DNA of 64,000 bases from Streptomyces cupreus. GTDB taxonomy: Bacteria > Actinomycetota > Actinomycetes > Streptomycetales > Streptomycetaceae. The translations under genes and the position numbers were made by a program. The DNA is taken from NCBI RefSeq assembly GCF_014257025.1, contig NZ_JACMSF010000001.1:248001-312000 (forward strand), written 5' to 3'. Each line of letters begins with the position of its first letter. The first letter of the stretch is position 1. The notes under the pieces were generated by a model. That model did not search any database and was not told where the DNA came from. It saw only the letters and a program-made list of their open reading frames with translations. Positions 1 to 64,000 of this stretch are shown here, piece by piece.

Positions 1-139
1 CGGCAAGCTCAAGGGCAACAAGGGCAGCCAGAACTACGCCGTCCCGGCCGACCTCGACCTGACGCAGTACAGCAGCGTCAGCATCTGGTGCGACCGGTTC
101 GACGTCTCCTTCGGGGCGGCGGAGCTGGGGCAGGCCTGA
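1..139 (+). CDS. DM13 domain protein, C-terminal fragment
   Basis: Only the last 45 codons are inside the window; the gene starts upstream of base 1. The readable end has the pattern VSIWCDRFDVSFGAAEL, which matches the conserved C-terminal strand and cysteine of DM13 domains (an electron-transfer-like fold often found in exported actinobacterial proteins). Nothing upstream can be judged, so signal peptide and domain number are unknown. It converges on the inositol operon, whose last stop codon lies 11 bases further on. The domain call rests on this short motif alone. Confidence 0.6.
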   Translation, partial: GKLKGNKGSQNYAVPADLDLTQYSSVSIWCDRFDVSFGAAELGQA

Positions 140-149
140 GAGCCGTGGC

Positions 150-1016
150 TCAGGCGGTGAGCTCCTTCCGGATGCGGTCCAGCATGAACGCCGAGGACTC
201 CCGGGCCCGTTCCTCCCACGCGAACACACAGGCCGTGGCCACGCCGTCGAAGCCGAGGTCGCGCAGGGTGCCGAAGAAGGCGTCCCAGTCCACCTCGCCC
301 TGACCGATGTCCAGGTGCTGGTGGATACGGGCCGGGGTGCCGGGCGGGTTGAGGATGTAGCGCAGGCCCGAGGAACCCTTGTGGTTGAAGGTGTCCGCGA
401 TGTGCACGTGCTGGAGCTTGTCGCCCGCGTACCGCATCATCGCCGCGATGTCCGCCGTCGGGTCGGCGCCGGACAGGTGGAAGGAGTGCGGGGCGCAGTA
501 GAGGTAGTTCACCCACGGCTTGTTGATCGCGCGGACCAGGTCGACGGCCGGGGTGTTCTCCTCGCAGAAGTCGTCCGGGTGCGCCTCCAGGTTGAGGGCG
601 ATGCCCTCCCGCTCGAAGAGGGGCAGCAGCTCCTCCATCGAGCGCCAGAAGGCGGCCTCGCTCTCGGCGGCGCGCTCGGGACGGCCGTTGAACTCGCTGT
701 TCATCAGCGGGCATTCGAGATCGGAGGTGATCTCGATCATCCGCTTCCAGTAGCGGACCGCGGCCTGCCGCTCCGACTCGTCCGGCGACGACCACTTGTA
801 GAGCGGCAGCACGGAGGAGAGCCGGACACCGTGCGCGCGCAGGGCGTTCTTCAGCTCCGCGACGCGCTCGTCGTCCGCCCGCGGGTGCAGGAAGAACGGC
901 ATGAAGTCCTCGCGCGGCGACAACTCGATGTACTCGTAGCCGAGTTCGGCGACCGTGCGCACCATCTCGTCGATGGGCAGCGCGCGGAACATGTACGGGT
1001 CGAGGGCGATCTTCAC
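150..1016 (-). CDS. iolH: IolH-like inositol-pathway sugar phosphate isomerase/epimerase
   Basis: This 288-residue TIM-barrel protein of the xylose isomerase-like (AP endonuclease 2) superfamily is the last gene of the inositol operon. It opens with KIALDPYMF and contains [39 protein letters not shown] and [13 protein letters not shown]. These are the signatures I associate with IolH of corynebacterial and enterobacterial inositol clusters. The acidic and histidine residues in these motifs probably bind a divalent metal. I chose the GTG start because it overlaps the stop of the upstream dehydrogenase (GTGA) and matches the family N-terminus; the longer open frame upstream is arginine-rich noise. 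The exact reaction of IolH is not firmly established. Confidence 0.85.
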
Positions 1017-2029
1017 GCGGCACCTCCGTAGAAGGCGGGACGGGGCTTGAGGTCGGTGGTGACGACGCGGCCCGACTCCAGGGCCTCGACGGTGGCGGCG
1101 GTGATGACGGTGGCGGCGTAACCATCCCAGGCCGAGGGCCCGGCGGGCTCGTCTCCGGCGGCGAGCCCCGCGATCCACTCACGGAACTCGGTGTCGAAGG
1201 CGTCCCGGAAACGGCCCACCCAGTCCGTCAGCACCTCGGTGCTGTGCTGCCCGGCGGTGCGCACCCCGACCGCGGCCGGATCCGGCAGCCGTACGAGGCC
1301 CTCCTCGCCGACCGCCTCGCACTGGATGTCGTAGCCGTACTGGCAGTTGACGAAGACCTCCAGATCGATGCGGACGCCCTTGGCCGTCTCGAAGAGCATG
1401 ATCTGCGGGTCCTTCAGATGTGCGAACCGCTTGCTCGTGGCGCGCGGGGTGAGCACCTGGGTGGAGACGATCTCGTCGTCGAGCAGCCAGCGCAGTACGT
1501 CCACCTCGTGCACCGCCGTGTCCAGGGCGGCCATCGAGGACGTATACGACTCGGGGACGGTCGGGTTGCGGTGGGCGCAGTGCACGATCAGCGGCCGGCC
1601 GATCCGGCCCGAGTCGATGACCTGCTTCAGTTGCCGGTAGCCGGTGTCGTAGCGGCGCATGAAGCCGACCTGGACGAGCCGGCGGCCGTGCGCCTGCTCC
1701 GCCTCGATGATCCTCAGGCAGTCCTCGGCGGTGGTGGCGAGCGGCTTCTCGCAGAACACCGGCTTCCCGGCGGCTATCGCGCCCAGCACATGCTCGGCGT
1801 GCGTCGGGCCCCAGGACGTCACCAGGACGGCGTCGACGTCGTTCGCCGCGATCACGGCCGCGCCGTCGGGCAGCACCCGGGCGCCGACCGGCGCCGCCGC
1901 CTCCTCGGCGCGGGCGGAGTCGATGTCGGTGACCGCGCTGACCCGGGCACCGGTGACGGTGTCGGTGAGCCGCCGGATGTGCTCCTTGCCGATCCAGCCG
2001 GCGCCGATCACTCCGATGCGTACAGTCAT
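1013..2029 (-). CDS. iolG: Gfo/Idh/MocA inositol 2-dehydrogenase-like
   Basis: A 338-residue NAD-dependent dehydrogenase. The N-terminal Rossmann motif is [11 protein letters not shown] (about residues 7-17), and the catalytic-site motif [10 protein letters not shown] lies near residue 93. The segment [13 protein letters not shown] carries the Asp and His that inositol dehydrogenases use for substrate oxidation. It most likely oxidises myo-inositol (or scyllo-inositol or an epimer) to 2-keto-inositol, the first step of the pathway encoded here. It follows the transporter gene by 13 bases, with AGGACGG as ribosome site, and is coupled to iolH by a GTGA overlap. Stereospecificity cannot be read from sequence. 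Confidence 0.85.
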
Positions 2030-2042
2030 GGTTCCGTCCTAA

Positions 2043-3464
2043 CTAGGAGAAGCGCGCCCGGAGTTCGGCTTCGAGGGTTTCGAGGGTGCGGCCCTTGGTC
2101 TCGGGGACGTAGAGCTTCACGAAGGTGAGGGAGGCGAGCCCCACCACCACGAACAGGAAGAACGTGCTGGAGATCCCGATCCCGTCGACCAGGGAGGGGA
2201 ACACCAGACCGATCACGAAGTTGGTCAGCCACAGCACCACGGCCGCGACTCCCATGCCGAACCCGCGCATCCGCATCGGGAAGATCTCCGAGAGCATCAG
2301 CCAGGTCACCGGCGAGATCGCGCCCTGCTGGAAGGCGAGGAAGGTGACCGTCATGGCGAGCACGGCGTACGCCCGTCCAGTGCCCTCGGGCAGCGCGAGG
2401 GAGAAGATGCCGATCAGCAACAGGGCGCCGGTGGTGCCGATCTGACCGGCCATCAGCATCGGGCGCCGGTTGACGCGGCTCAGCAGCCAGATCCCGACGA
2501 AGGTGGCCAGCACCGAGATCACACCGTTGGCGATGTTCGCGGTGAGGGCGCTGTCCGAGGTGAAGCCGGCGTCGGTGAGGATCTGGGTGCCGTAGTACAT
2601 GATCGTGTTGACGCCGGTGATCTGCTGCACGATCGCGATGCCGAAGCCGACGAACATCAGCCTGCGCACCCACGGCACGGTCTTCATGTCCTGCCAGCCG
2701 CCGAGTTTCTCCTGCTCGTCCTTGACGGCGAGCGCGGACACCTCGGCGAGTTCCGCCTCGGCCCGCTGCCGTGCCCGGACCTGCTTGAGCACGTCCAGCG
2801 CTTCGGAGAACCGGCTCTGCGAGGCGAGCCAGCGCGGGCTCTCCGGCATCACCAGCATGCCGAACCAGAGCACGACCGCGGGGAGGGTCGCGATGACGAG
2901 CATCCAGCGCCAGACCCCACCGGACTCGCCGCCGACCTGAGCGATGATCGCGTTGGAGGTGAACGCCAGCAACTGGCCTGAGACGATCATGAGTTCGTTA
3001 CGGGTGACCAGCGCTCCGCGCCGCTCGGCGGGCGAGATCTCCGCGAGGTACACCGGCACGGTCACCGACGCCCCGCCGACCGCGAGGCCGAGCACGAACC
3101 GGGCCACGACCATCACGGCCGTGGTCGGCGCGAGCGTGCAGCCCAGCGCGCCGATGAAGAACAGCACCGCGAGGGTGAGGATCGTACGGCGCCGGCCGCG
3201 CGCGTCCGACAGCCGTCCGCCGACGACCGCCCCGAGGGCCGCGCCGAGCAGAAGGGAGCTGGTGACCATGCCCTCGGTGACCGGGGTCAGGCCGAGGTCG
3301 TCGGTCATGTACGGCAGGGCGCCGTTGATGACGCCGGTGTCGTAGCCGAAGAGCAGTCCGCCGAAGGTGGCGACGATCGTGATGACCCGCAGCCGCCGTG
3401 AGACGGCTGGCGGGGTGTCGTTCGTCAGGGCAGGGGCCTGAATCGCGTCGTCCCGGACGTCCAT
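2043..3464 (-). CDS. iolT: Sugar porter family MFS transporter, inositol uptake
   Basis: A 473-residue major facilitator of the sugar porter family with about 12 membrane segments. It shows the family signatures FGYDTGVINGALPYM in helix 1, GRLSDARGRRR between helices 2 and 3, PVYLAEISPAERRG, QQITGVNTIMYY in helix 7 and PETKGRTLE at the C-terminus. This set is typical of proton-coupled inositol symporters such as IolT. The gene sits inside the inositol operon with a strong ribosome site (AAGGAGG) overlapping the end of the iolE-like gene. Transport of another polyol or hexose is possible, but context favours inositol. Confidence 0.87.
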   Translation of the reverse strand: MDVRDDAIQAPALTNDTPPAVSRRLRVITIVATFGGLLFGYDTGVINGALPYMTDDLGLTPVTEGMVTSSLLLGAALGAVVGGRLSDARGRRRTILTLAVLFFIGALGCTLAPTTAVMVVARFVLGLAVGGASVTVPVYLAEISPAERRGALVTRNELMIVSGQLLAFTSNAIIAQVGGESGGVWRWMLVIATLPAVVLWFGMLVMPESPRWLASQSRFSEALDVLKQVRARQRAEAELAEVSALAVKDEQEKLGGWQDMKTVPWVRRLMFVGFGIAIVQQITGVNTIMYYGTQILTDAGFTSDSALTANIANGVISVLATFVGIWLLSRVNRRPMLMAGQIGTTGALLLIGIFSLALPEGTGRAYAVLAMTVTFLAFQQGAISPVTWLMLSEIFPMRMRGFGMGVAAVVLWLTNFVIGLVFPSLVDGIGISSTFFLFVVVGLASLTFVKLYVPETKGRTLETLEAELRARFS

Positions 3465-3474
3465 GGCCGCCTCC

Positions 3475-4428
3475 TTAACGGTTCAGGGTCGGGCGTCGGG
3501 TTCCGGTGAGGCCGCAGCCGACCAGGTGCTCACGGGTGCGTACCGCGATCGGCAGCGGCACCTCGGGAGCGCACGGGTACAGGTCCTGCTCGACGATCAC
3601 GAACAACTCGGCGTCGAGCCGGGCGAGTTCGGCCACCACCTCGGCCGGGTCCGGCACGCCCGCCGGGGGCGAGACACACACCCCGCGCTTGACGGCCTCG
3701 CCGAACGAGAGGTCCTCGGCGGCGACTTGGGCGAGGACGTCCGGGTCCATCTGCTTGATGTGGACGTAGCCGACGCGCTCGCCGAACCGGCGGATCAGAT
3801 CGAGGTTGTCCCCGCCGCCGTAGGCGACGTGCCCGGTGTCCAGGCACAGGTTCGTGCAGCGGGAGTCCGACTCGTTGAGCAGCCGCTCGATCTCCGGCTG
3901 GGTCTGGATGTGGCTGTCCGCGTGCGGGTGAATGACGAGCCGCACGTCGTACTCGTCGAGGAGCAGCTCGCCCAGCCGGTCGGCGGCCTTGCCGAACCCG
4001 GCCCACTGCTCGGCGGTCAGCTCGGGGGACTCGGTGTACGCGCCGGTCTTCTCGTCCCGGTACATCGGCGGGATGAGGACCAGGTGGTGGGCGCCCGCTG
4101 CCTGGGTCAGCGCGGCGACCTGGCGGACGTGGGCGAGCATGTCGTCCCAGGCCTCGGGCCGGTGCAGCGCGCCGAACGCGGTGCCGCCGGAGACCTTCAG
4201 GCCACGGGCGTCGAGCTCCTCCTTCAGGCGCTGGGGGTCGGTGGGGAGGTAGCCGTAGGGGCCCAGTTCGAGCCACTGGTAGCCGGCCTCGGCGAGCTCG
4301 TCGAGGAAGCGGGTGTACGACACCTGCTGTTCGTCCTCGGGGAACCAGATCCCCCAGGAGTCGGGGGCGGAGCCCAGGCAGAGGTTGCCTGCGGTGGTGC
4401 GGAGCGGTGTGGATGGCGCCGTTGCCAT
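3475..4428 (-). CDS. iolE: IolE-like TIM-barrel dehydratase/isomerase
   Basis: A 317-residue xylose isomerase-like TIM barrel. Visible motifs are GSAPDSWGIWFP near the N-terminus, WLELGPYGYL, VIHPHADSHI, CLDTGHVAYGG and YVHIKQMDPDV, which supply the His, Glu and Asp residues expected to bind a divalent metal. The operon otherwise lacks 2-keto-myo-inositol dehydratase, so this gene is the best candidate for that step. It is divergent from Bacillus IolE, and an IolI-type isomerase role is the alternative. The ATG start follows GAAGGA; the open frame extends further upstream but only as arginine- and serine-rich shadow sequence. Confidence 0.7.
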   Translation of the reverse strand: MATAPSTPLRTTAGNLCLGSAPDSWGIWFPEDEQQVSYTRFLDELAEAGYQWLELGPYGYLPTDPQRLKEELDARGLKVSGGTAFGALHRPEAWDDMLAHVRQVAALTQAAGAHHLVLIPPMYRDEKTGAYTESPELTAEQWAGFGKAADRLGELLLDEYDVRLVIHPHADSHIQTQPEIERLLNESDSRCTNLCLDTGHVAYGGGDNLDLIRRFGERVGYVHIKQMDPDVLAQVAAEDLSFGEAVKRGVCVSPPAGVPDPAEVVAELARLDAELFVIVEQDLYPCAPEVPLPIAVRTREHLVGCGLTGTRRPTLNR

Positions 4429-4447
4429 GACGTGTTCCTTCGGGGAG

Positions 4448-5938
<1,491 letters not shown>

Positions 5939-5951
5939 TTCGACGGTTTCC

Positions 5952-7829
5952 TTACAGGTAGTGGCGCTGGGTGAGCTTGTGGGCGGCGTACGCCTTGTGG
6001 GCGGCCCTGGTGGAGTCGAGTTCCGAGACCTCGCTGACGGGCACGTCCCACCAGCCGTGGCCGGGCGGGTTGGGGCCGTGGAGGTCGGTCTCGACATGCA
6101 CGACGGTGGTGCGGCTCGCGGCCTTCGCCTTCTCCATCGCCGTGCGGAACTCCTCGACGCTCGTGGCGTGCAGGACGTCCGCGCCGAGGCTGGAGGCGTT
6201 CGCGGCGAGGTCGACGGGGAGGACGTCACCGTCGAGGAGGCCCGAATCCCCGTCCCGGTAGCGGTACTGGGTGCCGAAGCGCTGCGAGCCGAGGGACTCG
6301 GACAGGGCACCGATGGAGGCGAAGCCGTGGTTCTGGACCAGGACGATGATGACCTTCAGGCCTTCGGAGACCATGGTCACGATCTCCTGAGCCATCATCA
6401 GATAGGAGCCGTCGCCGACCAGGACGACGACCTCGCGCGACGGGTCGGCCATCTTGGCACCGACCCCGGCGGCCACCTCGTAGCCCATGCAGGAGTAGGC
6501 GTACTCCACGTGGTAGGCCTTCGGATCCCGGGCCCGCCACAGCTGTTGGAGGTCGCCGGGCATGGAGCCGGCCGCGTTGATGACGACATCGCGGTCGTCG
6601 AGTACGGCGTTGAGCGCGCCGAGGATCTCGGTCTGGGCGGGTAGCGGACCGTGCCCGACGGTGAAGCAGGCGTCCTCGATCTCCCGTGTGCGGGCGATGA
6701 GTTCACGCGTCCGCGCCCGGTACTCGGCCGGGACCTGCCAGTCCGAGAGCGCTCCGGCGAGGGCCTGGAGCCCGAGGCGGGCGTCCGCGACCAGCGGCTC
6801 CGCCGAGTGCTTCACGGCGTCCAGGCGGGCCACGTTGAGGTTGACGAACGTGACCTCCGGGTCGCCGAAGACGGTGTGGCTCGCGGTGGTGAAGTCGGAG
6901 TACCGGGTGCCGATGCCGAGGACCACATCGGCCTCGCGCGCCAGCTCATTGGCGGCGTACGACCCGGTGGACCCGATGCCGCCGACGGCGTACGGGTGGT
7001 CCCACGGCACCGCGCCCTTGCCCGCGTGGGTGTCGGCGACCGGAATGCCGGTGGCCTCGGCGAAGGCGCGCAGTTCGGTCTCGGCGCCGGAGTAGACGGC
7101 ACCGCCGCCCGCCACGATCAGCGGCCTCTTCGCCCCGCGGATGAGCGCGGCGGCCCGCTCGACCGCTTGGGGCTCCGGCACCGGGCGGCCCACATGCCAG
7201 ACCCGGCGCCGGAAGAAGCCGGCCGGCCAGTCGTATGCCTCGGCCTGCACGTCCTGCGGCAGCGCCAGCGTGACGGCACCGGTCTCCACCGGATCGGTCA
7301 GCACCCGCATCGCGGCGAGGGCGGCCGGGATGAGCTGCTCGGGGCGCGAGATCCGGTCGAAGTACTTCGACACGGCCCGGAAGGCGTCGTTGACGGTGAC
7401 GTCCCCGCAGCGGGTGTCCTCCAGTTGCTGGAGCACGGGGTCCGCGGCGCGGGTGGCGAACATGTCGCTGGGCAGCAGCAGGACCGGCAGCCGGTTGGTG
7501 GTGGCGAGAGCCGCACCCGTGATCATGTTCGTCGAGCCGGGGCCCGTCGACGCAGTGCAGGCGAAGGTGGCCAGCCGGTCGCGCATCTTGGCGTACGCCA
7601 CCGACGCGTGCACCATGCCCTGCTCGTTGCGCGCCAAGTAGTAGGGGAGATCGGCCTCTTGGGTGACGGCGGCCTGCAGCAGCGCCTGCCCGATCCCGGC
7701 CACGTTCCCGTGCCCGAAGATGCCCCACACGCCGGGGATCAGCCGCTGCTCCTGGCCGTCGCGCTCGCTGTACTGGTTCGCCAGGAAGCGGACGAGGGCC
7801 TGGGCGGTGGTGAGTCGAATGGTGTTCAT
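5952..7829 (-). CDS. iolD: 3D-(3,5/4)-trihydroxycyclohexane-1,2-dione hydrolase
   Basis: A 625-residue thiamine-diphosphate-dependent enzyme that opens the inositol ring-derived dione to 5-deoxy-glucuronate. It has the three-domain layout of the acetolactate synthase superfamily. The N-terminal catalytic region includes GNVAGIGQALLQ and TCAASTGPGSTNM-like sequence (seen as TASTGPGSTNM). The C-terminal ThDP motif starts GDGSYLMMAQEI and ends near VQNHGFASIG. Length matches the IolD family. The ATG start overlaps the iolB stop by four bases (ATGA), so translation is probably coupled. The N-terminus MNTIRLTTAQALVRFL is the usual family start. Confidence 0.93.
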   Translation of the reverse strand: MNTIRLTTAQALVRFLANQYSERDGQEQRLIPGVWGIFGHGNVAGIGQALLQAAVTQEADLPYYLARNEQGMVHASVAYAKMRDRLATFACTASTGPGSTNMITGAALATTNRLPVLLLPSDMFATRAADPVLQQLEDTRCGDVTVNDAFRAVSKYFDRISRPEQLIPAALAAMRVLTDPVETGAVTLALPQDVQAEAYDWPAGFFRRRVWHVGRPVPEPQAVERAAALIRGAKRPLIVAGGGAVYSGAETELRAFAEATGIPVADTHAGKGAVPWDHPYAVGGIGSTGSYAANELAREADVVLGIGTRYSDFTTASHTVFGDPEVTFVNLNVARLDAVKHSAEPLVADARLGLQALAGALSDWQVPAEYRARTRELIARTREIEDACFTVGHGPLPAQTEILGALNAVLDDRDVVINAAGSMPGDLQQLWRARDPKAYHVEYAYSCMGYEVAAGVGAKMADPSREVVVLVGDGSYLMMAQEIVTMVSEGLKVIIVLVQNHGFASIGALSESLGSQRFGTQYRYRDGDSGLLDGDVLPVDLAANASSLGADVLHATSVEEFRTAMEKAKAASRTTVVHVETDLHGPNPPGHGWWDVPVSEVSELDSTRAAHKAYAAHKLTQRHYL

Positions 7830-8731
7830 CGGTGGTCTCCGAAGGGCAGCCGGTCGTCGACGTCCTGGGACTCCCACGTGGAGCGCACCCACCCGTGCGC
7901 CGGGTCGTCGCAGATCAGCCAGGCGCGGTCCTGGCCCGGACCGGCCATGATGTTGAGGTAGTAGAGGTCGTAACCGGGCGCGGCGATCGACGGGCCGTGC
8001 CAGCCGTGCGGGATCAGCACGGCGTCGCCGGAGCGGACCTCGGCGAGCACGTCGATGGGCCGCTCAGGGGTGCCGTACACCCTCCCCCACGCTCGGCTTC
8101 GCTCGCGCGGGGGCACCCCCAGGTAGCCGAAGCCGCTTTCGCCGCCGGAGACCTCGAAGTAGTAGATCTCCTCCAGCTCCGACTCCTCGCCGGGCCGGGC
8201 CTCGTCGTGCTTGTGGGGCGGGTAGGAGGACCAGTTGCCGCCGGGGGTGAGCACCTCGCAGACCAGCAGCTGCTCGGCGTCGAAGGTGCCGGGCAGGCAG
8301 TAGTTGTTGACCTGCCGGGACAAGGCGCCGGCGCCGCGCAGTTCGACGGGTACGTCCTCCTTGCGCCCGTACCGAGCCGAGTGACCTCCCCGCTCGGTAC
8401 GGGCGGAGGGCAGCGCGAACCTCCCGCCGGTGGCGCTGCTGATGACGGCCTCCGCCTCGCGCGGCAGATACGCGAAGTCGGTGACCGAGGCGAACACGTC
8501 CGTCCGGCCGTCGAGTTCGAGGCTCCGCCCGTCGACGGTGACCGTGCAGCCACCGCTCAGCGGCAGGACCAGGAACTCGGACTCCCCGGTGGACAGGGTG
8601 TGCGCCTCACCCGGCCTCAGGTTCAGGATCCCGAGGCCGGAGTATCCCCAGCCCGCCGACTCGGGCGTGACCAGGAGTTCGTAGGGACCCTCGGCCGAAG
8701 TCCCCTTCGGCAGGTGGTACTTGCCGCTCAC
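7826..8731 (-). CDS. iolB: 5-deoxy-glucuronate isomerase with an in-frame repeat insertion
   Basis: A 301-residue KduI/IolB-type cupin that isomerises 5-deoxy-glucuronate to 2-deoxy-5-keto-gluconate. Recognisable blocks are KYHLPKGT at the N-terminus, SSYPPHKHDEARPGEESELEEIYY (metal-binding His and Glu, quoted in two parts: SSYPPHKHD and EEIYYF), LIPHGWHGPS and YYLNIMAGP. The GTG start overlaps the aldolase stop (GTGA). Unusually, the conserved GFGY-RVYGT block is split by about twelve extra residues, LGVPPRERSRAWG, at roughly residues 204-217. They are encoded by a GC-rich hairpin-like sequence (8082-8121). The frame stays open, so the protein may still fold, but activity should not be assumed. 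Confidence 0.88.
   Translation of the reverse strand: MSGKYHLPKGTSAEGPYELLVTPESAGWGYSGLGILNLRPGEAHTLSTGESEFLVLPLSGGCTVTVDGRSLELDGRTDVFASVTDFAYLPREAEAVISSATGGRFALPSARTERGGHSARYGRKEDVPVELRGAGALSRQVNNYCLPGTFDAEQLLVCEVLTPGGNWSSYPPHKHDEARPGEESELEEIYYFEVSGGESGFGYLGVPPRERSRAWGRVYGTPERPIDVLAEVRSGDAVLIPHGWHGPSIAAPGYDLYYLNIMAGPGQDRAWLICDDPAHGWVRSTWESQDVDDRLPFGDHR
8082..8121. repeat. GC-rich hairpin repeat element inside iolB
   Basis: About 40 bases beginning CTCCCCCACGCTCGGCTTCG and ending GGGGGCACCCCCA form an imperfect hairpin. I recall very similar sequences as dispersed intergenic repeats in Streptomyces genomes. Here the element lies inside the iolB coding sequence and adds about a dozen codons in frame. 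I found no second copy in this window. Confidence 0.6.
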
Positions 8732-9600
8732 AGCAGGCTCACCGCCTTGTCGACGGCGCCGGCGATATCGCCGCCCGAGGGGTAGAGCAGGGAACGGCCC
8801 ACGACCAGGCCCTGCGCGGTGGGCTGCTTCAGCGCGCGGCCCCAGGAGGCGAAGGCCGCGTCGGGGTCGGTGACTTCGCCGCCGAGCAGCAGCGCGGGCA
8901 GGGTGGAGGCGGCGAGCACACGCTCCATGTCCGCCACGACCGGCAGCTTCAGCCAGGTGTACGCGGTACGGCGGCCCAGTCCCGCCGCGATGGTGACGGA
9001 CTTGACGACGGCGTCCGTGGAGAGGTCGTTGCGGATCCGTCCGTCCTGCCACTCCGACAGGAACGGCTCGACCATGGCGATGAGTTGACGGTCATTCAGC
9101 TCGTCGACGGCATGGGCCGTGTTCTCCAGGAGGGAGGGGGTGGCGGGGTCGCCGAGGGCGATTCGGGTGAGCATCTTGCCGCCGTCGAAGCCCATCGCGG
9201 CGATCGTCTCGGCGTCGTATCCGGTGAACCGGTCGTCGATCTCGAAGATCGAACCGGCGAGCCCGGCGCGGTTCATGGAGCCGAAGACGCTCTTGCCGTC
9301 GAGGACGCCGAGCAGCAGCAGGTCCTCCAGGATGTCGGCGGTGCCCAGCACGCCGGTGACGCCCGGGCGCTCCAGGGCGACGCACATGCGGTCCAGGAGT
9401 TCGAAGCGGTCGGCCATGGCGTTCGGGTCGCCGCCCACCGCGTTGGCGCCGCGCGCGGGATGGTCGGCGGCGATGATCATCGCCTTGCCGTGTTCGCCGA
9501 GCGGCGAGGTCGCGCGGACCCGGGCGGCGGCGGCCGCCGCGATGGCACCGGGGTCGCCTACCCGGGTGTCGACGATGCGGGTCACCTTCTCAGACGGCAC
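8728..9600 (-). CDS. Cgl0159-family TIM-barrel aldolase of the inositol operon
   Basis: A 290-residue (beta/alpha)8 protein of the class I aldolase (DeoC/LacD-like) superfamily. This group is often annotated as Cgl0159 family after the Corynebacterium inositol cluster member. Motifs include IIAADHPARGANAVG, SVFGSMNRAGLAGS, GFDGGKMLTRIA and AAGLGRRTAYTWLKLPVV, the last containing a lysine that could form the Schiff base. It presumably cleaves 2-deoxy-5-keto-gluconate-6-phosphate to DHAP and malonate semialdehyde, the step between IolC and MmsA. The GTG start follows AGGTGA and overlaps iolC by 11 bases. Assignment of the aldolase reaction is inference from context. Confidence 0.8.
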   Translation of the reverse strand: MPSEKVTRIVDTRVGDPGAIAAAAAARVRATSPLGEHGKAMIIAADHPARGANAVGGDPNAMADRFELLDRMCVALERPGVTGVLGTADILEDLLLLGVLDGKSVFGSMNRAGLAGSIFEIDDRFTGYDAETIAAMGFDGGKMLTRIALGDPATPSLLENTAHAVDELNDRQLIAMVEPFLSEWQDGRIRNDLSTDAVVKSVTIAAGLGRRTAYTWLKLPVVADMERVLAASTLPALLLGGEVTDPDAAFASWGRALKQPTAQGLVVGRSLLYPSGGDIAGAVDKAVSLL

Positions 9601-10558
9601 GGTTCACCTCACGCAGCTTCTCGTCGACCTCGGCTTCGGTGGGCATCGCCTCGGAACAGGCCAGCCGGCCAGCGACGAGGGCGCCGGCGGCGTTGGCGAA
9701 GGCGACGGTGCGGGGGAGGTCCCAGCCGGACAGCAGCCCGTGGCACAGGGCGCCGCCGAAGGCGTCACCGGCGCCGAGCCCGTTGACCACGTCCACGGGG
9801 ACCGGCGGGATCTCGACCGACCGCCCGTCGCGGTCCATGGCCAGCACGCCCTTCGGGCCCTGCTTGACCACGGCCAGCTCGACGCCGGCCGCCAGCAGCG
9901 CCTTCGCGGCGGCGGACGGTTCGCGCTCGCCGGTCGCCACCTCGCACTCGTCGAGATTGCCGACGGCGATGGTGGTGTGGCGCAGGGCCTCCGCGTAGGC
10001 GGCCCGGACCTCGGCCGGGTCGGTCCATACCGTGTCCTTCCAGAACACCGGCCGCCAGTCGAGGTCGAAGACGGTCGTGCCGCGCTTCGCCCGGTGGGCC
10101 AGGGCGGCGAGGGTGGCGGAGCGGCTCGGTTCTTCGCTGAGCCCGGTGCCGGTGATCCAGAAGATGCCCGCGTCCCGCACGGCGTCCAGGTCCAGCTCGT
10201 CCGGCTGGATGTCGAGGTCGGGAGCCTCGGCCAGCCGGTAGAAGTACAGCGGGAAGTCGTCCGGCGGAAAGATCTCGCAGAACGTCACCGGCGTCGGCGC
10301 GATGTCCGACGTACCGACGAACCGGCTGTCGACGCCGTATCCGTCCAGGGCCGTCCGGACGAAGTCGCCGAACGGGTCCCGGCCGGTCTTGGTGATCACG
10401 GCGGCGGCTCGGCCATGGCGTGCGGCGGCCACCGCGACGTTGGTCGGGCTGCCGCCCAGGTACTTGCCGAACGAGGTGACCTCCGCCAGTCCCACCCCTG
10501 TCTGGAGCGGATACACATCCACTCCGACGCGGCCCATGGTCAGCACTTCGAACGACAT
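9590..10558 (-). CDS. iolC: 5-dehydro-2-deoxygluconokinase
   Basis: A 322-residue PfkB/ribokinase-family sugar kinase and first gene of the inositol operon. It begins SFEVLTMGRVGVDVYPLQ and contains the N-terminal PfkB signature GKYLGGSPTNVAVAAARHG. The C-terminal anion hole is NGLGAGDAFGGAL, whose Asp is the catalytic base. FDLDWRPVFW is typical of IolC. It phosphorylates 2-deoxy-5-keto-gluconate. A GTG codon directly before the ATG at 10558 is an equally possible start; the ribosome site GAAGGGA precedes both. Upstream lie a TTGACA-type promoter and an operator shared with the lipoprotein gene near 12794. Confidence 0.93.
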   Translation of the reverse strand: MSFEVLTMGRVGVDVYPLQTGVGLAEVTSFGKYLGGSPTNVAVAAARHGRAAAVITKTGRDPFGDFVRTALDGYGVDSRFVGTSDIAPTPVTFCEIFPPDDFPLYFYRLAEAPDLDIQPDELDLDAVRDAGIFWITGTGLSEEPSRSATLAALAHRAKRGTTVFDLDWRPVFWKDTVWTDPAEVRAAYAEALRHTTIAVGNLDECEVATGEREPSAAAKALLAAGVELAVVKQGPKGVLAMDRDGRSVEIPPVPVDVVNGLGAGDAFGGALCHGLLSGWDLPRTVAFANAAGALVAGRLACSEAMPTEAEVDEKLREVNRAV

Positions 10559-10623
10559 CACGCTGGTGGTCCCTTCGCCCCGGCCCGACCTGAGCGGCCT
10601 TCGTCGGGGAATCGGTGTCTGTC

Positions 10624-10682
10624 GCGCTCTACTAGCGCGCTCTAGTGCGAGTACGATGGCCCCTGTCCAAATGTCATGTCAA
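10624..10682 (-). promoter_or_regulatory. iolC promoter and LacI-type operator
   Basis: On the minus strand a TTGACA box (10682-10677) is followed 18 bases later by CATCGT (10658-10653) and then by CACTAGAGCGCGCTA and a second half AGCGC (to 10624). The operator contains the perfect palindrome AGCGCGCT and the wider dyad ACTAG-N6-CTAGT at 10631-10646. It lies just downstream of the -10 element, a position that blocks transcription. The same block recurs upstream of the lipoprotein gene (12885-12949). The adjacent divergent LacI regulator is the obvious ligand. Confidence 0.75.
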
Positions 10683-10748
10683 TAGCTTGTTGCCGGGGAA
10701 TTCCGAGAGCGCCCTTAGGGTGGGCCGCGTCGAAGGGTGGGTTCACAG

Positions 10749-11780
10749 GTGGATGCATCGGGCAGGCAGCGGCCCACGATGGCGGACGTCGCCGAGAAGG
10801 CGGGCGTCTCCCGCGCGCTCGTCTCGATCGTCTTCCGCGATCAGCCGGGGGCGAGTCAGGAGACCCGGGAGCGGGTGCTGCGGGTGGCCGACGAGATCGG
10901 CTACCGCCCCGACAACGCGGCCCGGCTGCTGGCCCGTGGCCGCAGCCGCACGCTCGGTGTGATGTTCACGGCCCATCAGACCTTCCACGCCGACCTGTTG
11001 GAGGGCATCTACGGCGAGGCGGAGCGGCTCGGTTACGACGTCGTGCTGTCCGCCACCGCGCCGGGACGCGGCGAGGCGAAGGCGGTCGAGTCACTGCTCA
11101 GCCACCGCTGCGAGGCGGTGATCCTGCTCGGTCCGGGCGCGGACGCGGCGGACCTCGACGCCCTCGGCGGACGTACCGCCGTCGTGTCGGTCGGCCGGCG
11201 GGTGCTCGGCGCCCGGGTCGACAGCGTCCACACCGCCGAGAGCAAGGGCATCCGCCAAGCCATGGACCACCTCGTCGAGTTGGGCCACCGCCGCATCGTG
11301 CACATCGACGGCGGCCGGGGCCCCGGCTCGGCGGAGCGACGCCGCGCCTACCGGGCCGCGATGCGCCGCCACGGCCTGGAGGACGAGCTGCGGGTCGTCC
11401 CCGGCGACCACACCGAGGAGTCCGGCATCGAGGCCGGCCGCCTGTTCCTCGCGGAACGGGACAGCGGCCGACCCCTGCCGACGGCGGTCCTGGCGGGCAA
11501 TGACCGTTGCGCGATGGGCCTGTTGATGGCGCTGACGCGGGCGGGCGTGGAGGTTCCGCGCGACTTGTCGGTCGTGGGCTACGACGACAGCCACCTCTCC
11601 CATCTCATGCCGGTCGGCCTCACCACGGTCCGGCAGGACGCGGTGCTCATGGCCGAGCACGCGGTGCGATTCGCCGTGGAACGCCTGGACGACCCGGACT
11701 CGGCGCCCCGGGAGGCGGTGCTGGACCCGAAGCTGGTGGTACGCGGGACCAGCGTGCCGCCGCCCGAGAAGCCGGTCTGA
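10749..11780 (+). CDS. LacI-family regulator of inositol catabolism
   Basis: A 343-residue LacI/GalR protein. The N-terminal helix-turn-helix and hinge read TMADVAEKAGVSRALVSIVF and ADEIGYRPDNAARLLARGRS. The remainder is a periplasmic-binding-protein-like effector domain with GLLMALTRAGVEVPRDLSV and VGYDDSHLSHLMPVGLTTV. It is divergent from iolC and convergent with the sugar-binding lipoprotein gene, both of which carry the same operator, so it is most likely the inositol repressor. I prefer the GTG at 10749 because GAAGGG lies at a better distance; GTG at 10737 would add four residues. Confidence 0.85.
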   Translation: MDASGRQRPTMADVAEKAGVSRALVSIVFRDQPGASQETRERVLRVADEIGYRPDNAARLLARGRSRTLGVMFTAHQTFHADLLEGIYGEAERLGYDVVLSATAPGRGEAKAVESLLSHRCEAVILLGPGADAADLDALGGRTAVVSVGRRVLGARVDSVHTAESKGIRQAMDHLVELGHRRIVHIDGGRGPGSAERRRAYRAAMRRHGLEDELRVVPGDHTEESGIEAGRLFLAERDSGRPLPTAVLAGNDRCAMGLLMALTRAGVEVPRDLSVVGYDDSHLSHLMPVGLTTVRQDAVLMAEHAVRFAVERLDDPDSAPREAVLDPKLVVRGTSVPPPEKPV

Positions 11781-11789
11781 GCTCTGCCC

Positions 11790-12794
11790 TCAGCGCGTCC
11801 CCTTCGCCGCGAACTCGGCGACCTGGTCGACGTTGTCCTTGGTGATGAACGCGGGCCCGGTCAGCACCGGGGCGGTTCCGCCGCCGCTGAAGTTGCCGTT
11901 GGTCCGGTACAGCCACAGGGCGTCGATGGCCAAGTAGCCCTGGAGGTAGGGCTGTTGGTCGACGGCGAACTCGACTGTGCCGCTCTGGACGGCCTTCACC
12001 AGATCCCTGCTGAGGTCGAAGGTCGCCACCTTCGACTCGGTGCCCGCGTCGGACACCGACTGCACGGCGGTCAGCGCGATGGGCGCGCCCAGGGTGACCA
12101 CCTGGTCGATCGAGGAGTCCTGCTTGAGCTTGGCGGTGATGGTCGACTTCACGGACGGCATGTCGGTGCCGTTGACGTACAGCGTGTCGGTCTTGCCGCT
12201 GAAGCCCTTCTTCAGACCGGCGCAACGGGCTTCGAGAGCGACCTGGCCCTGCTCCTGGATCACGCAGAGGGCGTGCTTGGCGCCGAGCTGGTCGAGCCGC
12301 TCGCCGAAGGCCTGGCCCGCGATGTTCTCGTCCTGCCCGAAGTACTCCAGCATGCCGAGGTCTTTCCAGTTGTCCAGGCCGGAGTTGAAGCCGACGACCG
12401 GGATACCGGCCGCCTTCGCCTTGGCGACCACGTCCTTCATGGCGTCCGGCTTGGCGGCGGTCAGCGCGATGCCGTCGACCTTCTGGTCGATGGCGTTCTG
12501 CACGAGGTTCGCCTGGGTGCCGGCGCTGGGGTCGCTTGAGTAGACGAGCTTGACGTTGTCCTTGGCGGCGGCGGCCTCGGCACCCTTGCGGACGATGTCC
12601 CAGAAGGTGTCGCCGGGGGAGGCGTGGGTGATCAAGGCGATCGTCATCCGGGGAGTGTCGGCCTTGCCCGCGGAGGCGTTGGCGGAGCCCTCCTCGGACT
12701 CCTTCCCGCCGGAACTGCTGGAGCAGCCGGCGACGAGGAGGGCGCCGACGAGGGCGGCGGCGGTGAGAGCGGCGGATCGGCGGTGTCTGCGCAT
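11790..12794 (-). CDS. Sugar ABC transporter substrate-binding lipoprotein, orphan
   Basis: A 334-residue ribose/inositol-type binding protein (Peripla_BP_4 fold) anchored as a lipoprotein. The N-terminus is a charged segment, then TAAALVGALLVAGCSSSSGG with the lipobox LVAGC at about residue 25. Later segments such as VDGIALTAAKPDAMKDVV and PVVGFNSGLDN are typical of type-I sugar-binding proteins. It carries the iolC-type operator in its promoter, which points to inositol or a related polyol as ligand. No permease or ATPase gene is adjacent: downstream is the convergent LacI gene, upstream an MFS gene. A GTG four codons upstream (12806) is an alternative start. Confidence 0.85.
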   Translation of the reverse strand: MRRHRRSAALTAAALVGALLVAGCSSSSGGKESEEGSANASAGKADTPRMTIALITHASPGDTFWDIVRKGAEAAAAKDNVKLVYSSDPSAGTQANLVQNAIDQKVDGIALTAAKPDAMKDVVAKAKAAGIPVVGFNSGLDNWKDLGMLEYFGQDENIAGQAFGERLDQLGAKHALCVIQEQGQVALEARCAGLKKGFSGKTDTLYVNGTDMPSVKSTITAKLKQDSSIDQVVTLGAPIALTAVQSVSDAGTESKVATFDLSRDLVKAVQSGTVEFAVDQQPYLQGYLAIDALWLYRTNGNFSGGGTAPVLTGPAFITKDNVDQVAEFAAKGTR

Positions 12795-12884
12795 GTCCCT
12801 GTGCACCTCGCTGTGCTGATGGGGGCGTGGATGTTGAGCGGGAGCCCGATGAGCCCTGGGGCGGGGAGATCCTGCAGGTGCGTA

Positions 12885-12949
12885 CTAGAGCGCTTTATTA
12901 GCGCGCTCTAGTGGCACGTACTATGAGTCCGCCCCAGAGGGATGTCAAC
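12885..12949 (-). promoter_or_regulatory. Promoter and operator of the sugar-binding lipoprotein gene
   Basis: The minus strand has TTGACA (12949-12944), a 17-base spacer and CATAGT (12926-12921). The operator follows immediately: an inverted repeat with arms ACTAGAGCGC at 12885-12894 and GCGCTCTAGT at 12904-12913. Aligned on the minus strand with the iolC operator, 22 of 24 positions are identical, starting CACTAGAGCGCGCTA. The match of both core promoter and operator indicates co-regulation with the inositol operon. Confidence 0.8.
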
Positions 12950-12992
12950 GGGTTTGTCAGGACGTCTCAACAAGGGGCTTGCGGGGGCCCGG

Positions 12993-14189
12993 TCAGCCTG
13001 TTGCCGCGTGCCGGGTCGCGAACCCGATGACGGCGGCGACGGCGGCGAGCACGGCGACGCTGGTCAGGGCGGTCGGCAGGGAGAACCACTCCGCCATGAA
13101 GCCGATCGCGGGCGGGCCGAGGAGCATGCCGCCGTAGCCGAGCGTGGAGGCGGTCGCGACACCGCTCGGTCCGGCGAGCGCGCCGGCGCGCTCGATGGCG
13201 ATCGGGAAGAGGTTGGCGAGACCGAGCCCGGTGACGGCGAACCCGACGAGCGTGGCCCACACGGAGGGTGTGAGCGAGCCGAGGAGCATCCCGGCGGCCG
13301 CGGTGGCACCACCGACGACGACGGTACGGGTGCGGCCGAGCCGCTGGAGCAGCGTCGACCCCGTCAGCCGCCCGAGCGTCATGGCGAGCGCGAAGCATGA
13401 GTAGCCCACGGCCGCGAGCCCCGGTGATGCATCCAGGTCCTGCTCGAGATGGAGCGCGCCCCAGTCGGCCATGGCGCCCTCGCCGTACGCCGTGCACAGC
13501 GCGATCAGCCCGAAGACGGTGACGAGTCCGCGGGTACGGCGGTCCAGGCGCCGCGGGCTCGTCTCCTGGGGCCGCGTTGCCTGGGGCGGTGCGATCCGCA
13601 GGAGCACGCGCCCCGCGAAGGCGGTGACCAGGAGTCCGACGAAGGTGAGGCCGAGCAGATGCCGCGTGGGGGAGAGGTTGCCGGCCACCAGCCCGCCAAG
13701 TCCCGCGCCCACCATTCCGCCCAGGCTGAAGGCCGCGTGGAAGCTGGGCATGATCGGCCGCTGGAGCGCGGTGACGAGATCGACGGCGGCGCTGTTGAAA
13801 GCGACGTTGATGCCGCCGTACGCGGCGCCGAAAACGAGCAGTACGGCGGTGAGGGCGGGGACGGAGTGGGTGAGCGGTGGCAGGGCGACGCTGAGGGAGA
13901 GCAGGACGGCGCAGAAGACGGTGACCGGATGGCTGCCGTAGCGACGGCAGAGCCGTCCGGTGAGCGTCATCGTGATCACCGCTCCTGCGGAGACACCCAG
14001 AAGCGCGAGCCCCAGGCTTCCGGCTGACGCGCCGACCTGCTCCTTGATCGCCGGGATGCGCACGACCCACCCGGCGAAGACGAAGCCGTCCATGGCGAAG
14101 AAGACGGTGAGGGCGATACGGAGGCGGGTGAGGTCGGTGGCGGTTCCCGGCACGACGTTGTGCGAGCGGGGTTTGTTTATTTGCGGCAC
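12993..14189 (-). CDS. MFS transporter, YbjJ-like
   Basis: A 398-residue major facilitator with about 12 predicted membrane segments. It shows FAMDGFVFAGWVVRIPAIKE in helix 1, the loop motif GRLCRRYGSHPV, and FGAAYGGINVAFNSAAVD with SFHAAFSLGGMVGAGLGG in the middle of the N-terminal half. These resemble the YbjJ/FucP-like subgroup, whose substrates are mostly unknown. The GTG start gives the shortest cytoplasmic leader. It lies upstream of the inositol lipoprotein gene on the same strand but is separated from it by that gene's own promoter and operator, so it is probably not part of the inositol regulon. Confidence 0.75.
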   Translation of the reverse strand: MPQINKPRSHNVVPGTATDLTRLRIALTVFFAMDGFVFAGWVVRIPAIKEQVGASAGSLGLALLGVSAGAVITMTLTGRLCRRYGSHPVTVFCAVLLSLSVALPPLTHSVPALTAVLLVFGAAYGGINVAFNSAAVDLVTALQRPIMPSFHAAFSLGGMVGAGLGGLVAGNLSPTRHLLGLTFVGLLVTAFAGRVLLRIAPPQATRPQETSPRRLDRRTRGLVTVFGLIALCTAYGEGAMADWGALHLEQDLDASPGLAAVGYSCFALAMTLGRLTGSTLLQRLGRTRTVVVGGATAAAGMLLGSLTPSVWATLVGFAVTGLGLANLFPIAIERAGALAGPSGVATASTLGYGGMLLGPPAIGFMAEWFSLPTALTSVAVLAAVAAVIGFATRHAATG

Positions 14190-14270
14190 AAAGTCAGGCT
14201 AGGTGGGGTGGGGTGATGGGGCAAGGGTGAGGTGGCACCCCCCTTTGGCTGCCACGCGGAGGGGTGGAAC

Positions 14271-14293
14271 GCCCCTGCTCCGGCAGCAGGGGC
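14271..14293. terminator. Hairpin terminator below the 2H phosphoesterase gene
   Basis: A perfect 9-base stem (GCCCCTGCT / AGCAGGGGC) with a 5-base loop lies 6 bases beyond the stop codon of the leftward 14299-14922 gene. There is no long T tract, as is common in Streptomyces. It probably ends that transcript before the MFS gene. Confidence 0.65.
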
Positions 14294-14298
14294 TTCCT

Positions 14299-14922
14299 TC
14301 AGCCGAGCGGCACGGTGGCGAAGGGCTCCCACTCGTACATCTGGTTGTCGCGGTGGATGACGATCAGCTCCGCGCTGGAGATGCGAGCTTGCGCTGGGGA
14401 GAGTTCCCTCCCGGCAAGTGCCTGCGCGATCGGCTCCGAAGGTCCGTCGCTGGAGCTGTACGCCACCGAGACGTGAGGTGTGAACCCTTCCGCCTTCTCG
14501 GGCACTTCGTTCAGGACGTCACCGATGGAGGCGCGGATGGAGTCCCGTACGGCCCGCACCGGAGCGTCCGGCTGGACGTGCAGGAGGACGGCCTCGGGGT
14601 CCAGGACTTCAGGCCCGATCTTGAGGTCGAAGGCCGGGATGGCGGCGAGGCGTGCAGCAGCAGCGTCAACGATGGCCTGGACGTCGTGTTCCTTCACGTC
14701 TCGCACGAAACCGATGCCCTGCATGGTCAGGTGCAGCCACTCGTCGGGGATCGGAGTGAGGACATCGCCCAGCGGTGCCAGAGCGGCCCGGTACTCGGCA
14801 GCGAGCCGGTGCACGTCGCCCTGGCCCTCGAACGTCAGATGCCAGGTGTAGAAGCGCCGGCCCACGCTCCAGCCGGGACGCCACCACCAGTGGTTGCGCA
14901 TGATCTCGGTGTGAGTCGTCAT
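14299..14922 (-). CDS. 2'-5' RNA ligase-like 2H phosphoesterase
   Basis: A 207-residue protein of the 2H phosphoesterase superfamily. The two catalytic H-x-T/S motifs are visible as EWLHLTMQGIGFV (about residue 63) and FTPHVSVAYSSSDG (about residue 150), at the spacing expected of LigT-like enzymes. Such proteins cleave or join 2',3'-cyclic phosphate or 2'-5' linkages in RNA or nucleotides; the actual substrate here is unknown. It starts 14 bases after the XRE-TPR regulator gene ends and is probably transcribed with it. A hairpin terminator lies just past its stop. Confidence 0.8.
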   Translation of the reverse strand: MTTHTEIMRNHWWWRPGWSVGRRFYTWHLTFEGQGDVHRLAAEYRAALAPLGDVLTPIPDEWLHLTMQGIGFVRDVKEHDVQAIVDAAAARLAAIPAFDLKIGPEVLDPEAVLLHVQPDAPVRAVRDSIRASIGDVLNEVPEKAEGFTPHVSVAYSSSDGPSEPIAQALAGRELSPAQARISSAELIVIHRDNQMYEWEPFATVPLG

Positions 14923-14936
14923 ACTTCGAGATCAAA

Positions 14937-16418
14937 TCAGGCAGAGGCTTCCCCTGGCGAGAGTGCAAGGTACCGCGGTGCGGAGTCCACGCAGAACTCT
15001 TCGATGGCGGCGCGTAGTCCGACCGCCGCTGTTCCCTGGGCGCTCGGTCGGCCCATCCCGCCGGACAGCTCATTCAAGCGACATGTGACGGGCGCCAGTC
15101 GGTGGTCGGGCGGGAGTGCGAGGACCGGTGCAAGGGCTTCCAGGGCGCCTTCAGCTTCGCCGTCGGCGAGGTGTGCCGCAGCCTGGCTGATGTGGATCTG
15201 TGCCTCTGTGCCGTACGCCCTGACACGCTGCACGGACATCAGGGAGAGGGCCCGGTCAGCTGACCGTAGTGCGTCCGCCGGGTGGCCGATACGCAGTTGT
15301 ACTGCGGCGGCGTAGTTCTGCTGCCGCGCTGGCTGGCAGGCGAAGATGCCGCCGACCTCGTCTTCACCGCTCACGCCGTCACGAGCATCGTCGGAGCGAG
15401 CAAGCGCGGCCATGGCCTCGTCGTGCGCCCCCAGTTCCGACCAAGCGTCGGCTTCCTGGCAGGCGAGCAGGACGCCGACGGTGCCGGAAGTTCGGAACGT
15501 GGCACCGCGACGGGCGAAGCTGATGGCGTCTCTCAGGCGTCCGTCCCAGAAGGCCACCTTCGAGCGGGTGGACAGCACCCAAGCGCGCAGGTCGTTGTAG
15601 CCCGCGAGTTCAGCGCACAGCCACGCTGTTCGCCCTTGGGTGTCCGCATCCCGCAGCTGGCCCAAGTCCGAGGACATCCACGCGAGCAGCCCACACAGAT
15701 AGCCGGCGGCAACGTAAAGGTCGGCGGCTTGGCGCGGGTACTGGTGACCTTCGAGCAGGGTGAAGACGCGGTCGCGGAGTGCTCGCGTGCGAACGAACAA
15801 GGCGACGGGGTCAGATGTGAGGTAGTCCGAAGCCAGGCCTCGCATCTCCGTCATCAGCTGTTCCAGCGCGATGTCGCCGACGTTCGAGGCCTCTGCCCAC
15901 TGCGCCCACGACGCCGATTCGTCCGCAGCGAGGCGTACAAGTTCGGTGCCCGATGGGTCGGCCGACAAGGAAGGAAGCTGCGGTGTGGGCGCCGGCGAAG
16001 CCGGTTCGACGTGCGCCGACTGGCTGTTGATGATGCGGACGTCGGCGTCCGGCAGGGAGCGCCGGTCGTCAAGGTCCAGGAGGTCGTGCGCACAGCATCC
16101 GAATGCCTCGGCCATGGCATGCAGCACGGCGATGCTGGGCCGCCGCGAAGAAGGGCCAGGCCACTTCTCCCACTTTCCCACCAGGGATGCGTCAGCGGCG
16201 ACAGCTCCGCCGGGGTGCTGGAGGCTGGCCTGAGTGATGCGGTCCGCCGTCTCCTGGAGAGTCCAGCCGCGGGCGTGGCGCCAGGCTTCACGCGGACGCA
16301 TGCGGTAGCGGGTGCGCATTTCGATGGCGATGTCGGCGACCGTGCAACCGGCGGCGGTCATGTCGTGGCGGAGGGCGTCTCGGTCGGCTTTCGACCCAGG
16401 CTTGTTGGGGCCGTTCAT
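14937..16418 (-). CDS. XRE-family regulator with TPR-like C-terminal domain
   Basis: A 493-residue Streptomyces-type regulator. The N-terminal region RYRMRPREAWRHARGWTLQE begins a Cro/C1-like helix-turn-helix that ends around SLVGKWEKWPGPSSRRPS. The remaining ~350 residues are alanine- and leucine-rich helices typical of tetratricopeptide-like ligand domains, for example AADLYVAAGYLCGLLAWMSS and YAAAVQLRIGHPADALRSAD. It is divergent from the 16699-19942 gene set, suggesting it controls that set, possibly in response to a peptide. The ATG at 16418 has AGGAG nine bases upstream; an ATG ten codons earlier is less well placed. Confidence 0.8.
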   Translation of the reverse strand: MNGPNKPGSKADRDALRHDMTAAGCTVADIAIEMRTRYRMRPREAWRHARGWTLQETADRITQASLQHPGGAVAADASLVGKWEKWPGPSSRRPSIAVLHAMAEAFGCCAHDLLDLDDRRSLPDADVRIINSQSAHVEPASPAPTPQLPSLSADPSGTELVRLAADESASWAQWAEASNVGDIALEQLMTEMRGLASDYLTSDPVALFVRTRALRDRVFTLLEGHQYPRQAADLYVAAGYLCGLLAWMSSDLGQLRDADTQGRTAWLCAELAGYNDLRAWVLSTRSKVAFWDGRLRDAISFARRGATFRTSGTVGVLLACQEADAWSELGAHDEAMAALARSDDARDGVSGEDEVGGIFACQPARQQNYAAAVQLRIGHPADALRSADRALSLMSVQRVRAYGTEAQIHISQAAAHLADGEAEGALEALAPVLALPPDHRLAPVTCRLNELSGGMGRPSAQGTAAVGLRAAIEEFCVDSAPRYLALSPGEASA

Positions 16419-16446
16419 CGGCAAGCTCCTGCGCGGCGTCGTAGAC

Positions 16447-16464
16447 ACACGGTAGCGGCCGTGT
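16447..16464. promoter_or_regulatory. Inverted repeat in the divergent regulator promoter region
   Basis: ACACGG (16447-16452) and CCGTGT (16459-16464) form a 6-base dyad with a 6-base spacer, 30 bases before the start of the XRE-TPR gene. Its place between the divergent genes fits an operator for that regulator. No protein binding can be inferred from the sequence alone. Confidence 0.35.
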
Positions 16465-16502
16465 ACCCCTCCTGTGTGAGCGTCAGCCGAAGGAGCTCCG
16501 CG

Positions 16503-16538
16503 ATGCTGCCCAACAGCGGATCCAAAAGGCCGAGTTAG
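16503..16538 (+). CDS. Possible 11-residue leader peptide
   Basis: An ATG at 16503 begins an 11-codon frame encoding MLPNSGSKRPS and ending in TAG. It has an unusually good ribosome site, GAAGGAG, eight bases upstream, better than that of most real genes in the window. It precedes the unknown gene at 16699 by about 160 bases and is divergent from the XRE-TPR regulator. It could be a regulatory leader ORF or a chance frame. I see no rare-codon or repeated-amino-acid signature of attenuation. Confidence 0.3.
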   Translation: MLPNSGSKRPS

Positions 16539-16698
16539 CCCAGCTCACAGGCGTTCTGCCGGTCCAGGAAAGTTGGTCACCGGTGCCCGTGACGCTAACG
16601 ACCCTCCTTGGAACCGTAGGAGGCCTACAGATCAGACCCGGCGGCCGCGCGAACGGCCCCGGGAGTGGCCAACGCTCGAATCAGGCAGGAGCGTCGAC

Positions 16699-17241
16699 AT
16701 GACGAACCATAGGACCCTCAGAGGGGACTGCACAGCATCAAGTCCGTCGCCCACCGAGACGGTTCAGGAGTGGCTCGCCTCGGCACACGCCTCGCCCGCC
16801 GCAGTGCACCGTGAGTGGGACAGCGAGACCCGGCTCGCCCTGATCCCGCTGGGGAAGCTCTTCGACGCGGTCCGCATCTCCGAGAGCGTCGTTCACAGCG
16901 TGGCCGGAACCGCCGAGCCGTCCACCGTGAACGGTTGGCTCGGCTGGAGCTTCAACGGCGGCCCGGTCATCCACGACCCCGCCGGCCGCCGCTACTACGC
17001 CCTCGTGCCGCCCGGCACCGCCCCGGACTGGCGAGCGCCCGCCGCCGCCTGCCTCGGCGATGGCACCTATCTGGGCGTGCCGCGTACCGATCTGACGGAG
17101 CTGGAGGAGCACGCCTCGGGCTCGTACTGGGCAGTGCCCCTCACCCGGCCGGGCTGGCTGTGCAGGACGGCCGATGTGCTGACGTTCGCCATGGTGGCTG
17201 GCTGCCTGACCCGCGTGGACGACAGCGAGGCCGAGTCGTGA
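16699..17241 (+). CDS. Hypothetical protein, first gene of the DUF6415/radical SAM set
   Basis: A 180-residue soluble protein with no signal peptide or membrane segment. A central block reads FNGGPVIHDPAGRRYYALVP and LGDGTYLGVPRTDL. I recall similar blocks in uncharacterised Streptomyces proteins, some resembling reduced primase-polymerase N-terminal domains, but I cannot assign a function. The ATG at 16699 follows CAGGAG at good distance. Its stop overlaps the GTG of the DUF6415 gene (GTGA), so the two are translationally coupled and likely act together with the downstream radical SAM and methyltransferase genes. Confidence 0.7.
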   Translation: MTNHRTLRGDCTASSPSPTETVQEWLASAHASPAAVHREWDSETRLALIPLGKLFDAVRISESVVHSVAGTAEPSTVNGWLGWSFNGGPVIHDPAGRRYYALVPPGTAPDWRAPAAACLGDGTYLGVPRTDLTELEEHASGSYWAVPLTRPGWLCRTADVLTFAMVAGCLTRVDDSEAES

Positions 17242-17738
17242 CCTCGATCGACCCCCCTGCCACGAACGACGCCCCGCCGGTGGACATCGCCACGATGCGC
17301 GCGAGCGTCGCCCAGGTCCTCCCGCCCGAGGTGACCCCCACCGACCGGGCCACGCTGGAGACGCTGACCGATACCCTGCGCCGCGGCATACAGCTGCTCA
17401 TCCCCGAGGTTGAGCGGGCCGCCGCGAAGCAGCCCGCCGACGACATCCCGCGCTACGTGGCGCTCGCCTGCGTCCGCGAGGCCCGCGGCAAGCTGGACGC
17501 CCGCCCCCTGCTGATGCCGTCCGACGCCGCCCCGTACGTGCGCAAGCTCGGCCGGTCGCTGCTGGCGCTGTGCGATCACTACATTGCGCTGACCGGCGTC
17601 CGCGTGTGTGTGGTCTGCGACCAGTCGATCAGGCCGGGCGAATCGACGCAGCCGTACGACCAGGGCAGCCAGTCCGGAGGGTCGGCCGTCTCCGGCCGGA
17701 TCCACGAGGGCTGCGTCAACGCCGTCCGCCTGCGCTGA
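17238..17738 (+). CDS. DUF6415 family protein
   Basis: A 166-residue acidic protein resembling DUF6415, a family repeatedly found beside natural-product or peptide-modification genes in Streptomyces. The core shows TLRRGIQLLIPEVERAA, YVALACVREARGKLDARP and YVRKLGRSLLALCDHYIAL. The C-terminus has a zinc-knuckle-like pair CVVCDQSIRPGE and EGCVNAVRLR. The GTG start overlaps the previous stop. Function is unknown; the cysteines suggest metal or nucleic-acid binding, which is inference only. About 190 bases separate it from the radical SAM gene. Confidence 0.7.
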   Translation: MTSIDPPATNDAPPVDIATMRASVAQVLPPEVTPTDRATLETLTDTLRRGIQLLIPEVERAAAKQPADDIPRYVALACVREARGKLDARPLLMPSDAAPYVRKLGRSLLALCDHYIALTGVRVCVVCDQSIRPGESTQPYDQGSQSGGSAVSGRIHEGCVNAVRLR

Positions 17739-17928
17739 CTGGCGCCGCCCCGCCCCGGCGAAGAGGGGTCCCACGGCGACCGCAGGGTCAGGGTCGCGCC
17801 CACCACGTCTCTCCCGCCGGAGGTCCGCAAGCCTGCGGCGGGACGGGTCTCCAAGACGTCCGCCCCGGCTCCCCAACCCTGGACAGGCCGAGCAGTCGGG
17901 GCGGGGTCTCTTCCGACGAAGGGGAATC

Positions 17929-18812
17929 ATGACCACTCCGACAGTTGCAGGGATCCGCTCCGTGGAGCTGGAGATCACCGGTCGCTGCCAGCTGAAGTGC
18001 GGGCACTGCTGCACCAGCTCCGGCCCCAAAGCGCCCGCCGGGACGATGACCTGGCAGGACTGGCTCGACGTCAGCACGGACATCGCCGAAGTCGGCATCC
18101 CCGCTGTCCAGTTCATCGGCGGTGAACCGACCCTCGCGCCGGACCTGCCCCAGTACATGGACCACGGCCTCAGCCTCGGCCTGAACGTGGAGGTGTACTC
18201 CAACCTCAGGCACATCCGGCCGCAGCTGTGGGATACGTTCCAGCGGCCGGGCGTGTGTCTGGCCGCCACTTCTACAGCGACCAGGCACAGCAGCACGAGC
18301 AGATCACCAACGGGCCCGGCAGCTACCGGCGCACCCGCGAGAACATCGCCGAGGTGGTCCGGCGGGGCATCCCTTTGCGCGTCGGCATCGTCGAGGTCCT
18401 GGAGGGCCAGCGTGTCGCTGAGGCTCAGGAGCAGCTGCGGCACTTGGGCGTGACGAGGATCCAGGTCGACCGGGTCAGGAAGGTCGGTCGTGCCGCCGCA
18501 CCGGATACGTCCATCCCGAGCACGTCCGAGCTGTGCGGCAACTGCTTCCGTCACCGCATGTCCATCTCCCCGGACGGGCAGGTGTCCGGCTGCATCCTGT
18601 CGAGGTTCCTCGTCGCCGGGAACGTCCGCGAGCAGCGTCTCGCCGACATCCTTGTGAGCGAGGAGTGGCAGCAGCTGACGGATGCCGTGCCGATGCCGCG
18701 CATGGCGTGCACGCCTGACGACTCCGGAGACTGTGACCCGGCCAACACGGAGGCGTGCGACCCTGCCTATTACGCCCCGGCTCCCGCACCGATCCTCGGA
18801 GTGACCGCGTGA
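17929..18812 (+). pseudogene. Radical SAM/SPASM protein, frameshifted
   Basis: The ATG at 17929 follows GAAGGGGA and opens a radical SAM domain. C20, C24 and C27 form the CxxxCxxC cluster motif in TGRCQLKCGHCC, followed by QFIGGEPTLAPDLPQY. Near base 18265, after codon ~111 (FQRPGVCLA), the frame is lost and runs as unrelated sequence to a stop at 18453. The proper continuation resumes in the next frame with FYSDQAQQHEQITNGPGSYR. It goes through a SPASM-like cysteine region (CGNCFRHRMSISPDGQVSGC) to the stop at 18812. A one-base deletion (or two-base insertion) accounts for it. It is either a true mutation or a sequencing error, since both halves look otherwise intact. Confidence 0.8.
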
Positions 18813-19942
18813 ACTGGAAAGACCACGCCCTGGACTTGGCCGACCGCGTCACCCACCGCACCTCCCGGTGGCGTGGACCCGTCTCGTACACGCCCCGGCA
18901 TCTCTTCGTGCCGCAGTGGTGGGAGCGCGAAGGCGAACAGTGGACCCTGCGTGAGCCGCTCACCGACACCGACTGGTACGCCGCTGTCTACGACGACCGC
19001 TCCCTGATCACCCGGGTTGGCGCGCTGCACGCGGACCGCGCCAAGTCCGGCGACCACCCCACGGGCCGGCCGACGTCGTCGGCCACACTGCCAAGCCTCG
19101 TGGTGCGCATGCTCGACCACGCCCGGATCGACGACGGCGACGAGCTGCTCGACGTGGGCACTGGCAGCGGGTACGGGGCAGCGCTCGCCGCGCAGGGGCT
19201 CGGCGATGCCTCGGTGACGAGCGTGGACGTCGACCCGTACCTCGTCGAGGCCGCCCGCGAGCGCCTCGACCTGGCCGGCCTGCACCCCACGCTGGAAGTG
19301 GTCGACGCGACCGGACCACTCCCTGCCCGCCGCGGCAAGTTCGACCGCATCGTGGCGACGGTCGCCGTGCGCAGCGTCCCGGAGAGTTGGCTTGCGGCCC
19401 TGTGTGTCGGAGGCCGTCTGGTCACCACGATCGCGGGGACATCGCTGTTGGTGACCGCGGAGAAGCGGGCGGATGGCAGCGCAGTGGGCCGCGTGGAATG
19501 GGACCGTGCCGGGTTCATGCACGCCCGGCGCGGCGACGACTACCCGCCCGGTGCGACCAGTCTGCTCGCGACGGCGCACGACCTGGACGGTGAGGACGTC
19601 ATGACCAGCCCGTACCCGGTGGTCGACGTCGCCAACGCCTGGGACCTCGACTCCATGCTCGGTATCACCACGCCGGGCATCGAGCACTCCTACCGCGAGA
19701 ACGGCGAGCGGCGCACGGCCGAGATGGCGCACGCCGACGGCTCATGGGCGCGCGCTGTCACGGCCGACGACGGGCGCACGGTCGTCCACCAGGGTGGACC
19801 GCGCCGCCTGTGGGAGATCCTCGACAGCCTGCGCGCCTACTGGCTCCAGCATGGCGAGCTGCCGGTGCGAGGCGTCCAGGTGCTCATCACCCCCGAGGGT
19901 CAGACGCGCCTTGCCCGCGGGAAGTGGCGCGCGGTGCTCTGA
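18809..19942 (+). CDS. PIMT-like SAM-dependent methyltransferase
   Basis: A 377-residue methyltransferase related to protein-L-isoaspartate O-methyltransferase. The N-terminus has YTPRHLFVPQWW and YDDRSLITRVG. The SAM-binding core is DDGDELLDVGTGSGYGAALAA, with the downstream acidic loop SVDVDPYLVEAARERL. The ~150-residue C-terminal extension (from about LLATAHDLDG onward) is typical of the versions associated with ATP-grasp or lanthipeptide RiPP systems, where they modify peptides rather than repair proteins. The GTG start overlaps the radical SAM stop (GTGA). Absence of a general housekeeping context supports a specialised substrate, which is inferred. Confidence 0.8.
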   Translation: MNWKDHALDLADRVTHRTSRWRGPVSYTPRHLFVPQWWEREGEQWTLREPLTDTDWYAAVYDDRSLITRVGALHADRAKSGDHPTGRPTSSATLPSLVVRMLDHARIDDGDELLDVGTGSGYGAALAAQGLGDASVTSVDVDPYLVEAARERLDLAGLHPTLEVVDATGPLPARRGKFDRIVATVAVRSVPESWLAALCVGGRLVTTIAGTSLLVTAEKRADGSAVGRVEWDRAGFMHARRGDDYPPGATSLLATAHDLDGEDVMTSPYPVVDVANAWDLDSMLGITTPGIEHSYRENGERRTAEMAHADGSWARAVTADDGRTVVHQGGPRRLWEILDSLRAYWLQHGELPVRGVQVLITPEGQTRLARGKWRAVL

Positions 19943-19999
19943 GCGCGCCCCCTGATCGGCCCCGCTTGTCTGCTTCCCCCGTGGCGGATGGGCGGGGTC

Positions 20000-20224
20000 T
20001 CATCGCGGCGTTGGGTTTGTGCCGACCCGGGTCGTGAGCGGCCCGTCGAGGACGTCCGACATCCGGAGCAGGTCGCCGAGGCGTGGGTCAGCCTGGCCGG
20101 ATTCGATGCGCTGGATGTGGGCCCGGCTCAGGCCGATGGCCTCGCTGAAGCGATCCTGGGTACAGCCCGGGGCGACACGGACGTCGTCGCCGATGAGTTC
20201 GCCCAGCTTGCGGCGCCGCTTCAT
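20000..20224 (-). CDS. Small XRE-family DNA-binding protein
   Basis: A 74-residue protein consisting almost entirely of a Cro/C1-type helix-turn-helix: GCTQDRFSEAIGLSRAHIQR then IESGQADPRLGDLLRMSDVL. It converges with the PIMT-like gene and lies downstream of the methyltransferase gene on the same strand. The ATG start gives MKRRRKLGELIGDD. Proteins this small act as simple repressors or as the antidote half of toxin pairs. I see no partner toxin next to it, so its target is unknown. It is short but the HTH is convincing. Confidence 0.7.
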   Translation of the reverse strand: MKRRRKLGELIGDDVRVAPGCTQDRFSEAIGLSRAHIQRIESGQADPRLGDLLRMSDVLDGPLTTRVGTNPTPR

Positions 20225-20313
20225 GATCCAAAAGGTCCCGGAGGTGATGTCCCTGCGCGAGCACACCCCGCGGCGGGCCCTGCCCAGCGCGGCCTGGACC
20301 GTGTCGCCCGTGC

Positions 20314-21162
20314 CTACGACGCCCGGGCGTCGACCGTCCAGCAAGCGGCGGTGAAGCGGACTTCCGTGCCCTGTACATACGGGTCGAAGGCGGCGCGGAC
20401 CGTCTCGATTACGCGTGGCCGAGTGTCTTCGTCCACGTCGGGGAGGATCAGGCCGAGCGGGCCGAGTCGGGTGAAGTAGCCCACCAGCTCGCTCTCGGGC
20501 AGGGTGCAGGACAGTTCGACCGGCCGGATGTCGATCTCGGACCACCCGCTCTTTGTCAGGATGTCGCGGATCCTGTCCGGGTCCGCGAAGGCGAACTGGC
20601 CCGGCCCCTCCGGTCGTCGGGCGGGGAGGTTCGGCACGAGGGGCGCCGCGGCGCGTTCGGCCGTCGTCATGAACGGATTCTCCTCGGCGCCTCGCCAGGC
20701 GATGAACCGCAGCCAGGCCTCGTCCTTGGCGGCCCGCCGAAGGTTCGCGAAGGCTCGGACGGAGTCGGTGAAGAACATGACGCCCAGGCGCGAGATGACG
20801 GCGTCGAAGGCGGCGGGTTCGAACGCGTGATGTTCCGCGTCGGCCAGGATGAAGGACGCCGCCTCGCCCGCCCGTGCGACACGCTCCCGGGCGGCGGTGA
20901 TCATCGGCTCGGAGATGTCGATGCCCACGGCATGACCGGTGGGACCGAGCCGCCGTGCGACGGCCAGCGTGGTGCTGCCGGTGCCGCAGCCGACGTCGAG
21001 CACGTGGCCTCCGCGCCCGGCGGGCACCCTCTCGACGAGCAGTTCCTCCAACGGCCTGAGCATTCCGTCCAGCAACTCCTGGGTCTCGACCCAGGCGTGG
21101 CCGGCTGCCCGCCAGCGGGCCGCCTGATCGTCGTCGGCCAGGTGTTTCGCGTCCATGATCAT
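20314..21162 (-). CDS. Class I SAM-dependent methyltransferase
   Basis: A 282-residue methyltransferase of the UbiE/COQ5-like group. Motif I is GGHVLDVGCGTGSTTLAVA, with the acidic loop AVGIDISEPMITAARER and motif II region LADAEHHAFEPAAFDAVISR. It shares a 68-base divergent promoter region with a MerR regulator, and a MerR-type operator sits within the spacer of its own predicted promoter (TTGACC at 21226-21221). It is probably activated by that regulator in response to a small molecule or metal and may detoxify it. Substrate is unknown. A second ATG two codons in is an alternative start. Confidence 0.82.
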   Translation of the reverse strand: MIMDAKHLADDDQAARWRAAGHAWVETQELLDGMLRPLEELLVERVPAGRGGHVLDVGCGTGSTTLAVARRLGPTGHAVGIDISEPMITAARERVARAGEAASFILADAEHHAFEPAAFDAVISRLGVMFFTDSVRAFANLRRAAKDEAWLRFIAWRGAEENPFMTTAERAAAPLVPNLPARRPEGPGQFAFADPDRIRDILTKSGWSEIDIRPVELSCTLPESELVGYFTRLGPLGLILPDVDEDTRPRVIETVRAAFDPYVQGTEVRFTAACWTVDARAS

Positions 21163-21203
21163 CTCCTGTGCTTGCCATCAGCGGGTGTGGATGACAGCGT
21201 GCT

Positions 21204-21226
21204 ACTTCAAGTCGACTTGAGGTCAA
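21204..21226 (-). promoter_or_regulatory. MerR-type operator/promoter between methyltransferase and merR genes
   Basis: The plus strand reads ACTTCAAGTCGACTTGAGGT (21204-21223), a dyad with a perfect core CAAGTCGACTTG. On the minus strand it follows TTGACC (21226-21221), so the dyad fills the -35/-10 spacer, as at MerR and SoxR targets. It sits only a few bases upstream of the MerR start codon, so the same site could set both expression levels. Confidence 0.7.
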
Positions 21227-21230
21227 GAAG

Positions 21231-21722
21231 ATGACAGACCTGGACATCGGTGAGGTGGCGCGACGCGCGGACGTTCCCGCCTCGACCCTGCGGTTCTATG
21301 AGGAAAAGGGGCTGATCGCCTCGACCGGCAGGCGGGGCCTGCGCCGCCAGTACGATCCCGCCGTACTGGAGCGCCTCGCGCTGATCGCGTTGGGGCGTGC
21401 CGCCGGGTTCTCCCTCGACGAGATCGCGCGCATGTTCACACCGGACGGGCAGCCACACATCGACCGCCAGATGCTCGCGTCCAAGGCGGAGGAGTTGGAG
21501 ACACGGATCCGCGAACTGGGCGTCCTGCGTGACTCCCTTCGGCACGCCGCCGCCTGCCCCGCACCGAGCCACCTCGAATGCCCCACCTTCCGCCGCCTCC
21601 TCAAGGCCGCGGCGTCCGGCGCTGTCGCCACACCGAGGAGGCGGGCTCCCGGGGCGGCCACACCGAGGAGGCGGGCTCCCGGGGCGGCCGCACCGAGGAG
21701 GCCGGCTCCGGGGGCGGGGTGA
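21231..21722 (+). CDS. MerR-family regulator with a repeat-encoded tail
   Basis: A 163-residue MerR protein. The N-terminal winged helix reads IGEVARRADVPASTLRFYEE then KGLIAS and RRQYDPAVLERLALIALGRA; a dimerisation helix follows (RQMLASKAEELETRIREL). Cysteines at AACPAPSHLECP near residue 110 could bind metal or sense thiols. The last ~32 residues are three near-copies of ATPRRRAPGA, encoded by a 30-base tandem repeat, and look disordered and basic. It is divergent from the methyltransferase gene. The start is an ATG with only a weak AAGAAG ribosome site. Confidence 0.85.
   Translation: MTDLDIGEVARRADVPASTLRFYEEKGLIASTGRRGLRRQYDPAVLERLALIALGRAAGFSLDEIARMFTPDGQPHIDRQMLASKAEELETRIRELGVLRDSLRHAAACPAPSHLECPTFRRLLKAAASGAVATPRRRAPGAATPRRRAPGAAAPRRPAPGAG
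21627..21716 (+). repeat. 30-base tandem repeat, three units, in the MerR C-terminus
   Basis: Units at 21627-21656 and 21657-21686 are identical; the third (21687-21716) differs at a few positions. Each encodes ten residues, ATPRRRAPGA or AAPRRPAPGA. Being a multiple of three, unit number can change without breaking the frame. The near-identity of the first two copies suggests recent duplication. Confidence 0.9.
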
Positions 21723-21939
21723 TTCCCGCACGCTCGCAGGCGGTTCAGTCGCCGCGGCCCCTTCCGAGGAGGCGGTGCGCGTGCGACGTAGATCATCATT
21801 ACGTTGAGTGAGGGCATGTGACGCCTGAGAGCCGTGCGCCGTCCTCGTGGCACCGCGTCCGTCGGCTGACTGTGCGGCCCCCGCCCTTGGTGCGACGCTG
21901 GAGAGGCAGGTATCCGCCGAGGTGACTCGGGAGGGCGCG

Positions 21940-23418
21940 ATGGGACGTGACGTGCCGGCCCTGGTGTTCACGCGGGAGGACCGCCGTCGGTACCGGGAGA
22001 AGATGCACACCTGCCTCGATGTGCTGGCGCACATGCTGCGCGAGTCGAGCTTCGAGAGTGAGCGCCCCCAGGTCGGTCTGGAGATCGAGCTCAATCTGGT
22101 GGACGACGACGGGCTGCCGGCGATGCGCAACACCGACGTGCTCCAGGCCATCGCCGACCCCGCCTGGTCGAGCGAGCTGGGACGCTTCAACCTGGAGATC
22201 AACATCCCGCCCCGGCGGCTGACCGCCGGTGGCCCCTACGCCTGGGAGCAGGAGATCCGTGACGCGCTCAACCACGCCGAGGAACGCGCTTCGGCCGTGG
22301 GCGCGCACCTCATCATGATCGGCATCCTGCCCACCCTGGGGGAGGCGCACGTCGACGAGACCGCCCTGTCCGGCGATCCGCGCTACCGGCTGCTCAACGA
22401 GCAGATCTTCGCGGCGCGCGGCGAGGACCTGCGGATCACGGTGGATGGCGTGGAGCAACTGTCGACGTACGCCGACACGATCACCCCCGAGGCCGCCTGC
22501 ACCAGCACCCAGTTCCATCTGCAGGTCTCGCCGAAGGATTTCGCCGACTACTGGAACGCGGCCCAGGCCGTCGCCGGCGTACAGATCGCCCTGGCCGCGA
22601 ACTCGCCCTTCCTCTTCGGCCGGGAGCTGTGGCGCGAGACCCGTATCCCCCTGTTCGAGCAGGCCACCGACACCCGGCCCCAGGAGATCAAGGCCCAGGG
22701 CGTACGGCCCCGGGTGTGGTTCGGGGAGCGGTGGATCACCAGCGTCTTCGATCTCTTCGAGGAGAACGTGCGCTACTACCCGGCGCTGCTGCCGCTGTGC
22801 GACGACGAGGACCCGCAGAAGGCGCTCGACAGCGGCGGTGTTCCCCAGCTGGGCGAACTGACGTTGCACAACGGCACGATCTACCGATGGAATCGCCCCG
22901 TCTACGCCGTCACCGACAGCGGCCCGCACCTGCGCATCGAGAACCGCGTCCTGCCCGCAGGACCCACCGTCGCCGACATCATCGCCAACGGCGCCTTCTA
23001 CTACGGCCTGACCCGCGCCCTCGTCGACGAGGACCGGCCGGTCTGGACGCGCATGTCCTTCACGGTCGCCGAGGAGAACCTCCACACCGCCGCCCGCGAC
23101 GGCATCGACGCCCGTCTGTACTGGCCCGGCACGGGCGAAGTGCCGGTCACGGAACTGGTGTTGCGGCGCCTGCTGCCCCTGGCCCATCGGGGCCTTGAGC
23201 TGGCCGGCATGGACGCGGCGTGGCGCGAGCCCCTGCTCGGCATCATCGAGCAGCGCTGCGTCACCGCCCGTAACGGCGCCCTGTGGCAGGCGGAGACGGT
23301 TCACCACCTGCAGAAGGCCGGCACCCCCGACCGGGGCGAGGCACTGCGGCAGATGACCCAGGCGTACATGGACTACATGCATCTGAACGCACCCGCACAC
23401 ACCTGGCCCGTGGACTGA
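21940..23418 (+). CDS. Glutamate-cysteine ligase-like (GCS2/YbdK family) protein
   Basis: A 492-residue protein of the carboxylate-amine ligase superfamily. ATP- and glutamate-binding features include QVGLEIELNLVDDDGLP (the first Glu residues bind metal), FNLEINIPPRRL, TSTQFHLQVSPKDFADYWNA and NGTIYRWNRPVY with HLRIENRVLPAGPT. The family includes EgtA and gamma-glutamylcysteine synthetases; the amine substrate here is unknown and no mycothiol or ergothioneine genes are adjacent. I prefer the ATG at 21940 (GGGAGGG upstream, MGRDVPALVFTREDRRRY) to an upstream ATG whose leader is not family-like. Confidence 0.82.
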   Translation: MGRDVPALVFTREDRRRYREKMHTCLDVLAHMLRESSFESERPQVGLEIELNLVDDDGLPAMRNTDVLQAIADPAWSSELGRFNLEINIPPRRLTAGGPYAWEQEIRDALNHAEERASAVGAHLIMIGILPTLGEAHVDETALSGDPRYRLLNEQIFAARGEDLRITVDGVEQLSTYADTITPEAACTSTQFHLQVSPKDFADYWNAAQAVAGVQIALAANSPFLFGRELWRETRIPLFEQATDTRPQEIKAQGVRPRVWFGERWITSVFDLFEENVRYYPALLPLCDDEDPQKALDSGGVPQLGELTLHNGTIYRWNRPVYAVTDSGPHLRIENRVLPAGPTVADIIANGAFYYGLTRALVDEDRPVWTRMSFTVAEENLHTAARDGIDARLYWPGTGEVPVTELVLRRLLPLAHRGLELAGMDAAWREPLLGIIEQRCVTARNGALWQAETVHHLQKAGTPDRGEALRQMTQAYMDYMHLNAPAHTWPVD

Positions 23419-23429
23419 CCCCGACGGCC

Positions 23430-24542
23430 TCAGCCGGTGATCCGTCCTCTCCACTCCTCCACGGCCGTCAGCGGAACGCGGGCCGGAGGCTCCGCCGAGG
23501 TCGTCAGCTCGATGCGGCGGCCCTCGGCCGACGAGCGGAGCAGCGCGCTCATCGTCTCCAGCACGTGCAGGGCGAGTTCACCGTTCGCGCGGGGCGACCG
23601 CCGCCCGTCGGCGGTGACGAAATCGAGGAGGCCCACGCCGCGGGCGCCACTGACGTAGCCTGCCGACGGTGGGAGCGTGCGCCACTGTGCGGCGCCGAGT
23701 TCGAAGAGCCGTATCTCTCCGCCGAAGCCGTTCGGATCCGGAACCGTGAGGGTTCCCGTCTCGCCGTGGACCTCGATGGGCGCGGCCGTGGTGGTCACGC
23801 CGTCGAAGCTCGTCGTGATCGTCGTCAGGGTCCCGCCCAGGTGCTCCAGCACCCCGGAGACATGGCTGTCCACCTCGACCGGTATCCGCTCGCCCGCGCG
23901 CGGTCCGGAACCGATGACGCGCTCCGTGCGCAGCCGGCTCGAGGCCCCGATCACGGCGCGCACCGGACCCAGCAGGTGGATCAGGGACGCGAGATAGTAC
24001 GGGCCCATGTCCAGCAACGGACCACCCCCGGCGGTGTAGTAGAAGTCCGGGTGGGGGTGCCAGCGTTCGTGTCCCGGGGTGACCAGTGTGGCCGAGGTGA
24101 AAAGGGGGCGGCCGATGGTTCCCGCCTCCACAACCGCCCGCGCCGTCTGGATCCCGGTGCCCAGGACGGTGTCCGGCGCACACCCCACCCCCACCCCCGC
24201 CTTCGCGGCGGCCTCCAACACCGCATGGGCGTCAGGGAGGTTGGCGGCCAGCGGCTTCTCCCCGTAGACGTGCTTGCCGTGGCGTATGGCGCCGAGGGCG
24301 ATCTCGGCGTGGGCCGCGGGGACGGTGAGGTTCAGGACCGTGTCCACGTCCGGGCTGCTCAGCAACTCCTCTACGGACAGCGCCCGGACGCCCGGCAGTT
24401 CGGCGGCGACCGCGGCCGACCGTGCGGCGTCGAGATCGGCGACCGCGGTGACGCGTAGGGCGGGATGGCCGACCAGCGTGTCCAGGTACGCGCGGGAGAT
24501 GACTCCGAGCCCTACGACGCCGATGCGGTGCGCGTCGCCCAC
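23430..24542 (-). CDS. Gfo/Idh/MocA family oxidoreductase
   Basis: A 370-residue NAD(P)-dependent dehydrogenase. The Rossmann motif IGVVGLGVISRAYLDTL is at the N-terminus, the active-site motif HVYGEKPLAANLPDA near residue 92, and YYTAGGGPLLDMGPYYLASL covers the substrate-binding helix. The GTG start at 24542 overlaps the ThuA gene by 31 bases. The in-frame sequence further upstream is non-coding. Pairing with ThuA is common in actinobacterial disaccharide or keto-sugar pathways. The sugar oxidised cannot be named from sequence. Confidence 0.85.
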   Translation of the reverse strand: MGDAHRIGVVGLGVISRAYLDTLVGHPALRVTAVADLDAARSAAVAAELPGVRALSVEELLSSPDVDTVLNLTVPAAHAEIALGAIRHGKHVYGEKPLAANLPDAHAVLEAAAKAGVGVGCAPDTVLGTGIQTARAVVEAGTIGRPLFTSATLVTPGHERWHPHPDFYYTAGGGPLLDMGPYYLASLIHLLGPVRAVIGASSRLRTERVIGSGPRAGERIPVEVDSHVSGVLEHLGGTLTTITTSFDGVTTTAAPIEVHGETGTLTVPDPNGFGGEIRLFELGAAQWRTLPPSAGYVSGARGVGLLDFVTADGRRSPRANGELALHVLETMSALLRSSAEGRRIELTTSAEPPARVPLTAVEEWRGRITG

Positions 24543-25222
24543 AGCATGCCCCTCTCGATGATGGTGCGGACGCTGGGGTCCGCCAGAACGTCGAGGCTGT
24601 GCCCCGGTGTTGTCACCACGATGCGCCCGGCTCCCCAACGGCGGGTCCAGACCGCCGGCGAGACGACCGGGCGGTGCCAGGGCTGCCACGGCCGGACGGG
24701 ATGGGTGGTGGTGGCCAGGACGTCGATCAGGTCGTCGTGGAGCACCCAGTACTGCTCGGTGTGCAGCTCGAAGTCCTCGATGCCCGCCGTGACGGGGTGT
24801 TCGCGGCCGAGCTCCGTGATGTGGACGGCGTACGGCAGGTAGTTGTCCTCCTGGACACCCCGACGCTCGCACGGTTCCCTGCCCGGGTGGGTCGCGAACT
24901 GGCCTCCGACCAGGTGGAGATAGTCGGAGGAAGCGCGGAAGGAGTCGGCGATGCCACCGTGCCAGCCGGTGAAGCCGGTGCCGGCCTCGATCGCCGTACT
25001 CAGTCCCGACAACTGCTCGGCGGTGATCTCCGACATCGTCACGCACTGCACGACGAGGTCGGTGTCGGCCATCTCGGTGGTGGCGGCGTAGACGTCGGTG
25101 GACTCCTCGACACGGACGGTGTATCCGCTGTCCCGGAGGAAGGGCAGGAACAACTCCGTGGCTCCGACCGGCTGGTGTCCCTCCCACCCGCCTCGGACCA
25201 CCAGGGCTTTCTTCCGCGTCAT
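24512..25222 (-). CDS. ThuA domain protein
   Basis: A 236-residue protein of the ThuA (trehalose utilisation) family with a class I glutamine amidotransferase-like fold. Motifs include LVVRGGWEGHQPVGATELF, VVQCVTMSEITAEQL, GTGFTGWHGGIADSFR and IVVTTPGHSLDVL. In other bacteria ThuA works with a Gfo/Idh/MocA dehydrogenase (ThuB) on 3-keto-disaccharides, exactly the pairing seen here. The ATG start is preceded by GAAGGAACG and overlaps by four bases the end of the decayed upstream gene. The reaction of ThuA itself is poorly defined. Confidence 0.85.
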   Translation of the reverse strand: MTRKKALVVRGGWEGHQPVGATELFLPFLRDSGYTVRVEESTDVYAATTEMADTDLVVQCVTMSEITAEQLSGLSTAIEAGTGFTGWHGGIADSFRASSDYLHLVGGQFATHPGREPCERRGVQEDNYLPYAVHITELGREHPVTAGIEDFELHTEQYWVLHDDLIDVLATTTHPVRPWQPWHRPVVSPAVWTRRWGAGRIVVTTPGHSLDVLADPSVRTIIERGMLWATRTASAS

Positions 25223-26124
25223 CTCGTTCCTTCATGGATCCCCGGGGACGGCGCGCCCTCACTATGCACCAGGCACTCGTATTCAGGAACTCGTCGGTGG
25301 TGAGGGGCCGTACGTGCCGCTGGTGCAGCCGGGCGCCGACCAGCCGGGCCGGCCGGGCGAGGTCCAGGAAACGGTTGGCCGCCTGTACGTCGGCCAGTTG
25401 GCTCCAGGCCGACGCCATCAGCTGCTCCTGCTCGCGCTGCACGGACCGTGTACCGAGGCCGGCGGCGACCCGCCAGCGCGGGTCGAGGTCGGGCGGGCGC
25501 GCGCAGTCCGGGCGGCGCTGCGCAGCGGGAGGGCGATCCCGTTCTCCCGCCACCCTCGAAGCGGACGCCCTGCGCGTCGAATCGGGCCTGTAGGTCGCCC
25601 TCCAGCGCCAGTCCGCCCGGTACGAGCAGGGTGAGCAAGTCGTCGCCGGGCAGGGTGAGTTGCACACCGCGCACGGAGAGCCTCAGCGCGGCGCCGGCCG
25701 GGTCGGAGGGCACGGTGAGGGTGAGCGTGATGTCCTGCCGTACCCGCAGGACGTCGGCGAGGCGGAGCGTGCCGAGGTTCACCACGAAGGCGACCTCGGG
25801 CGGCAGCGCGGTGGCCAGTACTCGGACGTCGTCCGCCGTGGCCGTGAGCACCTCCGGCACGGTGAGGCTCCAGGACGGGACGACGTCGTCCGCCGCTGCG
25901 GCGAGCAGCGCCAGCAGCCGGGGCCACAGGTCGCCGGCCTGGTCGGCGTCCGGGGCGCCGAGCCGGGACAGCAGCGTCGAGGGGGTCAGCCGGGCGCCCG
26001 GGAGCCCGAGCGCCTCCGCCAGCTTCGCGCGCCGCTGGGCGGGGTCGAGGGGGCCGAGGGATCCCAGCACTCCGGCCAGCCCGCTGCGCAGTTGGCCGGC
26101 GAGACCGGCGACTGTTCCGCTCAT
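25219..26124 (-). pseudogene. Truncated DUF6603-like protein gene
   Basis: The first ~190 codons (26124-25555) look genuine: MSGTVAGLAGQLRSGLAGVL, LPPEVAFVVNLGTLRLADVL and LRLSVRGVQLTLPGDDLLTL. They resemble the start of DUF6603-type proteins, which normally run far longer. After VRFEGG the reading frame turns into proline- and arginine-rich low-complexity sequence that has no protein-like character and stops at 25219. A family-like continuation (NGIALPLR) appears in a different frame just after the break. I read this as a frameshift plus deletion. The ORF could still be translated as a 301-residue hybrid. Confidence 0.6.
25270..25490 (-). pseudogene. C-terminal fragment of an unrelated lost gene
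   Basis: In a different frame from the DUF6603-like remnant lies a stretch with strong protein character: LDPRWRVAAGLGTRSVQREQ, EQLMASAWSQLADVQAANRF and VGARLHQRHVRPLTTDEFL. It has no start codon of its own, no ribosome site, and begins abruptly. It looks like the C-terminal helical domain of a larger protein whose front is deleted. I do not recognise the family with certainty. Together with the neighbouring remnant it marks a deletion scar. Confidence 0.5.
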
Positions 26125-26505
26125 GCTGCGGCTCCCTCTCCCGGCCGGGTGACGTCATCGGTACACCCGGCGTGTGTCCCCCGACCGCTGCGGAGGCCTG
26201 AGTGTAGGGCGGCTTTCGGGCGCGGCGGAATCCTTCCGGCAATCGCTATCGGGTTCGATAAAAGCCCTGGTGGGGACGGGTGTTCACGCGTGGGCCGGCT
26301 GTGCACTCAAGTGGTGTCGGCGTACGGCGCGGGCGCTGCCGGCTCTGCGCTCATCCCACGGATACGTCATCGGCATAGCCCTGAAACACTCCTGACGGAC
26401 CCTCATCTGGCACCTCCGGTCTCATCGGCAACTCACCCCCCACGTGACCGGTTGACAGGACGTCGTGTCCGGACCTTGTGCCCGGGCGCGGGTGAGGAGG
26501 AGTGG
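26125..26505. other. 381-base intergenic region upstream of the amine oxidase gene
   Basis: No convincing coding sequence is seen on either strand. Near the right end a TTGACA (26452-26457) is followed by the dyad GGACGTCGTGTCC, and GAGGAGG precedes the oxidase ATG, so this end probably holds its promoter and leader. The rest is unremarkable GC-rich sequence. Confidence 0.5.
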
Positions 26506-28116
26506 ATGGCTGCGGAGAGATCCACGGCATCACGGCGGAACTTCCTGCGCTCCGTCGGAGTCGCGGGCGGCGCGGGAGTGCTCTACTCGGCGATGGGGGC
26601 ACTGGGCCTCGCGCCGGTGCCCGACGTACGGGCGGCGGAGTACCGGGCGCCGCGAGGGAGCGACTTCGCGCTCAGTGGGCGGAGCGGGAAGAAGGTGCTC
26701 GTTCTCGGGGGTGGCATAGCCGGTCTGGCCACCGCCTACGAACTCGGCAAGGCCGGCTACGACTGCCGGATTCTGGAGGCCAAGGACCGGCCCGGCGGAC
26801 GGAACTGGACCGTGCGCGGCGGTACGAGCCTCACCGACCTCGACGGGCGTGCGCAGACCGCCTCGTTCAGCAAGGGCCAGTACATGAACGCCGGGCCCGC
26901 CCGGCTGCCCCAGTCGCATGTCACGCTTGAGTACTGCCGTGAACTGGACGTTCCCATCGAGGTGTTCACCAATCAGAACGCCAACGCGTACATCTATCAC
27001 GAGAAGAGTGCCGCCCTCGCGGGGCAGCCGATGCGCTGGCGGACCGCGAAGGCCGACGTCTACGGCTATGTCTCCGAACTGCTCGCCAAGGCCACCGACC
27101 AGGGCGCCCTGGACGCCGAACTGACCGCCGCCGACAAGGAACGGCTGATCGCCTTCCTGCGCAACTTCGGCGCCATCAAGGGCAAGGCGGACGGCTACGC
27201 CTACACCGGCAGCGACCGGCGCGGCTACGCCGTGGAACCCGGCGCCGCCTTCGAGGCGGGCACCGTGCTCGGTCCGGTGCCAACGTTGTCGGACGTCATC
27301 GCGAGCGGCGTCGGGCAGCGCTTCACCTTCGAGTTCGGCTACGACCAGGCCATGCTCATGTTCCAGCCGGTCGGCGGCATGGACGCCATCCCCTACGCCC
27401 TCGCCAAGGCCATCGGACCTGACCGGATCACCTACGGCGCCGAGGCGCTGGAGGTCACCGACCTGGCCGACGGCGCCGATGTCACCTACCGGGACGCCCA
27501 GGGCCGTATCCGTACCCGGCACGCGGACTTCGTCGTCGCCGCCGTACCGCCCATGGTCATGGCCCGCATCAAGCACAACCTCGGCGCGGATGTCACCGCC
27601 GCGCTGAAGTACCCCACCGCCACACCCGTCGGCAAGATCGGCCTGGAGTACGGCAGCCGCTGGTGGGAGACCGACGAGCACATCTACGGCGGCATCACGC
27701 CCACCGACACCGACCTGGCCACCATCTGGTACCCGTCCTACGGCTACCACGGAAGCCGAGGCACCCTCATCGGCTACTACAACTTCGGCGCCGACGCCCT
27801 CAGTTACAGTGCGCTGCCGCACCAGGAGCGGCTCGCCCGGGCGGTCAGCCGGGGCGTGAAGATCCACGGCGAGAAGTACCGCACCGAACTCGCCCACTCC
27901 TTCAGCGTCGCCTGGCACCGCACCCCGTACATCGAGGGCGGCTGGGTCGGCTGGGCCTCGCAGAACGGACCGGAGTACAAGCGCCTCAACCAGCCCGCCG
28001 GACATGTCTACTTCGCGGGCGACTGGCTCAGCCATGTGATCGCCTGGCAGCACGGCGCGTTCAGCTCCGCCCGCAAGGTCGTGACCGACATCCACGAGAG
28101 GGTGATGGCCGCGTGA
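26506..28116 (+). CDS. Tat-exported flavin amine/L-amino-acid oxidase
   Basis: A 536-residue FAD-dependent amine oxidase. A Tat signal (SRRNFLRSVGVAGGAGVLYS) opens the protein. The Rossmann dinucleotide motif is VLVLGGGIAGLATAYELGKA, followed by EAKDRPGGRNWT. The C-terminal FAD-contact region reads YFAGDWLSHVIAWQHGAFSS. Overall it resembles L-amino-acid oxidases and monoamine oxidases, which yield an imine, H2O2 and finally a keto acid or aldehyde plus ammonia. The ATG at 26506 has GAGGAGG upstream; longer open frame before it is noise. Its stop overlaps the start of an exported RidA gene. Substrate is unknown. Confidence 0.88.
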   Translation: MAAERSTASRRNFLRSVGVAGGAGVLYSAMGALGLAPVPDVRAAEYRAPRGSDFALSGRSGKKVLVLGGGIAGLATAYELGKAGYDCRILEAKDRPGGRNWTVRGGTSLTDLDGRAQTASFSKGQYMNAGPARLPQSHVTLEYCRELDVPIEVFTNQNANAYIYHEKSAALAGQPMRWRTAKADVYGYVSELLAKATDQGALDAELTAADKERLIAFLRNFGAIKGKADGYAYTGSDRRGYAVEPGAAFEAGTVLGPVPTLSDVIASGVGQRFTFEFGYDQAMLMFQPVGGMDAIPYALAKAIGPDRITYGAEALEVTDLADGADVTYRDAQGRIRTRHADFVVAAVPPMVMARIKHNLGADVTAALKYPTATPVGKIGLEYGSRWWETDEHIYGGITPTDTDLATIWYPSYGYHGSRGTLIGYYNFGADALSYSALPHQERLARAVSRGVKIHGEKYRTELAHSFSVAWHRTPYIEGGWVGWASQNGPEYKRLNQPAGHVYFAGDWLSHVIAWQHGAFSSARKVVTDIHERVMAA

Positions 28117-28754
28117 AGCGCCGTACGAAAGTCGTCGTCGGTACGGCCCTGACCGCCACGCTCCTCACCGGCGGCACCGCGCTCGCCGATGCCCGCGGCT
28201 GGTGGCCGGGACCGAAGGAAGTGCGCGTGATGCTGCCCGAGGGGCAGTCCAACCCGGCCATCGCCAATGGCGTCGTCACGGGCGGGGAGGTCGCCCTCTA
28301 CCAGAGCAGCGGCCTCGGGCCCTCCGCGCTCAACCCCTCGGCCCCTGACGGGAGTCCGGAGCGCTACACCGACCCGTCGCTCACCGAGGGCGCCCAAGGC
28401 GTCACGGTCACCGAGGCGCAGGCGCTCGTGGTGCTGCGCAACATCAAGAACAACCTGGAGGCCGCGGGCCTCACCCCGGCCGACGTCATCACGATGAAGT
28501 GCTATCTGATGAAGCCGCCCGGCGCGGAGACCGCCGACTACGCGGGGTGGAACCGTGCGTACCGGCAGTATTTCGCCAATATCGACCTGACGACCCATCA
28601 AGTCGTGGCCGTGCCGATGGGCACCTCTACGCCCAGGGCGCCGCTGCTCGCCAACCAGGCCCGCCCGGCGCGGGCCACGATGGAGGTCGCCTCGCTGGCG
28701 GTCAAGGGGTGGCTGGTCGAGGTCGAGGTGACGGCGGCGTACCGCAGACGCTGA
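28113..28754 (+). CDS. Exported RidA-family protein
   Basis: A 213-residue YjgF/YER057c/UK114 (RidA) protein. It starts with a signal peptide (VVVGTALTATLLTGGTALAD) rather than directly with the fold. The core contains VTEAQALVVLRNIKNNLEAA and GLTPADVITMKCYL, and the end has TPRAPLLANQARPARATMEV, where the conserved Arg of RidA enzymes falls. RidA hydrolyses reactive enamines and imines. Translational coupling (GTGA) with the flavin oxidase suggests it processes the imine product outside the cell. Export of RidA is uncommon, since most members are cytoplasmic. Confidence 0.85.
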   Translation: MKRRTKVVVGTALTATLLTGGTALADARGWWPGPKEVRVMLPEGQSNPAIANGVVTGGEVALYQSSGLGPSALNPSAPDGSPERYTDPSLTEGAQGVTVTEAQALVVLRNIKNNLEAAGLTPADVITMKCYLMKPPGAETADYAGWNRAYRQYFANIDLTTHQVVAVPMGTSTPRAPLLANQARPARATMEVASLAVKGWLVEVEVTAAYRRR

Positions 28755-28779
28755 CGGTGAAGATCGGCCGAGAAACACC

Positions 28780-28809
28780 GGGGCGGGACCGCGTGCCGGA
28801 TCCCGCCCC
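28780..28809 (+). terminator. Hairpin terminator after the RidA gene
   Basis: A perfect 9-base stem (GGGGCGGGA / TCCCGCCCC) with a 12-base loop lies 26 bases past the RidA stop. It probably separates the oxidase-RidA transcript from the amidohydrolase gene. Confidence 0.65.
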
Positions 28810-28871
28810 GTACGTTTCCCTCATCCGTCTCTCCTGTTCCGGCACACCAACCCCGTGCACTGGGAGCTCCC

Positions 28872-31800
28872 TTGGACGTCGAAGACACCTCAGCCTCCGC
28901 CCTCTCCCGCCGCCGGTTCCTCCAGGCGAGCGCCTCGGCCACCGCGCTCGTCACCCTCGGCACTCCCGCCGAAGCCGACGCCTTGGCCACGACGACCCTC
29001 TCCCTCACCGCCGCCACGGGTGGCTCCGCGACCCTCTCGCCCTCCGGGGACACGCTCGTCGCCGAAATCCAGAACGTGCTCTGGTCCGTGCCGCGCACCG
29101 GAGGCACCGCCGTCGCGCTGACCCCGCCCGGCCTGGAACCGACCCGGCCGCAGTACTCGCCCGACGGCAGCCGTCTCGTCGTGTGCGCCTACCGCGGCGG
29201 CGGGTTCCACCTCTGGACGCTGCGGCCCGACGGCAGCGATATGCGCCCGCTCACCGACGGACCCTGGGACGACCGCGGCCCGGCCTGGTCGCCGGACGGC
29301 ACCCGGGTCGCGTTCGCCTCCGAGCGCGGCGGCGACACCGTGACCGGCAGCCCGTACCGCATCTGGGTCGTCGATGTGCGCACCGGCGCGCTCACCCGGC
29401 TCACCGGCCTGCCCGGTCAAGAAGGTCCCGAGCGGTGGGAGGACTTCGACCCCACCTGGTCCCCGGACGGTGAGCGTGTGCTGTTCGTCCGGGCGGCCGT
29501 CACCGCGAGCGGCGCCCTCCGGGCCTCCACCGTCGCCTCGGTCGCCGCCGACGGTTCGGGACCGGTCGACATCGAGCACACCGACACCTCGGGCGCCCAG
29601 GTGATGACCCCGGCCCTGTCGCCGACCGGCCGCCTCGCCTACCTCCGTACGACGCCCTCACCCGCCGCCTCCTGCACTCTCGTCGTGGCCGGCGAGCCGG
29701 TCGCCGTCGACGGCGACGTCCTGTCCGCGCCACCCCGCTGGACCGACGACGGACGCCTGCTCCTCGCCGTCGACGGCCACTTCCGGCTTCTCGACCCGGC
29801 GGCGCCGGGAACGGGGGAGGAGATCCCGTTCACGGCGACGATGCCGGTGCACCGGCCCCGCTACCGCGTCAAGAAGTACGACTTCGAAGGCGCCGGCACC
29901 CGGCCGGTACGCGCCCTGCACCTCCCCGCCCTCTCACCGGACGGCCGCAGCGTGGCCTTCGCCGCGCTCAACGCCCTCTGGATCGCCGACACCGAGGGCG
30001 GACGCGCACCCCGCAGGATCCTTCAAGTCCCGCCCACGCGCTATGTGTTGGCGCCGACCTGGACGCCCGACGGCAAGGCGCTGCTGTACGCCGACGACCG
30101 CGACGGGCTCTTCTCGGTGCGGCGGCGCGAGCTCGACTCCGGCACGGAGACCGTGCTCGCCGAGGGCGGCCGGGTCTTCCCCGCGCTCTCGCCCGACGGG
30201 ACACGGCTGGCCTGCCTGGACATGTCCGGGAACCTGGTGGTGCGCGACCTGTCCGAGGGCACCGAACAAGTCCTCGCCGCACCCCTCGGCGGCGGCGGAA
30301 TTCCCGGACGCCCCAGCTGGTCGCCGGACGGCCGCCGAGTGGCCCTCTGCGACCGCAACCGCCTCAACCAGCGCTTCCGCGAGGGCTACAACCTCATCCG
30401 GGTCGTCGATACGACCACCAAGGCCGCCGTCCTGCACGCCCTCGCCCCGCACACCTCGCTCTCCGACCGCTACGACTCCGGCCCCGTCTGGTCCCCGGAC
30501 GGCCGCTGGATGGCCGTGGTCGCCGAGTCGGCACTGTGGCTCCTGCCGGTCGGCGCCGACGGCACCCCGGCCGGCGAACCGCGCCGCCTCACCACCGAAC
30601 CCGCCGACCACCCCTCCTGGTCCGGTGACTCCCGCACCCTGCTCCACCTCTCGGCAGGCAGACTGCGCCTGATCGACATCGAGTCCGGCACGGCCCGTAC
30701 GGTCCGGGTCCCGCTCGACTACCGCAGACCCCGGCCCGCCGACACCGTCGTGCACGCGGGCCGCTTCTGGGACGGCACCGGCGACGAGGTCCGCGAGGAC
30801 GTCGACGTCGTCGTACGCGACGGCCGTATCGCCGAGGTGTCCGCGCACCGCGGCGGACGGCCCGCCGGACGACTCATCGACGCCTCCGGCCGTACCGTCC
30901 TGCCGGGTCTGTGGGACGCGCACACCCACCCCTGGCAGTCCACCTACGGCGGCCGGCAGTGCGCGCTCCAGCTCGCCTACGGCATCACGACCGCGGTCTC
31001 GCTCGGCGGCTTCGCCTACGAACAGGCCCGCATCCGGGAGGCCGTCGCCGCCGGAGTGCTCGCCGGACCGCGGCTGCTGGCCACCGGCGAACTCCTCGAC
31101 GGGGCACGCGTCGCCTACAGCATGGGCCGCGCCCATCGCACCCGCGAGGGTCTGCAACGGTCACTGGCCCGTGCGGCGGCGCTGGACTGGGATTTCGTGA
31201 AGACGTACGTCCGTGCTCCCGGCTGGATGATGAAGGAGGCCTCGGACTTCGCCCATGAGCGGCTCGGTGTGCGGAGCGGAAGTCATCTGTGCACCCCGGG
31301 CGTACAGCTCGGCCAGGATCTGACGACCCATCTGCAGGCCACGCAGCGACTGGAGTTCGGGCACGCGACCAGCGCCGGGGGCCGGGCGTACCAGGACGTC
31401 GAGGAGATCTACACCAAGGCCGGTTTCCACCTCGTCGCCACCCCCTTCACGGCCTTCCCCCTGCTCGGCTCCGACCCCGCGCTCGCCGAGGACCCGCGCG
31501 TCACCACCCTCATGCCGCCGTGGGACGTCGTGCTGGTCCGCCAGCAGGCGGCGCAGCCGCCGACAGCCCCGCAACTGGCCACGCTGGACCGCGAGTTCGC
31601 CGTCTACCGACGGATCCTCGCGGGCGGCGGACTCATCGCGCTGGGCACCGACCAGCCTCTCGTCCCGGTCGGGCTGCATCTGCACCTGGCGCTGCGCGCC
31701 CTGCACCGCGCGGGACTGTCCCCGGCCGAGGCGCTGCGCACCGCCACCGTGCTGCCGGCCCGCGTGTACGGCGCCGACGCGGACCTCGGCACCCTGGAGG

Positions 31801-32039
31801 AGGGGAAGTTGGCCGATCTGACGGTGGTGGACGGGGATCCGTTCAGCGACTTCGACAGCCTGATCCGGACGGTGGCGGTGGTGCGCGGGGGCGTGCACTT
31901 CGAGCAGGCGCAGCTGGTCGGCGCCTTCGAGAAGGTGTCGTACGCCGGGGACTGGCACGAGGTCAGCCGTCAGTTGCGGCGCGACGGATGCTGCGATCCC
32001 GGATCAGGTCACTTGTCCCGGACTCTTGACTCGGATTGA
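28872..32039 (+). CDS. Tat-exported TolB-like propeller/amidohydrolase fusion
   Basis: A 1055-residue exported enzyme. It opens with a Tat signal (SRRRFLQASASATALVTLG). Residues ~45-610 hold repeated WD40-like/TolB propeller blades of the form WSPDG (PAWSPDGTRVAF, TWSPDGERVLF, SWSPDGRRVALCD). The last ~430 residues are a metal-dependent amidohydrolase. The metal site begins LPGLWDAHTHPWQS, and the C-terminus closes with LADLTVVDGDPFSDFDSLIR, as in imidazolonepropionase/dipeptidase-like enzymes. The start is a TTG with GGGAG upstream; no better start is in frame near the signal. It may hydrolyse cyclic amides or dipeptides; the substrate is unknown. Confidence 0.85.
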   Translation: MDVEDTSASALSRRRFLQASASATALVTLGTPAEADALATTTLSLTAATGGSATLSPSGDTLVAEIQNVLWSVPRTGGTAVALTPPGLEPTRPQYSPDGSRLVVCAYRGGGFHLWTLRPDGSDMRPLTDGPWDDRGPAWSPDGTRVAFASERGGDTVTGSPYRIWVVDVRTGALTRLTGLPGQEGPERWEDFDPTWSPDGERVLFVRAAVTASGALRASTVASVAADGSGPVDIEHTDTSGAQVMTPALSPTGRLAYLRTTPSPAASCTLVVAGEPVAVDGDVLSAPPRWTDDGRLLLAVDGHFRLLDPAAPGTGEEIPFTATMPVHRPRYRVKKYDFEGAGTRPVRALHLPALSPDGRSVAFAALNALWIADTEGGRAPRRILQVPPTRYVLAPTWTPDGKALLYADDRDGLFSVRRRELDSGTETVLAEGGRVFPALSPDGTRLACLDMSGNLVVRDLSEGTEQVLAAPLGGGGIPGRPSWSPDGRRVALCDRNRLNQRFREGYNLIRVVDTTTKAAVLHALAPHTSLSDRYDSGPVWSPDGRWMAVVAESALWLLPVGADGTPAGEPRRLTTEPADHPSWSGDSRTLLHLSAGRLRLIDIESGTARTVRVPLDYRRPRPADTVVHAGRFWDGTGDEVREDVDVVVRDGRIAEVSAHRGGRPAGRLIDASGRTVLPGLWDAHTHPWQSTYGGRQCALQLAYGITTAVSLGGFAYEQARIREAVAAGVLAGPRLLATGELLDGARVAYSMGRAHRTREGLQRSLARAAALDWDFVKTYVRAPGWMMKEASDFAHERLGVRSGSHLCTPGVQLGQDLTTHLQATQRLEFGHATSAGGRAYQDVEEIYTKAGFHLVATPFTAFPLLGSDPALAEDPRVTTLMPPWDVVLVRQQAAQPPTAPQLATLDREFAVYRRILAGGGLIALGTDQPLVPVGLHLHLALRALHRAGLSPAEALRTATVLPARVYGADADLGTLEEGKLADLTVVDGDPFSDFDSLIRTVAVVRGGVHFEQAQLVGAFEKVSYAGDWHEVSRQLRRDGCCDPGSGHLSRTLDSD

Positions 32040-32043
32040 GTCA
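32027..32043. promoter_or_regulatory. Inverted repeat at the end of the amidohydrolase gene
   Basis: TGACTC-GGATT-GAGTCA is a perfect dyad with 6-base arms and a 5-base spacer. It spans the amidohydrolase stop codon and lies about 70 bases before the next gene. A second dyad with the same 6-5-6 geometry follows at 32076. It could be an operator or a weak terminator; the low-GC arms favour an operator. Confidence 0.45.
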
Positions 32044-32075
32044 GTCGTCATCCTCGACCCACACATTGGGCTGGT

Positions 32076-32092
32076 CATGACAATTCGTCATG
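32076..32092. promoter_or_regulatory. Inverted repeat upstream of the dipeptidase-like gene
   Basis: CATGAC-AATTC-GTCATG is a perfect dyad, 6-base arms and 5-base spacer, ending 22 bases before the start at 32115. The TetR gene downstream in the same gene pair suggests this is its operator, giving autoregulation. The arm sequence differs from the dyad at 32027. Confidence 0.5.
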
Positions 32093-32114
32093 GTGATTTC
32101 AGGAGGGTGGGTCC

Positions 32115-34172
32115 ATGGCTCGGCTCCCGTACCGCGGACGCAAGGACGTCACCGTCGCGTCGCTGCTCCTCCTGGTCCTGGCCCTGCTTCTCGGCCCCGT
32201 GCCGAGCTCGGCGGCCGGGACCGAGTGGTGGCTGCCGACCGCCCGGCCCGCGCCGGACTCCCAGATCAACGTCACCGGTGGGCCGTTCACCGGAACCAAC
32301 GCCCAGGGCGAGGTGCGCGGCTTCGCCGACCTGCACAACCACCTGTTCTCCAACGAGGCGTTCGGCGGACGGCTGATCTGCGGCAAGACGTTCTCCGAGG
32401 CCGGTATCGCCGACGCCCTCAAGGACTGCCCCGAGCACTACCCCGACGGCTCCCTCGCCATCTTCGACTTCATCACCAACGGCGGCGACCGCAAGCACGA
32501 CCCGGTCGGCTGGCCCACCTTCAAGGACTGGCCCGCCCATGACTCGCTCACCCACCAGCAGAACTACTACGCCTGGATCGAGCGCGCCTGGCGCGGCGGC
32601 CAGCGGGTCCTCGTCAACGACCTCGTCACCAACGGCGTGATCTGCTCGGTGTACTTCTTCAAGGACCGTTCCTGCGACGAGATGACCTCGATCCGCCTCC
32701 AGGCGAAGCTGAGTTACGACCTCCAGGCCTATATCGACAAGATGTACGGCGGCACCGGAAAGGGCTGGTTCCGGATCGTCACCGACAGCGCCCAGGCACG
32801 CCAGGTCATCGAGCAGGGCAAGCTGGCGGTCATCCTCGGCGTCGAGACCTCCGAACCCTTCGGCTGCAAGCAGATCCTGGACGTCCCGCAGTGCAGCAAG
32901 GAGGACATCGACAAGGGCCTGGACGAGCTGTACGACCTGGGCGTGCGCAGCATGTTCCTGTGTCACAAGTTCGACAACGCGCTCTGCGGCGTCCGCTTCG
33001 ACGAGGGCTCCCTCGGCACCGCCATCAATGTCGGCCAGTTCCTGTCGACCGGCACCTTCTGGAAGACCGAGCAGTGCACCGGGCCCCAGCACGACAACCC
33101 CATCGGCAACGCCTCGGCGGCCGAGGCCGAGGCGGAACTCCCGGCGGGCGTCGAGGTGCCCGCGTACGAGAGCGGCGCGCAGTGCAATGTGCGCGGCCTC
33201 ACCGAACTCGGTGAGTACGCCGTGCGGGGCATGATGAAGCGCAAGATGATGCTGGAGATCGACCACATGAGCGTCAAGGCCACCGGCCGCGCGCTCGACA
33301 TCTTCGAGGCCGAGTCCTACCCCGGCGTGCTCTCCTCGCACAGCTGGATGGACCTCAACTGGACCGAACGGGTCTACGGCCTCGGCGGCTTCATCGGCCA
33401 GTACATGCACGGCTCCGAGGGCTTCATCGCGGAGGCCGATCGCACGGAGGCCCTGCGCGACAAGTACGGCGTGGGCTACAGCTACGGCACCGACATGAAC
33501 GGCGTCGGCGGCTGGCCGGGACCGCGTGGAGCGGACGCCCCGAACAAGGTGACGTACCCCTTCAAGAGCGTCGACGGCGGCTCCGTCATCGACCGGCAGA
33601 CCACCGGACAGCGCACCTGGGACCTGAACACCGACGGCGCCGCCCACTACGGCCTCGTCCCCGACTGGATCGAGGACATCCGCAAGGTCGGCGGCCAGGA
33701 CGTGGTGGACGACCTCTTCCGCGGCGCCGAGTCCTACCTGGACACCTGGGGAGCCTCCGAACAGCACCGGTCCGCGGTGAACCTCGCCAATGGCGCCCCC
33801 GCGACGGCCAGTTCGGCGGAGTGGAACCCGTTCACCAGCTACGCTCCCGGCCGGGCCGTCGACGGTGACCGGGGCACCCGGTGGGCCAGCGACTGGAGCG
33901 ACGACCAGTGGCTGCGGATCGACCTGGGAGCCACCCACCGGGTCGGCAGGGTCACCCTCGACTGGGAGCGCGCCTACGGGAAGTCGTATCGCATCGAGCT
34001 CTCCACCGACGGCGCGAGCTGGAAGACCGCCTGGTCGACCACCGCAGGCGACGGCGGCCTGGACACCGCCCGCTTCACCGGCACACCCGCCCGCTACATC
34101 CGGATCCTCGGCCTGGAACGCGGCACCGACTGGGGGTACTCACTGCACGAGGTGAGCGTCCACAGCAACTGA
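32115..34172 (+). CDS. Secreted dipeptidase-like protein with C-terminal discoidin domain
   Basis: A 685-residue secreted protein. The signal peptide is VASLLLLVLALLLGPVPSSA. The main domain resembles peptidase M19 (membrane dipeptidase): ADLHNHLFSNEAFGG near residue 70 holds the HxH metal ligands. VILGVETSEPFG, MLEIDHMSVKATGRALD and LSSHSWMD supply further metal-site residues. From about residue 555 an F5/8 type C (discoidin) domain begins (VNLANGAPATASSAEWNPFT) and ends IRILGLERGTDWGYSLHEVS; such domains bind sugars or surfaces. The TetR gene follows after 29 bases. Catalytic specificity is unknown. Confidence 0.8.
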   Translation: MARLPYRGRKDVTVASLLLLVLALLLGPVPSSAAGTEWWLPTARPAPDSQINVTGGPFTGTNAQGEVRGFADLHNHLFSNEAFGGRLICGKTFSEAGIADALKDCPEHYPDGSLAIFDFITNGGDRKHDPVGWPTFKDWPAHDSLTHQQNYYAWIERAWRGGQRVLVNDLVTNGVICSVYFFKDRSCDEMTSIRLQAKLSYDLQAYIDKMYGGTGKGWFRIVTDSAQARQVIEQGKLAVILGVETSEPFGCKQILDVPQCSKEDIDKGLDELYDLGVRSMFLCHKFDNALCGVRFDEGSLGTAINVGQFLSTGTFWKTEQCTGPQHDNPIGNASAAEAEAELPAGVEVPAYESGAQCNVRGLTELGEYAVRGMMKRKMMLEIDHMSVKATGRALDIFEAESYPGVLSSHSWMDLNWTERVYGLGGFIGQYMHGSEGFIAEADRTEALRDKYGVGYSYGTDMNGVGGWPGPRGADAPNKVTYPFKSVDGGSVIDRQTTGQRTWDLNTDGAAHYGLVPDWIEDIRKVGGQDVVDDLFRGAESYLDTWGASEQHRSAVNLANGAPATASSAEWNPFTSYAPGRAVDGDRGTRWASDWSDDQWLRIDLGATHRVGRVTLDWERAYGKSYRIELSTDGASWKTAWSTTAGDGGLDTARFTGTPARYIRILGLERGTDWGYSLHEVSVHSN

Positions 34173-34201
34173 AGACCGGTACGAGCACGAGGGACACGCA
34201 C

Positions 34202-34804
34202 ATGGCACGCATGCCGTCGGCAGAACGGCGTCAACAGCTGACGGAAGCGGCGATCAGGGCGATGGCCCGGGACGGCGTCGCCAGGACGACGACCCGGTCC
34301 ATCGCCGCCGAGGCCGGCGTGTCCCTCAGCGTCTTCCACTACTGCTTCGACTCCAAGCAGGCCCTGATCGAGTCCGTCATCACCACCATCACCGACCACT
34401 ACGTCACCCTGGTCAAGGACGCCCTGCGCCCGAGGGCCACCCTCCAGGAGACCATCCGGGCCGGACTCCAGGCCTACTGGGACCACGTCCGCGCCCATCC
34501 GGACGAGCACATGCTCACCTACGAACTCACCCAGTACGCCCTGCGCCAGCCGGGGTTCGAGCATCTGGCCCGGCGACAGCACGAGCTCTACCGCGACACC
34601 TTCGCCGAACTCATCGAGGAACTGCGCCCCGCCATGGGCCTCCGGCTGAGGGTGCCCGTCCCGGTGCTGGCGCGCTACCTGGCCGCCATGACCGACGGGC
34701 TGACCCTCAACTACCTGGTACTGGGCGACAAGGAGGCCTGGGCGGGAGTCCTGGACACGGTCACCGCCCACATCGCCGGACTCGTCGACCCGCAGGGGTC
34801 ATGA
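34202..34804 (+). CDS. TetR/AcrR family regulator
   Basis: A 200-residue TetR protein. The N-terminal helix-turn-helix covers EAAIRAMARDGVARTTTRSI and AAEAGVSLSVFHYCFDSKQA. The remainder is helical ligand-binding domain with WDHVRAHPDEHMLTYELTQY. It lies 29 bases after the secreted dipeptidase-like gene and probably forms an operon with it, so it may respond to a product of that enzyme. The dyads at 32027 and 32076 are candidate operators. Its stop overlaps the end of the convergent hypothetical gene by six bases. Confidence 0.88.
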   Translation: MARMPSAERRQQLTEAAIRAMARDGVARTTTRSIAAEAGVSLSVFHYCFDSKQALIESVITTITDHYVTLVKDALRPRATLQETIRAGLQAYWDHVRAHPDEHMLTYELTQYALRQPGFEHLARRQHELYRDTFAELIEELRPAMGLRLRVPVPVLARYLAAMTDGLTLNYLVLGDKEAWAGVLDTVTAHIAGLVDPQGS

Positions 34805-35311
34805 CGGATCGCGGTCGCCGATCCACTTCAGCATCAGCGCCTCCCGCTCCTCACGGCCGGGGCCCGTCTCGCCGACGCGGTCGCGGCGCCACAGGAGCAG
34901 CTCTTCGAGGTCCGTGCGGCCGTCGACGAGCCGGCCCAGCAGGGTGCGGGAGAGCTCGTACTCCACCGGGCCGTAGATCCCCCCGGCGACGGCGCTGAGC
35001 ACGCTCACCTCGACCGTCTCGTCCGTGGTGGTGATCCGGACGGTGAAGGCGGGCGGCAGTTCCCCGTCACCGGTCAGCGCGACGGCCACCACGTCGATGG
35101 CCTGTGAGACCCACCGTCGGGAGGCGGGGCGTACGGTCACGTCGGCGACCTCGATCCGCCGCACCTCCTCCCAGCTCCAGGAGCCGCCGTGCTCAAGCCC
35201 CAGGGCCTCGACACCGTCCTTGGACAGCCGTACGCCGGATGCCGTGCCCGCCGGTTCGGCACCGACGTACACCGAGTCCTCGGTGATCCAGAACAGGCCG
35301 ACCATGGCCAT
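34799..35311 (-). CDS. Hypothetical protein
   Basis: A 170-residue soluble protein with no signal peptide or membrane helix. It starts MAMVGLFWITEDSVYVGAEP and continues with alternating beta-strand-like segments (VRRIEVADVTVRP, AFTVRITTTDETVEVSVLS). The strongly charged C-terminus reads LLLWRRDRVGETGPGREERE. The pattern suggests a small beta-rich domain (PH-like), but I do not recognise the family. The ATG at 35311 has ACGAGGAGG upstream; an upstream in-frame ATG is less well placed. It converges with the TetR gene. Confidence 0.65.
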   Translation of the reverse strand: MAMVGLFWITEDSVYVGAEPAGTASGVRLSKDGVEALGLEHGGSWSWEEVRRIEVADVTVRPASRRWVSQAIDVVAVALTGDGELPPAFTVRITTTDETVEVSVLSAVAGGIYGPVEYELSRTLLGRLVDGRTDLEELLLWRRDRVGETGPGREEREALMLKWIGDRDPS

Positions 35312-35386
35312 GGGGTCCTCCTCGTGATTCGTCTCGGTGACTGAGACGGCGGGCGTGGCCACTCGGTTGCGTACGAGGTCAGGCCG

Positions 35387-35926
35387 CTACTTCGGGAGCC
35401 AGTCGGCGAGGGCGTCGATGAGCCGGTCCAGCGCGGGCTCCGCCACGGAACGGTCGGTGATGACCGTACGGCCGTCGATGCGCAGCGTGTACTGGAACGT
35501 GTCCCGCGCCCCCATGTCCATGGTGAGTCCGGGAACTTCGGCGAGCGCGGGATTGCCGAGCAGGGTGCGCAGTTCGGTGAACTGGGCCTTGGTGGTACGG
35601 CGGACGCGCGGCTCGCCCTCGGCGCTGGTGTGGACGGTGCCGTCGGTGCGCAGGATCACCGTCTGGTGGACGCCCGCGAAGCCGCCGGTGACGGTCATGA
35701 TGACGAGCTTGGGGTCGGACCGGCCGGTGGTGGGGACGGGCGTCGGGGGTGCCTCGCGCGAGGGGGTGGGCATGGGCGTGGGATCGGCGGGAGCCGGTGT
35801 GGGGGAGGCCGTCACGGTGACTGTTTCCGTGGGGGCCGTCGCCGGGTCTTCGCCGACGTCGGCGGTGCAGCCGGACAGGGTGGCGAGCCCCAGCGCCGCC
35901 GTCGCGGCCGTACGTCTTCCGATCAC
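35387..35926 (-). CDS. Hypothetical lipoprotein with Pro/Thr-rich linker
   Basis: A 179-residue predicted lipoprotein. The N-terminus RRTAATAALGLATLSGCTAD contains the lipobox LSGC near residue 20. Residues ~25-70 are a Pro/Thr/Ala-rich linker of the kind that spans the cell wall. The C-terminal ~105 residues form a compact domain (KLVIMTVTGGFAGVHQTVIL, RVRRTTKAQFTELRTLLGNP) similar to small domains of unknown function in other actinobacterial lipoproteins. The start is a GTG. It is followed by the hypothetical gene at 35311, 75 bases away. No function is assigned. Confidence 0.75.
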   Translation of the reverse strand: MIGRRTAATAALGLATLSGCTADVGEDPATAPTETVTVTASPTPAPADPTPMPTPSREAPPTPVPTTGRSDPKLVIMTVTGGFAGVHQTVILRTDGTVHTSAEGEPRVRRTTKAQFTELRTLLGNPALAEVPGLTMDMGARDTFQYTLRIDGRTVITDRSVAEPALDRLIDALADWLPK

Positions 35927-36028
35927 CGTGTCCCCCGTCGGCCGATCGCCCCCGCCACATGGTGAATACCACGGAACCGATCCATCCTGGGAGTTCCGCG
36001 TGCTGTCCGGAGGCGTCTGGAGGCCCCC

Positions 36029-36811
36029 ATGCCCGAACCGTCCGTCCTCGCCTCACTGGTGTCCGCGCTGCGGGAGGGGGCGATCGAGATCGTCGACCTG
36101 ACCGCGCCGCTGTCGGCGGCGACCCCGCTGATCCAGCTGCCGTCCGAGTTCGGGCAGACGGCGGCCTTCGAACTCCAGCAGATCAGCCGGTACGACGGCC
36201 GGGGCCCTGCCTGGTACTGGAACAACTTCCGTACCGGCGAACACTCCGGCACCCACTTCGACGCCCCGAACCACTGGGTGACCGGCAGACACCTCGACGA
36301 CGTGGCATCGGTGCCCGTCCGTCGCCTGATCGCACCGGCCGCCGTACTGGACTTCAGCGCCGAGGCGGAGCGGGACCCCGACTTCCTGCTCGAAGTGGAC
36401 CATGTGAAGGCCTGGGAGGCCGAGAACGGCCCCCTGCCCGACGGCGGTTGGCTGCTGCTGCGCACCGGCTGGGACGAACGCGCCCAGTCGCAGGAGGAGT
36501 TCCTGAACGCGGACGACAACGGCCCGCACACCCCCGGGCTGTCCCCGGAGTGCGCGCGCTGGCTGGCCGAGGAGTCCCCGGTGATCGGGCTGGGGGTGGA
36601 GACCGTGGGGACGGATGCCGGGCGCGGGCACGCCTTCGAACCGGCCTTCCCCTGCCACTCCTATCTCATGGGCAACGACAAGTACGGGCTGACGCAGCTC
36701 CAGAACCTGGCGCTGCTGCCGCCGACGGGCGCCGTCGTGATCGCGGGACCGCTGCCCATCGTCACCGGGTCCGGATCGCCCGCGCGGGTGCTGGCGCTGG
36801 TGGAGCGCTGA
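36029..36811 (+). CDS. Cyclase family (kynurenine formamidase-like) hydrolase
   Basis: A 260-residue metal-dependent hydrolase of the cyclase family. The signature GEHSGTHFDAPNHWVTGRHL (about residues 71-90) carries the HxGTHxDxP metal-binding motif, and VIGLGVETVGTDAG with FPCHSYLMGNDKYGLTQL completes the active site. Members open N-formyl or lactone-like rings. The stop codon overlaps the start of a ThDP enzyme gene (TGATG), so the two products are probably made together and act on the same pathway. Substrate is unknown; formylkynurenine is only one possibility. Confidence 0.85.
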   Translation: MPEPSVLASLVSALREGAIEIVDLTAPLSAATPLIQLPSEFGQTAAFELQQISRYDGRGPAWYWNNFRTGEHSGTHFDAPNHWVTGRHLDDVASVPVRRLIAPAAVLDFSAEAERDPDFLLEVDHVKAWEAENGPLPDGGWLLLRTGWDERAQSQEEFLNADDNGPHTPGLSPECARWLAEESPVIGLGVETVGTDAGRGHAFEPAFPCHSYLMGNDKYGLTQLQNLALLPPTGAVVIAGPLPIVTGSGSPARVLALVER

Positions 36812-38436
36812 TGAAGGTCGCCGAGGCGGTCGGACGGGCGCTGGTGGGGGCCGGGGTGGCGCAGGTCTTCGGCGTGGTCGGATCCGGGAACTTCCATCTG
36901 ACCAACGCCATGGTGGCGGCGGGCGCACGGTTCACGGCCGCCCGGCACGAGGGCGGCGCGGCGACCATGGCCGACGCGTACGCCCGCATGAGCGGCACCG
37001 CGGCGGTGCTCAGCGTGCATCAGGGACCCGGTCTGACGAACGCGCTGACCGGGATCACCGAGGCGGTCAAGAGCCGCACACCGCTGGTGGTCGCGGCGGC
37101 GGAGGTGACCCAGCCGCGGTCCAACTTCCATGTGGACCAAGAGGCGTTGGGGCGGGCGGTGGGCGCGGTCCCGATGCGGGTCGCCGTGGCGGAGGAAGCG
37201 GTCGGGCAGGCCTGCGAGGCGGTGCGCCGGGCCCTGCACGAGCGGCGCACGGTGCTGCTCAACCTGCCCTTGGACGTGCAGGGTTCGGACGTTCCGGCCG
37301 ATACGTTGGCGCAGGCCGTGTGGCCACTGCCGAGAGCGGCGGTCGAACCGTCGGCGGCCGATGTCGAGGCGCTGGCGCGGGTCCTCGCCCGGTCCCGGCG
37401 GCCGGTGTTCGTGGCCGGGCGCGGAGCACGCTCGCCCGGTGCGCGGGACGCCCTGGAAGCCCTCGCCGACCGCTGCGGGGCGCTGCTGGCGGCCTCGGCC
37501 GTGGCGCGGGGCCTGTTCCGGGGCAGCCCCTGGGCGCTGGACGTGTCCGGCGGCTTCTCCTCACCGCTCGCCGCCGAGCTGATCACGGATGCCGACACGA
37601 TCGTCGCCTGGGGCTGCGCCCTCACCGCCTGGACGACCCGGCACGGCCGCCTGATCGGCCCCGACGCCACCGTCGTAAGGGTCGACGACGACAGCAGCAC
37701 CGTCGGACCGGCCGACGTCACCGGCGATGTCGAGCTCACCGCGAGGCGGGTGCTGGAGGCGAGCGGCGGCGGCCGGCAGGGCTACCGCACCCCCGAGATC
37801 GCCGAGGCCCTGGCCGACCGGGTGCGCTGGCGGGACGTCCCGTACGAGGACCTGAGCACCCGCGACCGGATCGACCCCCGCACCTTGAACATCGCCCTCG
37901 ACGACATGCTGCCCGCCGAGCGCGTCGTGGCGGTGGACTCCGGCAACTTCATGGGCTACCCGACGATGTACCTCTCGGTCCCGGACGAACAGGGCCTGTG
38001 CTTCACCCAGGCCTTCCAGTCGATCGGCCTGGGCCTGGCGACCGCGATCGGCGCGGCCCTGGCCCGCCCGGACCGCCTGGCGGTGGCGGCCCTGGGCGAC
38101 GGCGGGGCGCTGATGGGGGCGGCGGAACTCGACACGGTCCGCCGCCTCGGGCTGCCCATGGTGGTCGTTGTCCACAACGACGACGCCTATGGGGCGGAGG
38201 TCCACCACTTCGGCCCCGACGGACACCCGCTCGACACCGTGCGCTTCCCCGAGACGGACATCGCCGCCGTGGCCCGCGGCTACGGCTTCGATGCGGTGAC
38301 CGTGCGCACACGGGCCGACCTCAAGGCCGTGGCCGACTGGCTCGCGGGACCGCGGACGGCACCGCTGCTCGTCGACGCCAAGGTGGTGGCCGAGCGGGGG
38401 AGCTGGTGGCTGGAGGAGGCCTTCCGCGGGCACTGA
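36811..38436 (+). CDS. Thiamine-diphosphate-dependent enzyme
   Basis: A 541-residue enzyme of the acetolactate synthase/benzoylformate decarboxylase superfamily. The catalytic Glu lies in TAARHEGGAATMADAYARMS near residue 48. The central domain includes RRPVFVAGRGARSPGARDAL. The ThDP-Mg motif runs from GDGGALMGAAELDTV to VVVHNDDAYGAE near residue 430. There is no FAD-type acetolactate small subunit nearby, so a branched-chain biosynthetic role is unlikely. Coupling to the cyclase-family hydrolase suggests a catabolic lyase or decarboxylase acting on the ring-opened product. The exact reaction is unknown. Confidence 0.85.
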   Translation: MKVAEAVGRALVGAGVAQVFGVVGSGNFHLTNAMVAAGARFTAARHEGGAATMADAYARMSGTAAVLSVHQGPGLTNALTGITEAVKSRTPLVVAAAEVTQPRSNFHVDQEALGRAVGAVPMRVAVAEEAVGQACEAVRRALHERRTVLLNLPLDVQGSDVPADTLAQAVWPLPRAAVEPSAADVEALARVLARSRRPVFVAGRGARSPGARDALEALADRCGALLAASAVARGLFRGSPWALDVSGGFSSPLAAELITDADTIVAWGCALTAWTTRHGRLIGPDATVVRVDDDSSTVGPADVTGDVELTARRVLEASGGGRQGYRTPEIAEALADRVRWRDVPYEDLSTRDRIDPRTLNIALDDMLPAERVVAVDSGNFMGYPTMYLSVPDEQGLCFTQAFQSIGLGLATAIGAALARPDRLAVAALGDGGALMGAAELDTVRRLGLPMVVVVHNDDAYGAEVHHFGPDGHPLDTVRFPETDIAAVARGYGFDAVTVRTRADLKAVADWLAGPRTAPLLVDAKVVAERGSWWLEEAFRGH

Positions 38437-38446
38437 CAGAGGCCAA

Positions 38447-38507
38447 GTGCGCCTGGCTCGGCACCAGGCGCACCGGCATCTCTTCGACCGGCCGTTACGG
38501 CCGGTCG
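38447..38507. terminator. Double-hairpin bidirectional terminator
   Basis: Two perfect 10-base hairpins sit between convergent genes. The first has arms GTGCGCCTGG / CCAGGCGCAC (38447-38456, 38464-38473) with a 7-base loop. The second has arms CGACCGGCCG / CGGCCGGTCG (38485-38494, 38498-38507) with a 3-base loop and overlaps the stop of the leftward glycosidase gene. Together they can stop transcription from both sides. Confidence 0.75.
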
Positions 38508-41035
38508 ACCACGCGCCCCAGTTCGATCCGGTCGATGTTCGGCGCCCAGGCGCTCGCGTTGCCGAACGTCACCTTGTTGGCGCCCTCCTTCAGATCCACG
38601 GGGACGGCCACCGTCCAGTAGTCGTCCCAGCTCCACGTGTTCTTGAAGGTGACCCTTTTCGGGTCCTCGGAGCCCACCGTGATGTCCGCCGTACGGGACA
38701 TGATGTCCGTGTTGTAGGCGTGGCCGTTGTCGCGGCGGTCGTTGTGGGCGTAGTGGACGACCAGGAGGAAGCGGCCGGACTCGGGTGCGGTCACCGTGAA
38801 CTCGGCTGTGCTGGATGCACTGTTGCCGAGCCAGCCGATGCAGGACCCGGCCGAGGCGTACGCGGAGTCGACCAGCTTGGCCCCGCCCGCGAGGACCGCC
38901 GTCGCCCCCTCGTAGGAGAGAGCACCTCGCGTCGAGCCGTCACCCGACACGTCCAGGGACCGGACCGCCGCGCGCGGGGCCGTCATCGCCACGCGGTTGT
39001 TGCCCGCCGCGAGATACAGGCGCAGCGGGCGGCCCGGAGCCGCGGTCACCGTCTCGCCGTGCAGCGCGAGCCTCACCGCCGCCGACGCCCTCGGCGTCAC
39101 CGTGTAGTAACCGTCGCGCGGCGCGTACACATCGAACACCGCCGTGTCGCCCGAGCGCAGGAACAGGGCGCCCGTGCCCACTCCGGCCGACGAGGAGTAG
39201 TCGTACGACGGCCTGCCGCTGATGTCCGCGAGCGTCGCTTCGTACGACGCCGTCGGGGCGCCGGAGCGGGCCGTCAGGTCGATGCGGTCCAGGGTGACCT
39301 CCGCGTCGCCCTTCGCCAGCGTCAGCAAGTGGGTGCCGGCCGTCAGCTCGACGGTGACGTCCTTCTTGGCGCGGTAGGTCCAGTTCTCGGTCGACGGATA
39401 CGCCACCGTCACCGGGGCGCCGCCGTCCACCGACAGCTTCTGCGTCGCGGGCACTCCGGACTGGTTGCCGTACAGGATCGCCAGCTCGTACGCGCCGTCC
39501 CGGGGGACCGTCACCGTGAAGTCGACCTTGCTGGTGGCCTGGTTCAGGGAGCCGACGTCCTTCGTCCCGGAGGCCGCGTAGCCGTTGGCGTTGCTCACCG
39601 TGCCCTGGGTGTAGACCTTGCCGTCGGTGATGGCCGTATCCTCGGCCTCGTACGACGCCGACCAGGGCACGGAAGCGGTGGACGGGGTGCCCGTGCCGCC
39701 CGGGGTGAGGACGATCCGGTACGCGGACATCTTGTGCATGCCGCGCAGCGGGACGGTCACCGTGCCGTCCTCGGCGACCCGCACCTTCGTGCGGGACAGC
39801 ACCTTCGGGGCCGCGTGCTGTCCCTCGTAGCCGGACCAGGCGGCCTCCGCGACCGTCGCGGTGACCGTGCCGCCGAAGACGGAGCGGGGGACGTGCGACA
39901 CGACGACGTCCGAGTCGCCCGCCGCGCCGCCCAGCAGCACCTGTGCCTGACGGCGGGAGGAGTCCAGGGAGGCCAGGCCCTGAAGCGTGTCTATGGTGTT
40001 CGGCTGCGGCGGGGTCACCTTCACGGTGTCGCCGGTCAGACCCGCGTACCAGCGGAAGAACCACCAGCCGCCGTTGGGGATGTTGGAGCGCACCACATTG
40101 CCGTCCAGGTTGCCGGCGGCGTCCCAGTAGGCCTGGTTGGCGTACACCTTGTTCCGCTCGAACATCGAGACCCATTGCACCAGTTGGCCAGGTACGGAGA
40201 GGTCACGGCGGTTGGCGTACTCATCGATGTTGATCTTCAGCGGGCCGATGCCCAACTCGCGTTCCAGGGCACGGTAGTTGTCGTAGTGGCCCTGGAAGTC
40301 GCGCAGTGAGCCCGAGCTCAGCTCGTGCCAGGTCATGATCTGGGGCAGGACGTTCTCACGCTTGGCGAAGGTGAGGAAGTCCCGCAGGAAGCGCGGGTAG
40401 TAGCCGGTCTCGTTGGGTCCGGCGATCACCGCGTCCGGGTCGATGGCGCGGATCCGCTGGTACACCGTCTTCCAGTGCGCGAGGAAGCGGTCGCGCTCGA
40501 CCTCGTACTCCGCCTGGGGCCCGTTGAGCTTGTACCAGATGAAGTCCGGTTCGTTGAACGGGATGTAGACGAAGCGGTCGCTGTTCGGGTCGGCCGAGAT
40601 CTCCTTGACGATCTTGTCGACCTTGGGGAGATAGTCGTCGATGCCGAGGTCCTCGTACGGCCACTTGGCGTAGACGTCCTGCATCATCACATTGATCTCG
40701 CCGCCGCCGTTGCGGAAGAACGACTTGGAGACCGTGAGCGCGTCGCCGTTGGGATGCTGGGCGCCGCCCTCCGGCTTCTGCGAGATGCTGGTGAGCTTCA
40801 GCGGCTCCAGCACGGCGTCGCTGGGCACTCCGTCGTCACTGAGTCCGTACAGCGCGCCGTTCGCGCCGAGCATCACCGGGCCTTCGGAGGCGGCGAGGTC
40901 GACGGTGAGACGCTGTGGGCCGGCCGCGGCCGCCGGTGCGGACGCGGGGAGGGTGGCTGCCATGGCGGCTACTCCAAGTGCGGCTGTGATCAGGGCGGTT
41001 CTGAAACGGGATCTTGTGCGGGTGGGGGTGATCAC
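38495..41035 (-). CDS. Secreted GH39-like glycosidase with CBM35-type modules
   Basis: An 846-residue secreted enzyme. After a signal peptide (ALITAALGVAAMAATLPASA) comes a TIM-barrel region. FVYIPFNEPDFIWYK (acid/base Glu in the NEP motif) and GPLKINIDEYANRRDLS (probable nucleophile Glu) place it near families GH39/GH5. Two beta-sandwich modules follow: EAEDTAITDGKVYTQGTVSN (about residue 470 on) and a C-terminal one beginning SYEGATAVLAGGAKLVDS, both CBM35-like. The GTG at 41035 has GGAGG seven bases upstream. It is the last gene of the ABC-importer operon, so its product sugars probably feed that importer. Confidence 0.8.
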   Translation of the reverse strand: MITPTRTRSRFRTALITAALGVAAMAATLPASAPAAAAGPQRLTVDLAASEGPVMLGANGALYGLSDDGVPSDAVLEPLKLTSISQKPEGGAQHPNGDALTVSKSFFRNGGGEINVMMQDVYAKWPYEDLGIDDYLPKVDKIVKEISADPNSDRFVYIPFNEPDFIWYKLNGPQAEYEVERDRFLAHWKTVYQRIRAIDPDAVIAGPNETGYYPRFLRDFLTFAKRENVLPQIMTWHELSSGSLRDFQGHYDNYRALERELGIGPLKINIDEYANRRDLSVPGQLVQWVSMFERNKVYANQAYWDAAGNLDGNVVRSNIPNGGWWFFRWYAGLTGDTVKVTPPQPNTIDTLQGLASLDSSRRQAQVLLGGAAGDSDVVVSHVPRSVFGGTVTATVAEAAWSGYEGQHAAPKVLSRTKVRVAEDGTVTVPLRGMHKMSAYRIVLTPGGTGTPSTASVPWSASYEAEDTAITDGKVYTQGTVSNANGYAASGTKDVGSLNQATSKVDFTVTVPRDGAYELAILYGNQSGVPATQKLSVDGGAPVTVAYPSTENWTYRAKKDVTVELTAGTHLLTLAKGDAEVTLDRIDLTARSGAPTASYEATLADISGRPSYDYSSSAGVGTGALFLRSGDTAVFDVYAPRDGYYTVTPRASAAVRLALHGETVTAAPGRPLRLYLAAGNNRVAMTAPRAAVRSLDVSGDGSTRGALSYEGATAVLAGGAKLVDSAYASAGSCIGWLGNSASSTAEFTVTAPESGRFLLVVHYAHNDRRDNGHAYNTDIMSRTADITVGSEDPKRVTFKNTWSWDDYWTVAVPVDLKEGANKVTFGNASAWAPNIDRIELGRVVDRP

Positions 41036-41048
41036 ACTGGACCTCCGG

Positions 41049-41876
41049 TCATTTGACGGCTCCACTGGTGATTCCGGACACGATCTTTCGCTGGCCGACG
41101 AGGAACACGGCGACCATGGGCAGGCTCATCACCACGACGTACGCGAAGACGAGATGCCAGTTGTTGAGGTAGAGCTGCGCGCTGGCCACCTGGTAGAGGT
41201 TCAGCGGCAGGGTGGCGCGGTCACCGCCGCCCAGGACGAAGAAGGCGTAGAAGACATCGCTCCAGGCGTAGAGCATCACCATGATCGTCGCGGTGGCGAT
41301 CACCGGCCTGACCAGCGGAAGGACGATCCGCGCGAAGATCCGTGCCTGTGACGCCCCGTCCATCCGGGCCGCCTCCTCCAACTCCATCGGGATGGCACGG
41401 ATGAAGCCGGTCATGAAGAAGATCGACGTCGACAGATACATGCCGGTGTAGACGGCGATCATTCCGGGCCGGGTGTTCGCCAGACCCAGTTGCCTGAGCT
41501 CCATCACGATGGTGATGACCGCCGGGGGCAGCAGCAGCCCGCTGATGCACAGCGCGTACGCCGCCGACACCAGCCTCGACCTGCGGCGCGCGAACACCCA
41601 GGCCGCGCCCGCCCCGAGGAGCAGCACCAGCAGCACCGAAGGCACCACGACCAGCAGGGAGTTGACGAAGCCGCGCAGCATCTCGCCCTGGCTGACGGCG
41701 TCCTCGTAGTTGGCGCCGGGCTGCCAGCGGTCCGGCAGGTCCAGGTTCGGTTCGATCGACTCCGCCTGCGGCTTGGCCGAGGTGACCGCGACCAGCCACA
41801 GCGGCACACCGACCGCGAGTCCGGCGAGCAGCAGGACGAGGGCCGGGCGGCCGTAGCGCCACATCACCGGGGTCAC
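41049..41876 (-). CDS. Carbohydrate ABC transporter permease (MalG-type)
   Basis: A 275-residue inner-membrane permease with about six helices. The EAA loop that contacts the ATPase is visible as MELEEAARMDGASQARIFAR, followed by IVLPLVRPVIATATI. The last helix and short tail (GQRKIVSGITSGAVK) are typical of MalG/CUT1 permeases. The GTG start overlaps the stop of the first permease gene (GTGA). No ATPase gene is nearby. Streptomyces CUT1 importers usually share the distant MsiK ATPase, which would explain this. Confidence 0.9.
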   Translation of the reverse strand: MTPVMWRYGRPALVLLLAGLAVGVPLWLVAVTSAKPQAESIEPNLDLPDRWQPGANYEDAVSQGEMLRGFVNSLLVVVPSVLLVLLLGAGAAWVFARRRSRLVSAAYALCISGLLLPPAVITIVMELRQLGLANTRPGMIAVYTGMYLSTSIFFMTGFIRAIPMELEEAARMDGASQARIFARIVLPLVRPVIATATIMVMLYAWSDVFYAFFVLGGGDRATLPLNLYQVASAQLYLNNWHLVFAYVVVMSLPMVAVFLVGQRKIVSGITSGAVK

Positions 41877-42796
41877 AGCAGTTGCTCCCTTCGGCGGAGC
41901 CCTACGACCAGCGGGATCGCGACCGCGACCACCACCAGGAAGAGGACGAGGCTCATCGCGGAGGCCTGGGCGTACAGGCCCTGCCCGAAGATCCGGAACA
42001 TATAGATGTTGAAGACCTCGGTGGAGGCCGCAGGACCGCCGCCCGTCGTCGCCTGCACGATGTCGAAGGTGTTCATCGAGCCGATCAGCGCCGTGGTGAC
42101 ATTGAAGGTGACCGCCGGAGCGAGCATCGGCCGGCGCACCGACCAGAACGTCCGCCAGGGCCCCGCGCCGTCCATCCGGGCGGCCTCCAGCAAGTCGCCC
42201 GGGATGCCCTTGAGCCCCGCCAGATAGATCAGCATGGCCAGGCCCATCCACTTCCAGCCGTGGATCAGGGTGACCACCACCAAGGTCCACGTCGTCGACC
42301 CCAGCCACGGAACGTCCGTACCGAGCAGGGAGTTGACGGCACCGTCCTGGTCGAGCAGCGCCTGGAAGACATAACCCGTGGCGAGCGCGGAGATCAGCAC
42401 GGGCAGGAAGAACACCGCGCGGAAGAACCGGTTGAACCGGGTGTCGGCCTCCAGCAGCAGCGCGAGCACCAGACCGAAGCCGTTCTGGAACAGCGCCGCC
42501 AGCAGCGCGTACAGCAGCGTCGTGCGGATCGCGCGCAGCAGTGAGCCGTCGTCGGCGATGGTCCGGAAGTTGTCGAGGCCGGTGAAGGCGATGTCCGCGT
42601 GGTACGAGGACCAATTTGTGAACGGGTAGTAGAAGTTCAGCAGGTTGGGCACCAGGAAGAAGCCCACGAAGACGGTGATCGCGGGCAGCGCGAACCACCA
42701 GGGGTGGTGCACGGCGGCGCGCGGGAGCCGTCCCGCTCCCTTCGGCGGACCCTCCACTGATACCTGCCTACGCGTACGTACGACCGTGTCCGCCAT
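41873..42796 (-). CDS. Carbohydrate ABC transporter permease (MalF-type)
   Basis: A 307-residue permease of the CUT1 class with six predicted helices after a basic cytoplasmic N-terminus. Helix 1 reads FALPAITVFVGFFLVPNLLN. The EAA motif is LLEAARMDGAGPWRTFWSVR, and FDIVQATTGGGPAASTEVFN is the usual segment before the last helices. It lies directly after the binding-protein gene (2-base gap) and is coupled to the second permease. Together they would import an oligosaccharide, probably galactose-containing given the adjoining alpha-galactosidase. Confidence 0.9.
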   Translation of the reverse strand: MADTVVRTRRQVSVEGPPKGAGRLPRAAVHHPWWFALPAITVFVGFFLVPNLLNFYYPFTNWSSYHADIAFTGLDNFRTIADDGSLLRAIRTTLLYALLAALFQNGFGLVLALLLEADTRFNRFFRAVFFLPVLISALATGYVFQALLDQDGAVNSLLGTDVPWLGSTTWTLVVVTLIHGWKWMGLAMLIYLAGLKGIPGDLLEAARMDGAGPWRTFWSVRRPMLAPAVTFNVTTALIGSMNTFDIVQATTGGGPAASTEVFNIYMFRIFGQGLYAQASAMSLVLFLVVVAVAIPLVVGLRRREQLL

Positions 42797-42798
42797 CG

Positions 42799-44124
42799 CT
42801 AGAACCCGGACGCGCCCTGCGCCTTGGCCACCTGCGCGAACTGGTCCTGGATGGCCTGGGCGACCTGCTGCGGGTTCTTCTTCCCGAAGATCATGTCGGC
42901 GAGGTAGAGATGGGTGTCCGGCGCGACGATCGCCTTGGCCTGGAACACCCCGATCGCCTTCGGCAACGCCGCCACCTGGGCCTTGGACGTCTGCGGCAGC
43001 CCCTCCGGCGTGGGCACGGACGGCTGCACGGACGGGATCTTCATCTCCTTGATGTAGTCGGCGTAGTCGGGCCCGAGCCAGAAGGCGAGGAACTGCCGGG
43101 CCGCGTTCTGCCGTTTCTCATCACCCGTCTTGAAGGCGACGACCCCGTTGGTCTGGTCGGGGGAGTACATGCCGGTGGCCGAGGAGTTGGCGATCGGGAA
43201 CCAGCCGATCTTCTCGTCGATCTCGGCGGTGGAGTACTTGGCCTGCAACTGGCTCTGGAAGGAGGTGACGTTGAGGACCATGCCGACCTCACCCTTCCAC
43301 AGGGCGTCGGCCTGACCGGTGAACGTGCCGGTGCGGTAGTTCTTCTGGGCGAGCCCGGCGTCGAGCAGCTCCTCCTTGTACTTCTTGATCGCGCCGACGA
43401 CGACCGGGTCGGTCCACTGTTCCTTGTTCCGGTTCAGCCCGTCCCACCACCGCTTGTCGAGGTCGGTGAGCTGGACCTGCATCTGCCACTGGAGCGGCCA
43501 CTTGTCGCCCCCGGCCTCGTAGAAGGCGGCGGAGTCCGTCTCGTCGACGACCTTGTGGCCGAGGGCGAGGAGTTCGTCGTAGGACTTCGGGAAGTCCTTC
43601 TCGCCGAGCCCGGCCTCCCGGAACACGTCCTTGTTGTAGTAGACACCGAGCATGGCGGGGCTGGTGACGATCGCCGCGTACCGCTTGCCGTCGATCACGC
43701 CGAGGGACTTCTCGGTGTCACCGAGCTTGCCGACCCACTCCTCCCCGTCGAGGGTGAGGAGGTTCTGCTGCGGCTGTACGAACGGCAGGGTGGAGATGGA
43801 CGGTTGCCAGAACATCAGGTCCGGGCGGTCGCCGGAGGCCAGCTTGGTCGGCACGTTCTGCTCGTAGAGGTCCGGGATCGCCTGGGTCTCCACCTCGGCG
43901 CCGGTGGCCTTCTCGAAGGCGTCGATGACCTGCTTCGGGGCGTTGACCGTGTTCTGCGCGGTCCACATGGTCAGCTTCACGCCGTCGAGTTCGGCCGTCG
44001 GGTCGACCGGCGCGTCTTGGCCGGTGTCCGTACCGGAGTCGTCGGCGGTGGGGTCGCTGCACGCGGTGGCGGCCAGGCCCAGGGCGCATATCAGGGCCAG
44101 GGCGGGGAAAGCGCTTGTCTTCAT
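42799..44124 (-). CDS. Extracellular sugar-binding lipoprotein (CUT1)
   Basis: A 441-residue solute-binding protein of the MalE-like cluster. The N-terminus FPALALICALGLAATACSDP holds a lipobox (ATAC) near residue 22. The mature protein starts with an acidic linker, then KLTMWTAQNTVNAPKQVIDA and later IGWFPIANSSATGMYSPDQT. The ATG at 44124 follows AGAAAGG. Codons 3-6 contain the palindromic core AAGCGCTT seen at 53506, a possible operator inside the coding sequence. The gene follows the LacI regulator gene by 58 bases. Confidence 0.88.
   Translation of the reverse strand: MKTSAFPALALICALGLAATACSDPTADDSGTDTGQDAPVDPTAELDGVKLTMWTAQNTVNAPKQVIDAFEKATGAEVETQAIPDLYEQNVPTKLASGDRPDLMFWQPSISTLPFVQPQQNLLTLDGEEWVGKLGDTEKSLGVIDGKRYAAIVTSPAMLGVYYNKDVFREAGLGEKDFPKSYDELLALGHKVVDETDSAAFYEAGGDKWPLQWQMQVQLTDLDKRWWDGLNRNKEQWTDPVVVGAIKKYKEELLDAGLAQKNYRTGTFTGQADALWKGEVGMVLNVTSFQSQLQAKYSTAEIDEKIGWFPIANSSATGMYSPDQTNGVVAFKTGDEKRQNAARQFLAFWLGPDYADYIKEMKIPSVQPSVPTPEGLPQTSKAQVAALPKAIGVFQAKAIVAPDTHLYLADMIFGKKNPQQVAQAIQDQFAQVAKAQGASGF
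44107..44117 (-). promoter_or_regulatory. Possible LacI-type site inside the binding-protein gene
   Basis: On the minus strand CAAGCGCTTTC occurs in the first codons of the sugar-binding lipoprotein gene. The same 11 bases occur on the plus strand at 53505-53515, upstream of the oxidoreductase operon. AAGCGCTT is a common LacI/GalR core. This could be chance. Confidence 0.3.
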
Positions 44125-44182
44125 CACGTGCCTTTCTCTGAACGGAAGTTCGGGGCAGGACGTGCTCACGAAGGGGTTCGGT

Positions 44183-45214
44183 TCAGCGAGGAGGCCGCCC
44201 CGAAGTCTCCCGCACCACCAGCTCCGGTACGGAGACGGGATGCGGGGCGACCTGGGCGGACTCCTCCACCGCGCCGTGCAGGAGGGCGAACGCGGCTCGT
44301 CCCAGGCCGGTGAAGTCCAGGCGTACGGTCGTCAGGGACGGCGTGAGATACGCGGAGTGCGGGGCGTCGTCGAACCCGGCCACGCTGACCTCGTCCGGCA
44401 CCGCACGGCCGGCCTCGTGCAGGGCGCGGAGCACGCCGAGCGCGAGGTCGTCGTTGCCGCACAGGACGGCGGTGACGGCCGGGTCCTTCGCGAGCTTGCG
44501 GCCCGCCGTATGACCGCCTGCCGGGCCCCAACTTCCTTGCACCGGACGGGGCTCAGGGGCTCCGGCCTCCCTGAGTGCCTGCCGCCAGCCGCTGGTGCGG
44601 GCGCTGGTGCGGCGGGTGCTGGAGGGGATGGCGACGTAGTGCACGGTCTCGTGGCCGAGCGAGAGCAGATGCCGGGTCACCTGGTAGGCGGCCTCGCGGT
44701 CGTCGGTCCACACCCAGGGGCGGTCGCCGCCCGGCGGGCTCGCGGGGGTCTCCACGACCCCGACGACCGGGAGTTCGGCGGGGACGGAGGTCAATGCCCG
44801 TACACCGGCCGGATCGTAGGCGATCACGATCAGTCCGCCACCCGCGTCCGCCGCCCGTTGCACCTGGGCGGCGACGGCGGCTTCCTCCGCGGATTCGAGT
44901 ACGCCGATCCCGACCGCGTAGGACGCGGCGCGGGCGGCCTCCTCGACGCCCTGGAGGATGGAGGCGTAGCCGTAGTGGGTGGTGTTGGCGGTGAGCACGG
45001 TCACGGCGCGGCTGCGTCCGCTGGCCAGAGCGAGCGCGGTGGCGTTGCGCCTGAAGCCCAACTCGTCGATGGCGGCCAGCACTCGGTCCCGGGTGGACGG
45101 CTTGACGCTGGGGTGGCCGTTGATCACCCGGGAGACGGTCTGGTACGAGACGCCGGCGGCGGTCGCGACGTCCCTGATGCTCGCCGGGCGCCTTGTGTGA
45201 CCGGTCACATTCAT
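44183..45214 (-). CDS. LacI-family regulator of galactoside utilisation
   Basis: A 343-residue LacI/GalR protein. The helix-turn-helix reads IRDVATAAGVSYQTVSRVIN with hinge NATALALASGRSRAVTVL. The effector domain contains AVLCGNDDLALGVLRALHEA and VAGFDDAPHSAYLTPSLTTV. The ATG at 45214 is favoured by length and HTH position. Two perfect palindromes TGTGACCGGTCACA flank the start, one upstream (45223-45236) and one inside codons 2-7 (45196-45209), consistent with strong autoregulation. It heads the leftward importer operon and is divergent from the GH36 gene. Confidence 0.9.
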   Translation of the reverse strand: MNVTGHTRRPASIRDVATAAGVSYQTVSRVINGHPSVKPSTRDRVLAAIDELGFRRNATALALASGRSRAVTVLTANTTHYGYASILQGVEEAARAASYAVGIGVLESAEEAAVAAQVQRAADAGGGLIVIAYDPAGVRALTSVPAELPVVGVVETPASPPGGDRPWVWTDDREAAYQVTRHLLSLGHETVHYVAIPSSTRRTSARTSGWRQALREAGAPEPRPVQGSWGPAGGHTAGRKLAKDPAVTAVLCGNDDLALGVLRALHEAGRAVPDEVSVAGFDDAPHSAYLTPSLTTVRLDFTGLGRAAFALLHGAVEESAQVAPHPVSVPELVVRETSGRPPR

Positions 45215-45236
45215 GCCAGGATTGTGACCGGTCACA
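45196..45236. promoter_or_regulatory. Twin LacI operators between regulator and alpha-galactosidase genes
   Basis: TGTGACCGGTCACA occurs twice in perfect palindromic form, at 45196-45209 and 45223-45236, 27 bases apart centre to centre. The first is inside the LacI coding sequence, encoding part of NVTGHT. The pair sits 49 bases before the alpha-galactosidase start and can control both directions. Confidence 0.85.
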
Positions 45237-45284
45237 TATGGGCCGTCAAGAGACCGTAACGAGGGATTCACGAGGGGGAGCACC

Positions 45285-47408
45285 TTGACCGGTACGGCGG
45301 ACACGGATCCCAACGGCAACCGCACGAGGTTCGGTTGGGGTCATTCGGCCCTGGAGACCGAGTTCGTCATCGCCTCCGACGGGACTGCGCGCCTGGTCCG
45401 GCTCGGTGCCACCGGCTCCGTCGACCCGGAAGCCGCACTCCCTCTGGTCGAGCTCACCGCCTTCGGCCACGGCAGCGGCTGGTCCGGCCCGCGCTTCACC
45501 GGTACGGCCCTCGGTGCGCGCCTGCGCTACCGGGAGCACCGCACCGGAGCACGCGGCGCATGGGAGTGGCTGACCGTCGAACTCCACGACCCGGCAACCG
45601 GATTGACGGCCTTCGCCGAGCTGTCCTCCCCGGACGGTGTCCCCGCCCTGCGCTCCCGGGTGCGACTGCGCAACGACGGCGCCGAACCCCTGGTCGTCCA
45701 GTCCGTCAGCAGCCTGCTGCTCGCCGGACTCCCTTCCCCGGACGCCCTCGACGTCCACCGCGCCCGCAACGACTGGCTCGCGGAGTGCCGTTGGTACACC
45801 GAGCCCCTGCGCGACTGCGTCGCCGACATCAACGTCGACGTCCATCAGCACGACAGCCGGGCCACGCTCACCCTGACCGGGCGCGGGAGTTGGCCCACCG
45901 ACGGGCATCTGGCGATGGGCGCCGTCACGGACCGGGGGAGCGGCCGGGCCTGGCTGTGGCAGGTCGAGTCGCCGGCCGGCTGGCGCTGGGACCTGGGGGA
46001 GTGGGCGCACGGCACCCATCTGTCGGTGAACGGCCCCACCGACGCGGAACACCAGTGGCGGGTGCGGCTCGCGCCGGGCGAGGAGTTCACCACCGTACCG
46101 GCGGCGCTGGCCCTCGGCTCCGGGTTCGACGAGGCGCTGGGCGCGCTCACCGCGTACCGCCGTGCGGTCCGCCGCCCGCACCCGGACCACACCAGGCTCC
46201 CCGTCGTCTTCAACGACTACATGAACACCCTGATGGGCGACCCGACGACGGAGAAACTGCTCCCGCTGATCGACGCCGCCGCCGAGGCCGGGGCCGAGTA
46301 CTTCTGCATCGACTCCGGCTGGTACGACGACACGGGAGGCTGGTGGGACAGCGTCGGGGAGTGGCTGCCGTCCGGGCGCCGGTTCCCGGACGGCGGCATC
46401 CGGACGGTCCTGGAGCGGATCCGGGAGCGCGGCATGGTGCCGGGGCTGTGGCTGGAGCCGGAGGTCGTCGGGGTGCGCAGCCCGGTCGCGGGCGCGCTGC
46501 CGCCGGAGGCGTTCTTCCAGCGCGACGGCGTACGCCTCGTGGAACAGGGACGCCACCAGCTCGACCTACGGCATCCCGCGGCCCGCGCCCACCTCGACAA
46601 GACCGTGGACCGCCTGGTCGGCGACTGGGGGGTCGGCTATCTCAAGCTGGACTACAACATCGCCGTCGATCCCGGCACCCGCGGCCCCGGCGACCTCGCC
46701 CCCGGTGCCGGACTGCTCGGCCACGCCCATGCCTACCTCGACTGGCTGACCGGCGTCCTGGACCGCCACCCCGATCTGGTCGTCGAGAACTGCGCCTCGG
46801 GCGGAATGCGCATGGACGGCGCCACACTCGCCGTCACCCAACTCCAGTCCACCAGCGACCAACAGGACCCCCTGCGCTACCCGCCGATCGCCGCCGCCGC
46901 CCCGACGGCGGTGCCGCCGGAACAGGGTGCCGTCTGGGCCTACCCGCAGCCCGAGTTCGACGACGACCTGATCGCCTTCACGCTGGGCAGCGCACTCCTC
47001 GGCCGTATCCACCTCTCCGGGCACCTGAACCGGATGGCGGAACCCCAACTCGCCCTCGTGCGGGACGCGGTGGCGACGTACAAGTCGATCCGCGGGGACC
47101 TGGCCCGGTCGCTCCCCTTCTGGCCGCTGGGCCTGCCGGGCTGGACGGACGAGTGGCTGGCGCTAGGTCTGCGCACCGAGCACACCGCCTACGTCTCGGT
47201 CTGGCGCCGCGGCGGCCCGGCCGAACTCCGCCTCCCCATAGCCTACTTGGCGGGCCGTACGGTACGGCCCGACATCCTGCACCCCGCCCGCCCCGGCGCC
47301 GGCTCGGCCGACTGGGACGGGACGGCACTGCGGGTGTCCGTGCCGCACACGCCCGGGGTGCTGCTGATCCGGCTCACCACCGAGGACGTCCGGGTCAGGC
47401 CGGCGTGA
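45285..47408 (+). CDS. GH36 alpha-galactosidase
   Basis: A 707-residue cytoplasmic glycosidase of family GH36. After a long N-terminal beta-rich domain comes the TIM barrel. It contains AEYFCIDSGWYDDTGGWWDS, MVPGLWLEPEVVG, the nucleophile motif YLKLDYNIAVDPGT and the acid/base region ENCASGGMRMDGATL. These positions fit GH36 alpha-galactosidases. No signal peptide is present, so it acts on imported sugars. The start is a TTG with GAGGGGGAG upstream. It is divergent from its LacI regulator and overlaps the lectin gene end by 14 bases. Confidence 0.92.
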   Translation: MTGTADTDPNGNRTRFGWGHSALETEFVIASDGTARLVRLGATGSVDPEAALPLVELTAFGHGSGWSGPRFTGTALGARLRYREHRTGARGAWEWLTVELHDPATGLTAFAELSSPDGVPALRSRVRLRNDGAEPLVVQSVSSLLLAGLPSPDALDVHRARNDWLAECRWYTEPLRDCVADINVDVHQHDSRATLTLTGRGSWPTDGHLAMGAVTDRGSGRAWLWQVESPAGWRWDLGEWAHGTHLSVNGPTDAEHQWRVRLAPGEEFTTVPAALALGSGFDEALGALTAYRRAVRRPHPDHTRLPVVFNDYMNTLMGDPTTEKLLPLIDAAAEAGAEYFCIDSGWYDDTGGWWDSVGEWLPSGRRFPDGGIRTVLERIRERGMVPGLWLEPEVVGVRSPVAGALPPEAFFQRDGVRLVEQGRHQLDLRHPAARAHLDKTVDRLVGDWGVGYLKLDYNIAVDPGTRGPGDLAPGAGLLGHAHAYLDWLTGVLDRHPDLVVENCASGGMRMDGATLAVTQLQSTSDQQDPLRYPPIAAAAPTAVPPEQGAVWAYPQPEFDDDLIAFTLGSALLGRIHLSGHLNRMAEPQLALVRDAVATYKSIRGDLARSLPFWPLGLPGWTDEWLALGLRTEHTAYVSVWRRGGPAELRLPIAYLAGRTVRPDILHPARPGAGSADWDGTALRVSVPHTPGVLLIRLTTEDVRVRPA

Positions 47409-48246
47409 GCTGCTTCCAGACCTGGGCGTTCGTGCCGTTGCACTCGTGGATCTGGAGCTGGACTCCGTTGGCGAAGTTCGCGTAGGGCACGTCCAGGCAC
47501 TTGCCGGACCGGGGGTTGATGAAGGTGGTCCGGTCGTAGCTCCACTGCTGGGCGCCGGTGCCGTTGCACGTGTAGATCTGCACCTTGGTGCCGTTGGCCG
47601 TGCCCGCGTCGGCCACGTCCAGGCACTTGCCCGAGTTCGGGTTCACCAGCGTGCCGCCGGACCTGATCGTCCAGGTCTGGCCCAAGGAGCCGTTGCAGTC
47701 CCACAGTTGCACCCGCGTGGCGTCCTGCGTGCCGGCGCCGCTCACGTCCAGGCAGTGCTTGCCGCCGTCGGGGCTGTAGGAGAACTCCGCGGGCGTGGCC
47801 GCCGGGCCCGTAACGGTGAACGTGCACCACGCGGACCAGGCGGACGGGCCGTCGGAGCCCTCGGCACGGATCCGCCACTGGTAGTCGCCCGGGCTGAACG
47901 TGCTGGTGGGGATCTGGACGCCCCACTCGTGGCCGACCGGCCCCGTGCTGACCTGGACGGTGTGGAAGGGCTGCTCGCCCGGGCGCGCGATCTCCAACGT
48001 TCCGCCCAGGTGGGGCTGGGGGTCCACGCCCCTGACCGAGGCGGCGAACAGCGGGGCGGAACCGTTGGTGGTGCTGAACGTCGGCGCGGTCGGTGCGCCG
48101 CACATCTGGAAGCCCGCGTAGGGGCCGTCGGAGATCCGCAGGGACTCGGGGACATCGGGTGTGGCGGCCCACGCGGGGGCAGAGACGCTGAGGAAGGCGG
48201 TGGCAAGGCCCACGGCCGCGACGAGCACGGAACGAATCCGTCTCAT
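47395..48246 (-). CDS. Secreted ricin-type beta-trefoil lectin protein
   Basis: A 283-residue secreted protein. The signal peptide is VLVAAVGLATAFLSVSAPAWA. The first ~130 residues form a beta-sandwich-like region (SPGDYQWRIRAEGSDGPSAW). The C-terminal ~130 residues are a ricin B-like beta-trefoil with three subdomains. Each carries the QxW or CLDV pattern (GKHCLDVSGAGTQDAT with LGQTW, GKCLDVADAGTANG with AQQWSY, GKCLDVPYANFANG with AQVW). It probably binds galactose-type sugars, fitting the neighbouring alpha-galactosidase gene. ATG start chosen with GGAG upstream. Confidence 0.87.
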   Translation of the reverse strand: MRRIRSVLVAAVGLATAFLSVSAPAWAATPDVPESLRISDGPYAGFQMCGAPTAPTFSTTNGSAPLFAASVRGVDPQPHLGGTLEIARPGEQPFHTVQVSTGPVGHEWGVQIPTSTFSPGDYQWRIRAEGSDGPSAWSAWCTFTVTGPAATPAEFSYSPDGGKHCLDVSGAGTQDATRVQLWDCNGSLGQTWTIRSGGTLVNPNSGKCLDVADAGTANGTKVQIYTCNGTGAQQWSYDRTTFINPRSGKCLDVPYANFANGVQLQIHECNGTNAQVWKQLTPA

Positions 48247-48330
48247 GACTACTCCGTATCGCAAGATCGACAATCTGGTCGATCAGGAGTTCACACCGCC
48301 GAACGCTCCCACGCCAGCCCTTCATGGGCG

Positions 48331-48347
48331 GACGTAATGATTACGTC
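48331..48347. promoter_or_regulatory. Perfect palindrome upstream of the lectin gene
   Basis: GACGTAAT-G-ATTACGTC is a perfect 8-base dyad around a single central base, AT-rich for this genome, about 85 bases before the lectin start. It looks like an operator for a GntR/MarR-type dimer. No regulator of that kind is adjacent. Confidence 0.5.
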
Positions 48348-48369
48348 ATATCCCGGGTGCCCGCGACGC

Positions 48370-48401
48370 CCGGTCCGGGGCGGGTGCGCGCCCCGGACCG
48401 G
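48370..48401 (-). terminator. Hairpin terminator of the BNR-repeat gene
   Basis: A perfect 13-base stem (CCGGTCCGGGGCG / CGCCCCGGACCGG) with a 6-base loop lies 10 bases past the stop of the leftward gene at 48412. This is the strongest hairpin I found in the window. Confidence 0.75.
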
Positions 48402-48411
48402 ACAACCGCGC

Positions 48412-50631
48412 TCAACCAGTGGTCAGTTCATAGAAGCCGCGCCCGAAGGTCGCCGCCAGCAGCCGCCGGTGCCCGGCGTCGTACTCGATGTCGTCCACCG
48501 GAACCGCGGGCATGCCCCGCCCCAGCCGCATCCAGTGCCCGCCGCCCTTGAGGCTCGCGAACACGCCCTGATCGGTGCCGATGTACAGGGCGCCCCCCTT
48601 GGCGACGACGAGGTCGTTGACGGGGGCCGCCGGGAGGTTGCCGGACAGGTTCCGCCAGGTCGCGCCGCCGTCGGTGCTGCCGTAGACATGGGGCAGCGGT
48701 GAGCCGGAGCGGTAGCCGGAGTGGGTCGTCCAGACGCGGTCGGGGTTGTTCGGGTCGACGACCACCCGGGTCACCCAGGGCCGGCCCTCGGCGAGCTTCG
48801 TCCAGGTCGCCCCGAGGTCCTTGGTGACCCATACGCGGCCGTCGTCCGTGCCGACGTACACCGTGCGTCCGTCGGAGGCCGGCGCGATCGAGGTGATGGT
48901 CCCGAAGTTGGTGTAGATCGGGTCCGCGCCCGGTCCGCCGGTCAGATCCGGGCTGATGGGCTGCCAGGTCGCGCCGCCGTCCGTGGAGCGGTTGAGCACC
49001 TCGGCGCCGTAATAGAGGATCTTCGGGTCGCGCGGGTCGAAGACGACCGGGGTGAACCAGTTGCGGCGCTTGAAGGTCGTGCCGTTCGCGAAGTACGTGA
49101 GGGTGTCGCCGCCGTCGGTGGAGCGGAAGCAGTTGCCGTACTGGTAGCAGGCGTAGACCTTGTTCACGTCGGTGGGGTCGATGAGGTTCTCCTCGCCGTC
49201 GCCGCCGAGATACTCGTTGAAGCCGTCCCCGCCCCAGGAGCGCAGGGAGCCGTTGTCCTGGGCGCCGCCGGAGATCCGGGTGACGTCCTGCGGACTGATC
49301 GCCGCGCTGTAGAGCTGGGTGTACGGCTCGTGGCGGGCCTTGACCCAGCCGCCGTCGCCGTCGGAGTCGGAGCGGTAGACGCCGCCGTCGTTGCCGAGGT
49401 AGACGCGGCCCGGACGGCGCGGGTCCCACACCATGGCGTGGTGGTCGACATGGATGCTGGTGTCGTCCGCGGTCCAGGTGGCGCCGCCGTCCTTGGTGGT
49501 GAGCAGGGCCACTCCGGCCACATGCACATGCTCGGTGTTCCGGGGGTCGATCCACACCTTGCCGAACCACCAGCCGAAGCTGGACTGGGAGCCCGCCAGA
49601 TCCGGGTTGGCCGGAGCGCGGTTCCAGGTGTCGCCGCCGTCGGAGGAGGCGTAGAAGCCCTCGAAGGGGCCGCTCGCCTTGTTGACGATCGCGTACAGGT
49701 GGTCCCCGGCCACGGCGAGGCCGATGCGTCCCACGTCCGGGCCCTCGGCGGGCAGTCCGCCGCCGAGGCGTTCCCAGGTCGCGCCGTCGTCGTCACTGCG
49801 GTAGACACCCGAGCCGACACCGCCGTAGGTCCTGAGGTCGGGGCGGCGGCGGTGGTCCCACAGGACGGCGTAGAGGCGGTCGCCGTCCTTGATGATCTCG
49901 GTGGCGCCGGTGAACTCGTTCGCGCCCGTGAGGATCCGCTCCCAGGTGGCGCCGCCGTCCTCCGTGCGGTAGACGCCCCGGTCGCCGCCGCCGTTGTACA
50001 GCGACCCGGCCGCGGCGACGTAGATGCGGCGCGGGTCGGCCGGGTCGACGGTGATGGCGCTGATCGCACCGGAGTCGCGCAGGCCGAGCGGCTTCCAGCT
50101 ACGGCCGCCGTCCTTGCTGCGGTACAGGCCGGTGCCCTCGTAAGTGATGCTGCCGCCGCCGGGGTTGGGCTCGCCGGTGCCCACGTACAGGGTGCCGTCG
50201 GGGGCGGTCGTCACCGCGCCCATGGCCTGCGTCCAGCTGTCCGGCCACACCGAGTGGAAGGTCTGCCCGGCGTCGGTGCTGCGCCACAGGCCGCCGCTCG
50301 CCGCCGCCGCGTACAGGGTGTCCGCGCGCTTGGGGTCGAGGGCCAGGGAGACGATGCGGCCGCCGATGTTGGTCGGCCCGACGCTCTTCCAGCGCCCGCC
50401 CGCGGTGGGCAGTTCGCGGGCCTCGGCCGCGGCGAGATCGTGGGCGTGCCGGGGTATCGACTCGCCGGGCAGGGTCTTCTGGAGGTAGCGGTACTCCGCC
50501 GGTGCGGCCGGGCCCCGGACCGGCCGGTACACATCGGTCGGCGGGGGCGGTGGTGCCGCGGACGCCGGTGCCGCGAGCAGGGCGGCTCCGGTGACCGCGG
50601 CGAGCATCAGCGACAACAGACCTCTGCCCAT
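48412..50631 (-). CDS. Secreted BNR/sortilin-like propeller protein
   Basis: A 739-residue secreted protein. A signal peptide (LLSLMLAAVTGAALLAAPAS) is followed by a proline stretch. Repeated BNR motifs of the form S-x-D-x-G-x-T-W follow throughout (RSTDAGQTFHSVW, RTEDGGATWERI, RSDDDGATWERL, TTKDGGATWTADD, RSTDGGATWQPISP). The count of blades suggests a large double propeller like GH74 xyloglucanases or VPS10/sortilin domains. No catalytic GH74 aspartate pair can be placed with confidence, so enzyme activity is open. ATG start with a typical signal. Confidence 0.82.
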   Translation of the reverse strand: MGRGLLSLMLAAVTGAALLAAPASAAPPPPPTDVYRPVRGPAAPAEYRYLQKTLPGESIPRHAHDLAAAEARELPTAGGRWKSVGPTNIGGRIVSLALDPKRADTLYAAAASGGLWRSTDAGQTFHSVWPDSWTQAMGAVTTAPDGTLYVGTGEPNPGGGSITYEGTGLYRSKDGGRSWKPLGLRDSGAISAITVDPADPRRIYVAAAGSLYNGGGDRGVYRTEDGGATWERILTGANEFTGATEIIKDGDRLYAVLWDHRRRPDLRTYGGVGSGVYRSDDDGATWERLGGGLPAEGPDVGRIGLAVAGDHLYAIVNKASGPFEGFYASSDGGDTWNRAPANPDLAGSQSSFGWWFGKVWIDPRNTEHVHVAGVALLTTKDGGATWTADDTSIHVDHHAMVWDPRRPGRVYLGNDGGVYRSDSDGDGGWVKARHEPYTQLYSAAISPQDVTRISGGAQDNGSLRSWGGDGFNEYLGGDGEENLIDPTDVNKVYACYQYGNCFRSTDGGDTLTYFANGTTFKRRNWFTPVVFDPRDPKILYYGAEVLNRSTDGGATWQPISPDLTGGPGADPIYTNFGTITSIAPASDGRTVYVGTDDGRVWVTKDLGATWTKLAEGRPWVTRVVVDPNNPDRVWTTHSGYRSGSPLPHVYGSTDGGATWRNLSGNLPAAPVNDLVVAKGGALYIGTDQGVFASLKGGGHWMRLGRGMPAVPVDDIEYDAGHRRLLAATFGRGFYELTTG

Positions 50632-50905
50632 GAGAACCCCTTCGTAGTCATGGCCGCGTCAATCGGCAACGACGGTACGGGAGAGGTGAGTTGAGGAGAA
50701 GGGTGCCTCCGGGGAGGGCGTTGCGCCGGGGCGCGGGCCATCCGAAACATGCCGTTCCTTTACGACCGCCACCCTTGACAGTCTCGGTGCGGTTTCGCCA
50801 CGTTTGATCCCTGCCGCACTGTTCCGATCTCGGTCGCGCAGCCGGCACAGCAGGGCGTGGCGCGCACCGCGCGTCACAGGGGGGAACTGGGGGGAGCGAT
50901 CGCCC

Positions 50906-52030
50906 ATGCGATCCATGAGCAGCACGGATACGGACATCACCGTCCACAGACCCGACCAACTGAGCGACCCGCTGCGCACGGCCTGGCACCGCGCGATGGA
51001 CGAGTCGCCCGAGTACGCCAACCCTTTCCTGTCACCGGAGTTCGCCGTCGGGGTCGGCGCTCACCGGGGCGGGGTCGAGATCGGCGTCCTGCACGAACAC
51101 GGCGAGCCCGTCGGCTTCCTGCCGTACGAACGCAACATCCTCGGCGTCGGCCGGGCCATCGGACTCGGCCTCTCCGACCGCCAGGCCCTCGTGCACCGGC
51201 CCGGGATCATCTGGGACACCGAGGAACTGCTGCGCGGCTGCGGGCTCGCCAGCTTCGAGTTCGACCATCTCGTCGAGGAACAGAAGCCGTTCGGCCGGTA
51301 CGTCACCGGCATGTTCGCCTCGCCGGTGATCGACCTGGAACCCGGCGACGGCGACTACGCGCGATGGCTGCGGGCCACCTACCCCGGCCAGGCCAAGACG
51401 ACGCTGAAGAAGGAACGCCGGCTGGGGCGGGACATCGGCGAGGTGCGGTTCGTCTTCGACGAGCGGGACCCGAAGGTGTTACGGCGGCTCATGGAGTGGA
51501 AGTCCGCCCAGTACCGCAGGACCGGCCGCATGGACCGGTTCGCCCGGCCCTGGATCGTCGACCTCGTGGACCATCTGTTCCGGTTGCGCGAGGAGCACTT
51601 CACCGGGGTGCTGTCCGTGCTCTACGCCGGTGACCGTCCCGTGGCCGCGCACTTCGGGCCGAGGTCACGGACCGTTCTCGCGGCCTGGTTCACCGCCTAC
51701 GACCCCGAGTTCCACTACTACTCGCCCGGGCTGATGATGCATCTGCGCACCGCGGAGGCGGCGGCCCGGCACGGGGTGCGGCTGATCGACCTCGGGCGGG
51801 GCGACAAGGAGTACAAGGACTGGCTCAAGACGCGCGAGCTGCGGGTGGGCGAGGGCTTCGCGACCCGGCCGCACCCCGTGGCGGCGGCGCACCGGATGTG
51901 GCGCAGACCGGTGCGCGGACTGCGCAACACCGTCCTCGCCCACCCCGGCCTGCGGGAACCCGCCGACCGGCTGCTGAAGACGGTCGGCGCGCTGCGGTCC
52001 TCCCGCCGGACGGCCCCGCGCACCCACTGA
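50906..52030 (+). CDS. CelD/FemAB-like GNAT acetyltransferase
   Basis: A 374-residue protein of the Acetyltransf_6 (CelD/FemAB-like GNAT) family. Its features are NPFLSPEFAVGVGAHRGGVE, FLPYERNILGVGRAIGLGLS, TTLKKERRLGRDIGEVRFVF and, in the acyl-CoA fold, VLYAGDRPVAAHFGPRSRT. The end YYSPGLMMHLRTAEAAARHG with RLIDLGRGDKEYKDWLKTRE is highly characteristic of CelD-like proteins linked to polysaccharide synthesis. The ATG at 50906 has GGGGGAGCG upstream; earlier in-frame ATG is not favoured. It precedes the DegT-like gene and likely works with it. Confidence 0.85.
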   Translation: MRSMSSTDTDITVHRPDQLSDPLRTAWHRAMDESPEYANPFLSPEFAVGVGAHRGGVEIGVLHEHGEPVGFLPYERNILGVGRAIGLGLSDRQALVHRPGIIWDTEELLRGCGLASFEFDHLVEEQKPFGRYVTGMFASPVIDLEPGDGDYARWLRATYPGQAKTTLKKERRLGRDIGEVRFVFDERDPKVLRRLMEWKSAQYRRTGRMDRFARPWIVDLVDHLFRLREEHFTGVLSVLYAGDRPVAAHFGPRSRTVLAAWFTAYDPEFHYYSPGLMMHLRTAEAAARHGVRLIDLGRGDKEYKDWLKTRELRVGEGFATRPHPVAAAHRMWRRPVRGLRNTVLAHPGLREPADRLLKTVGALRSSRRTAPRTH

Positions 52031-52135
52031 GCCGGCCCCATGACGGGGACGACCCACCGAGCCGTAAGGCTCCCGGATCCGATCGGCGCGCGCGGACAGC
52101 CGCGTCCGTCCACCCCCTACACGGAAGAAGTGACG

Positions 52136-53365
52136 ATGCCGTACGGATCGCGGCTGGCCGCGACGATGACGCGGCGGCTCGGACGCGAATGCGTCTACAC
52201 GCCCTCGGCGCGGCTGGCCCTCTATCTGGCGCTGCGGCGCTGGTGTCGGCCCGGTGCCCGGGTGCTGATGTCGCCGGTGAACGACGATGTGATCCTCTTC
52301 GTGGTCCTCGCCGCGGGCTGCCGCCCGGTGCAGGCCCCCGTCTCCGTGTGGGACGGCAACATCGACGCGGCCGCCGTACCGGACTCCACCTGGCGCACCG
52401 TCGACGCCGTCCTGACCACCAACCTCTACGGCATCCCCGACCGCGTCCTGGAACTGCGCCGCCGCTGCGAGCAGTTGGGCATCCCGCTCATCGAGGACGC
52501 GGCCCACGCCATCGGCACCCATGTGGACGGGCAGCCGATCGGGACCTTCGGGACCGCGGCCGCGTTCAGCCTCTCCAAGCACGTGGCCGCCATGGCCGGC
52601 GGATTCCTCGCCGTCGAGGACGCGCGCACCCGGCGCGAGCTGGAGCTGCTGCGCGACGACCTCCTCACGCCGAGCCGGCTGCGCGACGACCTGAGCGTGA
52701 CCCTGCGCCCCCTCGCCCGCTCCACCGTCCGCACCCTCCACCTGGTGCGCCCGGTGTGGCGCACGATGCAGCGCCTCGGGCTCCTGGAGCGCGACGCGTT
52801 CCGGATGGCCCTGCACGCCCCACGCCTGACCGCCTGCGCCCGCTCGGCCCCCAGCCTGACCGCCTACGAACCCTGGGTCAGCGTCGATCTGCACGGCTTC
52901 CGGGTCCGCCACGGCAGCCTGGTCCGCGGCCAGCTGAACCTGCGCATGTCCCGCCTCGACGACGACCTCACCCGCCGCAGGGCCGGCGTCGCACTGCTGG
53001 CGGGCACCGCCTGGGCCTCCACCGCCCTGCGCGAACGGGCGGTCCCCGACGGACCCCTCCCGCTGTTCCGCGTACCGCTCCTCGTCCAGAACCGCGACGC
53101 CCTCCTGGAACGCCTGGTCGACCACGGCATGGTCTGCGGCTACGTCTACGACCCACCGCTCGACGACTACGCGGGCGCCGAGTTCGTCGAACCCTCCCCC
53201 GCCCCGGCCGCGGCCCGCTGGTTCGCCTCCCATGTCCTGCCGGCCGACCCCCTGTCGGCCCGCCGGATGACCGGCGCCCTGACCCGGGAGCGGGCGGCGA
53301 CCGCGCGGCCGTCGTTCCCCGTGGCCGTCAAGGACGCCACACCTCCGGCGCCCCTGGGGCAGTAG
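52136..53365 (+). CDS. DegT/DnrJ/EryC1-like aminotransferase-fold protein
   Basis: A 409-residue PLP-dependent aminotransferase-like protein. It has PGARVLMSPVNDDVILFVVL early, the PLP-phosphate region LTTNLYGIPDRVLELRRRCE, the cofactor aspartate in IPLIEDAAHAIGTHVDG, and the expected Schiff-base lysine in FSLSKHVAAMAGGFLAV. The C-terminal part is shorter and more variable than in sugar aminotransferases. Such proteins amino-transfer nucleotide sugars, and the CelD-like neighbour would then acylate the product. The ATG at 52136 follows GGAAGAAG; an ATG 32 codons upstream is possible. Confidence 0.75.
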   Translation: MPYGSRLAATMTRRLGRECVYTPSARLALYLALRRWCRPGARVLMSPVNDDVILFVVLAAGCRPVQAPVSVWDGNIDAAAVPDSTWRTVDAVLTTNLYGIPDRVLELRRRCEQLGIPLIEDAAHAIGTHVDGQPIGTFGTAAAFSLSKHVAAMAGGFLAVEDARTRRELELLRDDLLTPSRLRDDLSVTLRPLARSTVRTLHLVRPVWRTMQRLGLLERDAFRMALHAPRLTACARSAPSLTAYEPWVSVDLHGFRVRHGSLVRGQLNLRMSRLDDDLTRRRAGVALLAGTAWASTALRERAVPDGPLPLFRVPLLVQNRDALLERLVDHGMVCGYVYDPPLDDYAGAEFVEPSPAPAAARWFASHVLPADPLSARRMTGALTRERAATARPSFPVAVKDATPPAPLGQ

Positions 53366-53504
53366 GCGGCGCCCGGGAAGCACGGCGCGCAAACCCCGCC
53401 CAGGGACCTCGGCGACCGGTGTGACCTGAGAAAAAGCCTCGTCGATGTCCCTGTAGAGGGGTTGTCCGGACAATGCCTCGGCGCCTAGGGTCTGCCTTCG
53501 AGCG

Positions 53505-53515
53505 CAAGCGCTTTC
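53505..53515 (+). promoter_or_regulatory. Possible LacI-type operator upstream of the oxidoreductase operon
   Basis: CAAGCGCTTTC with the palindromic core AAGCGCTT (53506-53513) lies 37 bases before the ATG at 53552, where a LacI operator would overlap the promoter. No LacI gene is adjacent, so a distant regulator would be needed. Confidence 0.45.
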
Positions 53516-53551
53516 TGTTGGCATGTCCGTCGGCCGTTCGAGGAGCGCCGC

Positions 53552-54676
53552 ATGACCGTGTTTTCCGGGGACCCCGTCCGCCGCCGCGTCGCCGTCGTAG
53601 GCACCGGTGCCATCGTCAGCGGCAGCCATCTGCCCGCGCTCACCGCCCACGCCGACCGGACGGAACTGGTCGCCGCCGTCGACGTGGACCGGGACAGACT
53701 CGACGCCTTCCAGGAACTCGCGGGCGGCACGGTCACCGGGTACACGTCGATGGCCGCGATGCTGGACGCCGAGCGCCCCGACCTGGTGCTCATCGGCACG
53801 CCCCCGTCCCTGCACCGGGAGCAGACGGTGGCCGCGCTCAAGGCGGGCGCCTGGGTCCTGTGCGAGAAGCCGCTCACCCTCTCCCTCGCCGAGTACGACG
53901 AGATCGCGGCGGCCGAGGAGGCCTCCGGCGCCTACGCCGCCGTGATCTTCCAGCACCGCTACGGATCCGGCGCCGTGCACGCCCGCGAGCTGCTCGCGAG
54001 CGGTGAGCTGGGCACCCCGCTGGTCGCGCACTGCCAGACCACCTGGCACCGGGACGCGGAGTACTACGCGGTGCCCTGGCGCGGTCGCTGGGCCAGCGAG
54101 GGCGGCGGCCCGACCATGGGCCACGGCATCCACCAGTACGATCTGCTGCTCCACCTGCTCGGCGAGTGGGACGAGGTGCGGGCCATGGCGGCCCGGCTGG
54201 TCCACGACACCGAGAGCGAGGACGTCTCCACCGCCCTGGTCCGCTTCGCGAACGGCACCCTCGCCACCGTCGTCAACAGCGTGCTCTCCCCGCACGAGGT
54301 CAGCCGCATCCGCGTCGACTGCGCGGACGCGACCGTCGAGCTCACCCATCTGTACGGGCACCGCAACGACGACTGGGTCTACACCTCGGCCCCGCATGTC
54401 GCCGCCGACCGCGCCGACGCCTGGCGCAGCCCGGCCGCCGACGTCCCCAGCTCCCACACCGCCCAGCTCGGCGGCCTGCTCGACGCGTACGACGCGGGCG
54501 TACGACCCCCCGGCAGCGGCCCCGACGCCCGGGCCACGCTCGAATTCGCCGCCGCCCTGTACAAGTCGGCGTTCACCGGCCTGCCGGTCCGCTCCGGGGA
54601 GATCACGCCGGGTGATCCTTTCTACGCGGCGATGCACGGAGGCCACCCCGACTGGGCCCCCAAGGAGCGCGCATGA
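53552..54676 (+). CDS. Gfo/Idh/MocA family oxidoreductase
   Basis: A 374-residue dehydrogenase. The Rossmann motif is VAVVGTGAIVSGSHLPALTA, the active-site motif VLCEKPLTLSLAEYDEI (near residue 105), and the substrate-site helix contains GGGPTMGHGIHQYDLLLHLL. It heads a three-gene operon: its stop overlaps the PmoA-like gene (ATGA), which in turn overlaps a cupin gene. This combination suggests a pathway for an unusual sugar or uronate. The ATG at 53552 follows GAGGAG. Another Gfo/Idh protein (23430-24542) in the window is only distantly similar. Confidence 0.88.
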   Translation: MTVFSGDPVRRRVAVVGTGAIVSGSHLPALTAHADRTELVAAVDVDRDRLDAFQELAGGTVTGYTSMAAMLDAERPDLVLIGTPPSLHREQTVAALKAGAWVLCEKPLTLSLAEYDEIAAAEEASGAYAAVIFQHRYGSGAVHARELLASGELGTPLVAHCQTTWHRDAEYYAVPWRGRWASEGGGPTMGHGIHQYDLLLHLLGEWDEVRAMAARLVHDTESEDVSTALVRFANGTLATVVNSVLSPHEVSRIRVDCADATVELTHLYGHRNDDWVYTSAPHVAADRADAWRSPAADVPSSHTAQLGGLLDAYDAGVRPPGSGPDARATLEFAAALYKSAFTGLPVRSGEITPGDPFYAAMHGGHPDWAPKERA

Positions 54677-55584
54677 GCATCCGAGTCAGCCACGCGTACG
54701 GCGAGCACATCGCGGTCGCGGCGGCCAACGGCACGGAGATCCTCCGCTACGTCTACCGCCCCGACCCCGACGCCTTCGAGTCCCGCAAGCCGTACGCACA
54801 TCCCTTGCGCACCCTCGCCGGCCGGACGGTCACCGGATACCGGCCCAGCGACCACCGCTGGCACAAGGGCCTCCAGATGACCGCGAGCCATCTGTCCGGG
54901 CAGAACTTCTGGGGCGGCAACTCCTACGTCCATGGCGAGGGCTATCTGCGCCGGCCGGAGCGGGTCGGCTCGATGCGGCACGACGGTTTCGCCGAGTTCA
55001 CGCTCACCGATGACAGGCTCGCCGTCACCGAGGAGCTGACCTGGGTGGAGAACGGCGGCGAGGAGTGGGCGCGCGAGACCCGGGGACTCACCGTCCACTC
55101 GGTCGACGAGGAGGCCGGTTCCTGGGCCCTGGACTGGTCGATCCGGCTCACCAACATCCGCGCCGAGCCCCTCGCCTTCGGCTCCCCGACCACGGCGGGC
55201 CGGGAGATGGCCGGCTACACCGGACTCCAGTGGCGCGGACCGCGTGACTTCACCGGCGGTACGGTCTTCGCGCCCGGCACCGACTCCGAGAAGCTGATGG
55301 GCTCCCAGGGGCCCTGGCTCGCCTTCACCACCGAGCACGACGACGTCGACGCGCACTCCACGATCGTCTTCGCGCACGCCCCCGAGAATCTCGACGCGAT
55401 CCACGAGTCCCACTGGTTCGTGCGCTCCGAGCCGTTCCCCACGGTCGCGTTCTCCTGGGCGTTCTTCGAGGAGTTCGAGCTGGCGCCGGGCGAGTCCCTC
55501 GCATACCGCTACCGGGTGGTGATCGCCGACGGTGCCTGGGACACCGAGCGCGTGGCCGCGCATCTGGAGGGCCTGCCGTGGTGA
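54673..55584 (+). CDS. PmoA-like (DUF6807) family protein
   Basis: A 303-residue protein of the PmoA-like (DUF6807) family, named after methane-oxidation clusters but mostly found in sugar loci. Conserved blocks are GYRPSDHRWHKGLQMTASHL, NSYVHGEGYLRRPERVGS, EELTWVENGGEEWARETRGL and HAPENLDAIHESHWFVRSEP. The predicted fold is a beta-sandwich. There is no signal peptide. It is coupled both to the oxidoreductase gene (ATGA) and to the cupin gene (GTGA). The biochemical role of the family is not established. Confidence 0.85.
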   Translation: MSIRVSHAYGEHIAVAAANGTEILRYVYRPDPDAFESRKPYAHPLRTLAGRTVTGYRPSDHRWHKGLQMTASHLSGQNFWGGNSYVHGEGYLRRPERVGSMRHDGFAEFTLTDDRLAVTEELTWVENGGEEWARETRGLTVHSVDEEAGSWALDWSIRLTNIRAEPLAFGSPTTAGREMAGYTGLQWRGPRDFTGGTVFAPGTDSEKLMGSQGPWLAFTTEHDDVDAHSTIVFAHAPENLDAIHESHWFVRSEPFPTVAFSWAFFEEFELAPGESLAYRYRVVIADGAWDTERVAAHLEGLPW

Positions 55585-56330
55585 AGCCCGCCCTGCCCCA
55601 CCCGCTGCCCGGGGCCGTCGGTCTGTCCCACCTCAGCGCCTACGACTGGGAGGCCACCGACGGCGTCTGCGGCGGCAGCCCGCATCTGCACCTGGTGTGC
55701 ACCGAGGCGTACGTCGTCACCGGCGGCCGGGGCGCCGTACAGACCCTGAGCCCCGACGGCTACCGGGAGATCCCGCTGGAGCCCGGCTCGGTCGCCTGGT
55801 TCACGCCGGGCACCGCGCACCGCATGGTCCAGGGCGGGTACCTGCGTATCACCGTACTGATGCAGAACAGCGGGCTGCCCGAGGCCGGGGACGCGGTGTT
55901 CACCTTCCCACCCGAGGTGCTCGCCGACCCCGAGAAGTACGCGGCGGCGGCAACGCTCCCTCCCGGTACGGGAGTTGACACCGCCGAGGCCGCCCTGCGC
56001 CGCAGGGACCTCGCCGTCGAGGGCTACCTCGTCCTGCGCGAGGCCCTCGTCGCCGGCGACAACGGCCCGTATCTGGAGTTCCAGGGCGCCGCCGCCCGGC
56101 TGGTGCGCGACAAGGTGCCGGCCTGGCGCGAGCTGTGGCGGGCGGGGGCCCTGGCCACGGCGGAGCGCACCGGCGCCCAGCTCGACGCGCTGGCCGAGGG
56201 CGAGCCCGCCTACCTCGGCGAGGCGACCGCGCACGAGGCAGCGCCCACCCGGCTCGGCGGCTTCGGGATGTGCGGCAGACGGGACGAGTACGCGCTGCCG
56301 GGGACGACGCTGCCGTATCAGGGGGAGTAG
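55581..56330 (+). CDS. Cupin domain protein
   Basis: A 249-residue cupin. Motif 1 (SPHLHLVCTEAYVVTGGRGA) supplies histidines and a glutamate; motif 2 is PGSVAWFTPGTAHRMVQGG with a further histidine, giving a typical metal-binding site in the N-terminal half. The C-terminal ~120 residues are helical (AGALATAERTGAQLDALAEG). Two GTG codons in a row begin the frame; I prefer the second (55581), which overlaps the PmoA-like stop. It completes the three-gene operon. Function might be an isomerase or sensor of the operon substrate; this is inference. Confidence 0.8.
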   Translation: MKPALPHPLPGAVGLSHLSAYDWEATDGVCGGSPHLHLVCTEAYVVTGGRGAVQTLSPDGYREIPLEPGSVAWFTPGTAHRMVQGGYLRITVLMQNSGLPEAGDAVFTFPPEVLADPEKYAAAATLPPGTGVDTAEAALRRRDLAVEGYLVLREALVAGDNGPYLEFQGAAARLVRDKVPAWRELWRAGALATAERTGAQLDALAEGEPAYLGEATAHEAAPTRLGGFGMCGRRDEYALPGTTLPYQGE

Positions 56331-56425
56331 CGCACCCGGGGGATTCCCCCAACGGTTCGCCGACATGCTGAGCGTCGGCCTCGCCACCGCCGTGGCCTGC
56401 CTGCCGCTGGTGTGCGGTCGGCCGG

Positions 56426-57478
56426 TCAGCGCGGTTGATAGGCCTTGGGCAGGCGCATGCCCCGCTCGGCCATGATCTCCCTTACCCGGTTGGGGTAGTT
56501 GGTGATGATGCCGTCCACCCCGGCGTCCATCAGCGCCTCCACCGTGGCCGGGTCGTCGCAGGTCCACGGCACGACCTTCAGGCCCCGGGCGTGCGCCGCC
56601 TCGACCATCGCCGCGTCGGCGTAGAAGCGGAAGCCCGGGTCGCCGACCTTGCCGCTCTGCGGGAAGCCGTAGTTGGGGGAGAGGGTGGTGACACCGGGGA
56701 GGGAGTCGGCGGCCTTCACGAAGTCGCCGTCGTAGTCGTCGGCGTCGATGCCGCCGAGCCACGGGGAGGCGCCGGGCTTGCCGACCTGGAGGAAGTCGTA
56801 GTTGGTGAGCGCCACCAGCGGCCACTTGGGCGCGAGCTGGTGCATCTCCTTGAGCGCGCCCCAGTCGAAGGACTGGATGGTGACCTGCTTCTCGATGCCG
56901 GACCGGTGGATCTCCTCGTAGACCCGGCGCACGAACAGCTCGCGGGGCGCGGTCTGTTCGGGGGCGCCCGCTTCCACCTTCGTCTCGACATTGAGGGTGA
57001 CCTGACGGGCCTCGTAGCGCTTGACCAGGTTCAGGACGTCCTTCAGCTCGATCATCCGCAGACCGTCGATCTGCTCCTGCTCGGGATGTCCGGGCAGCTG
57101 CTGGTAACCGCAGTTCATGGTCCTGATCTGGGCCAGGGTGAGGTCCTTGATGTACTTGCCGACATACGGGTACATCGGGTCGCCCTGCACCAGGGGCGCG
57201 GTGTCCCGGCACTTGGTGGCGCTGACCTGCCGGTCATGGGTGACGACGACCTTCTCGTCCTTGGTGATCTGGGTGTCCAGCTCCAGCGTGGACACACCAA
57301 GACGGAGGGCCTTGGCGAATCCCTCCAGCGAGGACTCGGTCGTCATGCCGAGTCCGCCGCGGTGGGCCTGGAGGTCGAACTGCGTCTTCTGCGCGTCGTA
57401 TGTCGTGGCGTGCGCCGCCACCGGGGTGAGAAGCAGCGGCACCAGCGCCAGGCCGGCGAGGACATGTCTTGAGGACAT
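56426..57478 (-). CDS. Exported glycerophosphodiester phosphodiesterase
   Basis: A 350-residue GDPD enzyme with a signal peptide (LAGLALVPLLLTPVAAHA). The catalytic signature is intact: FDLQAHRGGLGMTTESSLEG (His and the following Glu), STLELDTQITKDEKVVVTHD (Glu, Asp and second His). Near the C-terminus TCDDPATVEALMDAGVDGII completes the TIM barrel. It hydrolyses glycerophosphodiesters to glycerol-3-phosphate and an alcohol, probably to scavenge phosphate. It converges with the cupin gene and is isolated from the copper operon upstream by a strong terminator. Confidence 0.92.
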   Translation of the reverse strand: MSSRHVLAGLALVPLLLTPVAAHATTYDAQKTQFDLQAHRGGLGMTTESSLEGFAKALRLGVSTLELDTQITKDEKVVVTHDRQVSATKCRDTAPLVQGDPMYPYVGKYIKDLTLAQIRTMNCGYQQLPGHPEQEQIDGLRMIELKDVLNLVKRYEARQVTLNVETKVEAGAPEQTAPRELFVRRVYEEIHRSGIEKQVTIQSFDWGALKEMHQLAPKWPLVALTNYDFLQVGKPGASPWLGGIDADDYDGDFVKAADSLPGVTTLSPNYGFPQSGKVGDPGFRFYADAAMVEAAHARGLKVVPWTCDDPATVEALMDAGVDGIITNYPNRVREIMAERGMRLPKAYQPR

Positions 57479-57577
57479 CGCAACCTCGATCGTGTGGGTT
57501 CGGACGACCAGACGACGCTATTTCTACGGCAGAAGCGCTCAACAGCCCAGAAGTGAATGCTGGACGAACGCTGAAGC

Positions 57578-57603
57578 GCCCTCCGCCCGATGAGGCGGAG
57601 GGC
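57578..57603 (-). terminator. Terminator of the copper operon
   Basis: A perfect 10-base stem (GCCCTCCGCC / GGCGGAGGGC) with a 6-base loop lies 15 bases past the copA stop. It separates copA from the glycerophosphodiesterase gene. Confidence 0.8.
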
Positions 57604-57617
57604 GTCGGCTTTCGTCG

Positions 57618-59846
57618 TCAGGCCGTGGCCCGGAAGGAGCGCAGCCGCAGCGAGTTGCCGACCACGAAGACCGAGGAGAAGGCCATGGCCGCTCCGGCGA
57701 GCATCGGGTAGAGCAGTCCGGCCGCGGCGAGCGGCAGGGCGGCCACGTTGTAGGCGAAGGCCCAGAACAGGTTGGAGCGGATGGTGCCGAGGGTGCGGCG
57801 GGCCAGCCGGATGGCGTCCGCCGCGGCTCGCAGGTCGCCGCGGACCAGGGTCAGGTCACCGGCCTCGATCGCGGCGTCCGTCCCCGTGCCCATCGCCAGA
57901 CCGAGGTCGGCCTGGGCCAGCGCGGCCGCGTCGTTGACGCCGTCGCCGACCATCGCCACCGAACGCCCCTCGCCCTGGAGCCGCTTGACGACGTCGACCT
58001 TGTCCTGCGGCAGCACCTCGGCGATGACGTGCTCGGGTGCGATGCCCACCTGCCGTGCCACGGACTCGGCCACGGCCCGGTTGTCGCCGGTGAGCAGCAT
58101 CGGCGTCAGACCGAGCGCCCGCAGCCGGCCGATGGCCTCGGCGCTGGTCTCCTTCACGGCGTCGGCGACCTCCAGGACCGCCCGCGCCTCACCGTCCCAG
58201 GCCACGGCGATGGCGGTACGACCGCCCGCCTCGGCCTCGGACTTGGCCCGCGCCAGCTCCGCGGGCAGCTCCATGGCCCACTCCGCCAGCAGCCGCTCGC
58301 GGCCCACCAGAACCGCGTGCCCGTCGACTATGCCCTGCACCCCGAGTCCCGGCACGTTCGCGAAGTCCTCCGGTACGGGCAGCGTGCCCAGCTTCTCCAG
58401 GGCGCCGTCCGCGACGGCACGGGCGATCGGGTGCTCGGAGGAGTGCTCCAACGCACCCGCAAGACGCAGGACTTCGGCCTCGTCGGCGTTGTCGGCCGTG
58501 TGCACCGCCAGCAGTGTCATCCGGCCGGTGGTGACGGTACCGGTCTTGTCGAGGACGACGGTGTCGACCTTGCGGGTGTTCTCCAGCACCTCCGGGCCCT
58601 TGATCAGGATGCCGAGCTGGGCGCCGCGCCCGGTGCCGACCATCAGCGCGGTCGGGGTGGCGAGGCCGAGGGCGCAGGGGCAGGCGATGATCAGTACGGC
58701 GACCGCCGCGGTGAAGGCGGCGGCCACACCGGCGCCGCTGCCGAGCCAGAAGCCGAGGGTGCCCAGCGCGAGGGCGATCACGATCGGCACGAAGACGGCC
58801 GAGATCCGGTCGGCGAGCCGCTGCGCGGCCGCCTTGCCGTTCTGCGCGTCCTCCACCAGCTTGGCCATCCGGGACAGCTGGGTGTCGGCGCCGACCCGGG
58901 TGGCCTCGACGACGAGGCGTCCGCCCGCGTTGATCGTGGCGCCGGTGACCGGGTCACCCACGCCGACCTCGACCGGCGCCGACTCGCCGGTGAGCATCGA
59001 GGCGTCCACCGCGGACGAGCCCTCGACGACGGTTCCGTCGGTGGCGATCTTCTCGCCGGGACGGACGAGGAAGCGGTCGCCGACCTTCAACTCGCCGACC
59101 GGGACGGTCCGTTCGCTGCCGTCGGGACCGATCAGCGTGACGTCCTTCGCGCCCAGCTCCAGCAGCGCCTTCAGCGCCGCGCCCGCCGTGCGCTTGGAAC
59201 GGGCCTCGAAGTACCGCCCGGCCAGGATGAAGGCGGTGACCCCGGCAGCCGCCTCCAGATAGATGTTCCCGGAGCCGTCGCTGCGGGAGATGGTCAGCTC
59301 GAAGGGGTGCGTCATGCCCGGCTCGCCCGCGGTGCCGAAGAACAGCGCCCACAGCGACCACAGGAACGCGGCCGAGGTGCCGACCGAGATCAGTGTGTCC
59401 ATGGTGGCCGCGCCGTGCCGCGCGTTGGTGAACGCGGCCTTGTGGAACGGCCAGGCGGCGTAGGTCACGACGGGCGCCGCCAGGGTGAGGGACAGCCACT
59501 GCCAGTACTCGAACTGCAGGGCCGGAATCATGGCCATCGCGATGACCGGGACGGCCAGGACGACAGCGGTGGTCAACCGTTCTCGCAGCGGCCGGAGTTC
59601 GTCCTGCTCGGGCGCCGTCTCGGGTTCGGGCGTGGGTACTTGGGCGGTGTACCCGGTCGCCTCGACGGTCGCGATCAGATCGTCGACCGAGACGCCACCG
59701 CCGTAACTGACCTTCGCCTTCTCGGTGGCGTAGTTGACGGTGGCGGTGACGCCGTCCATGCGGTTGAGCTTCTTCTCGATGCGCGCCGCACACGAGGCGC
59801 AGGTCATGCCGCCGATGGTGAGTTCTGTGTCGATCGTGGTGGTCAC
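57618..59846 (-). CDS. copA: Copper-exporting P-type ATPase
   Basis: A 742-residue P1B-type ATPase. One N-terminal heavy-metal domain carries GGMTCASC with Cys16 and Cys19. The actuator has [11 protein letters not shown], the membrane metal site is [18 protein letters not shown] (CPC), the phosphorylation site is [14 protein letters not shown], and the nucleotide domain shows [10 protein letters not shown] and [20 protein letters not shown]. These are the features of CopA exporters of Cu(I). It follows copZ by 30 bases on the same strand, under CsoR-type palindromes. Some Cu-ATPases have a second metal domain; this one has one. Confidence 0.94.
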
Positions 59847-59876
59847 TGTCTGCTCCTCGTGTGGGCGTGCGGGGGA

Positions 59877-60098
59877 TCAGGCTCGGCCGGTCAGCTCGTA
59901 GCCGGCCTCGTCGACGACCTCGGCGACGAGCGTGTCGTTGGGCTCGGCGCTGCTGCTGACGGTGACCTGACCCTTCTCAAGATCGACCTCGACCCCGGTC
60001 ACACCGTCCAGCTCCCCGATGACCTTGGTGAGTGTGGCCTTGCAGTGGCCGCAGGACATGCCGGAGACGGCGTACGTGGTGATCGTCTGCGTGGACAT
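59877..60098 (-). CDS. copZ: Copper chaperone
   Basis: A 73-residue single heavy-metal-associated domain. The metal motif GMSCGHC has Cys16 and Cys19, followed by KVIGELDGVTGVEVDLEKGQ and DEAGYELTGRA, typical of CopZ. It carries Cu(I) to CopA, encoded directly downstream. The promoter on the minus strand is TTGCTT-17-TATACA (60187-60182, 60164-60159), with a palindrome in the spacer, so the operon is expected to be induced by copper through a CsoR-type repressor located elsewhere. Confidence 0.93.
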   Translation of the reverse strand: MSTQTITTYAVSGMSCGHCKATLTKVIGELDGVTGVEVDLEKGQVTVSSSAEPNDTLVAEVVDEAGYELTGRA

Positions 60099-60124
60099 GA
60101 GGTGCCTCCCGGATAGACTTCCGC

Positions 60125-60141
60125 ATACCCGGCGGGGGTAT
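60125..60141. promoter_or_regulatory. CsoR-type palindrome 1
   Basis: ATACCCGGCGGGGGTAT, a GC-rich dyad of the CsoR operator type, lies between the copZ start and its -10 box. The same ATACCC/GGGTAT ends occur at 60162 and 60209. Confidence 0.7.
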
Positions 60142-60161
60142 CCCGGCCGGTGACACCATGT

Positions 60162-60178
60162 ATACCCATGGGGGGTAT
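60162..60178 (-). promoter_or_regulatory. CsoR-type palindrome 2 in the copZ promoter
   Basis: ATACCCATGGGGGGTAT fills most of the 17-base spacer between TTGCTT (60187-60182) and TATACA (60164-60159) on the minus strand. A repressor bound here would directly block the copZ-copA promoter. Confidence 0.75.
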
Positions 60179-60200
60179 TGAAAGCAAGCGGGATCCGGGC

Positions 60201-60228
60201 TTGACTTCATACCCCCCAGGGGTATGGT
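60201..60228 (+). promoter_or_regulatory. Copper-responsive promoter of the divergent secreted gene
   Basis: TTGACT (60201-60206), a 16-base spacer and TATGGT (60223-60228) form a promoter facing right. The palindrome ATACCCCCCAGGGGTAT (60209-60225) covers the spacer and -10. It is a third copy of the CsoR-type site, so the gene at 60264 should be induced with copZ-copA. Confidence 0.75.
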
Positions 60229-60263
60229 GAGCGGCGTAGAGACCTGAGACCGAGGAGATCGTC

Positions 60264-61211
60264 ATGAATGCCGGACTCAAGATCACCGCGTTCGCCGCCG
60301 GCCTGGCCGCCACCTTCGGCACCGCCTACGGCGTGGGCAAGGGCGTCGGACCGGTCGGGGAGGACCCCGCGCCCGCACGGCACGAGAGCCACAGTGAGGC
60401 CTCCCCGAGCCCGGAGGGAGGCGGCGGGAACCAGGCGGCGGCCGGCGGGCTGCAGATCTCCGAGGGCGGCTACACCCTCGACCTGAAGACCCCCACCGTC
60501 GCCGCCCGCGACCGCGCCGACCTGCGCTTCGTCATACGGGACGACAGCGGCCGCGCGGTGACCGCCTACCAGCGCGACCACGACAAGGAACTCCACCTCA
60601 TCGTGGCCTCGCGCGACCTGGTCACCTACCGCCATCTGCACCCGACCCGCGCCGCCGACGGCACCTGGAGCACCCCCGTCGACCTGCCCCGCGCGGGCGG
60701 CTACCGGGTCTTCGCCGACTTCACCCCGGCGAGGAAGGGCGCCGAGAACCTGACCCTCGGCGCCGACCTCGCCGCCTCCGGCCCGTACGAGCCCCGGAAC
60801 CTCCCGGCCCCGAAGGCCACCGCCGAGGTCGACGGCTACGAGGTCCGCCTGGACGGCACCCTGCGCCCCGGCGCGGAAAGCGAACTGAAGCTGAACGTCT
60901 CACGCGACGGCAAGCCCGTCACCGACCTCCAGCCCTACCTCGGCGCCTACGGCCACCTGGTCGCACTGCGCTCCGGTGACCTCGCCTACCTGCACGTCCA
61001 CCCGAACGGCGAACCCGGCGACGGCAAGACCGAGCCCGGCCCGGCCGTCTCCTTCGGCGCGACCGCGCCGAGCAGCGGCACGTACCGCCTGTTCCTCGAC
61101 TTCAAGCACGACGGCGTGGTCCGCACGGCGGCGTTCACGGTCCGCACCGGAGTCACAGCGGCGCCGGAGGAGGCCACCTCGCACGAGGAGGCACCCGCTC
61201 ACGGCCACTGA
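60264..61211 (+). CDS. Secreted protein of the copper regulon
   Basis: A 315-residue exported protein. The N-terminus ITAFAAGLAATFGTAYGVGK is a signal or anchor segment, followed by a Ser/Gly/Glu linker. The two-part beta-rich body has HLIVASRDLVTYRHLHPTRA and LVALRSGDLAYLHVHPNGEP, and the tail ends SHEEAPAHGH. The HLHP and HVHP motifs occur in copper-linked secreted proteins and could bind Cu. The shared CsoR-type site with copZ-copA supports a role in copper handling outside the membrane. I know no characterised homologue. Confidence 0.75.
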   Translation: MNAGLKITAFAAGLAATFGTAYGVGKGVGPVGEDPAPARHESHSEASPSPEGGGGNQAAAGGLQISEGGYTLDLKTPTVAARDRADLRFVIRDDSGRAVTAYQRDHDKELHLIVASRDLVTYRHLHPTRAADGTWSTPVDLPRAGGYRVFADFTPARKGAENLTLGADLAASGPYEPRNLPAPKATAEVDGYEVRLDGTLRPGAESELKLNVSRDGKPVTDLQPYLGAYGHLVALRSGDLAYLHVHPNGEPGDGKTEPGPAVSFGATAPSSGTYRLFLDFKHDGVVRTAAFTVRTGVTAAPEEATSHEEAPAHGH

Positions 61212-61213
61212 GG

Positions 61214-63052
61214 TCAGCCGAGCGCCCGGTCGAGATTGAAGGCGGCGCTGATCAGGGCGAGGTGGGTGAACGCCTGGGGGAAGTTGCCCTGTTGCTCGCC
61301 GGTGTGGCTGATCTCCTCGGCGTACAGGCCCAGATGGTTGGCGTAGGTGAGCATCTTCTCGAAGGCCAGGCGGGCCTCGTCGACGCGGCCGGCGTGCACC
61401 ATGGCCTCGACGTACCAGAAGGAGCAGATCGAGAACGTGCCCTCGTCGCCGCGCAGTCCGTCGGGGCTGGCCATCGGGTCGTAGCGGTAGACCAGGGAGT
61501 CGGAGACCAGGTCCTGGGTCAACGCGTCCAGGGTGGACAGCCACTTGGGATCCGTCGGCGCGATGAACTTCGTCAGCGGCATCATCAGTACGGCCGCGTC
61601 CAGCACGTCGTCGTCCTCGTGCTGGACGAAGGCCTGGCGGGACTCCGACCAGCCGTGGCTCATGATGCGCCGGTAGATGGTGTCCCGGCAGTTGCGCCAG
61701 CGGACGATGTCGGCGGGCAGGCCACGCCGGTTGGCCATGCGGATCGCCCGCTCGATCGCCACCCAGCACATCAGGCGCGAGTACAGGAACTTCTTGCGCC
61801 CGCCCCGGGTCTCCCAGATGCCCTCGTCCGGCTGGTCCCAGTGCTCGCACACCCAGTCCACCAGCGCGCACACATCGTCCCACTGGTCGCTGGAGATGGG
61901 CTTGGCCCACTTGTCGTAGAGATAGATCGAGTCGATCAGGGCGCCGTAGATGTCGAGTTGGAGCTGTTCGGCGGCGGCGTTGCCGACGCGGACCGGCGCG
62001 GATCCCTGATGGCCGTCCAGATGGTCGAGTTCGCGCTCGGTGAGATCGGTGCGGCCGTCGATGCCGTACATGATCTGCAACGGTCCCGAGGGCTTGCCGT
62101 CGCCCGGACTGACGTGCCGGGTCACGAAGTTCATGAACGCCTCGGCCTCACCGGTGAAGCCGAGACGCAGCAGCGCGTAGACACAGAAGGCGGCGTCGCG
62201 CACCCACACATAGCGGTAGTCCCAGTTGCGCTCGCCGCCGATCTGCTCGGGCAGGCTGGTCGTCGGCGCGGCGACGATCGCTCCGGTGGGCGCGTACGTC
62301 AGCAGCTTCAGGGTGAGCGCCGAGCGGTGCACCATCTCCCGCCAGCGGCCCCGGTACTTGGACGCGGACAGCCAGTGCCGCCAGTACGCGACCGTGGTGC
62401 TGAACTGCTCCTCCGCCTCGGTCCTCGCGCACCTGCGGGGTGTCACCTCGCCGCCGACCTGGTCCAGCGCGAACACCGCCGACTCGCCCTCGGCGAGCTT
62501 GAAGTCGGCCCGCACATCAAGGCCGTCGGGCTCCAGGGGCACCGTCGCGGTCAGCCCCAGCGAGAGTTTGGCGGACTCGAAGACCGCCACGTCGCCATCC
62601 ATCCGGACGGAGTGCGGCTGGGTGCCGTAGTCGAAGCGCGGGGCCACGCGCGTGCGGAACGGGATGGAGCCGCGCACGCACAGCACACGCCGGATCAGCC
62701 GATGCCGCTCGGTCTCCACCGAGTCACCGTCGACGGGCATGAAGTCCTGCACCTCACCGACGCCGTCCTCGGTGAAGAAGCGGGTGATCAGGACGTTGGT
62801 GTCCGGGAAGTAGAACTGCTTGGTCCGTGCCGGTACCGCCGCCGCCAGTTCGAAGGCCCCGCCGCGCTCGGCGTCGAGGATCGCGGCGAACACGCTCGGC
62901 GCGTCGAACGCCGCGCAGCAGTACCAGTCGATCGTGCCGTCGGTCCCCACCAGGGCCACGCTGCGCAGATCGCCGATCAGGCCGTGCTCGGCGATCGGCA
63001 GATAGCGCGAAGCCCCGGGGGCCTCCTGGTCGCTCGGTGCTGTTCCGCTCAT
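61214..63052 (-). CDS. GH15 glucoamylase/trehalase-type glycosidase
   Basis: A 612-residue glycoside hydrolase family 15 protein. The N-terminal beta-sandwich begins IAEHGLIGDLRSVALVGTDG. The (alpha/alpha)6 catalytic barrel includes GGERNWDYRYVWVRDAAFCV and, at the C-terminus, YAEEISHTGEQQGNFPQAFT, which holds one of the two catalytic glutamates. Actinobacterial members often hydrolyse trehalose or short alpha-glucans in the cytoplasm; no signal peptide is present here. The ATG at 63052 follows GGGAGG. A DeoR regulator gene lies upstream on the same strand. Confidence 0.88.
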   Translation of the reverse strand: MSGTAPSDQEAPGASRYLPIAEHGLIGDLRSVALVGTDGTIDWYCCAAFDAPSVFAAILDAERGGAFELAAAVPARTKQFYFPDTNVLITRFFTEDGVGEVQDFMPVDGDSVETERHRLIRRVLCVRGSIPFRTRVAPRFDYGTQPHSVRMDGDVAVFESAKLSLGLTATVPLEPDGLDVRADFKLAEGESAVFALDQVGGEVTPRRCARTEAEEQFSTTVAYWRHWLSASKYRGRWREMVHRSALTLKLLTYAPTGAIVAAPTTSLPEQIGGERNWDYRYVWVRDAAFCVYALLRLGFTGEAEAFMNFVTRHVSPGDGKPSGPLQIMYGIDGRTDLTERELDHLDGHQGSAPVRVGNAAAEQLQLDIYGALIDSIYLYDKWAKPISSDQWDDVCALVDWVCEHWDQPDEGIWETRGGRKKFLYSRLMCWVAIERAIRMANRRGLPADIVRWRNCRDTIYRRIMSHGWSESRQAFVQHEDDDVLDAAVLMMPLTKFIAPTDPKWLSTLDALTQDLVSDSLVYRYDPMASPDGLRGDEGTFSICSFWYVEAMVHAGRVDEARLAFEKMLTYANHLGLYAEEISHTGEQQGNFPQAFTHLALISAAFNLDRALG

Positions 63053-63129
63053 CGCAGCCTCCCTGGCCCCCGACACCGCCACGGAACCAGCCTAGGCGGA
63101 AAGAGCAGCCCCGTGGGCGCGCAACGGCG

Positions 63130-63909
63130 TCAGACCGTGACGACCTCGATGCCCGCCTCAGTGAACCTCCGGACCGTGTCGGACCCGGCCGCCGTGTCCG
63201 TGACCAGCGTGTCCACCGCGTCGGCCGCGCAGATCCGGGCGAACGCCCGCCGGCCCAGCTTGCTGGAGTCCGCGGCGACGATCACCCGCCCCGCCCGCTC
63301 GCACAGCAGCCGGTTGATCGCCGCCTCCGCCTCGTCGTTGGCCGCCGCCCCGTGCACCACGTCGAACGCCACGACACCGAGCACCGCCACATCGAGGGTG
63401 ATCTGCCCGAGCACCCCGTCCGCGAGCGGCCCGATGAGTTCGTACGACTGCGGGCGCGCCACCCCGCCGGTCACGACAATCTTGAACTGGGGCCGTACGG
63501 CGAGCTCGTTGGCGATGTTCAGCGCGTTGGTGACCACGGTCAGCGCGGGCGAACCGGAGGCCAGATCGCCGCGCACGGCCAGCGCGCGGGCCACCTCGGT
63601 CGTCGTCGTGCCGCCGGTCAGGCCCACCGCCTCGCCGGGTGCGACCAGCGCGGCCACCGCCTTGGCGATGCGCTCCTTCTCCGAGGCGTGCCGGGCGGTC
63701 TTGTAGCGCAGGGGCAGCTCGTAGGAGACGCCGTGGACGACCGCGCCGCCCCGGGTGCGCACCAGCATCTGCTGCTCGGCCAGCTGGTCGAAGTCGCGGC
63801 GGATCGTGGCGGCCGAGACCGCCAGCTCGGCGGCCGCCTCCTCGACATCGAGACGGCCCCGCTCGACAAGCAGTTCCAGCAGTGACTTCCAGCGGGCGTC
63901 GCGCGACAT
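63130..63909 (-). CDS. DeoR/GlpR family regulator
   Basis: A 259-residue DeoR-type repressor. The winged helix is LDVEEAAAELAVSAATIRRD with FDQLAEQQMLVRTRGGAVVH. The C-terminal sugar-phosphate isomerase-like effector domain has GLTGGTTTTEVARALAVRGD and VVAADSSKLGRRAFARICAA. I prefer the ATG at 63909 (GGAGG five bases upstream) over GTG at 63915. It probably senses a sugar phosphate. The GH15 gene follows after 77 bases on the same strand and may be co-transcribed. Its upstream region (63910-64000) contains TCGAA-rich sequence that could be its operator. Confidence 0.85.
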   Translation of the reverse strand: MSRDARWKSLLELLVERGRLDVEEAAAELAVSAATIRRDFDQLAEQQMLVRTRGGAVVHGVSYELPLRYKTARHASEKERIAKAVAALVAPGEAVGLTGGTTTTEVARALAVRGDLASGSPALTVVTNALNIANELAVRPQFKIVVTGGVARPQSYELIGPLADGVLGQITLDVAVLGVVAFDVVHGAAANDEAEAAINRLLCERAGRVIVAADSSKLGRRAFARICAADAVDTLVTDTAAGSDTVRRFTEAGIEVVTV

Positions 63910-64000
63910 CCGCACCTCCGTTCCTCGATCTCCCGGCGACCCTAGCGCACCCTCACTTCCCTCGAATGCTTGATTCTGCTCGAAAGCTCGCTATATCTTG

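Follow-up and report, generated by a model that had tools for sequence, protein, structure and literature searches.

We favor, with moderate confidence, a reading of the radical SAM (rSAM)/SPASM gene and the PIMT-like, PAMT-type methyltransferase gene that adjoins it as a RiPP-like system in which the precursor peptide is fused to the maturase as the C-terminal tail of the rSAM protein. The observations are the tail itself, the statistics of its motifs, the duplication of its modules, its conservation, its low-confidence structure prediction and its linkage to PAMT genes. The precursor of 249 published rSAM-PAMT clusters is missing (PMC10787088); this reading suggests where it may be and is directly testable. 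If it is true, an entire architecture escapes genome mining based on separate precursor genes, and the fused tail would provide both a substrate and a handle for copurifying the modified product and its enzyme. We found no earlier report of an enzyme-core fusion among radical SAM RiPPs in the openly licensed PMC literature.

Organization of the locus

The window, i.e., the whole stretch of 64,000 nucleotides of Streptomyces cupreus DNA that was analysed, belongs to contig C1, and the genome measures 9.4 Mb (features in Table 1). Two GTGA overlaps are present, one between U180 and DUF6415 (17238-17241) and one between the rSAM and methyltransferase genes (18809-18812), whereas a gap of 190 bases lies between DUF6415 and the rSAM gene. 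The original prediction was therefore right about the overlaps but not about three rightward genes coupled in a row: the genes are joined two and two. Its divergent large TPR regulator was recovered as a leftward NsdA-family gene, and its radical SAM/SPASM and PIMT-like methyltransferase genes were recognized by PF04055, PF13186 (both above their cut-offs of 29.5 and 21.5 bits) and PF01135. The 2H phosphoesterase encoded at 14299-14922 had been left unnamed.

Table 1. Coordinates of the features of the locus in the window.
Feature	Positions	Strand	Matches and remarks
2H phosphoesterase / 2'-5' RNA ligase-like protein	14299..14922	-	PF13563 72.7 bits (cut-off 27); context, not core
NsdA-family TPR-like regulator, weak HTH	14937..16448	-	NF053720 129.7 bits (cut-off 75); context
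U180, exchangeable front module	16699..17241	+	Pfam, NCBIfam: 0 matches
DUF6415 protein, exchangeable front module	17238..17738	+	PF19979 87.2 bits (cut-off 27.5)
Radical SAM gene, N-terminal part with CxxxCxxC	17929..18270	+	PF04055 37.6 bits
Radical SAM gene, C-terminal open frame: SPASM and tail	18228..18812	+	PF13186 34.3 bits
Cys-X-Pro tail, proposed fused core peptide	18708..18809	+	19-residue module = 18708-18764
PIMT-like (PAMT-type) methyltransferase	18809..19942	+	TIGR04188 264.1 bits; PF01135 66 bits

The ten remaining genes predicted between 8728 and 24542 match families involved in transport, regulation and sugar metabolism, as well as ordinary methyltransferases and, with a weak match, glutamate-cysteine ligase. 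As had been reported, ATP-grasp, LanB and YcaO genes are lacking: no match was found among the locus genes and these ten others, so that an ATP-grasp ligase, the mark of graspetides, was absent from all 16 genes scanned in this part of the window (8728 to 24542). The suggested domain search of the 180-residue protein U180 likewise returned no Pfam or NCBIfam match. DUF6415 was considered as a described peptide factor and rejected, since the term was met in one unrelated paper.

The rSAM gene of the window is frameshifted. The CxxxCxxC motif lies in a frame (from 17929) that differs from that of the SPASM part (18228-18812), and the profile match, which is split over the two frames, places the switch at about 18258-18273. 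Because of this frameshift, the rSAM-PAMT pair is probably silent in this genome, unless the frameshift is an assembly error. Broken rSAM copies were also found at L049, L064 and L143. At L049/L204 (genome G088), about 1.45 kb splits the rSAM gene between the SPASM part and the tail, and the tail and the methyltransferase are kept downstream of this interruption. A remnant of a second rSAM-PAMT pair was observed on another contig of the S. cupreus genome (L200; C196, about 3490-4094), which consists of the C-terminal part of an rSAM gene with two tail units and of a truncated methyltransferase gene. By eye, the genes adjoining this remnant resemble transposase pieces.

Conservation of the gene pair

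The conserved unit is composed of two genes, rSAM/SPASM and PAMT, while the regulator, U180 and DUF6415 can be exchanged. Of 199 genomes of the genus, evenly drawn from a larger set, 45 carry a relative of the C-terminal part of the rSAM (E <= 1e-15). Only two gene clusters, rSAM (61) and methyltransferase (41), were present in more than 16 of 72 loci, which comprised 57 places in genomes of the genus, 14 places on plasmids (14 of the 31 records with an rSAM match, two of the 14 without annotation) and the window. Among the best 80 of 431 confirmed relatives, a sample that leans to the query's own kind, the methyltransferase lies directly downstream of the rSAM gene in 72 loci, and the linked genera include Streptomyces, Kitasatospora, Embleya, Streptosporangium, Sphaerisporangium, Planomonospora, Frankia and others. 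U180 was found in 7 of the 98 PAMT-linked rSAM loci other than the window, DUF6415 in 11, the NsdA-type regulator in 5 and the 2H protein in 3. One of four groups of HTH regulators was detected in 77 of the 89 PAMT-linked loci with at least 4.5 kb of upstream sequence. The co-occurrence of the four genes as one system, as first envisaged, does not hold, since U180 and DUF6415 are both present at only 2 of these 98 loci. The view of the locus as a poorly described modification system is retained in part: the peptide-modifying reading of the rSAM and PIMT-like enzymes is supported, the four-gene unit is not, and the rSAM-PAMT pair has been published before as an orphan.

The front genes also occur with other payloads. 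DUF6415 has four copies in this genome, and U180 precedes it at two further loci, L196 and L197. The payload that follows is a 38-residue Gly/Pro/Asp-rich ORF (4699-4815) with a PIMT-like methyltransferase gene in L196, and two genes for proteins of 145 and 141 residues in L197. The L196 ORF (contig C2) resembles an unannotated type I pamtide precursor. DNA homology between the window and both loci covers U180 and DUF6415 and ends at 17803; with L197, it returns at 17856-17905 and 19949-19997 (88-90% identical), on the two flanks of the rSAM-methyltransferase payload in the window and of a different payload in L197. This loss and return of homology on both sides suggests an exchange of cassettes, with these two segments as possible borders. 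The window also aligns with L055 at 87% DNA identity from 14303 to 17246, stopping at the start of DUF6415.

Other gene arrangements were observed around the pair. A conserved block of phosphotransferase, NAD(P)-binding and P-loop genes (the last weakly HprK-like) lies directly upstream of it at L053, L056, L098 and L101, and a second, larger radical SAM gene, which overlaps a dTMP-kinase gene, is located downstream of it at L104 (7611-9742).

Domains and predicted structure

The body of the rSAM protein comprises about 265 residues. In L107, the single-module protein of Streptomyces griseoviridis JCM 4250, the radical SAM match begins at residue 23, which leaves no room for an N-terminal RRE, and the SPASM match extends to residue 264, immediately ahead of the tail. 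At E <= 0.001, the radical SAM core was detected in 48 of 48 members of one alignment (A3) and SPASM in 44 of 48. The AlphaFold2 confidence of the body is mostly above 90 in L107 and L170, and it drops below 50 at residues 269-303 of L107 (except one) and 268-357 of L170 (except three). The tail is probably disordered, judging from these models, although low confidence does not prove disorder when the models contain no Fe-S clusters.

SkfB is the closest solved fold (Z 24.5, 251 aligned residues, 25% identity) and also the top match by sequence (84.3 bits), followed by the folds of SuiB (Z 22.3), BlsE (21.2) and the viperins (about 20). SkfB and SuiB are RiPP maturases and BlsE and the viperins act on small molecules; since the scores of the latter come close behind, the fold alone is no proof of a peptide substrate. 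L107 fell below the cut-offs of the curated models of sactipeptide maturases (StsB, 56.1 vs. 625; SkfB, 45.7 vs. 300), and none of the 25 NCBIfam models among the matches listed for it passed its cut-off. The methyltransferase is of the extended RiPP-associated type: its match covers positions 4-362 of the 363 of TIGR04188 (ATP-grasp peptide maturase system methyltransferase), with a score that lies under the cut-off of 380 bits.

Composition of the Cys-X-Pro tails

All 130 intact rSAM relatives end in a variable tail with at least one Cys-X-Pro (CxP) unit, the minimum being the single unit of L085, and the alignment of rSAM proteins places this tail after the SPASM part. These proteins are 98 PAMT-linked and 32 other members, obtained from 144 pooled sequences, 134 of them distinct, after dropping four broken ones (L049, L064, L143 and L152). 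Eight of the 72 loci of the first set are outside this pool: the window, L059, L086, L087, L090 and L092, which are broken or partial, together with L076 and L103, whose starts were not assigned. The tail of L103, outside the count, holds CAPNDDS, which fits the Asp pattern described below.

The tail cysteines belong almost exclusively to CxP units: 358 of 361 in the 98 PAMT-linked tails and 164 of 179 in the 32 tails without PAMT. By comparison, CxP units account for 1 of 249 body Cys across the first 37 proteins linked to PAMT and, in a control of 26 other SPASM proteins from 80 genomes of the order, for 1 of 139 Cys within the C-terminal 110 residues (29 counted, leaving out L228, the window itself, and L229 and L230, with a wrong anchor). 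The number of tail Cys ranges from 2 to 9 in PAMT-linked proteins and from 2 to 10 in other members. Two tail Cys, C269 and C277 of L036, are invariant in a broad alignment of 27 rows (A2).

The motif C.P.{0,6}D[SGT], a CxP unit followed within six residues by Asp-Ser, Asp-Gly or Asp-Thr, was found in 98 of 98 tails with PAMT and in 10 of 32 without. The corresponding Fisher p of 1.5e-17 overstates the evidence, because the pattern was chosen after the tails were seen and because, according to the tree, PAMT linkage may have arisen just once (one change, support 73/97). The association between Asp and PAMT may represent one evolutionary event. A link of partner and tail through many independent events is not supported, as the tree needs one change only. 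In PAMT-linked tails, D[SGT] sites become more numerous as the number of Cys grows (rho 0.52); the tails without PAMT show no such trend.

Modules and their duplication

The tail of the window (18708-18809) consists of one module (CTPDDSGDCDPANTEACDP) and a spacer-like end. The 19-residue module CPPDDSGDCDPANTEACDP is identical in nine loci, and pairs of loci with identical modules and bodies 45-55% identical differ at 2 to 14 of the 57 bases of the module, all of them synonymous. At least two CxP-Asp units, based on a narrower pattern, were found in 15 of 130 tails. Three modules are present in L170 (Streptomyces sp. CB01881) and L175 (Kitasatospora griseola), where they are linked by Ala/Pro-rich spacers ending in LGG or LGA, and the tail of L169 (Kitasatospora sp. 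MAP5-34) presents a different CxP unit, then MGG and one module. L201 has two modules and L113 only one, with bodies that are 87% identical, and this duplication therefore looks recent from the sequences. L113 belongs to a clade of 12 rows with L036 and L108, the closest matches of the window.

A module identity of 0.781, against 0.559 for the body, is inflated because the search pattern fixes positions. At the seven positions free of the pattern, mean identity is 0.537 (1485 pairs), which does not support a module more conserved than the enzyme body (0.559); by this comparison of sequences, conservation of the tail matches that of the folded body without exceeding it. Position 14 of the module is Thr in 53 of the 55 loci with a canonical module.

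Search for a separate precursor

Six-frame clustering identified no conserved small ORF beside the pair, and the upstream translations available for part of the loci contained no conserved precursor candidate. The ORFs in the gaps of the window and in ten plasmid gaps included neither a separate precursor nor a short ORF similar to those of type I pamtides or imiditides. Only about 50-80 bases are free upstream of the rSAM gene in three annotated plasmid records. The tail module was searched across 295 genomes and yielded 24 matches, 22 of which fall in an rSAM or methyltransferase context, which led us to reject a separate precursor bearing the module; the other two, both in genome G111, are weak and lack rSAM or methyltransferase genes. 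The original prediction had stated that no precursor was visible. This holds for a separate ORF in the gaps examined, but the Cys-X-Pro tail that closes the rSAM frame (18708-18809) was overlooked: the precursor is probably fused to the rSAM protein rather than absent.

Proposed mechanism and alternative explanations

The core peptide would be the flexible C-terminal tail, with its Cys-X-Pro units and conserved Asp-Ser/Gly/Thr. The rSAM enzyme may modify its own tail in cis, or that of a partner subunit, most plausibly by cross-linking Cys residues in the manner of sactipeptide maturases. The PAMT, whose gene immediately follows, would then methylate the conserved Asp, leading to aspartimide or isoaspartate, as expected from characterized PAMTs. 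The product would be released by a putative protease, and this order of steps is itself presumed. We think it reasonably likely that the mechanism amounts to a borosin-like fusion of enzyme and core built on a radical SAM maturase, with the chemistry suggested by analogy. More tentatively, and with chances that we put a little short of even, these proteins might form a large actinobacterial family of self-modifying rSAM maturases with C-terminal cores of one to three modules and interchangeable tailoring partners encoded downstream: PAMT for tails with Asp-Ser/Gly, with an APH-like kinase or different proteins serving the remaining tail types.

The main alternative is that the tail is an extension of SPASM that binds an auxiliary Fe-S cluster or another metal, and that the substrate is found elsewhere, as a separate peptide, a protein or a small molecule. 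The tail presumably occupies the position where SPASM proteins carry a second cluster motif, it starts right after the SPASM match that ends at residue 264 of L107, and its two invariant Cys (C269 and C277 of L036) could be cluster ligands. CxP tails in relatives without PAMT (164 of 179 Cys) also argue against a fused core. We consider a metal-binding tail rather unlikely, however, given that the number of tail Cys varies from 2 to 10, that whole modules are duplicated, that residues other than Cys (Asp and Thr) are kept and that the tail is of low confidence in both models.

It is less probable still that the PAMT repairs isoaspartate damage at the Asp-Ser/Gly of a tail with another role. 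Asp-Ser/Gly in flexible segments are hot spots of isoaspartate formation, and the methyltransferase belongs to the PIMT superfamily, but its near-full-length match to TIGR04188 assigns it to the extended RiPP-associated type, and a repair function would not call for an Asp preserved in 98 of 98 tails whose remainder is remodelled. A single modification system formed by U180, DUF6415, rSAM and methyltransferase under the XRE-TPR regulator appears the most doubtful of the three: the genes share a strand and two GTGA overlaps, and U180 and DUF6415 also precede the type-I-pamtide-like ORF and PIMT-like methyltransferase of L196, yet both genes accompany only 2 of the 98 other PAMT-linked loci, and the DNA homology that the window shares with further U180-DUF6415 loci of the genome ends shortly past DUF6415.

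Returning to the fused core peptide, other tail types are found with other partners. An APH-like kinase, labelled from the PLSDB name of a similar neighbour and from reading of the sequence (no Pfam match over its cut-off), is the partner at 13 distinct loci without PAMT (L065, L066, L068, L070, L071, L074, L078, L080-L084 and L089), and the rSAM proteins of these loci form one clade (100/99). The tails of this clade end with Cys-X-Pro-Gly or similar, Ser/Thr and a last Cys-X-Pro. It is conceivable that the kinase might modify the tail of its rSAM protein. Partner proteins of 106-119 residues, of two kinds, occur at five other loci without PAMT. These tail types fit partner-specific tailoring, which is only a lead.

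Comparison with known systems

SkfB and other maturases of sactipeptides, whose mark is a Cys-to-alpha-carbon thioether in the product, share the radical SAM/SPASM fold with the proteins described here. SkfB is longer, at 412 residues against a body of about 265 plus tail, and its precursor is a separate peptide.

According to the 2023 pamtide paper, 249 two-gene rSAM-PAMT clusters exist for which neither a neighbouring precursor nor a substrate was found (PMC10787088); the pair is thus known and its substrate open. The loci analysed here are likely the same clusters; both have adjacent genes (overlapping at 18809-18812 in the window) and no neighbouring precursor gene. Whereas that paper found no precursor or substrate, the rSAM protein's own tail is proposed here. 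The words "radical" and "rSAM" are absent from the main text of a 2026 review of aspartimide RiPPs (PMC13001092).

PAMTs act on linear peptides rich in Pro, Gly and Asp or on cyclised peptides (PMC10787088, PMC13001092, PMC11285071). They methylate Asp, which leads to aspartimide and isoaspartate. Imiditide enzymes can use linear substrates, but a cyclised or hairpin form is required by most PAMTs (PMC11285071, PMC13001092). Type I pamtides and imiditides resemble the proposed system in that a PAMT acts on the Asp of a flexible, Pro/Asp-rich peptide encoded adjacently, but they possess a separate precursor of their own of about 45 residues and no rSAM (PMC10787088, PMC13001092). The precedent for a fused core is provided by borosins of types I-III (OphMA), in which the core peptide is fused to the modifying enzyme; in contrast to the radical SAM/SPASM protein here, that enzyme is an N-methyltransferase, and types I-III are fungal (PMC11285071, PMC8429565). 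The modular tail occupies on the rSAM protein the same in-frame C-terminal position as the borosin core, whose role it would share.
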